Source: an uncultured Coriobacteriaceae bacterium (GTDB taxonomy: Bacteria; Actinomycetota; Coriobacteriia; Coriobacteriales; Eggerthellaceae). Taken from it: DNA of 45,558 bases. Position numbers and translations under genes: made by a program. The stretch lies in NCBI GenBank assembly GCA_902779135.1, contig CACZAR010000005.1, forward strand, positions 1 through 45,558, given 5' to 3'. Positions 1 through 45,558 of the stretch are shown here, piece after piece (positions within the stretch are counted from its first letter, which is position 1; each line of letters begins with the position of its first letter). Below the pieces are notes generated by a model. That model was not told the DNA's origin. It saw only the letters and a program-made list of their open reading frames with translations, and did not search any database.

Positions 1-2
1 TG

Positions 3-41
3 CACTACGAGCGCTTGCGCCAAGCTCTCGAGGCTGAATAA
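3..41 (+). CDS. 3' end of an upstream gene (partial)
   Basis: The window opens inside an open frame reading HYERLRQALEAE followed by TAA. Charged, helical C-terminal residues and the position just before an intergenic repeat block suggest the tail of a real gene on the same strand as the exporter downstream. Twelve codons are too few to name it. ABC exporters often come in pairs, so an exporter half is possible, but nothing here shows that. Confidence 0.4.
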   Translation, partial: HYERLRQALEAE

Positions 42-80
42 GGAAGTGCATCTGCGCGAAGGGGACGGGTCTCTTGGAGC

Positions 81-213
81 CAGGCGCTTACCGGGTGAAC
101 CAGGCGCTTGCCCAGAACCAGACACTTACCGGGTGAGCTGTCTGGTCACCAGACAGCTCACCCGGTAAGTGTCTGGTTCACCCGGCAAGCGTCCGGCTCT
201 GGGCAAGCGCCTG
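81..213. repeat. Compound palindromic repeat (REP family), two full units plus half-units
   Basis: Positions 117-146 and 148-177 are exact reverse complements (30-nt arms, 1-nt loop), each unit itself being ACCAGACACTTACC-type palindrome. Further partial units pair around them: 101-116 with 198-213, and 91-101 with 175-185. The block fills the gap between the upstream gene and the ABC exporter and could fold into a long hairpin in RNA or single-stranded DNA. Same family as the repeats at 17.6, 19.2, 19.8, 20.1, 20.9, 24.1, 33.9 and 40.1 kb. Confidence 0.9.
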
Positions 214-255
214 GTTCTGCTATCCTAGTGCGCTGAACGTAAGGAGGCGCGTCGG

Positions 256-2046
256 ATGGCGAAGAGTTTTGGGAGCCAGCAGACAACACGGCGCACGCTG
301 CACTACTACTGGCAGGTCACGCGCAATCATTTGGGGCTGTACATCACGATGGTGCTGTCGACCATCGGGTTCGGCATCCTGTTGACATACGGCAACCCCT
401 ACGTCATGAGCCTGATAGTTGATCGAATCTCGGCCGAGCCGGTCGCGGCCGACCAGGTGTTCAACGTGTTCGGGCCCTACATCGTGGCGCTTCTGGCCAT
501 CAACGTATGCGGCCAGGCGGCAAGCAAGCTGCAGGACTACACGCTCTGGAAGCTCGAGATTGCGGTGTCGTACGACCTAGCCACGATGTGCTTCGATGCG
601 CTGTCAAACCAGTCGATGAGCTTCCATTCGAACCGCTTCGGCGGCACGCTTGTGTCGCAGACGAGCAAATTCATGGCGGCTTACAACCAAATTGTCGAGG
701 GCATCAACTTCCCATTCCTGCCAGTTCTCGAGTCGGTTGTGTTCATCTGCATCGTGCTCGGGCCGCGCGTGCCTGTCTACGTCGTCATCCTCATGGTGCT
801 GCTTGTTCTGTACGGCACGGTAAGCTATCTCATGTACCGGCGCATTCTGAACCTCAACGAGCAGGCCGCCGGCGCGCAGAACCAGCTGTCGGGCGAGCTT
901 GCCGACAGCGTGGCCAACATTTTGGCCGTGAAGACCTACGGCCGCGAGGATTACGAACGCGGGCTGTTCGACACTGCCAACCGCGAGGTCGTGGCGCGCG
1001 ATTCCAAGCGCATGATGGCAAGTCTCGCGCGTGGCATCATCACGGCCTGTATCGCGGTCAGCATCATGGCCATCGTTACGGTTTTCATCGCGGGCGGCAA
1101 TGCATGGTTCGGCATCACGCCGGGCACGCTCGTCATGATGTTCACCTACACCTACACGGTGACCAACCAGTTCAACTTCATCAACAACGGTCTGCAGCGT
1201 CTCAACCGCGCGTTCGGTGATGCTTCGGGCATGACGGTCGTGCTTGACGAGCCGCGGCTCGTATCCGATGTGTCCGATGCAGGAGAGCTCGTCGTACGCG
1301 AAGGGGCAATCGACTTCGAGGGCATCGGGTTCAGCTACGAGGACGGCGGCGTCGAGACGCGCGTGTTCGAGGACTTCGACCTGCACATTCCCGCGGGACA
1401 GCGCGTGGGGCTCGTGGGCATGAGCGGTGCGGGTAAGACCACGCTCACGAAGCTGCTGCTGAGGCTTTCGGACATCCAAGAAGGGCACATCTTGGTTGAC
1501 GGCCAGGACATCGCACGCTGCACGCAGCAGAGCTTGCGCCGCCAGATAGCTTATGTGCCCCAGGAATCGATCCTGTTCCACCGCACGATTGCCGAGAACA
1601 TCGCCTACGGCAAGCCCGATGCGACCATGGACGAGATCCGCGAAGCAGCCCGCCAGGCCAATGCGCTCGAGTTCATCGAGAAGCTCCCACAGGGCTTCGA
1701 CACCATCACGGGCGAGCGAGGCGTGAAGCTTTCGGGCGGTCAGCGCCAGCGCGTCGTCATCGCGCGCGCCATGTTGGCCGACTGCCCGATTCTCGTGCTT
1801 GACGAGGCTACAAGCGCGCTCGACAGCGAGAGCGAACGGCTGGTGCAGGAAGCACTTGGCCGCTTGATGGCAGGCCGCACGAGCATCGTGGTGGCGCATC
1901 GTCTGTCGACGGTTGCGAGCCTCGACCGTATCGTCGTGCTTGCCGATGGCAAGATTGCCGAAGATGGTCCGCATGCCGAGCTTATCGAGCAGGGTGGGGA
2001 ATACGCTCTGCTGTGGGGCAGGCAGACTGGCGCGTATCTGGAATAA
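256..2046 (+). CDS. ABC exporter, fused membrane and ATPase domains
   Basis: A 596-residue half-transporter with membrane domain first and ATPase second, expected to work as a dimer exporting a lipid, peptide or drug from the cytoplasmic membrane. Hydrophobic segments lie at roughly residues 28-50, 65-85, 150-195 and 255-305. The nucleotide-binding domain has Walker A GMSGAGKTT (K394), signature LSGGQRQR (from residue 492), Walker B ILVLDEAT (D516, E517) and the switch histidine H548. The start is set by AAGGAGG at 241-247 before ATG 256. It is followed by a 300-bp gap and is probably monocistronic here. Substrate cannot be read from sequence; it could pair with a partner encoded upstream. 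Confidence 0.93.
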   Translation: MAKSFGSQQTTRRTLHYYWQVTRNHLGLYITMVLSTIGFGILLTYGNPYVMSLIVDRISAEPVAADQVFNVFGPYIVALLAINVCGQAASKLQDYTLWKLEIAVSYDLATMCFDALSNQSMSFHSNRFGGTLVSQTSKFMAAYNQIVEGINFPFLPVLESVVFICIVLGPRVPVYVVILMVLLVLYGTVSYLMYRRILNLNEQAAGAQNQLSGELADSVANILAVKTYGREDYERGLFDTANREVVARDSKRMMASLARGIITACIAVSIMAIVTVFIAGGNAWFGITPGTLVMMFTYTYTVTNQFNFINNGLQRLNRAFGDASGMTVVLDEPRLVSDVSDAGELVVREGAIDFEGIGFSYEDGGVETRVFEDFDLHIPAGQRVGLVGMSGAGKTTLTKLLLRLSDIQEGHILVDGQDIARCTQQSLRRQIAYVPQESILFHRTIAENIAYGKPDATMDEIREAARQANALEFIEKLPQGFDTITGERGVKLSGGQRQRVVIARAMLADCPILVLDEATSALDSESERLVQEALGRLMAGRTSIVVAHRLSTVASLDRIVVLADGKIAEDGPHAELIEQGGEYALLWGRQTGAYLE

Positions 2047-2183
2047 CGCTCAGGTAGATTCCAAAGTGATTCGCCAGCGGCAGATAACCGTGCTATTAGG
2101 CGCAATCTCGATTCAGCCGTGAATCATCGGCTCGCAAGAGGGTTGCTCGTAAGCCAGGAGCACGGTTCTCCACAACCGTTTAG

Positions 2184-2210
2184 ATTTCAAGGACGTTAAA
2201 TCGCCGTTTC
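2184..2210 (-). promoter_or_regulatory. Candidate GlnR operator upstream of asnB
   Basis: Read on the minus strand the site is GAAAC-N6-TTAAC-N6-GAAAT (plus-strand half-sites at 2206-2210, 2195-2199, 2184-2188), each 11 bp apart. Streptomyces GlnR operators alternate gTnAC and GaAAC pentamers at the same spacing. The first three half-sites are identical to those of the site before asnB2 (32059-32096). Apart from this site I see nothing definite in the 2047-2348 gap. Confidence 0.6.
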
Positions 2211-2348
2211 CATTTAGGGAACCATCGCGTACGGTGCGATGTCGCCGCAAGCCCGCATGATAAACCAGATTAAAGACCAATAGTTCACCGACCAGAAGGG
2301 CAGTCTCCGTATGGTTGGTTGCTTGAGAGACGCGGTGAGGAGGCGGAT

Positions 2349-4379
2349 ATGTGCGGCATCTGCGGGTTCACAGGGGCGGTTGACAATGCCGCCGATCGCG
2401 CGACCCTCAAGGCGATGTGCGATGCGATGGCTCATCGCGGTCCCGACGGCGAGGGGTTTTACGTGTCGGATGGCATCGCCCTCGGACATAGGCGCTTGTC
2501 GCTTGTCGATCTCGCAGGCGGCGGTCAACCCATGATTCGCTCGACTGGCGACCTCGAGTCACCCGTCATGTCGTCCGCTGTTGCATTCGACCACATACGA
2601 GGCCAGGCGGCGCAAACAAGCGGTCCAGAAGCGCACGTGACGCAGGATGCGCTCGTGCGGGGTCGCTGGTCGATTGTCTTCAACGGCGAGATTTACAACT
2701 ACCGCGAGCTGCGCGCCGAACTCCAATCGCTCGGCTTCGGCTTCTCAACGGATTCGGACACCGAGGTGCTGCTCGTCGGTTACATTGCTTGGGCGCAGGA
2801 TGTGCTCGATCGCGTGCGCGGCATGTTCGCGTTCGCCATTTACGATGCCGAATCGCGCGAGCTGTTCTGCGCGCGGGACTTCTTCGGCATCAAGCCGTTC
2901 TACTACACCGTCCAAAGTGGTCAGTTTATCTTCGCCTCCGAGATCAAGTCGATTCTCGAGCATCCTGCATACGACCGCGTGCTCAACGAGCAGGCGTTCG
3001 CCCAATACCTGTGCTTCCAGTTCTCAGCTTTGGACGAGACGTTTTTCAAGGGCGTATTCAAGCTCCCTCCGGCGCATTTCATGCGCGTCGGTCCCCGGGG
3101 TGAAGTGCACATCGAGCGGTATTGGAAACCCGAGTATGTGCACGATGAGAATCGCTCGTTTGCCGAGACGGTCGACGCCGTCGACCGTGCGATGCGCGAG
3201 TCGGTGCGCTACCACAACGTTGCCGATGTCGAGGTCGGGTCGTTCCTGTCGAGTGGCATCGACTCGAGCTATCTGGCAGCGTGCCTGGCGTGCGAGAATC
3301 CCGAGATCAAGACGTTCACCGTGGGGTTTTCCGAATACCGTGGCGAACGGGATGAGATTAGCTGGGCGCGCGAGCTCGCCCTGATTCTCGATGTCGAAAA
3401 CGATGCTCACCACATCTCGGAAGAGGAATTTTGGGAAGCGTTCCCGACCGTCCAATGGCATATGGACGAGCCGTCGGCTGACCCTTCCGCCGTGGCGCTT
3501 TACTTCGTCGATAAGTTGGCGGCGCGCAAGGTCAAGGCGGTGCTCTCGGGCGAAGGCGCCGACGAGCTGTTCGGGGGATACCGCATTTACCAGGTTCCCT
3601 TCGCCAACGAACACGTGGGAAAGGTGCCGCGGCCGCTGTTGCGCGCGGGTTCGAAGGTGCTGCGCGCGGCAGGCAAGCGCGGGGCGAACTACCTTGAGCG
3701 TGCTTCCGAGCAGGTTGAGGATTGGTACTACACGAATGCGAACGGTGTCGCCTTCTCGCCTGACGAGCGCAATCATCTGCTCTCGCCCGAGCTGCGCAAA
3801 TGCGTGGCCGACACGCCATCGCCCCAACAGCTGATCGCTCCGCATTACGCCGAGGTCGCAGGTCTGGATGAGACGGCGCGCATGCAGCATGTCGACCTCG
3901 CGTTCTGGCTTGCGGGCGATATTCTGCTGAAAACCGACAAAATGGCCATGGCGCATTCGCTCGAGTCACGCGTGCCCTTCCTCGATCGCGAGGTCTTTGC
4001 AGTCGCGGCGAGCATTCCAACGTCGCAGAAAGTCGACGAGCGCCAAACCAAGCGAGCGCTGCGTCAGGCGGCCGAACGGGCAATCCCCAGTGACTGGGCG
4101 CAGAAGGAAAAGCTTGGATTCCCCGTGCCCTTGGCAAGCTGGCTGCGCGAGGATCGCTACTACGAACTGGTACAAGATGCGTTCACGAGCGAAGCGGCCG
4201 AGCGGTTCTTCGATTCGAGCGAGCTCGTTCGGATGCTCGAGCGCCACCGCGAGGGTGCAGACCTCTCGCGGCGTATCTGGATTGTCTATTCGTTCCTCGT
4301 CTGGTACGACGTGTTTTTCGAGCCTCGCAAAGAGGAATCTTCTCCGCGAGTGCAATCCGATGCAGAAGGGCAGGGGTGA
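2349..4379 (+). CDS. asnB: Glutamine-hydrolysing asparagine synthetase family protein
   Basis: A cytosolic class II amidotransferase that transfers glutamine ammonia to an adenylylated carboxylate, classically aspartate to asparagine. ATG 2349 is chosen because it places the nucleophile at Cys2 (MCGICGF) and has GAGGAGG just upstream. The glutaminase domain shows RRLSLVD, NGEIYN and SDTEVLL; the synthetase domain shows the PP-loop SSGIDSS and SGEGADELFGGY. Length is 676 residues, longer than usual because about 35 extra residues (roughly 64-105) lie between GGGQP and IVFNGEIYN. Bacillus AsnB, which this resembles, amidates meso-DAP in peptidoglycan, so the acceptor is uncertain. glnR follows five bases downstream. 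A GlnR-type site lies about 140 bp upstream. Confidence 0.93.
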   Translation: MCGICGFTGAVDNAADRATLKAMCDAMAHRGPDGEGFYVSDGIALGHRRLSLVDLAGGGQPMIRSTGDLESPVMSSAVAFDHIRGQAAQTSGPEAHVTQDALVRGRWSIVFNGEIYNYRELRAELQSLGFGFSTDSDTEVLLVGYIAWAQDVLDRVRGMFAFAIYDAESRELFCARDFFGIKPFYYTVQSGQFIFASEIKSILEHPAYDRVLNEQAFAQYLCFQFSALDETFFKGVFKLPPAHFMRVGPRGEVHIERYWKPEYVHDENRSFAETVDAVDRAMRESVRYHNVADVEVGSFLSSGIDSSYLAACLACENPEIKTFTVGFSEYRGERDEISWARELALILDVENDAHHISEEEFWEAFPTVQWHMDEPSADPSAVALYFVDKLAARKVKAVLSGEGADELFGGYRIYQVPFANEHVGKVPRPLLRAGSKVLRAAGKRGANYLERASEQVEDWYYTNANGVAFSPDERNHLLSPELRKCVADTPSPQQLIAPHYAEVAGLDETARMQHVDLAFWLAGDILLKTDKMAMAHSLESRVPFLDREVFAVAASIPTSQKVDERQTKRALRQAAERAIPSDWAQKEKLGFPVPLASWLREDRYYELVQDAFTSEAAERFFDSSELVRMLERHREGADLSRRIWIVYSFLVWYDVFFEPRKEESSPRVQSDAEGQG

Positions 4380-4384
4380 TCGGG

Positions 4385-5056
4385 ATGCGCAAGCAAATCG
4401 CGTTTGTTGCTAACTCGCTCGACAACGCCTTCAAGTTCAGGCAGGTGTTCTCTGAACTCAATGTTGACGTTTCCGCTTCGTCAACAGCGCAGGTGAGGAG
4501 TCTCCTCAAGCCTGGCGCTTTGCTCGACCTCGTCATTTTCGAGGCGGTCGGCCAGTCGTCGGTCAGTTTGGACGAGATCCAGTTGCTTGCCGAAAACCAA
4601 GGGATTCCGCTGCTGGTCATAGTAGACGAGGAAGGGCTTTCGAACCTCACATTTTCCGGCCAGACGCCTAGCGACTTCATCGTTTCCGATGCGGGCGTTT
4701 CCGAGTGCATGGCTCGCGTCAAGCGCCTGATCGGGGGTCGCATACTAGACTCGGCGGACGACATCATCGTCGTGGACGACATGATCGTGAACCTGAACAC
4801 CTATCAGGTGTCGATTGCCGGCACGCCTGTCGACCTGACTTACCTGGAGTACGCGCTTCTTGCATTCTTCGTGCGGCATCCCTGTCATACGTTCTCGCGC
4901 AACATGCTGCTCCAAAATGTGTGGGGCTTCGATTACGGCGGCGGTTCGCGCACGGTCGACGTGCACGTGCGCCGCATCCGCTCGAAGCTTGGCCCAGGCT
5001 TGGCTCAGCATCTTGAGACCATTCGAGGCGTCGGCTACCTATGGAACCCGAAATGA
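4385..5056 (+). CDS. glnR: GlnR-like orphan OmpR-family nitrogen regulator
   Basis: A 223-residue transcription factor: N-terminal receiver-like domain (about 1-120) and C-terminal OmpR winged helix (about 130-223, with LTYLEYALL, SRTVDVHVRRIRSKLG and GVGYLW). The usual phosphoacceptor position reads LDLVIFE, so the aspartate is replaced by E53, and no sensor kinase gene is adjacent. Actinobacterial GlnR is an atypical response regulator that controls glnA, amtB and gltB without phosphorylation; the LLVIVDEEGL and DVHVRR stretches resemble it. Start ATG 4385 has AGGGG upstream and matches the GlnR N-terminus. GTG 4376, overlapping the asnB stop, is an alternative. Position between asnB and gltB, plus candidate operators in the same window, support the assignment. 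The exact target list is inference. Confidence 0.8.
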   Translation: MRKQIAFVANSLDNAFKFRQVFSELNVDVSASSTAQVRSLLKPGALLDLVIFEAVGQSSVSLDEIQLLAENQGIPLLVIVDEEGLSNLTFSGQTPSDFIVSDAGVSECMARVKRLIGGRILDSADDIIVVDDMIVNLNTYQVSIAGTPVDLTYLEYALLAFFVRHPCHTFSRNMLLQNVWGFDYGGGSRTVDVHVRRIRSKLGPGLAQHLETIRGVGYLWNPK

Positions 5057-5131
5057 GCGGATTGAGCCGGGAAGCCTGTTTTCCGACTCGAACTGTTTTC
5101 CGGCTCGTTCTGTTTCGCTTGTGTGACGGAT

Positions 5132-5158
5132 TTAACCTTCATGAAACTCTGTTGAAAC
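5132..5158 (+). promoter_or_regulatory. Candidate GlnR operator upstream of gltB
   Basis: Half-sites TTAAC (5132), GAAAC (5143) and GAAAC (5154) are spaced exactly 11 bp. The array is centred about 60 bp before the start point predicted from the TATAAT at 5193, a position typical of activators. The -35 region there is poor, consistent with activation. Confidence 0.6.
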
Positions 5159-5192
5159 GGATGTGACATGAGGGCCTTCTAGACTGGATGAC

Positions 5193-5198
5193 TATAAT
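5193..5198 (+). promoter_or_regulatory. gltB promoter -10 element
   Basis: A perfect TATAAT lies 54 bp before the gltB ATG, with no recognisable TTGACA at the right distance. An activator-dependent promoter is the simplest reading. Confidence 0.6.
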
Positions 5199-5251
5199 CG
5201 GCGGGCAACTACCTTGAGAGCGATGGTGCCCGCCCAATGCTAGGGGGCATC

Positions 5252-8200
5252 ATGGAACAAGGCGCTGCAGTGATTGTCGAACCGATGGAACGCACCCAGG
5301 GGCTTTACCGCTCCGAATTCGAGCACGACGCATGCGGTATCGGGGCGTTGGCTCACCTTAAGGGCCGCAAATCCCATCAGATGATCGACGACGCCCTTTC
5401 GGTGCTCGTGAACCTCGAGCATCGTGGTGGTGTCGGGCTCGAGAAGAACACGGGCGACGGCGCTGGCATCCTGTTCCAGGTTCCGCATCGCTTCTTCCGC
5501 AAGGAAGCCCAGAAATGCGGCCACATCTTGCCTGCCGAAGGTGACTACGGCGTGGCGATGCTGTTCCTTCCCCGCGATGCAGAAGGCGTGACCTGTGCCG
5601 TGCGCGTGTTCGAGGAAGGGTGCGCGCGTTGCGGCATCCCCTTGCTGTTCTGGCGCGATGTGCCGGTCGACCCGCACGACTTGGGAGACACCGCGCAATC
5701 TTGCATGCCGACCATCAAGCAGGCGTTCCTGGGACGTCCCGATGATGCGGAGGCCGGTGAGCAGTTCGAACGCCGCCTGTACGTGTGCCGCCGCCAGATA
5801 GAGAAGGCTGCAGCCGCCGATCCCGGCTTAGCGGGACGCATCTTCTACGTGTGCTCGATGAGCTCGAGAACTATCGTCTACAAGGGCATGCTCGTATCGA
5901 CTCAGATGCGCCGGTTCTTCCTCGACCTTGACGATGCGTCGACCGAGACGGCTGTCGCGCTCGTGCACTCGCGCTACTCCACGAACACGACGCCGTCGTG
6001 GGAGCGCGCCCATCCGAACCGTTTCATCGTACACAACGGCGAGATCAACACGCTGCGCTGCAACGTGAACTGGATCCACGCGCGCGAGTCGAACCTGTAC
6101 TCGCCGGTGATGGGTGCCGATCTCGAGCATGTGCTGCCGGTGCTCGCAGCCGAGGGGTCGGATTCGGCCATGCTCGACAATTACCTCGAGTTCATTGCCA
6201 TGAACGGCCGCGGTCTGCCTCGGGCGGTTTCGATGGTCCTGCCCGAACCGTGGGACAACAACGAGAACCTTTCCGACAAACGCAGGGCATGGGATGCTTA
6301 CCAGTCCATGCTCACCGAGGCATGGGATGGCCCGGCGGCCATCGCATTCTCGGACGGTGTCGTGACCGGCGCGGTCATCGACCGCAACGGATTGCGTCCG
6401 GCGCGTTACTACGTCACATCCGACGATCGCTTGATACTGTCGAGCGAAGTGGGCGTGCTCGACGTCGACCCGGCGGCCGTGCTCGTGGCAGGCAGCCTCG
6501 GACCAGGGCAAATGTTGCTCGTCGATCCCGCGCAAGGGCGCGTGCTGTTCGACGACGAGATCAAAGACGGCTTTGCCAACGAAAAGCCGTACCGCACGTG
6601 GATTGACGCCGAGGCGCTCACGCTCGACGACTTGATGGACGGGCCGCAAGATGTGGCGACGGCGCATGTCGACGCCGACGTTCCGCTTCATGAGCGGCAG
6701 GCGGTTCACGGCTACTTCTTCGATGACGTCGAGGAATCCATCATCCCGATGGCGCGCGATGGTGCGGCTCCGCTTGCCTCGATGGGTGCCGACACGCCGC
6801 TGCCGTGTCTTTCCGAAAATCCGCGCAGCTTCTACGATTACTTCAACCAGTTGTTCGCTCAGGTGACCAACCCGCCTATCGATGCGCTGCGAGAGTCGTT
6901 CATCACGTCGACTTTGCTCTATGTGGGAAACCATGGAAACCTGCTCGAGGATGCGCGGACGAACTGCAGGCTCGTACGGCTCGAAACGCCGCTCCTCGAC
7001 AGTACCCAATTCGAAGCGCTCGCCGGCATCGACCGACATGGGTTCAAGTCGCACCTCCTGCGAGCGGTGTACCCCGAACATGCAGGAGCGCATGCGCTCG
7101 CACAATCTATCGAGGCCCTGTGCGAAGAAGCGAGCCAGGCTGTTCACGCCGGTGCCGACCTCATCGTGGTTTCCGACCGCGTGACCGCAGGCGAGGTTCC
7201 CATCCCGACGTTGCTGGCGGTTTCGGCTGTTCACAACCACTTGCTGCGTGCAGAACTGCGCACGCATGCCGACATCATCGTCGAGACGGGCGACGCCATC
7301 ACGCCGCACGATTTCGCGGCGCTCGTGGGTTATTCGGCGTCGGGCGTTTTCCCCTATCTGGCGCATGACACGATACGTTCGCTCTGCGAACGCGGGGTCA
7401 TCGGCCTCGACGCTGATGTGGCCATTGCCAACTACAATCGCGCCGTTGTTGCAGGCATCGTGTCCATCATGTCGAAGATGGGCATCTCGACCATGCAGGG
7501 CTACCATGCCGCGCAGGTGTTCGAGGCTGTTGGACTTGCCGACGAGCTCGTTGACGAGCATTTCACGGGCACGGTCAGCCGCATTGGGGGCCTCGGCATC
7601 GACGACGTGCAGCGCGAATGCGATGAGCGGCACGCCCGGGCTTGCGGGCTTGTGCGCACGCCTGCACCCGACCAGCTGCCAAGTTCGGGAATCACGTCGT
7701 GGCGTCCGCTTGGGGGCGAGGACCATCTCATCAATCCCGTGTCCATCAATTTGCTCCAGCGTGCCGTGCGCGAAGGAGACGATCAGCTCTTCGAGGAATA
7801 CAGCGCATCGATCCACGTCCCGGGTCGTACGATCCTGCTGAGGGACTTGCTCGAGTTTTCGCACACGAACGACCCCGTGCCGCTTTCAGAGGTTGAGCCG
7901 GCTAGCGAGATCGTCAAGCGGTTCAACACAGGTGCGATGAGCTACGGCTCGATCTCGCAAGAAGCCCATGAATGTCTGGCCATCGCCATGAACCGTCTCC
8001 ATGGCCGGTCGAACAGCGGCGAGGGCGGTGAAGATCCGGCCCGCGAGGTTACGCTGCCGAACGGCGACAGCAAGCGGTCGGCCATCAAGCAAATCGCTTC
8101 GGGTCGTTTCGGCGTGACGAGTCGCTATCTCATGAGCGCCGATGAGATTCAGATCAAGATGGCCCAAGGCGCGAAACCCGGCGAGGGCGGTCATCTGCCG

Positions 8201-9919
8201 GGTGCCAAGGTATGGCCGTGGATTGCCCGCGCGCGGCGCAGCACGCCGGGCGTGGGGCTCATATCGCCGCCGCCGCACCATGACATCTATTCCATTGAGG
8301 ATTTGGCCGAAGTCATTTTCGACATGAAGAACGCGAACCCGCGGGCGCGCGTGTCGGTGAAACTCGTCGCCGAAGCTGGCGTGGGCACGATTGCGACCGG
8401 CGTCGCCAAGGGCGGGGCCCACAAGATTCTCGTATCGGGCAGCAACGGCGGCACGGGTGCCGCGCCGCGTGATTCGATTTACCATGCTGGGCTACCGCTC
8501 GAGCTGGGCTTGGCCGAGGTGCAGCAGACGCTGTTGCGCAACGGGTTGCGCTCACGGGTGGTGCTCGAGGCTGATGGCAAACTCATGGACGGCCGCGATG
8601 TTGCCATTGCCTGCTTGCTTGGAGCCGAGGAGTTCGGGTTTGCGACCATGCCGCTTGTGGCGATGGGATGTTTGATGCAGCGCGACTGCCAGCAGGACAC
8701 GTGCCCCGTGGGCATCGCCACGCAGAACTGCGTTCTTCGCAATCGGTTCAAGGGGAGCCCCGAGCACGTTGTGCGTTTCATGACGATGGTGGCCGAGCAG
8801 CTTCGCCGCATCATGGCCGAGCTCGGGTTCAGGACCGTCGAGGACATGGTGGGCCATGTCGAATGCCTGCGCCAGCACGGGCATGCGAACGGCTGGAAGG
8901 CGCGTTTGGTCGACCTTTCGGCGTTGCTCGCACCGCCTCAGGTCGAATATGGCCGCAGCATCCAGGGTGCCGATTGTCCGCATTTTCTGGCGGAGTGCGC
9001 TCCTGAGGACTTGCTGCCCCAGACGCTCGATGCCACGCTCCTCGTGCCATATACGGACGAGGCGCGCGCTGCGCTTGCGCCGCAGCGCTTCCACGTCGAT
9101 ATCGCGAACATCAACCGGTGCGTGGGGGCGATGCTTGGTTCCCACGTTACGGAAAAGCACGCCGAGGGACTGCCTGACGGCATGCTTACCGTCGACTGCA
9201 CGGGTTCGGGCGGCGTGAGCTTCGGGGCGTTTCTGCCCGCCGGCGTCACGCTCAACATCGAGGGCGAGGCGAACGACTTCTTCGGCAAGGGGCTTTCGGG
9301 CGGCATCGTCACGGTATCACCTTCGCGCGAGGCAACGTTCAGGCCTGAGGAGAACGTCGTTGCCGGCAACGTTGCCTTCTATGGTGCGACGGGCGGTCGC
9401 GGGTTCGTGAACGGGCTCGCGGGGCAACGGTTCGCAGTGCGCAACTCGGGTGCGACGCTGGTGGTCGAGGGTGTGGGCAACAACGGCTGCGAATACATGA
9501 CGGGTGGCACCGTCCTCGTGCTCGGTGAAGTTGGCTTGAATTTTGCGGCAGGCATGAGCGGTGGCGTGGCCTACGTGTACGATGCCGAGCGTACGCTCGC
9601 TGAACGGTGCAACTGCGATATGGTCGACCTTGAGGAGCCGGAAGCATCTGAACTCGCGCAAATCCGCGAACTGATCGACGAGCATGCCCGCCGTACGGGC
9701 AGTCCGCTCGGGGTGAAGCTCCTTTACCGGTTCGACGACATCGCGAAGGATTTCGTGAAGGTCATACCGCGCGAATACAAGCACATGATGCAGCTCGTCG
9801 AGCAGCTCGAGGAATCGGGCATTGCCCATGAGGACGCCGTCGAGCGCGCGTTCGAGATGAGGACTGGCAACGACCAGGGCGAGCGGATCGGCGCGCGCCC
9901 GATGACGGGTAGGAGGTAG
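5252..9919 (+). CDS. gltB: Glutamate synthase large subunit
   Basis: Ferredoxin- or NADPH-linked GOGAT alpha subunit, 1555 residues, which moves the glutamine amide to 2-oxoglutarate to give two glutamates. Domains in order: class II glutaminase (nucleophile C28 in HDACGIG after a 27-residue propeptide that is expected to be removed), central domain, FMN-binding synthase domain (GAKPGEGGHLPG, GGTGAAPRDS), and C-terminal beta-helix GXGXG domain. Cysteines C1140, C1146 and C1151 form the C-x5-C-x4-C 3Fe-4S motif. ATG 5252 is preferred over 5237 because AGGGGG lies five bases ahead. gltD starts four bases after the stop, forming an operon. A candidate GlnR site and TATAAT lie upstream. Confidence 0.97.
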   Translation: MEQGAAVIVEPMERTQGLYRSEFEHDACGIGALAHLKGRKSHQMIDDALSVLVNLEHRGGVGLEKNTGDGAGILFQVPHRFFRKEAQKCGHILPAEGDYGVAMLFLPRDAEGVTCAVRVFEEGCARCGIPLLFWRDVPVDPHDLGDTAQSCMPTIKQAFLGRPDDAEAGEQFERRLYVCRRQIEKAAAADPGLAGRIFYVCSMSSRTIVYKGMLVSTQMRRFFLDLDDASTETAVALVHSRYSTNTTPSWERAHPNRFIVHNGEINTLRCNVNWIHARESNLYSPVMGADLEHVLPVLAAEGSDSAMLDNYLEFIAMNGRGLPRAVSMVLPEPWDNNENLSDKRRAWDAYQSMLTEAWDGPAAIAFSDGVVTGAVIDRNGLRPARYYVTSDDRLILSSEVGVLDVDPAAVLVAGSLGPGQMLLVDPAQGRVLFDDEIKDGFANEKPYRTWIDAEALTLDDLMDGPQDVATAHVDADVPLHERQAVHGYFFDDVEESIIPMARDGAAPLASMGADTPLPCLSENPRSFYDYFNQLFAQVTNPPIDALRESFITSTLLYVGNHGNLLEDARTNCRLVRLETPLLDSTQFEALAGIDRHGFKSHLLRAVYPEHAGAHALAQSIEALCEEASQAVHAGADLIVVSDRVTAGEVPIPTLLAVSAVHNHLLRAELRTHADIIVETGDAITPHDFAALVGYSASGVFPYLAHDTIRSLCERGVIGLDADVAIANYNRAVVAGIVSIMSKMGISTMQGYHAAQVFEAVGLADELVDEHFTGTVSRIGGLGIDDVQRECDERHARACGLVRTPAPDQLPSSGITSWRPLGGEDHLINPVSINLLQRAVREGDDQLFEEYSASIHVPGRTILLRDLLEFSHTNDPVPLSEVEPASEIVKRFNTGAMSYGSISQEAHECLAIAMNRLHGRSNSGEGGEDPAREVTLPNGDSKRSAIKQIASGRFGVTSRYLMSADEIQIKMAQGAKPGEGGHLPGAKVWPWIARARRSTPGVGLISPPPHHDIYSIEDLAEVIFDMKNANPRARVSVKLVAEAGVGTIATGVAKGGAHKILVSGSNGGTGAAPRDSIYHAGLPLELGLAEVQQTLLRNGLRSRVVLEADGKLMDGRDVAIACLLGAEEFGFATMPLVAMGCLMQRDCQQDTCPVGIATQNCVLRNRFKGSPEHVVRFMTMVAEQLRRIMAELGFRTVEDMVGHVECLRQHGHANGWKARLVDLSALLAPPQVEYGRSIQGADCPHFLAECAPEDLLPQTLDATLLVPYTDEARAALAPQRFHVDIANINRCVGAMLGSHVTEKHAEGLPDGMLTVDCTGSGGVSFGAFLPAGVTLNIEGEANDFFGKGLSGGIVTVSPSREATFRPEENVVAGNVAFYGATGGRGFVNGLAGQRFAVRNSGATLVVEGVGNNGCEYMTGGTVLVLGEVGLNFAAGMSGGVAYVYDAERTLAERCNCDMVDLEEPEASELAQIRELIDEHARRTGSPLGVKLLYRFDDIAKDFVKVIPREYKHMMQLVEQLEESGIAHEDAVERAFEMRTGNDQGERIGARPMTGRR

Positions 9920-9923
9920 CGTC

Positions 9924-11294
9924 ATGGGTTCCCCTGGAGCGTATCTGGTTGTAGGGCGCAGCGAGCATGGGGTCCGTCCCGCGGCGGAGGCTGTGCTCGA
10001 CTACGGTGATTTCACGGTCGATCTCGACGGCGATGAGCAGCGCGCTCAGGCAAGCCGTTGCATGAACTGCGGGGTGCCGTTCTGCCAGAGCGGTTTGCGG
10101 TTCGGTGGCGCGCGCCAGGCGACCGGCTGTCCGCTGCACAACTTGATTCCCGAGACGAACGATTTGCTGTTCCACGGCAGGCTGGACGATGCGGTTGCGC
10201 GGCTGGCCTTGACGAACCCGTTTCCGGAGTTCACGGGGCGTGTGTGCCCGGCACCGTGCGAGACCGCTTGCAACCTGGGCCTTAACGATGATGCGGTTAC
10301 GATTCACGACAACGAGCGGACGATTTCAGATATCGCATGGGCGAGTGGGATCGACCCGCTGCCAGCGCCTGCAGCTGATGCGCCGCTCGTCAGCATTGTG
10401 GGATCGGGTCCGGCAGGGCTTGCCGCCGCATGGGAGCTCGCGCGGCTCGGTGCGCGCGTGCGCGTGTACGAGCGAGACGAACGTCCCGGCGGTCTTCTCA
10501 TGTACGGCATTCCCAACATGAAGCTTCCGAAATGGGTGGTCGAGCGTCGCATCGAGCTCATGGAGCGAAGTGGTATCGAGTTTTCGTGCGGCGTTGACGC
10601 AACTGGATGCGCCGAGAGGATTTGCGGCGAGTCTGCCGCGGTCGTGCTCGCCTGCGGTGCGCGCACGGCGCGGCGTGTGGACGTGCCGGGAGCCGACCTT
10701 GCGGGCGTCGAGTTCGCGCTCGACTACCTGAGCGAAGCCACGCGGGCGTTGCTCGACGAACGGCCTGCGCGCATCAATGCGGCAGATAAGGACGTCGTCG
10801 TCATAGGCGGTGGTGACACGGGCGTCGACTGCGTGGCGACCGCGTTGCGCCAAGGTGCGCGCAGCGTGCGTCAGGTCATACGCGCTGCCGAGCCTCCTGT
10901 CAGCGTGGATTCCGCCGCTGTGTGGCCTGCGCCGCGTGGCGAGCGCACGACGGGGTATGGTCAACGCGAGGCGGCCGTGGTCTTCGGAAGCGATCCGCGC
11001 ATCTGGTCGACCGATACGGTAGGGTTTGCCGACGATGGTGCGGGCCATGTACGCGGTGTTGTCGTGGAAAGCGGGTCGCATGGTTCGGAACACGCGCACA
11101 GCGAGGTGCCGGCCCAGCTCGTGCTCATAGCGAAAGGCTTCACGGGTGCCGAGCGCTCAGTGCTCGATGCGTTCGAGGGTTTTGGCAACGTGCACATAGC
11201 CGGCGATGCGCGCATGGGCGCGTCGCTTGTGGCGAGTGCCATTGCAGATGGCTTGCAGGTGGCCGGAAAGCTTGCAAGCGAGCTGTTCGGTTGA
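9924..11294 (+). CDS. gltD: Glutamate synthase small subunit
   Basis: A 456-residue FAD/NADPH electron-transfer subunit of GOGAT. The N-terminus carries the two cysteine clusters for 4Fe-4S centres (CMNCGVPFC with CPLHN, and CPAPCETAC). These precede two Rossmann motifs: FAD-binding GSGPAGLAAAWELA near residue 155 and NADPH-binding VVIGGGDTGVDC near 295. The ribosome site AGGAGG overlaps the gltB stop and ATG 9924 follows, so translation is likely coupled. It would supply electrons to GltB's FMN and Fe-S centre in the cytosol. A GC-rich hairpin with GGCGCC arms at 11323-11344 follows the stop and may end the operon. Confidence 0.96.
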   Translation: MGSPGAYLVVGRSEHGVRPAAEAVLDYGDFTVDLDGDEQRAQASRCMNCGVPFCQSGLRFGGARQATGCPLHNLIPETNDLLFHGRLDDAVARLALTNPFPEFTGRVCPAPCETACNLGLNDDAVTIHDNERTISDIAWASGIDPLPAPAADAPLVSIVGSGPAGLAAAWELARLGARVRVYERDERPGGLLMYGIPNMKLPKWVVERRIELMERSGIEFSCGVDATGCAERICGESAAVVLACGARTARRVDVPGADLAGVEFALDYLSEATRALLDERPARINAADKDVVVIGGGDTGVDCVATALRQGARSVRQVIRAAEPPVSVDSAAVWPAPRGERTTGYGQREAAVVFGSDPRIWSTDTVGFADDGAGHVRGVVVESGSHGSEHAHSEVPAQLVLIAKGFTGAERSVLDAFEGFGNVHIAGDARMGASLVASAIADGLQVAGKLASELFG

Positions 11295-11322
11295 TGCGCC
11301 TCTTCTTGAGCCCGCGCAACAT

Positions 11323-11344
11323 GGCGCCGGGTTTTTCGGGCGCC
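11323..11344 (+). terminator. Possible terminator after gltD
   Basis: Arms GGCGCC at 11323-11328 and 11339-11344 enclose a loop containing TTTTT. There is no T-run after the second arm, so this is only a hairpin candidate in the 124-bp gap before dapF. Confidence 0.35.
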
Positions 11345-11418
11345 GGGACCTCCAACTCGGCGCCCATCTGCAAAAGCGGCTGGATACTGCTATGGTGTCT
11401 TGCCTGATGGGAGCTGAC

Positions 11419-12300
11419 ATGAGATTCACGAAGATGCAGGGCCTCGGCAACGACTACGTGTACGTGAGCTGTTTTGACGAACGGGTCGACAATCCGTCAT
11501 CGCTTGCGCGCTTGGTGAGCGACCGCCATTTCGGCATCGGATCGGACGGGCTTATCCTCATACGTCCATCGACGCAGGCGGACTTCTTCATGGAGATGTT
11601 CAACGCCGATGGCTCGCGTTCGGAGATGTGCGGCAACGGCATTCGCTGTGTGGGGAAGTACGTGTTCGACCACGGTCTGACCGACAAGCGGCAAATCGAC
11701 GTGAACACGCTCGCGGGCGTGAAGCATTTGGCGCTTGCTGTCCAGGATGGGCAAGTGGAAGAGGTCACGGTCGATATGGGTTCCCCCGAGCTCGATCCGG
11801 CGCTCATACCTGTTGTCGCGGAGAGAATGCCGGTCGTGGCCGAGCCGATTGATGTCGCTGGCAGGCGGTTCGAGATGACCTGTGTGTCAATGGGCAATCC
11901 CCATGCCGTCATGTTCGTCGATGATGTTGAGGGCTTTCCCGTGGGGGAAGTGGGCCAGCCGTTCGAGTTCCACCCAGCTTTCCCCAAGCGCGTGAACGCG
12001 GAGTTCGTGCAGGTGCTCAACCGGCACGAGGTTCGCATGCGCGTGTGGGAACGTGGTACGGGCGAGACGCTCGCTTGCGGAACAGGTGCTTGTGCGAGCA
12101 CGGTTGCATGCATTTTGAACGGGCTGACCGATGACGAGGTGACGTTGCACTTGCTGGGCGGCGACTTGCGCGTGAGGTGGGATCGTGCGGTAAACCGGGT
12201 GTTCATGACAGGTCCCGCGGAAACCGTGTTCGAAGGCGAGTTCGATGCATCCGGCTGCCCGCAAGACGAACCGCCCCACTTCGTCGATCCGTCCTGGTAA
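11419..12300 (+). CDS. dapF: Diaminopimelate epimerase
   Basis: A 293-residue cytosolic enzyme converting LL- to meso-diaminopimelate for lysine and peptidoglycan. The N-terminus FTKMQGLGNDYVYV is diagnostic. The two catalytic cysteines are C71 in MCGNGIRCVGKY and C220 in ACGTGACAS, one in each half of the two-lobed fold. GGGAGC six bases before ATG 11419 fixes this start; an in-frame ATG at 11407 is less well placed. dapL follows after 59 bases containing a small hairpin, so the two DAP genes are probably co-transcribed. Together they give the DapL pathway from tetrahydrodipicolinate to meso-DAP. Confidence 0.97.
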   Translation: MRFTKMQGLGNDYVYVSCFDERVDNPSSLARLVSDRHFGIGSDGLILIRPSTQADFFMEMFNADGSRSEMCGNGIRCVGKYVFDHGLTDKRQIDVNTLAGVKHLALAVQDGQVEEVTVDMGSPELDPALIPVVAERMPVVAEPIDVAGRRFEMTCVSMGNPHAVMFVDDVEGFPVGEVGQPFEFHPAFPKRVNAEFVQVLNRHEVRMRVWERGTGETLACGTGACASTVACILNGLTDDEVTLHLLGGDLRVRWDRAVNRVFMTGPAETVFEGEFDASGCPQDEPPHFVDPSW

Positions 12301-12309
12301 GAACGAGTC

Positions 12310-12326
12310 GGGAGAATGGCTCTCCC
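12310..12326 (+). other. Intercistronic hairpin between dapF and dapL
   Basis: GGGAGA and TCTCCC arms (12310-12315, 12321-12326) enclose ATGGC. It belongs to a recurring type of GAGA-N-TCTC hairpins found after carA, carB and the radical SAM gene. It may be a weak terminator or a processing/stability element. Confidence 0.45.
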
Positions 12327-12359
12327 TATTCGCTATGCGCATCGAGTGAGGAGTTTTCC

Positions 12360-13589
12360 ATGTTCAAAGCCAATGACAACTACCTGAAGCTGCCTGGTGA
12401 TTACCTGTTCTCGGAAATCGCGTCCCGCATTGCCGCATATGGAGCGCAGAACCCCGACAAGGCCGGGCGCGTCGTGCGGTTGGGCATCGGGGATGTCACC
12501 CAACCTCTAGCTCCATCCATCGTGGAAGCCTTGCATGCGGCGGTCGATGAGATGGGTGATGCGACGACGTTTCGCGGGTACGCTCCCGACCTGGGCTATG
12601 ACTTCTTGCGCGAGACTATCGCGGAGTGCGATTTCAAATCTCGCGGAGCGCTGGTCGAGGCCGACGAGGTGTTCGTCAGCGATGGCGCCAAATCCGATTG
12701 CGCGAACATCCAGGAAATCTTCAGCGCCGATGCGCGCATTGCCGTGTGCGACCCCGTGTACCCGGTCTACGTCGACTCCAACGTGATGGCGGGCCGCACG
12801 GGAACGTACGACGCTGCCACTGGGTTGTGGAGCGACGTCGAGTACATGCCCTGCACGAGAGAGGGGGGCTTCACGCCCAGGCTGCCCGATGCCGATGCAG
12901 ACGTATCGCTCGTCTACCTGTGCTTCCCCAACAATCCGACGGGGGCCGCTATCGCGAAACCCCAGTTGCAGGCATGGGTCGACTACGCCAACGAGCACGG
13001 TGCGGTCATCGTGTACGATGCCGCTTACGAGGCCTACATCTCGGATTCCGGCTTGCCGCACTCCATCTACGAGTGCGATGGCGCGCGTAGATGCGCCATC
13101 GAGATCAGAAGTTTCTCGAAAAACGCGGGTTTCACGGGCACGAGGCTCGGCTATACGGTCGTGCCGCGCGACCTGAAGGATGCCCGTGGCATTTCGATGC
13201 ATGATTTGTGGGCTCGGCGCCATGGCACGAAGTTCAACGGTGCGCCGTACATCGTGCAGCGTGCGGGTGAGGCTGTCTACAGCGAGCGGGGCCACTTCGA
13301 GACGCGTGAGCAGATCGCGTACTACATGGAAAACGCACGCATCATCCGCGAAGGCTTGGCTGAGGCGGGCTATGAAGTTTTCGGCGGCGTGAACGCGCCT
13401 TATCTGTGGCTTGCCGTGCCCGATGGCATGTCGTCGTGGCAGTTTTTCGATCTGCTGCTCGAAACGGTGCAGGTCGTCGGAACGCCGGGCTCGGGGTTCG
13501 GTCCGAGCGGCGAGGGGTACTTCCGCCTGACGGCGTTCGGGTCCCGTGAATCCGCCGAAGAAGCCGTTCGCCGCATCCGGTCTTTGTAA
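12360..13589 (+). CDS. dapL: LL-diaminopimelate aminotransferase
   Basis: A 409-residue PLP enzyme of fold type I that makes LL-DAP directly from tetrahydrodipicolinate using glutamate as amino donor. It begins NDNYLKLPGDYLF. Visible motifs are FRGYAPDLGY, FVSDGAKSDCANIQ, CFPNNPTG, and SFSKNAGFTGTRLGY with the PLP lysine K254. ATG 12360 follows GAGTGAGGAG; the frame is open further upstream over dapF but no family match lies there. Using glutamate links it to the GOGAT genes nearby. This route avoids succinylated intermediates and is known in several anaerobes and actinobacteria. Confidence 0.96.
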   Translation: MFKANDNYLKLPGDYLFSEIASRIAAYGAQNPDKAGRVVRLGIGDVTQPLAPSIVEALHAAVDEMGDATTFRGYAPDLGYDFLRETIAECDFKSRGALVEADEVFVSDGAKSDCANIQEIFSADARIAVCDPVYPVYVDSNVMAGRTGTYDAATGLWSDVEYMPCTREGGFTPRLPDADADVSLVYLCFPNNPTGAAIAKPQLQAWVDYANEHGAVIVYDAAYEAYISDSGLPHSIYECDGARRCAIEIRSFSKNAGFTGTRLGYTVVPRDLKDARGISMHDLWARRHGTKFNGAPYIVQRAGEAVYSERGHFETREQIAYYMENARIIREGLAEAGYEVFGGVNAPYLWLAVPDGMSSWQFFDLLLETVQVVGTPGSGFGPSGEGYFRLTAFGSRESAEEAVRRIRSL

Positions 13590-13733
13590 GCGGCCCCGAG
13601 CGACTTCTTGAGTTCGCCAAGAACGAGGGTGTCCTTTTCTCGTGCTGGTAGGTGACAGACTGGCGGATGCGGATGATGGGCTGGTCATGTAGTATACGTT
13701 GCGTGCGGTCAGACCAACAGGATGGAGGAACGC

Positions 13734-14774
13734 GTGCTCGTGCCGACGTATGCGGAAACGCTCGAGATGCTCTGCATACAGGCAGGTGGCAACGATCGTG
13801 CGGAAGAGCTTTTCGGTGGCTGTCTGCAAAACGTTATGCGCCGTGTTCCGCCGTTTCTCATCGGATCATCGTTTCCCGAGATGTACCTTGAGTTTCCCCT
13901 GGCGGGAGACCCGTTCTGTGACCTCACGCTGCTGCTGGGCGAGCTTTCGACCGAGTGTCGCATCGATTCGCCGATAGCCGCAGATACAGACTCTCTGCTC
14001 GGCTTCTACTCCAAGGTACAAGCGAATGGGCTTTGCACAAAAGATGGCAGCGGCGTCTCCTTCGGCTTCGAGATTGACTGCTCGAGTCCAGATCCCGTGG
14101 CTGCTGGCGCATACTTCCAACCGCGAAAGAGGCACGAGCTCGTGCGACCGTTCTGCGAGGCGGCGGGGAATGCGGCCGCAGCCGACCTCTACCTAGCTCA
14201 GAATGCACGCATGAGCCCAGGCTGGGAGCTGTCCTACCTGGGCATGTTCCAAGGGAGGGAAGGTTCGCCCCTGCGTGTGGGAGGCTATGTAGACGCAATC
14301 GAGAAGGATCGGTGCGCCGATGATCCCGCACGCATCAGCCGCATCTTGCAAAACGCCGGCTTTCCCGCCATCCACGGCGAAGCCTTTGCACAGGCTGCGC
14401 GGGTGATGCATCTGGCGCCCAGCAAAATTGACTTTCAGGTCGACGTCCTTCCCGATGGTCGTTTGGGAGACGCGTTCGCGATAGAGGTCTTCTTTGATTG
14501 CGGTTCTTCGGCTAGCGCCCGCGAGTCGTTCACGGAAGGTGCGGGTGCGCAAGTCGTAAGCCAATGCCGGGAATGGGGGATTGCAGACGAGCGAGCCGAA
14601 CGCATGGTTGATATGGCTTTCATGCGCGCCTTGCCTGTGGAGATCGTGGAGGGCGTGCGAGCGTTCTTCTATTTCAAAACAATGCCATGTTGGCTCAAGC
14701 TGCGCTGGGTGAACGGCATACTTCAGCCGGCGAAGATGTACTACTTCATGTTGGCGGGTCCCATTCCAGCATGA
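13734..14774 (+). CDS. Unrecognised protein next to a Nif11-type peptide gene
   Basis: A 346-residue soluble-looking protein, with no signal peptide or obvious membrane helix. I do not recognise the family with confidence. The C-terminal part (FQVDVLPDGRLGDAFAIEVFF, later FFYFKTMPCWLKLRWV and QPAKMYYFML) looks like a compact alpha/beta enzyme. It loosely recalls uncharacterised proteins found beside Nif11-type RiPP precursors, but that is only an impression. GTG 13734 is chosen because GGAGG sits five bases upstream; ATG 13722 has no good ribosome site. A TAGTAT sequence near 13690 may be its -10. It is convergent with the leader-peptide gene, whose terminator lies between them. Confidence 0.8.
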   Translation: MLVPTYAETLEMLCIQAGGNDRAEELFGGCLQNVMRRVPPFLIGSSFPEMYLEFPLAGDPFCDLTLLLGELSTECRIDSPIAADTDSLLGFYSKVQANGLCTKDGSGVSFGFEIDCSSPDPVAAGAYFQPRKRHELVRPFCEAAGNAAAADLYLAQNARMSPGWELSYLGMFQGREGSPLRVGGYVDAIEKDRCADDPARISRILQNAGFPAIHGEAFAQAARVMHLAPSKIDFQVDVLPDGRLGDAFAIEVFFDCGSSASARESFTEGAGAQVVSQCREWGIADERAERMVDMAFMRALPVEIVEGVRAFFYFKTMPCWLKLRWVNGILQPAKMYYFMLAGPIPA

Positions 14775-14786
14775 ACGCAAAAACAG

Positions 14787-14814
14787 GGGCCGTGCGGTCT
14801 CTGCCGCCCGGCCC
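14787..14814 (-). terminator. Terminator of the Nif11-type peptide gene
   Basis: Read on the minus strand, a GC-rich stem (GGGCCGGGCGG pairing with CCGCACGGCCC) is followed by CTGTTTTTG. This is a standard intrinsic terminator for the minus-strand gene and may also stop the convergent gene. Confidence 0.75.
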
Positions 14815-14853
14815 GATGTCAAGGCATTTCACATTCGGGAAACGCTTGCGATC

Positions 14854-15120
14854 CTAATGTCCCTGCCAGCCCGGATGACGTTCTTTTTCTGCCCATTTCT
14901 GAAGGCTTTCCCCGAGCTTCATGCAGTTTTCCCTCTGCTCCGGGGTGAGTTTCTCCAGTGCTTTTTGCGTCTCGGGGTCAATCACCCCACCGGAGATCAT
15001 GTCCAGATCGGCGTCGGTGAGCTCGATGCCGGAAGTCTGCGCGAGCTTCATGAACTCCTGGGGCGTCTCACAGGCCTCCGCCTTCTCGAGCATCTCTGGC
15101 GTAATGGCGTCAAAGTTCAT
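14854..15120 (-). CDS. Nif11-type leader peptide family protein (RiPP precursor-like)
   Basis: An 88-residue acidic peptide with a Nif11-like leader: FMKLAQTSGIELTDADLDMISGG, where the double glycine at about residues 44-45 is the expected protease cut site. The part after GG is about 43 residues, strongly helical and charged, with a single cysteine, which is unusual for a thiazole or lanthionine core. GAAGGGAGT precedes the ATG. No maturation enzyme of a known class, LanM, YcaO or C39 exporter is visible nearby; only the unrecognised convergent gene lies next to it. It may be a RiPP precursor or an uncoupled family member with another role. Confidence 0.85.
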   Translation of the reverse strand: MNFDAITPEMLEKAEACETPQEFMKLAQTSGIELTDADLDMISGGVIDPETQKALEKLTPEQRENCMKLGESLQKWAEKERHPGWQGH

Positions 15121-15514
15121 GGTGATACTCCCTTCATCGTTGCATGAACACCTCGCAATTGGTGCGGCAATCCTTGCGCCGCGCCGATTGGCTCTTTTTG
15201 CGCAATGAGCAGTCTAGCACGGTGACTCTTCCAAGGCCAGCTGTGGCATCACTGTGCTGCTCGCATGAGGATGCGATAGCCCAAAGGAGCCCGAAGGGGC
15301 CTAAAGGAGCTCAAAGGGGAGTATGCCTCTTGGAATTGTTGAGCTAGCTTCCGACGGCCCACCGACTCATTAGGCTTCCGGATTGCTTTGTTGCAGGCAG
15401 GTTTCCCCGCTATTAACACCCGATTTCGAAACACGACCGTAAATCCTTAGAAACATCCGCCCCCTATCTTCGGGTTAGTCCGAACCGGCACATCGCGAGG
15501 AAGGGGCATTTCAC
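15121..15514. other. 394-bp divergent intergenic region between the Nif11 peptide gene and glnA
   Basis: It contains an imperfect inverted repeat at about 15158-15191 just upstream of the peptide gene, which could be an operator. A purine-rich stretch of AAAGGAG/GAAGGGG repeats lies at 15280-15320. The GlnR-type array and glnA promoter are at its right end. I see no gene in it. Confidence 0.5.
15428..15454 (+). promoter_or_regulatory. Candidate GlnR operator upstream of glnA
   Basis: GAAAC (15428), GTAAA (15439) and GAAAC (15450) are exactly 11 bp apart. This matches the GaAAC-n6-gTnAC-n6-GaAAC layout of Streptomyces GlnR sites except for one base. A possible -10, TATCTT, lies at 15465-15470. 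Confidence 0.6.
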
Positions 15515-17599
15515 ATGGGACGAATCGCTGAGGAATACGGCACGCTGGTGTTCAACGATCATACGATGCAGGAGCTGCTGCCGTCTGCGACGTACAAGGC
15601 GCTGGCCAAGACGATCAAGGAAGGCAAGCCGCTCGACATCGAAGTTGCGAATGTGGTTGCGCATGCCATGAAGGAATGGGCCGTTGCCAACGGTGCCACG
15701 CATTACACGCACTGGTTCCAACCGCTGTCGGGCATCACGTCCGAAAAGCACGATGCTTTCCTCGATCCTCAGTCCGACGGCCGGGCTATCATGAAGTTCT
15801 CGGGCAAGGCGCTCATCCAGGGCGAGCCCGATGCGTCGAGCTTCCCGTCAGGCGGTATTCGCGCTACGTTCGAGGCGCGCGGCTATACGGCGTGGGATCC
15901 CACGAGCTATGCGTTCATCAAGGACGAGGTGCTGTGCATTCCGACGGCGTTCTGCAGTTACACAGGCGAGGCGCTTGACAAGAAGACGCCGCTCTTGCGT
16001 TCGATGGAGGCCGTATCGGCGCAGGCATGCAAGGTGCTGTCGTACTTCGGGCAGGACGTGCCGCGCGTCACCACCACAGTCGGCGCCGAGCAGGAATACT
16101 TCCTCATCAAGGAGGAGGATTACGAGCAGCGCCAGGACCTGATCCTCACCGGGCGCACGCTCTTCGGCGCGCCGCCGTGCAAGGGCCAGGAGATGGAGGA
16201 GCATTACTTCGGCGCCATCCGTCCGACGGTGAACAACTACATGAAGGAGCTCGACGAGGAGCTCTGGAAGCTGGGCGTGTCTGCAAAGACCAAGCACAAC
16301 GAGGTTGCCCCGTGCCAGCACGAACTGGCTCCCATGTTCACGATTTCGAATGTCGCCATCGACCACAATCTGCTCACGATGGAGCTCATGCGCACGATCG
16401 CGTCGCGCTATGGGCTCGTGTGCCTGCAGCATGAGAAGCCGTTCGAGGGAGTCAACGGTTCGGGCAAGCACAACAACTGGTCGATTGCGACCGACTCCGA
16501 GAATCTGCTCGATCCTGGTAAGACGCCTGCGTCCAATCTGCGCTTCCTCGTGTTTTTGGCTGCGGTCGTGCAGGCGGTCGATGACTACCAAGACCTGCTT
16601 CGCATCTCGGTCGCATCTGCCGGCAACGACCATCGTCTGGGCGCGAACGAGGCGCCGCCGGCCGTAATATCGATCTTCCTGGGCGACGAGCTCGGGCGCG
16701 TGGTCGACGCGATCATTGCGGGCAAGGACGACGACGGTGCAGACGCGGTCTACATGGATCTTGGCGTGGAGGTGCTGCCCAGCTTCGAGCGCGACAACAC
16801 CGACCGCAACCGCACGTCTCCATTCGCATTCACGGGCAACAAGTTCGAGTTCCGCATGCCCGGCTCGCAGGTGAACCTGTCGGATGCCAACACCATCCTG
16901 AACACGATCGTCGCCAAGTCGCTCAAGTGCTTCTGCGAAGCCGTCGAGGGTGCGGGAGATTTCGAGAAGGCCGCTTTCGCGTGGGTGCGCAAGACGCTCG
17001 CGGACCATCAGCGCATCATCTTCAATGGCGACGGTTACGCGGACGAGTGGTTGGAAGAGGCCGAGAGGCGTGGGCTTATGAACCTGAAGTCGCTCGTGGA
17101 TGCTGCTCCGCATATGCTCGACGAGAAGAACATCGCGCTGTTCGAGGAGTTCGGCGTGTTGAACGAAGCTGAGAATCACAGCCGTTACGAGGTCAAGCTC
17201 GAGACGTACTCCAAGCTCATCAACATCGAGGGCCAGACGATGAGCCACATGACCAAGCGCAAGATCGCCCCGGCGGTGAGCGCCTATGCCGAGCAGATCG
17301 CCAGCACCATCAACGCCAAGAAGGCTGCCAACCCCGACCTCGACCCGGTTGCCGACCAGAAGCTGCTTGCCAAGCTGAACGCGGGCGCCAACGAGATTTC
17401 CGATGCGGTCGACGAACTCGACGAAGCGCTGGCTGTAGCCCAGGGCACCGACGAGGCGCTGGCCATGGCCCGCTCGTACCACGACGGCGTGCTCGCTGCG
17501 ATGGGTCGCCTGCGTGTGGCATGCGACGCCATGGAGGGCATCGTCTCGACCGAGGCCTGGCCGCTTCCGACCTACAACAAGATCCTGTTCTACTGCTAA
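15515..17599 (+). CDS. glnN: Glutamine synthetase type III
   Basis: A 694-residue GSIII, which ligates ammonia to glutamate with ATP in the cytosol; the length fits type III rather than the 450-470 residues of type I. Catalytic motifs include TTVGAEQEYFLI, NEVAPCQHELAP, EGVNGSGKHNNWS, NDHRLGANEAPPA and FEFRMPGS. Ribosome site AGGAAGGGG precedes ATG 15515. Type III enzymes lack the adenylylation site used by GlnE, in keeping with the absence of glnE or glnD here. A GlnR-type array upstream suggests control by nitrogen status. Two palindromic repeats and a hairpin follow before purF. It is the only glutamine synthetase gene in the window. Confidence 0.97.
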   Translation: MGRIAEEYGTLVFNDHTMQELLPSATYKALAKTIKEGKPLDIEVANVVAHAMKEWAVANGATHYTHWFQPLSGITSEKHDAFLDPQSDGRAIMKFSGKALIQGEPDASSFPSGGIRATFEARGYTAWDPTSYAFIKDEVLCIPTAFCSYTGEALDKKTPLLRSMEAVSAQACKVLSYFGQDVPRVTTTVGAEQEYFLIKEEDYEQRQDLILTGRTLFGAPPCKGQEMEEHYFGAIRPTVNNYMKELDEELWKLGVSAKTKHNEVAPCQHELAPMFTISNVAIDHNLLTMELMRTIASRYGLVCLQHEKPFEGVNGSGKHNNWSIATDSENLLDPGKTPASNLRFLVFLAAVVQAVDDYQDLLRISVASAGNDHRLGANEAPPAVISIFLGDELGRVVDAIIAGKDDDGADAVYMDLGVEVLPSFERDNTDRNRTSPFAFTGNKFEFRMPGSQVNLSDANTILNTIVAKSLKCFCEAVEGAGDFEKAAFAWVRKTLADHQRIIFNGDGYADEWLEEAERRGLMNLKSLVDAAPHMLDEKNIALFEEFGVLNEAENHSRYEVKLETYSKLINIEGQTMSHMTKRKIAPAVSAYAEQIASTINAKKAANPDLDPVADQKLLAKLNAGANEISDAVDELDEALAVAQGTDEALAMARSYHDGVLAAMGRLRVACDAMEGIVSTEAWPLPTYNKILFYC

Positions 17600-17608
17600 C
17601 TGATGCTT

Positions 17609-17683
17609 ACCAGACACTTACCAGGTGAGTGTCTGGTGCCAGACAGGTTTCCTCACCAGACACTTACCAGGTGAGTGTCTGGT
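17609..17683. repeat. Two direct copies of the 29-bp palindrome
   Basis: Units at 17609-17637 and 17655-17683 are identical (half-site ACCAGACACTTACC, other half with GTGAGTGTCTGGT), separated by 17 bp. They sit 10 bp after the glnA stop. Confidence 0.92.
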
Positions 17684-17710
17684 GCAGATTTCGCGAACGA
17701 ACAGGAATGC

Positions 17711-17740
17711 CGACCTCCCAGCCGTTGCGCTGGGAGGTCG
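17711..17740 (+). promoter_or_regulatory. Perfect hairpin in the purF leader
   Basis: CGACCTCCCAGC (17711-17722) pairs with GCTGGGAGGTCG (17729-17740) around a 6-base loop. The right arm holds GGGAGG, which could act as a ribosome site for ATG 17750, so the hairpin might mask it. There is no T-run, so it is not a standard terminator. Confidence 0.45.
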
Positions 17741-17767
17741 ACGTTAACGATGCATGATTGGAGATTT

Positions 17768-19189
17768 ATGGCGACATCTGCATTTCCAGGGGAACGGCCT
17801 GACAGGCCCGAGGAGGCGTGCGCTGTGTTCGGCGTTTATGCGCCGGGGCAAGACGTGGCGCGTTTGACGGCGTTCGGATTGCAGGCGTTGCAGCATCGCG
17901 GTCAGGAGAGCGCGGGCATCGCGGTCGGCGATGGCAAAACGGTGCTCATTCACAAAGACCTTGGCCTTGTCGACCAGGTGTTCACCGAGGAGACGCTTTC
18001 GCACCTTGAAGGCGATCTCGCCATAGGCCATACGCGTTATTCCACAGCTGGCGGCGGTGGATGGATGGCTGCGCAGCCCCATATCTCGGCTATCGATGAT
18101 GAGTTAATTGCGCTCGCGCACAATGGGACGCTTGTCGACACGTTGCCGCAACGCGCTTGGCTTGCCAACGAGGGCGTCCAGCTCTACGGGTACACCGATA
18201 GCGAGGTGGCAGCACGCACGATAGGCGTCAATACGCGCCGCGCTGGGCATATTCGGGCGGGCATTCGGCTTATGATGCAGCAACTGCACGGCGCCTATGC
18301 CATCGTGCTGGCCACGCCTACGGCGCTCTACGCCTTTCGCGATCCGAACGGCATTCGTCCACTTTCGATTGGGAAGTTGCCAGATGACAGCGGATGGGTT
18401 GTTGCGAGCGAAACCTGCGGACTCGATGCGATCGGTGCCGCTTTCATGCGCGATGTCGAGCCGGGCGAGATCATCAAGGTCAGCGCCGACGGTTTCGAGT
18501 CCGAGCAGGGGATTGAACCAGGAAGGCGTGCGAGCTGCATCTTCGAGTACGTGTACTTCGCACGGCCCGATAGCGTGCTCGATGGTGATGTCGTGTACCA
18601 CGCTCGCCGTCGTATGGGGCGCGTCCTCGCGCGCGAGGCTCCAGTCGATGCCGATTACGTGTTGGGCGTGCCCGATTCGGGCGTGCCGCCTGCCTTGGGC
18701 TACGCGGCCGAAAGCGGTCTCGAGTACTGCGACGGCATCGTGAAGAATCGCTATGTTGGCCGCACGTTCATCCAGCCCACGCAAGAGATGCGTCAGATGG
18801 GCATCCGCATGAAGCTCAACCCGCTGCCGAGCGTCATCGCGGGCAAGCGGCTTGTGGTAATCGACGATTCCGTCGTTCGCGGCAACACGTCAAAGCAGCT
18901 TGTGGCCATGTTGCGCCAGGCTGGTGCGAAGGAGGTGCACCTGCGCAGCGTGAGCCCTGAGGTGATGTGGCCGTGCTTCTACGGCATCGATACCGATACG
19001 CGCGACCAGCTCATTTCGGCGAACATGACACACGACGAGGTGTGCGCGCATATTGGATGCGATTCGCTGGCATTCATCAGCCTCGAGGGGTTAAGGAGTG
19101 CGGTGCATTCCGTTCACGACGGTTATTGCGACGCATGCTTCAGCGGCGATTACCCTGCGCCCATTCCATACCAGACACTTACCAGGTAA
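17768..19189 (+). CDS. purF: Amidophosphoribosyltransferase
   Basis: First enzyme of purine synthesis: PRPP plus glutamine to phosphoribosylamine, cytosolic, 473 residues. The class II glutaminase domain starts at C18 (EEACAVFGVY), exposed after removal of a short propeptide. LQHRGQESAGI and HNGTLVD follow, then the phosphoribosyltransferase domain with VPDSGVPPA and VVIDDSVVRGNT at the PRPP loop, and C-terminal CFSGDYP. ATG 17768 has TTGGAG just upstream; ATG 17750 is an in-frame alternative. The last six codons (YQTLTR) and the TAA come from a palindromic repeat at 19170, so the native C-terminus was probably replaced. No other pur gene is adjacent. Confidence 0.96.
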   Translation: MATSAFPGERPDRPEEACAVFGVYAPGQDVARLTAFGLQALQHRGQESAGIAVGDGKTVLIHKDLGLVDQVFTEETLSHLEGDLAIGHTRYSTAGGGGWMAAQPHISAIDDELIALAHNGTLVDTLPQRAWLANEGVQLYGYTDSEVAARTIGVNTRRAGHIRAGIRLMMQQLHGAYAIVLATPTALYAFRDPNGIRPLSIGKLPDDSGWVVASETCGLDAIGAAFMRDVEPGEIIKVSADGFESEQGIEPGRRASCIFEYVYFARPDSVLDGDVVYHARRRMGRVLAREAPVDADYVLGVPDSGVPPALGYAAESGLEYCDGIVKNRYVGRTFIQPTQEMRQMGIRMKLNPLPSVIAGKRLVVIDDSVVRGNTSKQLVAMLRQAGAKEVHLRSVSPEVMWPCFYGIDTDTRDQLISANMTHDEVCAHIGCDSLAFISLEGLRSAVHSVHDGYCDACFSGDYPAPIPYQTLTR

Positions 19190-19215
19190 GCTGTCTGGTA
19201 GGTAAGCTATCTGGT
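19170..19215. repeat. Palindromic repeat overlapping the purF stop, plus a partial copy
   Basis: A 30-bp unit at 19170-19199 (half-site ACCAGACACTTACC, other half AGCTGTCTGGT) contains the purF TAA at 19187-19189. A half-copy, GGTAAGCTATCTGGT, follows at 19201-19215. Confidence 0.9.
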
Positions 19216-19249
19216 GTTTCTTGTTTGCAGCTTTGTCAAAGGGGCGTTT

Positions 19250-19771
19250 ATGAATGGGACGATACGGCTTGCGACCGTTGAAGATGCCGAGGCGATGCTA
19301 GACGTCTATCGGCCATATGTTGAGCGCACCGCAGTGTCGTTCGAGCTGGACCCACCGGATGTAGCCGAATTCGAGAATCGAATCGCGCATACGCTCGAGC
19401 GCTATCCGTGGCTTGTCCTAGAGTGTGGTGGGGTTATTGTCGGATACGCTTACGCAGGACCCCTCAAATCACGGGCGGCTTATAGCCATAGCGTTGAAGT
19501 CTCCATTTACCTGCGTGAAGATGAGCGTGGACAGGGGCTGGGCCGTTGGCTGTACGATAGTCTCGAAGCACTTTTGCGGGAGCTCGGCGTGACGAACTTG
19601 TACGCATGCATCACGTATTCTGATGATGAGCATGACCCCTATTTGACACGCGATAGCGTGTTTTTCCACGAGCATGTCGGATATACGCGCGTCGGCGCTT
19701 TCCATAATTGCGGTCGAAAATTTGATCGATGGTATTCGGTCGTGTGGATGGAAAAGATACTGCACGATTAG
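19250..19771 (+). CDS. GNAT acetyltransferase, phosphinothricin acetyltransferase-like
   Basis: A 173-residue single-domain N-acetyltransferase. It starts IRLATVEDAEAMLDVYRPYV and has FELDPP and the acetyl-CoA loop EDERGQGLGRWLY. It ends with FHEHVGYTRVGAFHNCGRKFDRWYSVVWMEK, the pattern of the Pat/Bar/YncA group that acetylates phosphinothricin, methionine sulfone or similar amines. ATG 19250 follows AAAGGGG. It lies between palindromic repeats and shows lower GC than its neighbours, like the transposase gene after it, so it may be a later arrival. The natural substrate cannot be told from sequence. Confidence 0.88.
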   Translation: MNGTIRLATVEDAEAMLDVYRPYVERTAVSFELDPPDVAEFENRIAHTLERYPWLVLECGGVIVGYAYAGPLKSRAAYSHSVEVSIYLREDERGQGLGRWLYDSLEALLRELGVTNLYACITYSDDEHDPYLTRDSVFFHEHVGYTRVGAFHNCGRKFDRWYSVVWMEKILHD

Positions 19772-19798
19772 ACGCTTAGCGAGCAGGCGCTTACATCC

Positions 19799-19827
19799 AC
19801 CAGACACTTACCTGGTAAGTGTCTGGT
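19799..19827. repeat. 29-bp palindrome after the acetyltransferase gene
   Basis: Perfect palindrome with one central base (ACCAGACACTTACC, T, GGTAAGTGTCTGGT), extended by CC/GG to 19797-19829. It lies 28 bp after the stop codon. Confidence 0.92.
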
Positions 19828-20124
19828 GGAAAAACCTCGCGGATAACGCTAATCGAACGTGCTTGCGCTTGACGTGCTGTTTTAGAACTCCAGTAAACTC
19901 ATGCGGATATGTCGCTTGAACGTCGATGAACGTTGCCGTCGCAACGAGGAGAATCTGAAGAGAAAAATTCCCGAATGCCGTCGGCAATTCACCGTCAGTT
20001 AGACGTCGTCATGACGGTCGCTCTGCAAGATTGCGTTGTCAAACTCAACTCACAACGGCACGGACCAGACACTTACCTGGCAAGTGTCTGAAAGCAAGTG
20101 CCCTGCGAGATGAGGGGAAGATGC
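19828..20124. other. 297-bp gap before the RAYT gene
   Basis: It contains one palindrome (20064-20090) and a possible weak promoter (TTGACG at 19869, TAAACT at 19894, 19-bp spacer). A GAGGAGAA sequence near 19948 lacks a good start codon after it. I see no gene. Confidence 0.4.
20064..20090. repeat. Palindromic repeat upstream of the RAYT gene
   Basis: ACCAGACACTTACC, T, GGCAAGTGTCTG: a 27-bp unit with one mismatch and a trimmed right end. It lies 35 bp before the transposase start and forms the left border of the RAYT gene. Confidence 0.88.
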
Positions 20125-20904
20125 ATGTCTTATAGCAAAAGAGAGCAAAGTGAAGCGGATCTTTACCATGTTTACGCAAGGGGAACCGGACGGCGGTTGA
20201 TATTTGAAGATGACACGGACAGGATTCAGTATTGTCGTCGCATGAGTCGAATCCTCGATGAAACCAAGGGTGGTTTATACGCATGGTGTCTGATGGGGAA
20301 CCATATCCATCTTGTGGCAAACATGCAAATCGAGGTTCTCTCGGCTTTCATGAAACGGTTAAACGGGGGATATGCGCGCTACTTCAACGAGCGCCATGGA
20401 AGAAGCGGCCACTTGTTCGAGTCGCGATTCGGAAGCGAGCCTATCAAGACAGACGAACAGCTTATGACCGCAGTACGCTACGTTCATCGCAACCCTGTTA
20501 AGGCAAATATGACCGTGAGCTGCGATTATAGGTGGTCGAGTTACAGGGAATACATATCTTTTCCGAGCATAACTGATACGGCTTTTACGCTCGGGCTGTT
20601 TAACGGTTTGGAGGCGTTCAAGCGCTCTCACGAGGCTGATGTCGCGGACCATTTTTTGGGAGAGCGGGATGAACTGCCCGGCGTTGACGATATGCAAGCT
20701 CGCAGGTGCATGACAACCGACGAGGCAGTAGTGCTTTCTATATCGCTCCTAGGCAATGATGCGTTCAATGCTATTGCGGGATTGCCTAGAGAAGAGCGCG
20801 ACAGATGCCTGGTCATCTTGAAGAAAGGCGGTTTGTCAATTCGCATGATTTCGCTCGTGACAGGCATCAACAGGAATACCGTGTGGGCTGCTGGTAGGGA
20901 ATAA
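20125..20904 (+). CDS. REP-associated tyrosine transposase (RAYT, Y1/IS200-like)
   Basis: A 259-residue single-strand DNA transposase of the TnpA-REP type. The HUH metal site is H60-I-H62 in CLMGNHIHLV. The catalytic tyrosine is most likely Y83 in LNGGYARYFNERHGRSGHLFESRF. The family tail motif AVRYVHRNPVKA and WSSYREY follows, and the C-terminal 60 residues hold a helix-turn-helix (SIRMISLVTGINRNTVW). ATG 20125 has GAGGGGAAG upstream. Palindromes border it at 20064-20090, 20922-20950 and 20966-20994, the arrangement expected when a RAYT acts on its own repeats. GC and codon use look lower than in neighbouring genes. No terminal inverted repeats or second transposase gene are present, so it is probably a domesticated single copy. 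Confidence 0.92.
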   Translation: MSYSKREQSEADLYHVYARGTGRRLIFEDDTDRIQYCRRMSRILDETKGGLYAWCLMGNHIHLVANMQIEVLSAFMKRLNGGYARYFNERHGRSGHLFESRFGSEPIKTDEQLMTAVRYVHRNPVKANMTVSCDYRWSSYREYISFPSITDTAFTLGLFNGLEAFKRSHEADVADHFLGERDELPGVDDMQARRCMTTDEAVVLSISLLGNDAFNAIAGLPREERDRCLVILKKGGLSIRMISLVTGINRNTVWAAGRE

Positions 20905-20921
20905 TCGGCGACCATATAGCG

Positions 20922-20994
20922 ACCAGACACTTACCAGGTAAGTGTCTGGTCGCAGCTCCTGCCTCACCAGACACTCACCCGGTAAGTGTCTGGT
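20922..20994. repeat. Two palindromes downstream of the RAYT gene
   Basis: Units at 20922-20950 (extended by GCG/CGC flanks) and 20966-20994, separated by 15 bp. They lie 17 bp after the transposase stop and upstream of the carA promoter region. Confidence 0.92.
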
Positions 20995-21031
20995 GGAGTG
21001 TCAGGCGGATTCCTTTACATCCTTGTTTCAT

Positions 21032-21058
21032 GAAACGAAGGGGAAATGTTTGGGCAAT
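21032..21058 (+). promoter_or_regulatory. Possible GlnR operator upstream of carA
   Basis: GAAAC (21032), GAAAT (21043) and GCAAT (21054) are spaced 11 bp. The first lies in a GTTTCATGAAAC palindrome and shares CATGAAAC with the gltB site. It is weaker than the other sites because no half-site has the TTAAC or gTnAC form. Confidence 0.4.
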
Positions 21059-21108
21059 AGCCTTTTACTAGGCAAAACGAATGCTTTTTGACGTCGGACG
21101 GAGTCGAA

Positions 21109-22374
21109 ATGAGCGCTCTTTCAGACAAGATGCTGGCGGGTACGTCCAAGCAGCGGCGGCACCCTGCAGTGCTCGTCCTCGAGGATGGAGCGGCGTTCCA
21201 CGGCGCATCGTGCGGAGCAGCGGGCGAGGTGTTCGGCGAGATATGCTTCAACACGTCGCTCGAGGGGTATTTCGAGGTCATTACCGACCCATCGTATGCA
21301 GGCCAAATCGTCACGATGACCTACCCGCAAATCGGCAATTACGGCGTAGACCCCGAAGATTCGCAAGCCGATCATCCGGCATTGCGCGGGCTAGTCGTGC
21401 GGGACATGTGCTCGACGCCATCGAACTGGCGAAGCAAGATGTCGCTGCCCGAATACCTGAAGGCAGAAGGGGTCGTCGCGATCGAAGACGTCGACACGCG
21501 GGCCCTTGTGCGGCATGTGCGCGAGCACGGCGCCATGCGGGCGGTGATATCAACCGAGGACGCAGACGTTTCAAGCTTGCTTGCGAAAGTGCGCGCGAGC
21601 GAACCCCTTGTCGGAGCAAACCTCGTTGAGACCGTCTCGTGCACTAAGCCGTATACATTCGGGCAGGTCGATCTGCCCGAAGGCAAGGCGTTCGCGTTCG
21701 ATCCGCCATCCGAGCCTCGATATCAGGTCGTCGTATACGACTGCGGCGTGAAGCGCTCGATTCTCGAAGGGCTTGCACGCGCAGGTTGCGAGATGCTTGT
21801 CGTGCCGTGGAACACTTCAGCTGAAGACGTGCTCGCCCGAAGGTCCGATGGCGTGTTTCTGTCGAACGGTCCGGGCGATCCGGATGCGGTGGCTGGAACA
21901 TACGAGCAGGTGGAGAAACTGCTCGGTCGCGTTCCCGTTTTCGGCATCTGCATGGGTCACCAGATGATCTGCAAGGCAGCAGGCGCGCGCATGGAGAAAC
22001 TCAAATTCGGGCACCACGGCGGCAACCAGCCCGTCGTCAATCTCCGTACGGGCCGCATCGAGATAACGGCGCAGAACCACGGCTTCAACGTGGTTTTTCC
22101 CAGCTTGGGGCGCCAGGTCGCCCAAAGTATCGTCGAGAACGACCGATTCGGCCGCATCCAGCTCACGCATGTCAACTTGAACGACGACACGGCAGAAGGC
22201 ATCGCGTTCCTCGACATCCCGGCGTTCTCGGCGCAGTACCACCCCGAGGCCAATCCGGGCCCGACGGATTCCCATTATCTGTTCGAGGCTTTCACGCGGC
22301 TCATGGACGGTCGCAGTGACTACCTCGACATCGACATCGCCCAAAACCGCTTGAGTGGCTGGAAGTTCCAATGA
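21109..22374 (+). CDS. carA: Carbamoyl-phosphate synthase small subunit
   Basis: The glutaminase subunit, 421 residues, which releases ammonia that is channelled to CarB for arginine and pyrimidine synthesis. The N-terminal CPSase small-chain domain (LEDGAAFHG, TSLEGYFEVITDPSYAGQI) is followed by the class I amidotransferase domain. That domain has LSNGPGDPD, the nucleophile C281 in GICMGHQ, and the catalytic histidine and glutamate in QYHPEANPGP. ATG 21109 with GGACGGAG upstream is preferred over an upstream TTG at 21088. carB starts 51 bases after the stop, with a strong hairpin between them. A possible GlnR array lies about 60 bp upstream. No PyrR or ArgR site was recognised. Confidence 0.97.
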   Translation: MSALSDKMLAGTSKQRRHPAVLVLEDGAAFHGASCGAAGEVFGEICFNTSLEGYFEVITDPSYAGQIVTMTYPQIGNYGVDPEDSQADHPALRGLVVRDMCSTPSNWRSKMSLPEYLKAEGVVAIEDVDTRALVRHVREHGAMRAVISTEDADVSSLLAKVRASEPLVGANLVETVSCTKPYTFGQVDLPEGKAFAFDPPSEPRYQVVVYDCGVKRSILEGLARAGCEMLVVPWNTSAEDVLARRSDGVFLSNGPGDPDAVAGTYEQVEKLLGRVPVFGICMGHQMICKAAGARMEKLKFGHHGGNQPVVNLRTGRIEITAQNHGFNVVFPSLGRQVAQSIVENDRFGRIQLTHVNLNDDTAEGIAFLDIPAFSAQYHPEANPGPTDSHYLFEAFTRLMDGRSDYLDIDIAQNRLSGWKFQ

Positions 22375-22399
22375 GCCGAGAGAACCGTTCTCTCGGCTC
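22373..22399 (+). other. Strong hairpin between carA and carB
   Basis: GAGCCGAGAGAA (22373-22384) pairs perfectly with TTCTCTCGGCTC (22388-22399) around a CCG loop, overlapping the carA stop. GTTCTTCG follows, not a clean T-run. It may be a partial terminator that sets the carA:carB ratio, or an mRNA stabiliser. Confidence 0.6.
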
Positions 22400-22425
22400 G
22401 TTCTTCGTCGGAAGGGATATCAACC

Positions 22426-25710
<3,285 letters not shown>

Positions 25711-25711
25711 G

Positions 25712-25732
25712 TCGGGAGAACCGCTCTTCCGA
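25712..25732 (+). terminator. Hairpin after carB
   Basis: TCGGGAGA (25712-25719) pairs with TCTTCCGA (25725-25732), one G-T pair, followed by TTTATCTCGATT. It has the same GAGAACCG-CTC core as the hairpin after carA and is probably a moderate terminator before glmS. Confidence 0.5.
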
Positions 25733-25835
25733 TTTATCTCGATTAGGCAGGGAGGCTTGCTGCTTCCGAATAAGCATGGTGGTGTGCGCCAGCAACACGA
25801 GGCAAAGCGTTGTCGACACACGAAAGGTGCAAGAT

Positions 25836-27698
25836 ATGTGCGGAATAGTTGGATATACGGGAACGCGGGCGGCAGCGTCCAAGTTGCTCGATGGATTGGC
25901 GAAACTGGAGTACCGCGGGTACGATTCAGCTGGAATCGCCGTCATTGAAAGCGACGGACTCGCAATCGTCAGGCGGCGTGGCAAGGTTGCAGAGCTTGCG
26001 CACACTGCCTCGCATTTCGACCTTTTGGGCACGTGCGGCATCGGCCACACGCGTTGGGCGACGCACGGAAGGCCTTCGGAGGCCAACGCGCACCCACATG
26101 CGTCGTGCGCGGGCGATATCGCAGTCGTGCACAACGGCATCATCGAGAACTACGCCGAGCTTCGCGAGGAGCTCGAGTCCCGTGGCCATACGTTCCGCAG
26201 CGAGACCGATACCGAGGTCATCGCCCATCTGGTCGAGGAGGCGTATGCGAGCGTCGTTGCTGCCGGGGGATCCCTGAAACGCGACACGCATGGGCTCGCC
26301 GAGGCGGTGCGCGTCGCCAGCGTTCGGCTCGTGGGGTCATACGGCCTCGCCGTGACCAGCGTGCACGAGCCTGGTGTCATCGTGGTCACGCGCCGTGACA
26401 TGCCCATCATCGTGGGCACGGCAGCGGATGGATCCTACGTCGCCTCCGATGCAATTGCCGTCATCGGCGCCACGCGTGACGTGGTGTATCTCGACGACGG
26501 TCAAATCGCCTGCTTGACGCCGGACGCCATTGCGTTCTTCGACAACCACGGTCGGGAAATCGAGCTCGCAACGACCCATATCGCGTGGGACATGGACGTT
26601 GCCGAGAAGGGCGGATATCCCGACTTCATGCTCAAGGAGATTCACGAGCAGCCGCGCGTCATCCGCGATACGCTCGCCGGACGCCTCGTGGGCGGTCGGC
26701 TCGAGATCGACGAGCTCGACATGACATCCGAGGAGCTCAATCTCATCGACCGCGTGTACGTCATCGCATGCGGCACGAGCTACCACGCCGGGCTCATCGC
26801 CCGCGAAATGATCGAAGGTTGGGCGCGCATTCCCACGGAGGTCGAGGTCGCGAGCGAGTTCAGATACCGCAATCCCATTATCACGCCGACGACGCTCGTG
26901 GTCGCCGTGTCGCAATCGGGCGAAACGGCTGACACGCTCGCGGCCATCCGCGACGCGCGCATCAAGGGCGCGCGCGTGTTCGGCATCACCAACGTGCTGG
27001 GCAGCCCTGTGGCCCGCGAGTCCGACGGCGTCATCTACACGAAGGCGAACAAGGAGATAGCCGTAGCCTCCACCAAGTCGTTCCTCGGTCAGGTGGTAAG
27101 CCTCACGCTGTTGGCGCTGTTGCTTGCGCAGGCGAAGGGCAAGTTGCGCATGAACCAGATCAGGCTCATTTTCCGCGAACTTGCCGACACGGCTGAACAG
27201 GTCGAGCGGATTCTTTCCGATATGTCGACCATCGAGGAAGCGGCGCGGGCGTGCGTTGATGCGACCAGCGCGCTGTTCGTCGGGCGTGGCATGGGCGCTG
27301 CCATCGCGCGCGAGGGCGCGCTCAAGCTCAAGGAAATCAGCTACCTGCATGCCGAGGCGTATCCCGCAGGCGAGATGAAACATGGCCCCATTGCGCTCAT
27401 CGACGAGGGATTCCCGGTCATCGCAATCGCCACGCAAAGTCCCGTCTACGACAAGGTCGTCTCGAACCTCCAGGAAAGCCGTGCGCGCGGGGCACTCGTC
27501 GTGGTTATCGCGACCGAAGGCGACGAGGCCATCCGCGAGCATGCCGACCATGTCATCTACATCCCCAAGGTGCGTGATACGCTGTCGGCCATCACGGCGA
27601 GCGTGCCGTTGCAGCTGCTGGCGCGCTCCATCGCTGTCATGCGAGGGTGCGACGTCGACCAGCCGCGCAACCTCGCAAAATCGGTGACGGTGGAATAG
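25836..27698 (+). CDS. glmS: Glutamine-fructose-6-phosphate aminotransferase
   Basis: A 620-residue cytosolic enzyme making glucosamine-6-phosphate from fructose-6-phosphate and glutamine, the first step to UDP-GlcNAc and peptidoglycan. ATG 25836 places the nucleophile at Cys2 (MCGIVGYTGTRAA); AAAGGTG lies upstream. The glutaminase domain has GHTRWATHGRPSE and HNGIIENY. Two SIS sugar-isomerase domains follow (ACGTSYHAGL, VSQSGETADTL, GRGMGAAIAREGALKLKE), and the protein ends PRNLAKSVTVE as is usual. The 125-bp gap after carB contains no recognisable glmS ribozyme core. It converges with murT-gatD across a short repeat region. Confidence 0.96.
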   Translation: MCGIVGYTGTRAAASKLLDGLAKLEYRGYDSAGIAVIESDGLAIVRRRGKVAELAHTASHFDLLGTCGIGHTRWATHGRPSEANAHPHASCAGDIAVVHNGIIENYAELREELESRGHTFRSETDTEVIAHLVEEAYASVVAAGGSLKRDTHGLAEAVRVASVRLVGSYGLAVTSVHEPGVIVVTRRDMPIIVGTAADGSYVASDAIAVIGATRDVVYLDDGQIACLTPDAIAFFDNHGREIELATTHIAWDMDVAEKGGYPDFMLKEIHEQPRVIRDTLAGRLVGGRLEIDELDMTSEELNLIDRVYVIACGTSYHAGLIAREMIEGWARIPTEVEVASEFRYRNPIITPTTLVVAVSQSGETADTLAAIRDARIKGARVFGITNVLGSPVARESDGVIYTKANKEIAVASTKSFLGQVVSLTLLALLLAQAKGKLRMNQIRLIFRELADTAEQVERILSDMSTIEEAARACVDATSALFVGRGMGAAIAREGALKLKEISYLHAEAYPAGEMKHGPIALIDEGFPVIAIATQSPVYDKVVSNLQESRARGALVVVIATEGDEAIREHADHVIYIPKVRDTLSAITASVPLQLLARSIAVMRGCDVDQPRNLAKSVTVE

Positions 27699-27736
27699 GC
27701 GAAGAAAGCGGGTCAGTGCCCTGCGATGAGTCAGGT

Positions 27737-27814
27737 GCCAGGGCGCCGGCTCATCTGGCCCATCGTGCTCAGTGAACTAGGGGCCAGGGCGCCGGCTCAT
27801 CAGGCTCATCGTGC
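27737..27814. repeat. 32-bp direct repeat between glmS and murT-gatD
   Basis: Two near-identical copies at 27737-27768 and 27783-27814 (GCCAGGGCGCCGGCTCATC core). They differ at two positions and lie 46 bp apart in the convergent gap; the second copy covers the murT-gatD stop codon. GATGAG and CTCATC segments could pair, so the duplication may have copied a terminator. Confidence 0.75.
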
Positions 27815-30016
27815 GCGAACGCCGAGCTTGGTGCACATGAAGGCGTTGGCGGCATGCTCGGCTCGGTCGTCGAGCGCGCTGAGCGTAGGGGCGGGCAAAC
27901 CGTTTTCGGCGGCTCTTCTTGCAAGCGCCTTTTCTATAAGCCAGTCGGCAATTTCGGGGTTCTTGGCAAGCAGGGGTCCGTGCAGGTACGTGGCCACGAC
28001 ATTGCGGTATCGGGCGCCGTCGAACCCATCTCGTCCGTTGTTGCCCTCGCCGCGACCGTCTATGATGCGGCCGAACGGCTCGCATCCATCGCCGAGGAAC
28101 GTGCGCCCGGCATGGTTCTCGTAGCCGACGACGGGCGCTTTCGCCAACGGGCTTTCCAACGCCACGTTTCCGACGAGCCGATTGTGCGAGCCGCCTTTTG
28201 CGCGTTTCGTCTCGATGTCGAGGATTCCCAGCCCGGGCACGGTCTCATTGCCGAGCAGCCAGGTGCGCCCGAGAATCTGGAAACCTCCGCAGATAGCCAG
28301 CAGAACGCCGCCGCCTTCCACGTAGTCTCGCAGTGCAGTTGCCTGCTCGAGCAGGCTTCGCGATGCGGCGCGTTGCTCGCGGTCGGGGCCGCCACCCAGA
28401 AAGACGATATCGGCTTGCGACAAGTCTACCGGCTCTCCGCGCGTCGCGCGCACGACCTCAACGTCGATTGCGCGTCTGTGCGCGCGAGTCGCCAGAACCG
28501 CCACATTGCCTCCGTCGCCGTAGAGGTTCAGCAGCTCCGGATACAGGTGGACGATCGTGAGCTTCGCATGTGGGAGCGTTTGGCTTGCAGGCGACACCAC
28601 CTGGTTGCAGGTGGGTATTCCCACCTCGTGCGTGCACGTCCGAACAGCCGCATGCCCTGCATCGCTCGCCTTGGGCTCGAAAGCCTTCTCGTCACGTGCC
28701 ATCTCGTCGAGCTCCGCCTTGACGTCCGGAAGTGCCGTGTAGTTCGCAATCAGGAAAAGGCCGGCATCGGGTTTCGCGCAAGCCGCTTTCCGTGCGAGGT
28801 CGCGCGCTCCGTCGACGAGTTCAGCATCGATTCCCGCATATTTCAGCCTGACCTGCAAGTCGTTGCGCCTTATGCCGCCAGCGAACACGACGAGATCGTC
28901 GACTGTGGCCAGCTCCTCGAAGTCGACGTCCCACAGCCATGAGACGTCGTGGCCATCGGCTTCCTTGTCGTTGATGAAGAACGCAGCTGCCTTTGGCCCT
29001 GGGGCGTCGGCGCCGATCCGCAGGTTCTGGTTGAGCCCGACGGGATTCTTGGCAAGGTTGAGCAATACGTCGTGCCCGCCGACGTGGTAGGCCTGGAGCC
29101 TTCCGTTGTCAGGGGCGAACGCACGAATCGCGCGTTCGACGTATTCGAACGGAATGTTGCAGCAGTCGGCGGCGGCGCAAGTCGCCAGAAGGTTGTAGGT
29201 CATGTACGCGCCCGCGAGCGGCGATTCCAGATGCCCGACGGTCGTGCCGTGACGCAGCACGCCGAACGAAATCCCCTGTCTGTCGATTCGTACGCCGCGG
29301 GCCCGATACATCGGCTCGGTTCGCGCGAATCCACATCGGGGGCAGCGGTACGATCCCAGCTGTCCGTACTGGTGCCAGGCGTAGTCGAGCTCGGCGTCGC
29401 ATGCCTGGCACAGGCCGGAATCGGCCACCTTGTTCTGGAGGAGTCCCAAGTCTTCTGAAATGCCGAAGGGCTTGCACTTGTTCGCCGAATGGTCGGCGAT
29501 GGCCTGGCAGAACGGGTCGTCGGCATTGTAGACGAGCACCGTGCCGGGCGACGATGCCAGGGCTTCGGCTATTCGTTGTTGGACGTGGTCGATTTCGCCT
29601 GCACGATCCAACTGGTCGCGGAACAGGTTCAGCAGAACGACGAAATCGGGCTGCAATTGGGGCATGATCTTGGCCAGCCACAGCTCGTCGCTCTCGAACA
29701 CGCCCCAATCGGCGGTGCGGGCGTGCAGCAACGCGCTCGCCACGCCGGAGTCGAGATTGGCGCCGGTGCGGTTGCATGCGACTGTTTTCCCATACGCTTC
29801 GAGCACATCTGAGAGCAGGTTCGTGACCGTCGTCTTTCCGTTCGTCCCGACAACCACGATGGTCCCTTCTGAGACCCGCGGCTTCAGGTGGGCGATGAGG
29901 TTGGGATCGACGACGAGACCTGCCTTGCCGGGGAAATTGGCCGCCGGCCTGTGGGCCACTTTTGCGAGCGCCCATGTCGCTGCCGCCCCTACGGCTTTCG
30001 CAAGTTCGAACTTCAT
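27806..30016 (-). CDS. MurT-GatD fusion: lipid II isoglutaminyl synthase
   Basis: A single 736-residue polypeptide joining two subunits that are normally separate. Residues 1 to about 460 are MurT: Mur-ligase P-loop GTNGKTT (57-63), Zn-ribbon cysteines C203, C206, C225 and C228, and the C-terminal DUF1727-type domain. A linker of about 30 residues leads to GatD from about residue 490 (LTIVHLYPELLNLYGDGGN), with nucleophile C576 in AICGGFQILG and the catalytic histidine in TYLHGP. The complex amidates the alpha-carboxyl of D-glutamate in lipid II using glutamine and ATP at the inner membrane face. The ATG overlaps the asnB2 stop (ATGA), so the two are translationally coupled. A sequencing frameshift is unlikely, as both halves and the linker read cleanly. 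Confidence 0.93.
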   Translation of the reverse strand: MKFELAKAVGAAATWALAKVAHRPAANFPGKAGLVVDPNLIAHLKPRVSEGTIVVVGTNGKTTVTNLLSDVLEAYGKTVACNRTGANLDSGVASALLHARTADWGVFESDELWLAKIMPQLQPDFVVLLNLFRDQLDRAGEIDHVQQRIAEALASSPGTVLVYNADDPFCQAIADHSANKCKPFGISEDLGLLQNKVADSGLCQACDAELDYAWHQYGQLGSYRCPRCGFARTEPMYRARGVRIDRQGISFGVLRHGTTVGHLESPLAGAYMTYNLLATCAAADCCNIPFEYVERAIRAFAPDNGRLQAYHVGGHDVLLNLAKNPVGLNQNLRIGADAPGPKAAAFFINDKEADGHDVSWLWDVDFEELATVDDLVVFAGGIRRNDLQVRLKYAGIDAELVDGARDLARKAACAKPDAGLFLIANYTALPDVKAELDEMARDEKAFEPKASDAGHAAVRTCTHEVGIPTCNQVVSPASQTLPHAKLTIVHLYPELLNLYGDGGNVAVLATRAHRRAIDVEVVRATRGEPVDLSQADIVFLGGGPDREQRAASRSLLEQATALRDYVEGGGVLLAICGGFQILGRTWLLGNETVPGLGILDIETKRAKGGSHNRLVGNVALESPLAKAPVVGYENHAGRTFLGDGCEPFGRIIDGRGEGNNGRDGFDGARYRNVVATYLHGPLLAKNPEIADWLIEKALARRAAENGLPAPTLSALDDRAEHAANAFMCTKLGVRAR

Positions 30017-31968
30017 GTTCGTGGCGCGAGCTTTTTCGCGCTATCGCCGAAGAACACCTCGTGCCAGCATAAGAAGCAGTAGATGTTCCAAATGCGCATC
30101 ATCTTGAGCTTGTTGCGGCCGGCGATGGTCGTGAAATCGGCCGAGCGGTGGTCGTCGAGCATTTTCACGAGGTAATCGACGTTGAAGAACTCGTGGGCGG
30201 CGGGCGACGTGAACGCCTCCTTGATGCGCTCGTAATACAGGTCAGTTTGCAGCCAAACCGTCAGCGGCGTGATGACCGGCTGCTTGGGCATGTTGGCGAC
30301 TTTTTTCTGGAAACCGAGCTTGGCGGCGGCAACGCGCAGCGCGTATTTCGAGTGCTCGCCGTCGACGCGGCACGACGTGGGCAGTTGCAACGCGACGTCG
30401 AGCACGCGCTTGTCGAGGAACGGCACGCGCAGCTCGAGTGAGTGGGCCATCGACATTTTGTCGGCCTTCAGGCAGATGTCGAAGGGCATGTACGACACCA
30501 TGTCGACGTACTGGGTCTGCGTGATGACGTCGAGCCCTTGGGCCGCGGCCTCGTCGAAATGCGGCTTGCACCACTTCCACGGCTTGCAGGGGCCGTCGTA
30601 ACCGCGCAGTACAAGGGGCACTTCGTCCCACATGTAGTTCATGACGGCGCGCTGATAGCTGCGCTCGGGGCCTCCGGCGCCGCGCATGGCGAAGTGACGG
30701 CCATGAAACGGCGGCAGTTTTTCGGCGATCGCTCCTGCCGCGGCGCGAACGGGGTGTGGCACGGCCTTGAAGTACTTCGCGAACTCGAACTGGTCGTGGT
30801 AGATCCAATAGCCGCCGAACAGCTCGTCAGCCCCTTCGCCGGACTGCACCACCTTGACCTGCTCGCTCGCCAGGCGCGATACGAAATACAGCGGGATGGC
30901 CGACGGCGCGCCGAGCGGCTCGTCCATGTGGTATTGCTCGACGGGCACGATGTCGAGAAACTCCTCGGCGCTGACCTGCGTTTCCCAATTGGGGAGGTGC
31001 GCCCACTGGGCGAATGCGCGCGAATCGGCAAGCTCGTCGAGCTTGATGTCGAAATCGTCGAGCGCGGCGATTTCGGCGAGCTTTTCTTCGCAGCCTATGT
31101 CGTAGCCCACCGAGAACGTCTTAACGTCGGGTGCGTGTTGGCCCATGCAGTATGCCGCCAGCGACGAGTCGATGCCGCCGGACAAGAAGCTGCCGATCTC
31201 GACGTCGGCGATCTCGTGTGCCGTGACCGACTCGTCGAACACCTCGTTCACGATGTCGGCCCATTCGTCGAGCGTTTTCGGCTCGTCGATTTTGTAAGTG
31301 ATGTGGAAGAAGCACTCGATGTGCATCTGGCCATCCTTGAACACCATGAAATGGCCGGGGAGCAGCTTGTGCACGCCTGCGAACATGGTCTGCGAGTCGT
31401 TCAAGTACTCGAAGCACAGGTATTGCGGAAGCATCGCACGGTTGACAGCGGGCGTGAACTTCGGGTGTGCGTAGAACGCCTTGATTTCGGAACCGTAGAT
31501 GAGCCGGTCTCCGTCCTGCGTGTAGTAAAGCGGCTTGATGCCGAAGATGTCGCGTGCGCAGACGAGTTGCTTTCGCACGTCGTCCCAGATGGCGATTGCG
31601 AACATGCCACGCAACCGCTCGAAGACGCCCACGCCCCATTCCTCGTAGCCGTGAACGACGACCTCGGTGTCACCGTTCGTCACGAACTCGTAGCCCGCCG
31701 CGCGCAGCTCGTCGCGCAGTTCCCGGAAGTTGTAGATCTCGCCGTTGAACGTGACGGTCACGTCTTCCTGGGCGTTGCGCATGGGCTGTTTGCTGCCCTC
31801 GAGGTCGATGATCGACAGGCGGCGGAAGCCCATCGCGATGCGGTCGTTGACGTAGTAGCCGTCGTCGTCGGGGCCGCGGTGCTTGATGCGGTCGGCCATG
31901 TCGCGCACGATGGCGAGATTGGCCTCGGCGTCGTAGTCGACTGTCGTGAACCCCACGAATCCGCACAT
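30013..31968 (-). CDS. asnB: Second AsnB-type amidotransferase, coupled to murT-gatD
   Basis: A 651-residue class II amidotransferase. Cys2 is the nucleophile (MCGFVGFT), with FRRLSIIDLEG, FNGEIYNF and GDTEVVVHGY in the glutaminase domain, and SGGIDSSLAAYC and SGEGADELFGGYW in the ATP-binding domain. It lacks the extra loop seen in the copy at 2349. The start at 31968 is fixed by Cys2 and by GGAGG upstream. Bacillus AsnB and Corynebacterium LtsA of this family amidate meso-DAP in peptidoglycan rather than aspartate. The four-base overlap with murT-gatD makes a cell-wall substrate likely here, though asparagine synthesis is not excluded. A four-part GlnR-type array lies upstream. Confidence 0.93.
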   Translation of the reverse strand: MCGFVGFTTVDYDAEANLAIVRDMADRIKHRGPDDDGYYVNDRIAMGFRRLSIIDLEGSKQPMRNAQEDVTVTFNGEIYNFRELRDELRAAGYEFVTNGDTEVVVHGYEEWGVGVFERLRGMFAIAIWDDVRKQLVCARDIFGIKPLYYTQDGDRLIYGSEIKAFYAHPKFTPAVNRAMLPQYLCFEYLNDSQTMFAGVHKLLPGHFMVFKDGQMHIECFFHITYKIDEPKTLDEWADIVNEVFDESVTAHEIADVEIGSFLSGGIDSSLAAYCMGQHAPDVKTFSVGYDIGCEEKLAEIAALDDFDIKLDELADSRAFAQWAHLPNWETQVSAEEFLDIVPVEQYHMDEPLGAPSAIPLYFVSRLASEQVKVVQSGEGADELFGGYWIYHDQFEFAKYFKAVPHPVRAAAGAIAEKLPPFHGRHFAMRGAGGPERSYQRAVMNYMWDEVPLVLRGYDGPCKPWKWCKPHFDEAAAQGLDVITQTQYVDMVSYMPFDICLKADKMSMAHSLELRVPFLDKRVLDVALQLPTSCRVDGEHSKYALRVAAAKLGFQKKVANMPKQPVITPLTVWLQTDLYYERIKEAFTSPAAHEFFNVDYLVKMLDDHRSADFTTIAGRNKLKMMRIWNIYCFLCWHEVFFGDSAKKLAPRT

Positions 31969-32058
31969 GCTTGCTGCGCCTCCGATTCTTTTCGTTCCCG
32001 TGCGTACGTCTCGATTTTCCATCGAACGCATTGCGGTTCCGTTTCGCGGCAAACAAGT

Positions 32059-32096
32059 GAAACGCGCCCTTAACCCCCTTGAAATATCATGGCAAT
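32059..32096 (+). promoter_or_regulatory. Candidate GlnR operator upstream of asnB2-murT-gatD
   Basis: Four half-sites at exact 11-bp steps: GAAAC (32059), TTAAC (32070), GAAAT (32081), GCAAT (32092). This is the most complete array in the window and shares its first three elements with the asnB site. It lies 91 bp from the asnB2 ATG, on the far side of which glnK ends. Confidence 0.65.
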
Positions 32097-32131
32097 AATG
32101 AGTCGGAAGGACAGTTTTCCTGGCCTATTGG

Positions 32132-32470
32132 CTAGATTGCCTGTTCGCCGCGCTCGCGGGTGCGGATGCGGATGACCTCCTCGACGGGGCTGATGAAGAC
32201 TTTGCCATCGCCGACATCTCCGGTGGCGGCCGTTTCGCAGATGAGATCGACGAGCTTGTCGGCATCGTCGTCGGCGACAACGAGTTCGAACTTGACCTTC
32301 GGCAGCATGTTCAGGAGCACTTCGGTTCCACGGAAGTATTCCGACCAGCCATGTTGGTTGCCGCATCCCATCACTTGGGCGATGGTCATGCCTGATACGT
32401 CGGCTGCGAACAGGGCGTCCTTCAGCTCTTCCATCTTCTCGGGGCGAACGATTGCGATGATTCGCTTCAT
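32132..32470 (-). CDS. glnK: PII nitrogen regulatory protein
   Basis: A 112-residue trimeric PII signal protein that senses ATP/ADP and 2-oxoglutarate and typically plugs AmtB. The sequence aligns end to end with Escherichia coli GlnB: MKRIIAIVRPEK, GMTIAQV at the ATP site, T-loop 37-55, and signature TGDVGDGKVFI. T-loop position 51, the tyrosine modified by GlnD in other bacteria, is valine (RGTEV), and position 46 is phenylalanine, so neither uridylylation nor adenylylation at Y51 is possible. AAGGAGG precedes the ATG, and the gene starts 13 bases after amtB, forming an amtB-glnK operon. Probable role: metabolite-controlled inhibition of AmtB. Confidence 0.96.
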   Translation of the reverse strand: MKRIIAIVRPEKMEELKDALFAADVSGMTIAQVMGCGNQHGWSEYFRGTEVLLNMLPKVKFELVVADDDADKLVDLICETAATGDVGDGKVFISPVEEVIRIRTRERGEQAI

Positions 32471-32483
32471 ATCCGGTTCCTCC

Positions 32484-33758
32484 TTAGTCCATGCCCAGGT
32501 ATGCGGGATACGCGCTCTCGCCGTGGTTGACCACGTCGAGGCCGAGCGCTTCTTCTTGCTCGCTCACGCGCAGGGTGCCGCCGAACGCAGCCTTCACCAC
32601 GAGCCCGATCACGAGTCCGCCCACGATGACGAACGCAAGCGTCACCAGGATACCGAGCAGCTGGCTGACCAGCAGTGACGGGTCGCCGGTGTAGACGAGT
32701 CCGCCGAAATCGGTCCACGAGAGCTCAGGCACGCAGAAAATGCCGGTGAGCAGGCCGCCCACGGTGCCGCCAATCGAATGGCAGCCGAATGCGTCGAGCG
32801 CGTCATCGTAGCCGATCCTACGTTTGGCATAGCTGATGGCGAAAAAGCAGCACGGCGCCGTGACGAAGCCCATTACGATAGCAGCCCACGGCTCGACGAA
32901 GCCCGCTGCAGGCGTAATGGCCACGAGGCCGGCTACCAAGCCGGTGCATGCGCCAACAAGCGTTGGTTTGCCGACGCGAATACGTTCGACGAGCATCCAC
33001 GACAACATGCCCGCCGCTGAGGCGACGATCGTGTTGAGCAATGCGAGGGCCGCCACGCCGTCGGCTGCGAACTGCGAGCCGGCGTTGAAGCCGAACCAGC
33101 CGAACCACAAAAGCGTTGCGCCCAAGACCACGAACGGCACGTTGTGCGCGCGGTAGCTCATCACGCCGAACCCGCGCCGCTTGCCGAGCAGCAGGCAGAG
33201 CACCAGTCCGGTGACGCCCGAGCTGATGTGCACCACGTCGCCGCCTGCGAAGTCGAGCGCGCCGATGACATCGCCGATGAGGCTGCCATCGCCGCCCCAG
33301 ACCATGTGCGCGAGCGGCGCATAGACGATAGGAACCCACAGTGCGATAAACGCGACGACGGCTCCGAACTTCATGCGGCCGGCTACGGCGCCGGTGATGA
33401 TGGCACACGTGATCATGGCGAAGGCCATCTGGAAACCGATGTCGACGATGGCGGGGTAGGTGGCATCTTCTGGAACGTTGGCTGCCTCTGCCAGCATGTT
33501 GCTGGTTGCAGAGAAGCATCCCATCTGGTCGAATCCGCCGAAGAATGACAGCGACCCGTCGCCGCCGTACGCGAACGACCATCCGCATGCCACCCACATC
33601 ACTCCGACGACGCCGATGACCGCGAGTACCATCATCATGGTGTTCACGACGTTCTTGCGCCGCGAAAGGCCGCCGTAGAAGAACGAGAGGCCAGGTGTCA
33701 TGAGTGCGACCAGCATCGTGCACACAATCATGAATGCGGTGGAGCCTGTGTCGTACAT
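32484..33758 (-). CDS. amtB: Ammonium transporter
   Basis: A 424-residue membrane channel of the Amt/Rh family, with about eleven hydrophobic helices and an N-terminus facing out. Motifs include MTPGLSFFYGGLSRRKNV, the first pore histidine in GDVVHISSG, the second in AFGCHSIGGTVGG, and FGWFGFNAGS. It imports ammonium when it is scarce and is gated by the PII protein encoded next. ATG 33758 has AAGGAAG nine bases upstream and is preferred over GTG 33767. A four-part GlnR-type array lies about 90 bp before the start, as expected for the classic GlnR target. Palindromic repeats mark the upstream edge of the locus. Confidence 0.97.
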   Translation of the reverse strand: MYDTGSTAFMIVCTMLVALMTPGLSFFYGGLSRRKNVVNTMMMVLAVIGVVGVMWVACGWSFAYGGDGSLSFFGGFDQMGCFSATSNMLAEAANVPEDATYPAIVDIGFQMAFAMITCAIITGAVAGRMKFGAVVAFIALWVPIVYAPLAHMVWGGDGSLIGDVIGALDFAGGDVVHISSGVTGLVLCLLLGKRRGFGVMSYRAHNVPFVVLGATLLWFGWFGFNAGSQFAADGVAALALLNTIVASAAGMLSWMLVERIRVGKPTLVGACTGLVAGLVAITPAAGFVEPWAAIVMGFVTAPCCFFAISYAKRRIGYDDALDAFGCHSIGGTVGGLLTGIFCVPELSWTDFGGLVYTGDPSLLVSQLLGILVTLAFVIVGGLVIGLVVKAAFGGTLRVSEQEEALGLDVVNHGESAYPAYLGMD

Positions 33759-33845
33759 ACCAATCACTTCCTTTCGGGAAACGGCTTTGCCGATAGCCCG
33801 ATTCTCGAAAGGAAGGATTGCGGGTTTGTTTCAGGGACGGGTCGT

Positions 33846-33883
33846 GAAATCCAGGGTTAATTGCCCTGTAACGTCCTCGCAAC
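33846..33883 (+). promoter_or_regulatory. Candidate GlnR operator upstream of amtB-glnK
   Basis: Four elements at 11-bp steps: GAAAT (33846), TTAAT (33857), GTAAC (33868), GCAAC (33879). GTAAC fits the gTnAC half exactly and the others are one or two bases off. Its position before amtB, the best-known GlnR target, adds weight. Confidence 0.6.
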
Positions 33884-33894
33884 TTTGAGATGGT

Positions 33895-34053
33895 GCCAGA
33901 CAGTCACCTGGTAAGTGTCTGGTGAGGATTACCAGACGGTCACACGGTAAGTGTCTGGTAACCACCAGACACTTACCGTGTGACCGTCTGGCGTGGCGAG
34001 CCGCCAGGCATCCGCCAGACGCTCACCAGACACTTACCAGGTGACTGTCTGGT
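33895..34053. repeat. Cluster of four palindromes in nested inverted order
   Basis: Units at 33895-33923, 33931-33959, 33964-33991 and 34025-34053. Unit 1 is the reverse complement of unit 4 apart from an end base, and unit 2 of unit 3 (28-nt arms, 4-nt loop), giving a hairpin within a hairpin. It lies between the amtB and HAD gene starts, so it insulates two divergent promoters. Confidence 0.92.
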
Positions 34054-34103
34054 GTTACCATACGTGCAGGGAATTTGCAGCAACCGTTGAGTTTGGAGGG
34101 ACG

Positions 34104-34889
34104 ATGACACCTCGTCTGATTGCATGTGACGTGGATGGGACATTGCTCCCTGCGGGTCAACCGGAACTATCTGATGAGACGGTTGCGTTGATCAGGCGCA
34201 TCGTCGAGGCGGGAATCGTTTTCGTTCCTGCGAGCGGGCGCCAACTCACGGGGTTGAGGAAAGTGTTCGCGCCCGTCGGATGCGTGGACGCGTTTGTCGC
34301 CGAGGACGGCGCCGTCCCATGCGTTGCCGGCGAACTCGTCGGCGCCGTTGCGATCGACCGCGAGCTTGGCGATGAGCTGGTGCGGGCGGTCTTGGCCAAG
34401 CCCGAATGCGAGCTCTACGTCGGCGGCGTCGAGACATGTTACGTGCAATCCGACAATCCGGCCTTCATCGATCATTTACGGAACATCCTGAACTTCGACG
34501 TCACGATTGTGGACGATGCTACCGCCGTTCCTGAACCGTATTGGAAGATCTCGGCGTACCATGCCGCCTTTGATCCTGATTGCGACTACTGGATGGGCAA
34601 CTATTCGGATCGCTGCAAAGTGGTGTTGGCAGGGCGCGACTGGATTGACATGATCGCGACGGGCGTGAGCAAGGCGGCTGGTGTGGCGTCGGTTTGCGAT
34701 GCGTTGAACATCGACCCGAGCGAGTGCATCGCGTTCGGCGATGCTGACAACGACGTCGAGATGTTCGAGCTCGTTGGGCATTCGTATGCTATGGAATCGG
34801 CAAGTGAGGCTGCGCGAGACGCTGCCGATGAGACGATAGCAAGTGTTGAAGAGGTCCTGGCGAAAATCCTCTCCGACATGGGACGTTAA
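34104..34889 (+). CDS. Cof-type HAD family hydrolase
   Basis: A 261-residue cytosolic phosphatase of the haloacid dehalogenase superfamily, Cof/type IIB cap group. Motif I ACDVDGTLLPAG holds the nucleophilic aspartate, motif II PASGR follows, motif III is near SKAAGVASV, and motif IV is FGDADNDVEMF. Members dephosphorylate sugar phosphates, FMN or PLP; the substrate cannot be inferred. TTTGGAGGG before ATG 34104 sets the start; the frame is open further back into the palindrome cluster, where the translation is repeat-derived. A hairpin follows and separates it from the convergent flavoprotein gene. Confidence 0.92.
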   Translation: MTPRLIACDVDGTLLPAGQPELSDETVALIRRIVEAGIVFVPASGRQLTGLRKVFAPVGCVDAFVAEDGAVPCVAGELVGAVAIDRELGDELVRAVLAKPECELYVGGVETCYVQSDNPAFIDHLRNILNFDVTIVDDATAVPEPYWKISAYHAAFDPDCDYWMGNYSDRCKVVLAGRDWIDMIATGVSKAAGVASVCDALNIDPSECIAFGDADNDVEMFELVGHSYAMESASEAARDAADETIASVEEVLAKILSDMGR

Positions 34890-34908
34890 TTCAGGCTAAT
34901 AAACATGC

Positions 34909-34932
34909 TGGCCCATTGCTTGCAATGGGCCA
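34909..34932. terminator. Bidirectional hairpin between the HAD and flavoprotein genes
   Basis: TGGCCCATTGC pairs perfectly with GCAATGGGCCA around TT. It sits in the 76-bp convergent gap; flanking T-runs are weak in both directions. Confidence 0.6.
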
Positions 34933-34965
34933 GGGAAGCAGTTGCGTTATCTCTTCGTTTCGCCT

Positions 34966-35661
34966 TTACAGCTCGATGCGTTCGAACATGTCGCGGCCCA
35001 TGCCGCACATCGGGCACGTGAAGTCGTCAGGCAGCTCATCCATCTCGACGACGTATCCGCAGATCATGCAGCGCCAGCCATAGCGGGGCTTCGCGTCTTC
35101 CTGCGGCGCAGCGGCTTCGGTGGCGACGGCAGGTTCGTCGGCTTTCTCTTCGTAGCTCGAGGCCTTCGGCGGGGTCTTGCCGCCCTTCACCTGATGGTAG
35201 TACGCATAGGTCATCGGAGGCTCGCTCGAGAGCACCTCGGCGCACTCGACCTCGCCGACAATCAGGTAATGCGTGCCCACGTCGATCGATTCGATCACGC
35301 GCGCACCGATGTGCGCGACAGCGCCCTCGGTGACGAAGGGTACACCCGCTTCGTCGAAACTGTGGGGCGTTTCAGCGAACTTGTCGATTTCAGCGCTCGT
35401 CTTGAACCCGAAGCGTCCGATGAGCTCCATCGAGGCGCTCTCGGAAAGCACGGTGGCTTCGAAGCGTCCCGCTTCGAGCACAGCACCAGCCGTGTAGTTT
35501 TCCTTGTTGATGGCGACACTCACACGCGCGGGCTTCGACGTCACCTGTTGGAACGTGTTGACCACGCAACCGACGAGCTCGTCGCCGCGTTTGGTCGAGA
35601 TGATGTACATGCCGTAGTTCATGGAGCGGAAAGCTTTGGTGTCGATCGCTTCTTTGGTCAT
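34966..35661 (-). CDS. Flavin reductase-rubredoxin fusion (high-molecular-weight rubredoxin type)
   Basis: A 231-residue cytosolic electron carrier. Residues 1 to about 155 are an FMN-binding flavin reductase-like domain (MNYGMYIISTKRGDELVGCVVNT, TSKPARVSVAI). A low-complexity A/E/P linker follows, then a rubredoxin module with two CxxC pairs (WRCMICGYV and FTCPMCGMG). In acetogens such proteins pass electrons from NADH to flavodiiron proteins to remove oxygen or nitric oxide. The start at 35661 has AAAGGA upstream and matches the family N-terminus; the frame continues open upstream without similarity. It is divergent from the metal-export operon. The partner flavodiiron protein is not in the window. 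Confidence 0.92.
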   Translation of the reverse strand: MTKEAIDTKAFRSMNYGMYIISTKRGDELVGCVVNTFQQVTSKPARVSVAINKENYTAGAVLEAGRFEATVLSESASMELIGRFGFKTSAEIDKFAETPHSFDEAGVPFVTEGAVAHIGARVIESIDVGTHYLIVGEVECAEVLSSEPPMTYAYYHQVKGGKTPPKASSYEEKADEPAVATEAAAPQEDAKPRYGWRCMICGYVVEMDELPDDFTCPMCGMGRDMFERIEL

Positions 35662-35740
35662 AGCATGTCCTTTCGCTTTGGGCCTTGGTGAAAGGATACC
35701 GCATGGGCGAGCCTTTTGGTCGGTTGAGGCAACATCGCTC

Positions 35741-35769
35741 TTGACCGTGCGCCAGATTTCCTCTATAGT
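35741..35769 (+). promoter_or_regulatory. Promoter of the metal-export operon
   Basis: TTGACC (35741-35746), a 17-bp spacer and TATAGT (35764-35769) make a good housekeeping promoter, with transcription expected to start near 35776. Confidence 0.75.
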
Positions 35770-35782
35770 ACATTTAAACAAA

Positions 35783-35796
35783 TGAACAGATATTCA
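35783..35796. promoter_or_regulatory. Candidate ArsR/SmtB operator
   Basis: TGAA-N6-TTCA, the core of SmtB/CzrA/ArsR-type operators, lies just after the predicted start point and before the ribosome site. Zinc- or cadmium-relieved repression is the natural reading. No arsR-type gene is in the window. Confidence 0.65.
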
Positions 35797-35821
35797 TATG
35801 TCCAGGTAAAAGGGGAAAGAA

Positions 35822-36040
35822 ATGAGAAAAGTTTACAAGCTCGATGGCGAGTTGTGCGCGAATTGCGCTGGGAAGATCCAGGCGGCTGCCGAGAAGCTCG
35901 ACGGCGTGAACAAAGTGTCGGTCAACGCCATGACCTACAAGCTCACGCTCGATTGCACCGACGAGACGTTCGATGCGAACCTGCAGAAGGTCGTCAAGCT
36001 GTTCGCCGATATCGAGCCGGACTGCGAGGTTTTGCTCTAG
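35822..36040 (+). CDS. Small heavy-metal-associated (HMA) domain protein
   Basis: A 72-residue ferredoxin-like metal-binding protein. The metal site is C12-A-N-C15 in GELCANCAGKI, and the fold pattern (KVYKLDG, helix, VSVNAMTYKLTLDC, helix, EVLL) is that of the N-terminal domains of P1B ATPases. The ATPase encoded 31 bases downstream lacks its own HMA domain, so this protein probably delivers metal to it in trans. Ribosome site AAAGGGGAAAG precedes ATG 35822. It is the first gene after the promoter and operator described above. Confidence 0.88.
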   Translation: MRKVYKLDGELCANCAGKIQAAAEKLDGVNKVSVNAMTYKLTLDCTDETFDANLQKVVKLFADIEPDCEVLL

Positions 36041-36071
36041 TTCCGCGCAGGTAACCGCGACAGAGGCGCCG

Positions 36072-37982
36072 ATGAACAAGAAGCAAAAGAAGAAGCGCAA
36101 CCGCATACTCGTAGCCCTCGGCATTTTCGTAATCATGGAAGTGCTCGAGATCGCGGGCGTTTTCGACTCGTTGCCGTACGGGCTTTGGGTCGAATTCGTC
36201 GCGTTCCTCATCCCGTATCTCATTGCCGGCTACGACGTTCTGGCCAAAGCATGGCACGGTATCACGCACAGGCAGCCGTTCGACGAGAACCTGCTCATGG
36301 CCATCGCCACCATCGGCGCATTTGCGCTCGTGTTCTTTCCCGAGAGCGAGCCGCACATGGCCGAGGGTGCTGCCGTCATCCTGTTCTACCAGGTAGGTTC
36401 GCTGTTCGAAAGCTATGCGGTTGGCAAAACGCGCAAATCGATATCGGACATGATGGACATCGCGCCCGACTACGCCAACGTGTTGAACGAGTCTGGCGAA
36501 ATCGAGCAGGTCGACCCCTTCGAGGTCGCTGTGGGCTCCGAGGTTGTCGTGAAAGCCGGCGAGCGCATTCCGCTCGACGGCGTGGTTGTCTCGGGGCGTT
36601 CGCAGATCGACACGTCGGCGCTCACCGGCGAGTCGGTGCCGCGCGTGGTCGAGGAAGGCGCCGAAGTCGCAAGCGGTTGTGTCAACATGACCGGCATGTT
36701 GACGATCCGCACTTCGTCCACCGCCGAGAACTCAACTGTTCAGCGCATCTTGGAACTGGTGGAAAACGCCAGCGAGAAGAAGTCTCGCAGCGAGACTTTC
36801 ATCAGCCGCTTCGCACGCATCTACACGCCCGTCGTGGTGGGCGTCGCGTTGCTCATGGCGATCGTCTGCCCGCTGTTCCTCGGCTACAGCTGGACGCAAG
36901 GTGTTTCCAGCGCGCTCATCTTCCTGGTGGTCAGTTGTCCGTGTGCCCTGGTCATCAGTGTGCCGTTGTCGTTCTTCGGTGGCATCGGCGCTGCCAGTCG
37001 CAAGGGCATCCTCGTGAAGGGGTCGACGTATCTCGAGGCCCTCTCCAAGGTCGACACCATCGCTTTCGACAAGACGGGCACGCTCACCAGCGGCACGTTC
37101 GGCGTCGTTGCCGTGCATGCCCATGGCGGCGTTGAAAAGGACCTGCTTCTGTCATACGCCGCTCACGCCGAGTCGTATTCCAACCATCCCATCGCGCTTT
37201 CGGTGGTGGACAGCTATTCCGGCGTGATCGATCGCGACAAGATCGAGAACGTCGAGGAGATTTCGGGCGAGGGCGTGTCTGCGCGAATCGACTCGCACGA
37301 GGTGCTCGTCGGCAACGATAAGCTCATGGCGGAAAACGGCCAACTCTACCACGATTGCAAGCTCGTCGGCACCATCTTGCACGTTGCGGTCGACGGCGAG
37401 TATCTCGGCCACATCATCATTGCAGACATGATGAAAGACGATGCCAAGCAGGCCATCGACAACCTGCATGCTGCCGGCGTGAAGAGAACGGTCATGTTGA
37501 CGGGCGACCGCAAGGAAGTTGCCGAAGCTGTGGCTCGCGAGCTCGGTGTAGACGAGGTTCGCGCGCAGTTGATGCCTCAGGACAAGGTGGATGCCGTCGA
37601 ATCGCTGCTCGAGGCCAACGAAGGCACGAGCCACAATGTGGCATTCGTCGGCGATGGCATCAACGACGCACCTGTGCTCATGCGTGCCGACGTGGGCATC
37701 GCCATGGGCGGCATGGGGTCCGACGCTGCCATCGAGGCGGCCGACATCGTGCTCATGGACGACAAGCCCTCCAACATCGCGCGCGCCATCCGCATCGCCC
37801 GCAAGACGCTTCGCATCGTAAGGCAGAACATCGTGTTCGCCCTGGCGGTGAAAGTCGTCATCATGATCCTCGCACTGCCCATGATCGGCATTGCCAACAT
37901 GTGGCTGGCCGTGTTCGGCGACGTGGGAGTGTCGGTGCTCGCCATCTTGAACGCCATGCGCTGCCTGAGCGTGAAGGAGTGA
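36072..37982 (+). CDS. zntA: Zn/Cd/Pb-exporting P1B-type ATPase
   Basis: A 636-residue membrane pump that expels divalent soft metals. The N-terminus is lysine-rich with no HMA domain. The transport site CPC (C289-P-C291 in SCPCALVISVP) fits the P1B-2 zinc/cadmium/lead group, the phosphorylated aspartate is D333 in DKTGTLTS, and TGES, SNHPIA (HP motif) and GDGINDAPVL are present. Paired helices lie before the actuator domain and at the C-terminus. ATG 36072 follows ACAGAGG. It forms an operon with the HMA protein gene, under a promoter with an ArsR-type operator. A hairpin at 37981-38007 follows. Copper specificity is less likely given the residues around CPC. Confidence 0.94.
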   Translation: MNKKQKKKRNRILVALGIFVIMEVLEIAGVFDSLPYGLWVEFVAFLIPYLIAGYDVLAKAWHGITHRQPFDENLLMAIATIGAFALVFFPESEPHMAEGAAVILFYQVGSLFESYAVGKTRKSISDMMDIAPDYANVLNESGEIEQVDPFEVAVGSEVVVKAGERIPLDGVVVSGRSQIDTSALTGESVPRVVEEGAEVASGCVNMTGMLTIRTSSTAENSTVQRILELVENASEKKSRSETFISRFARIYTPVVVGVALLMAIVCPLFLGYSWTQGVSSALIFLVVSCPCALVISVPLSFFGGIGAASRKGILVKGSTYLEALSKVDTIAFDKTGTLTSGTFGVVAVHAHGGVEKDLLLSYAAHAESYSNHPIALSVVDSYSGVIDRDKIENVEEISGEGVSARIDSHEVLVGNDKLMAENGQLYHDCKLVGTILHVAVDGEYLGHIIIADMMKDDAKQAIDNLHAAGVKRTVMLTGDRKEVAEAVARELGVDEVRAQLMPQDKVDAVESLLEANEGTSHNVAFVGDGINDAPVLMRADVGIAMGGMGSDAAIEAADIVLMDDKPSNIARAIRIARKTLRIVRQNIVFALAVKVVIMILALPMIGIANMWLAVFGDVGVSVLAILNAMRCLSVKE

Positions 37983-38007
37983 GTCAAAGGGACAGTCCCA
38001 ATGACTC
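37981..38007. terminator. Convergent hairpin between zntA and proA
   Basis: GAGTCA-AA-GGGAC, A, GTCCC-AA-TGACTC: a symmetric stem with an AA/AA internal loop, overlapping the zntA stop and followed by ATTTGTG. It probably ends transcription from both sides. Confidence 0.6.
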
Positions 38008-38026
38008 ATTTGTGATTCGCGGGCTT

Positions 38027-39328
38027 TTACAGGTCCTTGAAGTGGAACGAGCGTTTGCCGGTGGCGTAGTCACCCACGATGTGGCCGTGGCCTTCGATCT
38101 CGTACTTGTAGGTGACGAGGCCCTCGAGTCCCACGGGCCCGCGGGCGTGCAGCTTCGACGTGCTGATACCCACCTCGGCGCCGAAGCCGTAGCGGAAGCC
38201 GTCGGCGAAGCGCGTCGAGCAGTTGCGGTAGACGCCTGCTGAGTCGACGAGCTGCATGAAGTGAGCCGCCGCCGCATCGTCTTCGGCCATGATGGCATCG
38301 GTGTGGTGCGAGCCGTAGCGGTTGATGTGCGTGATGGCCTCGTCGATGTCGTCGACGATTTTGATGGAGAGGATGAGGTCTAAGTATTCGGTGGCCCAAT
38401 CGTCATCGGTCGCAGGGTCGCAGTCGATGATGGCTTGCGTGTCGGCATCGCCGCGCAGTGTCACGCCGGCCTCGGCGCATGCAGCAGCCAGCGGAGGCAG
38501 AAGCGAAGGAGCAACTGCGCGGTGCACGAGCAGCGTTTCGACAGCGTTGCAGGCGGCGGTGTATTGGGTCTTCGCATCGATGATGACGGGAACGGACAGC
38601 TCGACATCAGCCGACGCATCGGCGTAGATGTGGCAGATGCCGTCGGCATGGCCCATGACGGGGATGCGCGTGTTGTCCATGATGTAGCGCACGAACGAGT
38701 TGGAACCGCGCGGGATGAGCAGGTCGACCGAGCCGTCGCAGGCGAGCAGTTTGCCGATGTCCTCGCGTGCCTCGATTTGGAATGTGCAGAGCTTGGGCAT
38801 GCCAGCTTCGACTGCTGCCGCATGGATGAGCTCGAACAGCGCCTTGTTGGTGCGCATCGTCTCGCTACCACCCTTGAGAATCGAGCAGTTGCCGCTCTTC
38901 AGGCACAGTGTCGAGATCTGTACGAGCGCGTCGGGGCGCGCCTCGAAGATGACGCCGATGACGCCGATGGGGCAGGCGATGCGGCGCATGCGCAGCCCTT
39001 CATCGAGCTCACGGTCGAGCAGCACGGCGCCGACGGGGTCGGCCAGCTTGATGAGGTCGTCGATGCCAGCGCAGACGTCGTCGAGCTTGTGCTGGTCGAA
39101 CTTGAGGCGCTTGACGATAGCGGGCGCAACGCCGCTTTCCTCGGCGGCGGCGAGGTCGGCCTTGTTGGCTTCGAAGATAACAGCCGCGTTGGCGGCGAGC
39201 GCTTCCTTGATTGCGGCGAGCGCGGCATTGCGCGTTTCGGTGGACGTTGCAGCCACTTCAGGGCTTGCGAGTTTCATTTCGCGTGCGATTTCGGCGATTT
39301 CGATCGTTGCGTTCGCTTGGTCTGACAT
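38027..39328 (-). CDS. proA: Gamma-glutamyl phosphate reductase
   Basis: A 433-residue cytosolic NADPH enzyme of the aldehyde dehydrogenase superfamily. It reduces glutamyl-5-phosphate to glutamate semialdehyde, the second step of proline synthesis. Motifs: GVIGVIFEARPDALVQI, LKSGNCSILKGGSE, the catalytic cysteine in YTAACNAVETLLVH, and FADGFRYGFGAEVGISTSKLHARGP near the end. GGAG precedes ATG 39328. A TATACT at 39380-39385 on the minus strand is a plausible -10. proB is not adjacent, so the gene stands alone. It consumes glutamate made by the nitrogen genes upstream. Confidence 0.97.
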   Translation of the reverse strand: MSDQANATIEIAEIAREMKLASPEVAATSTETRNAALAAIKEALAANAAVIFEANKADLAAAEESGVAPAIVKRLKFDQHKLDDVCAGIDDLIKLADPVGAVLLDRELDEGLRMRRIACPIGVIGVIFEARPDALVQISTLCLKSGNCSILKGGSETMRTNKALFELIHAAAVEAGMPKLCTFQIEAREDIGKLLACDGSVDLLIPRGSNSFVRYIMDNTRIPVMGHADGICHIYADASADVELSVPVIIDAKTQYTAACNAVETLLVHRAVAPSLLPPLAAACAEAGVTLRGDADTQAIIDCDPATDDDWATEYLDLILSIKIVDDIDEAITHINRYGSHHTDAIMAEDDAAAAHFMQLVDSAGVYRNCSTRFADGFRYGFGAEVGISTSKLHARGPVGLEGLVTYKYEIEGHGHIVGDYATGKRSFHFKDL

Positions 39329-39479
39329 GGGTTCTCCTATCCGGCTTGCGGGTGGGTGACGATGATGTCGCTTGTGTCCAGTATACGGCCTTGTGTCGGT
39401 TGCAACGACGGGATAATGGTCGACGTTCTCTCTTTGCGTCGAGCGAGAAATATTTGGTTGTTTTGAAGTTGAAGGAGCG

Positions 39480-40001
39480 CTACGACATAACCTTCACGAA
39501 GCGGAACAAACCCTCATCGCTTCCAGGGTAATCGCCGGCATCCTCGGTGGAGAACTCAGGGTCCTCGTGATACTTGTTGAAGTATTCCACGATGTGGAAC
39601 CCGCAGCGATTCACGTAGAAATGGATGTTGCGCTTCTCGTGGTAGGCGGTGACGAGCTCCCAGATTTGCGTTTCGGGATAACGCGCCTCAATGGCTTGCC
39701 ATGCAGCCTGGCCAAGACGTAGGTTCTGCTTGTCAGGGTCGATGAAGAGGAACTCGAGCGTTTTGCGCGCTTCGCCGCCCGTGATGACAGCGCCTCCGAT
39801 GTCTTTGCCCTCGTGAACGATGCTCAGTGCTTCGGCATTTTCACCGTCGAGGGCTTCGTCGACGTCGCGCTGAGGCGGGATGTTGCCCAGGAAATCGGGG
39901 AAGTCCGAACGCGTTGCGTAGGTGAATGCTTTTTGCAAGCGCTTGACGAAATCGTCCAGATCCTTGTATTCGACGGGAACGAGCTCAACCGTTTGCTGCA
40001 T
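39480..40001 (-). CDS. GNAT family acetyltransferase
   Basis: A 173-residue single-domain protein with the GNAT order: an N-terminal strand and helix (ELVPVEYKDLDDFVKRLQKAF), then GGAVITGG and LEFLFIDPDKQNLRLGQAAWQAIE. The last corresponds to the acetyl-CoA loop although it lacks a strict Q/R-x-x-G-x-G. YHEKRNIHFYVNRCGFHIVEYF follows. AAAGGA lies upstream of the ATG. It is 151 bp upstream of proA on the same strand but the intervening TATACT suggests separate transcription. The substrate is unknown. Confidence 0.85.
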   Translation of the reverse strand: MQQTVELVPVEYKDLDDFVKRLQKAFTYATRSDFPDFLGNIPPQRDVDEALDGENAEALSIVHEGKDIGGAVITGGEARKTLEFLFIDPDKQNLRLGQAAWQAIEARYPETQIWELVTAYHEKRNIHFYVNRCGFHIVEYFNKYHEDPEFSTEDAGDYPGSDEGLFRFVKVMS

Positions 40002-40348
40002 ATTCGGTCCTTTCTACGGTTGTGGTTCACTGTAGCGCACTGAGTGGGGAAAGGGGAATTTGGTTCTTTTTTGTCGGCAAAACCTACACGATTTTGGGGA
40101 ATGTAAACGATGCGGGCAGATGCTGGCGCGGGCAGACACTTACCGGGTGAGGTGTCTGGTGGCCACCAGAAATGGCACAGTGCTCCCAGGGAACTTTGTG
40201 CCATTTAGTGTCTTCCCTCGATAATGTGCCACGCGATGGCAGGAAATTGCGGGGAGTCACCGTCCTCTAAGGTTTCTTTAAGGTTGCTGCGTCATCATTT
40301 CATGCATCGTAGGAATCTTTGAACTTGAACCGATGTGAGGTGAACTCG
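40002..40348. other. 347-bp gap before the lipoprotein gene
   Basis: It contains one palindromic repeat (40132-40160) and an inverted repeat, AAATGGCACA (40170-40179) with TGTGCCATTT (40197-40206), that may be an operator or hairpin. No gene is visible, and no clear promoter hexamers were recognised. Confidence 0.5.
40132..40160. repeat. Single palindromic repeat unit
   Basis: GCAGACACTTACC, G, GGTGAGGTGTCTGGT: a diverged member of the 29-bp family in the gap between divergent genes. Confidence 0.8.
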
Positions 40349-41797
40349 ATGAATACAACCAAGAAGATGGCAGCGCTCATTGTGGCGGCCATGTTATCAG
40401 TCATGGTTTTCACAGGATGCACGGGCACGAGCTCCGCGTCGGATAGTGCGAGCACGACTTCCGCAAGCTCTTCGATGCAGTCAAGCTCGATGGGCGCACC
40501 GCCAAGCGGCAGCTCGATGGGCGAGCCGCCCTCGGGAAGCTCCGGTGGCCCCGGTGGTGCTCCTGGTGGCGGAACGTCCGATTTCGAATACACGGCAGCC
40601 ACGGAAATCACGTCGGCCGACTCGCAGGACGGTCAAACCTACGCTTCCACGACGACCGACGAGAGCGCGCTCATCGTGAACACGGCTGATGATGTGGCCC
40701 TGTCAAACATCACAGTTACAAAATCCGGCGACTCGAACGGCGGTGACAACTGCAACTTCTACGGGCTGAACGCAGGTTTGCTCGTGATGGGCGGCTCGAC
40801 GACCACCATCACCGGCGGCACGATTGAGACAAATGCCAATGGCGCAAACGGCATCTTCTCGTATGGCGGCAACGGCGGTCACAACGGCGGTGAAGGCGAC
40901 GGCACAACGGTCAACGTGAGTGACGTGACCATCACCACGACCGGCAGCGGTTCGGGTGGCATTATGACCACCGGCGGCGGAGTCATGAATGCGAGCAACC
41001 TCACCATCACCACGAGTGGCGGTTCGTCTGCGCCTATCCGCACCGACCGTGGTGGCGGCACGGTCAACGTTGACGGCGGTACCTATACGTCCAACGGCCT
41101 CGGCTCGCCAGCGATTTACTCCACCGCCGACATCAACGTGGCCAACGCGACCCTCGTGTCCAATCTGTCCGAAGGTGTGTGCATCGAGGGCAAGAACTCC
41201 ATCACGCTCACCGACTGTGACCTGACGGCAAACAACACGAAGTGCAACGGACACGCTACGTTCTACGACTCGATCATGATCTACCAGTCGATGTCGGGTG
41301 ATGCAGATAGCGGAACTTCGTCGTTCAACATGACCGGTGGCACGCTCACGAGCAAGAACGGTCACATCTTCCACGTGACCAATACCAACGCGGTCATCAA
41401 TCTCGATGGCGTGAAGCTCGTCAACGAAGATGCTGCCAACATCCTGCTGTCGGTATGCGCGGACGGCTGGAGCGGTGCGGGCAACGTCGCGACGCTCAAT
41501 GCTACGGGCCAGACGCTTGACGGCACCATCCTCGTGGGCAGCGATTCGACCCTGACGCTCAACCTGACCAACGGCTCTACGTTTACGGGCGCAATCAGCG
41601 GCGAGATCGAGAATGCAAGCGGTGAGACTGTCTCGACTGAGGTGGGCACCGTGGACGTGACGCTCGACTCCACGAGCACGTGGACCCTGACGGCTGACAC
41701 GTACGTGACCTCGTTCGACGGCGATGCGGCAAACGTCATCTCGAATTGCTACACCCTTTATGTGAACGGCGTGGCCCTGAGCGGTACGAGCGCATAG
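40349..41797 (+). CDS. Secreted beta-helix lipoprotein
   Basis: A 482-residue predicted lipoprotein. A lysine-positive N-terminus and hydrophobic stretch end in the lipobox VFTGC (cysteine near residue 24). A Ser/Gly/Pro-rich spacer follows, then a long Gly/Thr/Asn-rich region with repeated short strands (TITGGTIETN, VSDVTITTTG, ASNLTITTSGG, NVDGGTYTSNG, FNMTGGTLTSKNG). This is the pattern of a right-handed parallel beta-helix. Similar proteins are common in gut anaerobes and are of unproved function; a surface adhesive or carbohydrate-binding role is plausible. GAGGTG before ATG 40349 sets the start. A strong terminator follows. No sortase signal is present. Confidence 0.88.
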   Translation: MNTTKKMAALIVAAMLSVMVFTGCTGTSSASDSASTTSASSSMQSSSMGAPPSGSSMGEPPSGSSGGPGGAPGGGTSDFEYTAATEITSADSQDGQTYASTTTDESALIVNTADDVALSNITVTKSGDSNGGDNCNFYGLNAGLLVMGGSTTTITGGTIETNANGANGIFSYGGNGGHNGGEGDGTTVNVSDVTITTTGSGSGGIMTTGGGVMNASNLTITTSGGSSAPIRTDRGGGTVNVDGGTYTSNGLGSPAIYSTADINVANATLVSNLSEGVCIEGKNSITLTDCDLTANNTKCNGHATFYDSIMIYQSMSGDADSGTSSFNMTGGTLTSKNGHIFHVTNTNAVINLDGVKLVNEDAANILLSVCADGWSGAGNVATLNATGQTLDGTILVGSDSTLTLNLTNGSTFTGAISGEIENASGETVSTEVGTVDVTLDSTSTWTLTADTYVTSFDGDAANVISNCYTLYVNGVALSGTSA

Positions 41798-41824
41798 CGC
41801 CTGCCAACCAAGTAAAACTCGGAG

Positions 41825-41854
41825 CGAAGGCCGCCTGCAGGCGGCTTTCGTTTT
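41825..41854 (+). terminator. Intrinsic terminator after the lipoprotein gene
   Basis: CGAAGGCCGCC and GGCGGCTTTCG arms meet around TGCA and are followed by TTTT. A textbook rho-independent terminator. Confidence 0.85.
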
Positions 41855-41962
41855 GCCGACTTAACCGACAATCGGTCAACTCAACGAAGTTGGTGAGAAC
41901 TGGTTGGTTCTTGCTTAGAATGCAATCAAACGCAAATCGCAATTTTTGAAGCGGGAGAAATC

Positions 41963-42856
41963 ATGCATTACACCGGTCCGACGTACAGGCCGCCATATGA
42001 AGCGGAATCGCTGCTCTTGCAGGTCACGGCAGGATGTTCGCACAACAAGTGCACGTTTTGCAGCATGTACCAGGACGTGCCGTTCGAGGTGTCGCCAATT
42101 GAGGAAATCGAAGAAGATTTGATTCAAGCTGCACGTTATGGCGACTTTTGCGATCGCGTGTTCCTCGTGAACGGCGATGCGTTCTGCTTGAGTTTCGAGC
42201 GTTTGGCCGAAATTGCCGAGCTTGTGCATCGCTACTTGCCGCGAGTCGAGTCGATCGGCGGTTACGCATCGATTAATAACGTCCTGACGAAGAGTGAAGA
42301 TGAACTGCGCGAGCTGACGCGTTTGGGCTATGCGGATTTCAACATCGGGTTGGAGTCGGGTCTCGATGACGTGCTTGCTTACATGAACAAGGGCTACACG
42401 TTATCGCAAGCACGCGAGGCATTCGCTCGCCTCAACGCAGCAGGCATGCCATTCAACTTGAACATCATCACAGCGGCAGCAGGTCCCAATCGCATCGTCG
42501 AGCACGCTGCGGCCAATGCCGCCATCGTTAACGAGGCGAGTCCCACGCTTATATTCGTGTCGCCCCTGCATGTCGATCCCGGTGCACGACTTGAGCAGCT
42601 CGTCGCAGAAGGCGATTTCGAGGAGTGCGTCTTAGGCGATTACATCACAGAGGAAATCGAGTTCCTCAAGCGGCTTGATGTCCAGGACTGCGTGTTTTTC
42701 GGGTTGCACGTGTCAAATCCCGTGCGTGTGGCGGGCCTGCTTCCGCGCGACAAGGAACGCCTCGTGCAAGAGCTCGAGCTTGGGTATGGACGCTTTTCCG
42801 ATTGGCAGCTCGAGAAGGTGCCGCCAAAGGGTTCCGAAGGCCGCATGATTGGCTAG
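41963..42856 (+). CDS. Radical SAM protein
   Basis: A 297-residue cytosolic enzyme with a radical SAM domain. The cluster-binding cysteines are C25, C30 and C33 in GCSHNKCTFCSMY, a C-x4-C-x2-C spacing rather than the canonical C-x3-C-x2-C but known in this COG1032-like group. VNGDAFCLS, ESIGGYASINNV and FNIGLESGLDDVLAYMNKGYT mark the SAM-binding barrel. ATG 41963 follows AGCGGGAGAAA. There is no B12-binding or SPASM domain. The reaction is unknown. A hairpin in the convergent gap with yaaA ends it. Confidence 0.9.
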   Translation: MHYTGPTYRPPYEAESLLLQVTAGCSHNKCTFCSMYQDVPFEVSPIEEIEEDLIQAARYGDFCDRVFLVNGDAFCLSFERLAEIAELVHRYLPRVESIGGYASINNVLTKSEDELRELTRLGYADFNIGLESGLDDVLAYMNKGYTLSQAREAFARLNAAGMPFNLNIITAAAGPNRIVEHAAANAAIVNEASPTLIFVSPLHVDPGARLEQLVAEGDFEECVLGDYITEEIEFLKRLDVQDCVFFGLHVSNPVRVAGLLPRDKERLVQELELGYGRFSDWQLEKVPPKGSEGRMIG

Positions 42857-42870
42857 ATTGGCGTATGGCT

Positions 42871-42898
42871 TGTGTCAGGGAACCGTTCTCCTGGCACA
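42871..42898. terminator. Bidirectional terminator hairpin between radical SAM gene and yaaA
   Basis: TGTGTCAGG (42871-42879) pairs with CCTGGCACA (42890-42898) with one G-T pair; the inner part is GAA-CCG-TTC. It shares the GAACCGTTCTC core with the hairpin between carA and carB. Confidence 0.65.
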
Positions 42899-42904
42899 CC
42901 GTAG

Positions 42905-43642
42905 TTAGCGCACAAACACGAAGGACGTGTCGGTCGAACGCGCTTCGTCGAAGGTGTAATCGCTCCAAGCGAACTGCTCGATCTGCTCGAGTTCGCTCGC
43001 TTGCACGCTGGCCAAGTAACGTACCATCTCACCGCGTGCCATCTTCGCGTAGACGCCCTTCTGCACGACTTTGCCACCAGTGAGCTCGCCGAACACGCAG
43101 GTGATGTACGTATCGCCAGGTTGCAGGTACTTTTCGATCGCCTTCGAGTACTCCTTGGAGGCGAGGTTGACGATGATGTGGCTATCGTCGACGACCTCGC
43201 GGTACAGCGAGTCGCCCCAGAAATCGTAGAGGTTCGAAAACCCGTCGACGGTGGCCTTGGCTTGCATCTCGAGGCGGTAAGGCACCACTCCGTCGAACGG
43301 CTTGAGCACGCCATAGAAGCCTGAGAGTATGCGCAGGTGATCTTGCACCCAAGTCAGATGCCCGTCTTCGAAAACAGCAGGAGCCATGTAGGTGTACTGG
43401 ATGCCGTCGTAAGCTAACAGCGCGGGCGTCAGGTTGCGGCACAGATCCATGTGCTCGAGGCGTTCTGCATTTTGCTCGGCGATGGCGTCGCTACAAGCCC
43501 AAAGCTTCTTTTGCTCAGCGTATGTGAGCGACCGCATCCAGTCCCGCAGTCGCTCGGCGCGCTCGATGAACACAGGGAGATCCTGGTGGGCGAGCGTCGC
43601 CTCGTCGACCATCTTCTTTGCGGGCGAGATGATGATTCTCAC
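42905..43642 (-). CDS. yaaA: YaaA family peroxide stress protein
   Basis: A 245-residue cytosolic protein of the DUF328/YaaA family, which in Escherichia coli lowers free iron during hydrogen peroxide stress. The family start RIIISPAKKM is clear, followed by LLAYDGIQYTYMAP, FYGVLKPFDGVVPYRLEM, LYDFWGD and NLASKEYSKAI. The start is GTG 43642, inside the stop region of bcp (GTGA overlap), so translation is coupled. The open frame upstream belongs to the other frame of bcp. Its pairing with a peroxiredoxin fits a peroxide-defence operon. Confidence 0.93.
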   Translation of the reverse strand: MRIIISPAKKMVDEATLAHQDLPVFIERAERLRDWMRSLTYAEQKKLWACSDAIAEQNAERLEHMDLCRNLTPALLAYDGIQYTYMAPAVFEDGHLTWVQDHLRILSGFYGVLKPFDGVVPYRLEMQAKATVDGFSNLYDFWGDSLYREVVDDSHIIVNLASKEYSKAIEKYLQPGDTYITCVFGELTGGKVVQKGVYAKMARGEMVRYLASVQASELEQIEQFAWSDYTFDEARSTDTSFVFVR

Positions 43643-44094
43643 GAGAGATCCTCGAGCATCTGCGCGGGGTTGTCTGCGGCCTTCACCTTGCCATGCGCTT
43701 TGACGATGACGCCTTCTTCGTCGATAAGGTAGGTCGTGCGTATGACACCCATTGAGACCTTGCCGGCAGTTTTCTTCTCTTTCCATACGTCGTAGGCCGT
43801 AAGCACTTCCTTTTCGGTGTCGGAGAGGAGCGTGAAAGGCAAGCCGTACTTCTCCTCGAACTTCTTGTGCGATGCCACCGTGTCCTTGCTCACGCCGATG
43901 ATCTCGGCGCCCGCTTCCCGGAACTGCGGGTACAGCTCGCCGAACGCGCACGCCTGCTTCGTGCACCCCGACGTCATGTCACGCGGGTAGAAATACAGGA
44001 CGACCTTGCTGCCGCGGTAGTCCGAGAGCGAGCGCATTTCGCCGTTCTGGTCGGGGAGGGTGAAATCGGGTGCTTGCGTTCCAACTTCGAGCAT
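43639..44094 (-). CDS. bcp: Thioredoxin-dependent peroxiredoxin (Bcp/PrxQ)
   Basis: A 151-residue cytosolic thiol peroxidase reducing hydroperoxides with thioredoxin. The peroxidatic cysteine is C44 in DMTSGCTKQACAF and the resolving cysteine C49, the atypical 2-Cys PrxQ arrangement. APDFTLPDQNGE, VVLYFYPRD and GVSKD are the usual family blocks. The start at 44094 has AAAGGA upstream and matches the family length; ten more in-frame residues upstream are unlikely to be used. It is first in an operon with yaaA. hslO, another oxidative-stress gene, is divergent from it. Confidence 0.95.
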   Translation of the reverse strand: MLEVGTQAPDFTLPDQNGEMRSLSDYRGSKVVLYFYPRDMTSGCTKQACAFGELYPQFREAGAEIIGVSKDTVASHKKFEEKYGLPFTLLSDTEKEVLTAYDVWKEKKTAGKVSMGVIRTTYLIDEEGVIVKAHGKVKAADNPAQMLEDLS

Positions 44095-44150
44095 GGTGGT
44101 CCTTTCTCGCGTTCGCGGTTGCATTATAGCCTGTGGGCATGTTGCAAATG

Positions 44151-44230
44151 AATAAAGGTACCAGGTACGTTTATTCAGGTGCGTTATTCATCATGTGGCA
44201 TGCCGCATAAAAGTACCAGGTACGCTTATT
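44151..44230. repeat. Second palindrome family, two copies
   Basis: AATAAAGGTACC with AGGTACGTTTATT at 44151-44175, and a relative at 44206-44230 (CATAAAAGTACC, AGGTACGCTTATT). Each is followed by CA(A)GGTGCG. They share an internal TACCAGGTA core with the main palindrome family but have AT-rich arms. They lie between the bcp and hslO starts. Confidence 0.75.
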
Positions 44231-44253
44231 CAAGGTGCGCTGTTTCACAGGTA

Positions 44254-44259
44254 TATAAT
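44254..44259 (+). promoter_or_regulatory. hslO -10 element, probably giving a leaderless mRNA
   Basis: A perfect TATAAT ends 7 bases before ATG 44267, so transcription should start at or next to the A of the start codon. No Shine-Dalgarno sequence is visible, and no clear -35. Confidence 0.55.
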
Positions 44260-44266
44260 CGCCTGC

Positions 44267-45178
44267 ATGGCTACTAACATCATAGATTTCGAAAGCGCCC
44301 GCGTTCGCGCGGGCGATCATATGGTTCGCGGATCGGCGGCCTACGGCATGGTGCGCGCGTTTGCTGTGAGCGCGCGCGGGGTCGTTCAGGCTGCGCGTGA
44401 TGCGCATGATACGTCGCCGGTCGTCACGGCAGCGCTCGGACGTCTCATGATGGGCGCGCTCATGACGGGCGCGATGTTCAAGCAGCCCGACGAGCTGCTC
44501 ACATACATCGTGAAAGGTGACGGCCCCATCCGCGCGATGACGGTCACAGCCAACTGCGAGGGGCAGGTGAAAGGTTTCCCAGCCAACCCGTACGTGTGGG
44601 TACCGGCGCGTCCCGATGGCAAGCTCGACGTTGGCCGCGCGGTAGGGAAGGGCACGCTTGCTGCCGTCCGCGACCTTCCTGGCTTCGAACCGTACTCGAG
44701 CAGGGTCGAGCTCGTGTCGGGCGAGATCGCCGAGGACCTCACGCATTACTTCGCCGTGAGCGATCAGATTCCGACTTCGGTCGGCCTGGGTGTGCTCGTC
44801 GGGCGCACTTGGGATGTCGAGTGCGCGGGTGGTTTCATCGTGCAGCTCATGCCCGATTGCATTGACGAGGTGGCTGAGCAGATTGAGCGAAATCTTGCAT
44901 CGGTCACGTCGGTTACGGATCTGCTGCGCGAGGGCGCCACGCCAACCGACGTTCTTTGCCGCATACTCGAGGGACTTGACTACCAGGAACTCGAGGCGCA
45001 GCCGGTCGAGTTCTACTGCGGTTGCAACGAGCAGCGCGCAGCCCGTGCCACGATGGCGCTCGGCGAAGATGAGTTGCGCGACATGATCGCCAAAAACGAA
45101 ACGGCTGAGGTGTGCTGCCATTTTTGCGGTAGGCGCCATTATCTTTCGCCCGAACGCTTGCGCGAGCTTTTGGGGTAA
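44267..45178 (+). CDS. hslO: Hsp33 redox-regulated chaperone
   Basis: A 303-residue cytosolic holdase that is activated when its zinc cysteines are oxidised. The N-terminal domain (VRGSAAYGMVRAFAVSARGVVQAAR, GRLMMGALMTGAM, GDGPIRAMTV) is typical. The C-terminal zinc site has C251-G-C253 and C284-H-F-C287, with an extra cysteine C283 beside it. ATG 44267 starts MATNIIDFESARVRAG; the frame runs 24 codons further up through the AT-rich palindromes, which is not family sequence. A TATAAT seven bases upstream suggests a leaderless transcript. It is divergent from bcp-yaaA, which deal with the same stress. Confidence 0.95.
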   Translation: MATNIIDFESARVRAGDHMVRGSAAYGMVRAFAVSARGVVQAARDAHDTSPVVTAALGRLMMGALMTGAMFKQPDELLTYIVKGDGPIRAMTVTANCEGQVKGFPANPYVWVPARPDGKLDVGRAVGKGTLAAVRDLPGFEPYSSRVELVSGEIAEDLTHYFAVSDQIPTSVGLGVLVGRTWDVECAGGFIVQLMPDCIDEVAEQIERNLASVTSVTDLLREGATPTDVLCRILEGLDYQELEAQPVEFYCGCNEQRAARATMALGEDELRDMIAKNETAEVCCHFCGRRHYLSPERLRELLG

Positions 45179-45229
45179 GCTAGCGTCTTCCGCCTTTGCT
45201 CATCCCTGAGCGATAACACGCTTGACGGT

Positions 45230-45558
45230 CTATAGTGTCTTGCCTAGATTTCTCGCTTGCTCAGGGAATCCCGACCGTTTGGTCATACTGGGTGTGCCGC
45301 AGCCGCCGCCGAGCACGCGTCCGCAATCGCGCAGGTTCAGGTAGCGCACGAGCGTGTCGTAGTGCGCCTCGAGCGCGTCGAAGGTCCAGCTGTCGTCGTT
45401 CCATGCGACGGCAAGTAGCGCCGACTTCAACCGTTTGCCCGAGATGCGGGGGTTCGCCGAGCAAAAACGATCGATTACTACCTTGAGCTGCGCTGTCATG
45501 CCGTAGTAGTACAGAGGCGTTGCGAAAACGAGCATGTCGGACGCGAGGATTTGCTCGC
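45230..45558 (-). CDS. Flavodoxin-like NAD(P)H-dependent oxidoreductase, 5' end outside the window
   Basis: The visible 109 residues are the C-terminal part of a flavodoxin-fold FMN reductase/quinone reductase type protein. ILASDMLVFATPLYYYGMTAQLKVVIDRF is the strand-loop-helix around the flavin typical of the family, and CGRVLGGGCGTP follows. The gene starts beyond position 45558, so the phosphate-binding N-terminus is not seen. It converges with hslO across 51 bp. Likely soluble and FMN-dependent; the physiological acceptor is unknown. Confidence 0.85.
   Translation of the reverse strand, partial: EQILASDMLVFATPLYYYGMTAQLKVVIDRFCSANPRISGKRLKSALLAVAWNDDSWTFDALEAHYDTLVRYLNLRDCGRVLGGGCGTPSMTKRSGFPEQARNLGKTL

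Follow-up and report, generated by a model that had tools for sequence, protein, structure and literature searches.

In Lactococcus, an amidated branch is built on the stem peptide of peptidoglycan by a three-enzyme module: D-Asp is made by RacD, joined to the stem by AslA and amidated by AsnH (PMC4155827; PMC3885529). AsnB proteins that amidate the cell wall have been given two marks, a long insert and the lack of the aspartate-binding segment of E. coli AsnB (PMC8554201). Fused MurT-GatD ORFs have already been recorded, as rare, in Actinobacteria, and wall amidation is usually discussed as limited by the supply of glutamine, for example in the S. aureus glnRA mutant (PMC3267633).

The locus considered here lies in a stretch of 45,558 nucleotides (the window) from an uncultured Coriobacteriaceae bacterium, placed in the Eggerthellaceae, whose genome assembly amounts to 2.17 Mb in 202 contigs and is ~83% complete. 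The window carries asnB1, the gene for a GlnR-type regulator, gltBD, dapF, dapL, glutamine synthetase III (GSIII), purF, carAB and glmS, followed on the opposite strand by amt-glnK-asnB2-murTgatD. All four units of this last series are on the minus strand: the ammonium transporter gene amt (32484-33767; Pfam Ammonium_transp), the PII protein gene glnK (32132-32470; Pfam P-II), asnB2 (30013-31968; 651 aa) and the murT-gatD fusion (27806-30016; 736 aa). The stop codon of asnB2 and the start codon of murT-gatD overlap as ATGA at 30013-30016, which reads TCAT on the forward strand, exactly as an earlier note on this DNA had described. The overlap is directly readable as TCAT in G013 and is implied by the coordinates in G010, and a chance origin was dismissed on these grounds. 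Both dapF (in ORF 11206-12300) and dapL (in ORF 12177-13589), which the same note had placed in this region, are present at ~15-20 kb from asnB2-murTgatD.

Seven glutamine amidotransferases (AsnB1, GltB, PurF, CarA, GlmS, GatD and AsnB2) are encoded within ~32 kb (2349-33767), which also holds GSIII, the GlnR-type regulator, PII and Amt, and the order of these nitrogen genes is largely kept across the genus; a comparison of the amidotransferase count with chance was set aside as evidence, the genome total being only assumed. REP-like palindromes with CAGACACTTACC half-sites occur around purF, carA and amt (17611-20992, 24106-24139, 33910-34038 and other sites), with 22 matches against 0.05 expected. 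A transposase-like ORF (20098-20904) resembles REP-associated tyrosine transposases at a score under the family cut-off, and ORF 19214-19771 resembles the arsinothricin N-acetyltransferase ArsN1 (168.6 bits, under the cut-off of 210).

The coupling of asnB2 to murT-gatD is local. Where the region is kept, most members of the genus have amt-glnK-murTgatD with no asnB in between, and asnB2 precedes murT-gatD in only three genomes, that of the window (G000), G010 and G013; the two-gene operon was therefore rejected as an ancestral feature. In G013, pyrG and not glnK lies upstream of asnB2, so that asnB2-murTgatD behaves as a unit of its own. In G002 (L089, 11525-13541), the slot that asnB2 takes in the window, between glnK and murTgatD, is filled by an orthologue of asnB1, and the gaps are small. 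The presence of two different asnB paralogues beside murT-gatD argues for a functional tie.

The murT-gatD gene is one ORF, and its product is predicted by homology, Pfam domains, residues and a structural model to be a lipid II D-glutamate amidotransferase. The MurT part (28682-30016, minus strand; about residues 1-445) contains Mur_ligase_M (55-188) and MurT_C (321-429), and the GatD part (27809-28564, minus strand; about residues 485-736) contains GATase_3 (487-686), a CobB/CobQ-like glutaminase. In an alignment of 16 fused homologues, C576, H679, D357, E108, the GTNGKT stretch at 57-62 and the zinc cysteines C203/C206/C225/C228 are invariant; C576 and H679 correspond to GatD C94 and H189, and D357 to MurT D349 (PMC6113224). 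The predicted structure (pLDDT 84, pTM 0.81) has its best PDB matches in MurT/GatD chains of S. aureus, S. pyogenes and S. pneumoniae, and its main low-confidence stretch is the linker 448-482 (pLDDT <50). A scan of named genomes found the closest protein in RUG12647, an uncultured Coriobacteriaceae (96% identity); all 18 of the full-match loci from Eggerthellales/Coriobacteriia are single ORFs, and the distant matches in Peptococcaceae and Levybacteria have MurT and GatD as two genes. The fusion, which scores under the NCBIfam equivalog cut-offs, is itself not new, given the earlier actinobacterial record. With both domains present and all of the tested residues kept, the role in D-glutamate amidation first proposed for it is very likely. 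A second, solitary MurT-like gene (G000:C57:10521-11816, L002), with 31% identity to the MurT part, has no GatD adjoining; it is followed by an arylamine N-acetyltransferase-like ORF, and similar copies are found in several genomes of the genus.

The pair of genes and the nitrogen-type promoter box ahead of it are real. When up to one mismatch is tolerated, a box pattern, RTTTC-N6-RTTAA-N6-RTTTC, is found four times in the window (shuffled sequence gives an expectation of 0.00) and five times over the 2.17 Mb of the genome, in which its reversed form is found twice. The four in the window precede asnB1 (2184-2210, plus strand), GSIII (box at 15401-15427, plus strand; gene at 15515-17599), asnB2 (32059-32085, minus strand) and amt (33846-33872, minus strand, one mismatch), and the fifth lies elsewhere. 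The box of asnB2, ATTTC-N6-GTTAA-N6-GTTTC, has no mismatch and recurs upstream of asnB2 in G013, which bears out the GlnR-type site claimed at the outset. Because the pattern was composed after viewing the upstream regions of amt, asnB1, asnB2 and GSIII, it is descriptive and not blind, and the evidence consists in its rarity elsewhere and in a footprint common to the amt promoters of other genomes. When the amt upstream regions of 10 loci are aligned, half-sites at 11-base spacing are followed by GAAAC-N6-GCAAT, and the region upstream of asnB2 has this same layout in the window, with the second element at 32030-32045 (minus strand), and in G013. A loose half-site score is weak for asnB2 (p ~0.1), so that the three-half-site pattern and the comparative footprint are needed. 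The candidate regulator, an orphan protein of the OmpR family encoded at 4376-5056 (plus strand) in overlap with the asnB1 stop codon, shows only a Trans_reg_C domain; its best PDB matches are 8hig/8hih, which we take to be GlnR, and it shares 43% identity with a Rhodococcus protein annotated as glnR. It is plausible that wall amidation is tied to nitrogen status in this way.

AsnB2 is a class II glutamine amidotransferase with GATase_7/GATase_6 and Asn_synthase domains (Pfam), and its substrate is where the present analysis departs from the earlier note. There, AsnB2 was taken for an enzyme that amidates the free carboxyl of meso-diaminopimelate (meso-DAP) like LtsA and the AsnB of Bacillus and Listeria, which would place both stem-peptide amidations on one transcript. 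The wall does appear to be of the meso-DAP type, as MurE carries the DNPR motif and the description of the family records only a meso-DAP-containing wall (PMC6113628). AsnB2 is also nearer to the meso-DAP amidases than to E. coli AsnB, and it shows both features published as marks of wall-amidating AsnB, since the SGEGADELFGGY motif is followed by the long insert and the E. coli TTIRAS segment is missing; yet these marks do not separate meso-DAP amidases from AsnH. Trees place AsnB2 and its orthologues with the AsnB of L. curvatus, L. crispatus, Subdoligranulum, Collinsella and other Coriobacteriia, in an AslA-linked (AsnH-like) clade that includes neither AsnB1 nor the Listeria/LtsA-type enzymes. 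Grouping AsnB2 with proven meso-DAP amidases is rejected by the AU test (p = 0.0007), in which the fetched Listeria AsnB stood as the proven member and no sequence from B. subtilis or C. glutamicum was included. The same grouping is rejected more weakly for AsnB1 (p = 0.0085), so that neither paralogue is placed among the proven enzymes. The AsnB/LtsA sequences that stood for B. subtilis and C. glutamicum in the other trees and comparisons did not come from a database record, and similarity was the one check on them (64.5% between the B. subtilis AsnB so used and that of Listeria; 68% is given for a comparison of Listeria AsnB in PMC8554201). In alignment, the RY-x-GNA, RGD and KLGFPVP stretches common to the proven meso-DAP enzymes are missing from AsnB2. 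AsnB1 (2349-4379, plus strand) resembles those enzymes more closely and is present in almost all of the family, whereas AsnB2 tracks an AslA-like ligase. Amidation of meso-DAP by AsnB2 is thus unlikely and was dropped as first choice on account of the tree, the AU test and the aslA linkage, while the wider proposal of a peptidoglycan amidation unit keeps the support of the MurT-GatD residues, the GlnR-type site and the meso-DAP wall. In AsnB1, the ATP-binding loop reads SSGIDSS where SGGIDSS is usual.

It is somewhat more probable than otherwise that AsnB2 amidates a branch of the D-Asp type, and this reading is preferred over meso-DAP. In trees drawn without L. lactis AsnH, the AsnB of L. crispatus and L. 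curvatus fall inside the AsnB2 clade with support of 93-98. The walls of both species are of the Lys-D-Asp type. In L. crispatus, asnB adjoins an aslA homologue, and in L. curvatus a racemase gene precedes that of the ligase in a racemase-aslA pair. An AslA-like ATP-grasp gene lies within ~1.2 kb of asnB in 12 genomes (G017, G021, G023, G026, G024, G016, G031, G030, G019, G042, Gordonibacter pamelaeae and G071); the ligase-linked asnB of G042 belongs to a neighbouring clade and not to the AsnB2 clade. An Asp/Glu racemase ORF stands between asnB and the ligase gene in G024, G031, G016, G019, G030 and a Subdoligranulum plasmid. Across 61 genomes, the ligase is present in all 15 with an AsnB2-clade gene and in 13 of the 46 without (Fisher p = 5e-7), and within the genus in 3/3 against 0/12, p values that are optimistic because the genomes are related and not independent samples; the better evidence is that asnB and the ligase gene adjoin again and again, in arrangements that differ. 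Although asnB2 adjoins the ligase gene in other genera, it does not in the genus of the window, where the ligase gene of G000 (G000:C93) and G010 lies between murJ and mraZ-mraW-ftsL, a context of wall synthesis. The window-type ligase forms a subfamily of its own, with ~30% identity to lactobacillar AslA. In other Coriobacteriia families, the ligase occurs near murJ, a DegT-type aminotransferase, a FemAB-like protein and uvrC (L198 1940-7712 in G060, L199 and L200), and an AsnB2-clade gene was not detected.

Several points weigh against a D-Asp branch: the 13 genomes with the ligase but no AsnB2-clade gene, the low identity of the window-type ligase to lactobacillar AslA, the separation of asnB2 from the ligase gene in this genus, the search for a D-Asp source, and the peptidoglycan of Eggerthella lenta, reported as unbranched A1gamma (PMC3035228), which would count if that species carries the pair of asnB2 and ligase. 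As to the D-Asp source, a search of the window's genome (83% complete) found no aspartate racemase, and its sole Asp/Glu racemase has the LGCTHY signature of MurI; Gordonibacter likewise gave a single Asp/Glu racemase match. The donor could hence be D-Glu, or D-Asp made by a racemase in the missing part of the genome. If the former, the AslA-like ligase would attach another acid, such as D-Glu made by MurI, and AsnB2 would amidate that branch, with which the position of the Planococcus AsnB inside the AsnB2 clade agrees. Planococcus walls are Lys-D-Glu. However, the racemase found between asnB and ligase in other clade members is of the PCNTA/LGCTEL type and not MurI, which leaves a branch of another acid improbable.

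The least probable reading is that AsnB2 is an asparagine synthetase whose position only reflects the gathering of glutamine-using nitrogen genes under GlnR: the crowding of seven amidotransferases with GSIII, GlnR, GlnK and Amt, a score above the TIGR01536 (asparagine synthase) cut-off and the synthesis of asparagine by some wall-amidating AsnB proteins (PMC8554201) would fit it, but AsnB2 lacks the aspartate-binding segment of E. coli AsnB, its partners are wall genes, both in the AslA/racemase linkage of its clade and in the overlap with murT-gatD, and no AsnRS above cut-off was found in the window's genome, so that free asparagine may be dispensable for translation.

Taken with the tree, the AU test and the missing motifs, the two amidations are probably those of the stem D-Glu and of a D-Asp-type branch. 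The MurT-GatD fusion would convert the D-glutamate at stem position 2 to D-isoglutamine with glutamine and ATP. The AslA-like ATP-grasp ligase, whose gene lies in another part of the genome, would add an acidic D-amino acid to the meso-DAP stem, with D-Asp as the likeliest, and the AsnH-like AsnB2 would amidate the free carboxyl of that amino acid. Through the box that lies 91-117 bases upstream of asnB2, a GlnR-type regulator would make the production of both enzymes depend on nitrogen status. The analysis shows the arrangement of the genes, their domains and catalytic residues, the clade to which AsnB2 belongs, the linkage of that clade to aslA/racD and the promoter box; what the enzymes act on, where D-Asp would come from and which way regulation runs are inferred. 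As a tentative extension, some Eggerthellaceae, although described as bacteria with plain meso-DAP, might use the AslA-like ligase and AsnB2 to put an amidated branch of the D-Asp type on meso-DAP, and adjust the amidation of both branch and D-Glu to the nitrogen supply through a GlnR-controlled operon. The novelty lies in an operon under probable nitrogen control and in a branch module predicted for a family with meso-DAP walls. In this family of gut bacteria, on whose wall chemistry little work has been done, a nitrogen-regulator box precedes the amidase genes themselves. Sensitivity to lysozyme and to antibiotics is affected by amidation in other Gram-positives, and amidation should also change the fragments visible to host sensors; an amidated branch in Gordonibacter-type walls is a specific prediction.

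Compared with known systems, AsnB2 has in common with the LtsA/AsnB meso-DAP amidotransferases of C. glutamicum, B. subtilis and L. monocytogenes the superfamily, the domain layout and the meso-DAP wall, but it falls outside their clade and is without their common motifs. The racD-aslA-asnH system of L. lactis and lactobacilli is closer in that homologous loci bring together an AsnB-family amidotransferase, an ATP-grasp ligase and an aspartate racemase, and its lactobacillar AsnB members fall inside the AsnB2 clade; the window differs in belonging to a meso-DAP actinobacterial family, in having asnB2 joined to murT-gatD and the ligase at the mraZ cluster, and in that no aspartate racemase was found in its genome. 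The fusion resembles the MurT/GatD lipid II isoglutaminyl synthase of S. aureus and S. pneumoniae in both domains, in the zinc ribbon and in a catalytic triad that spans MurT and GatD, whereas it is one chain with a disordered linker of ~35 residues. Finally, the window agrees with the actinobacterial GlnR regulon in its GlnR-type regulator and in the 11-base-spaced half-sites before amt, GSIII and asnB1, but unlike that regulon as it is known, its predicted set extends to the genes for peptidoglycan amidation.
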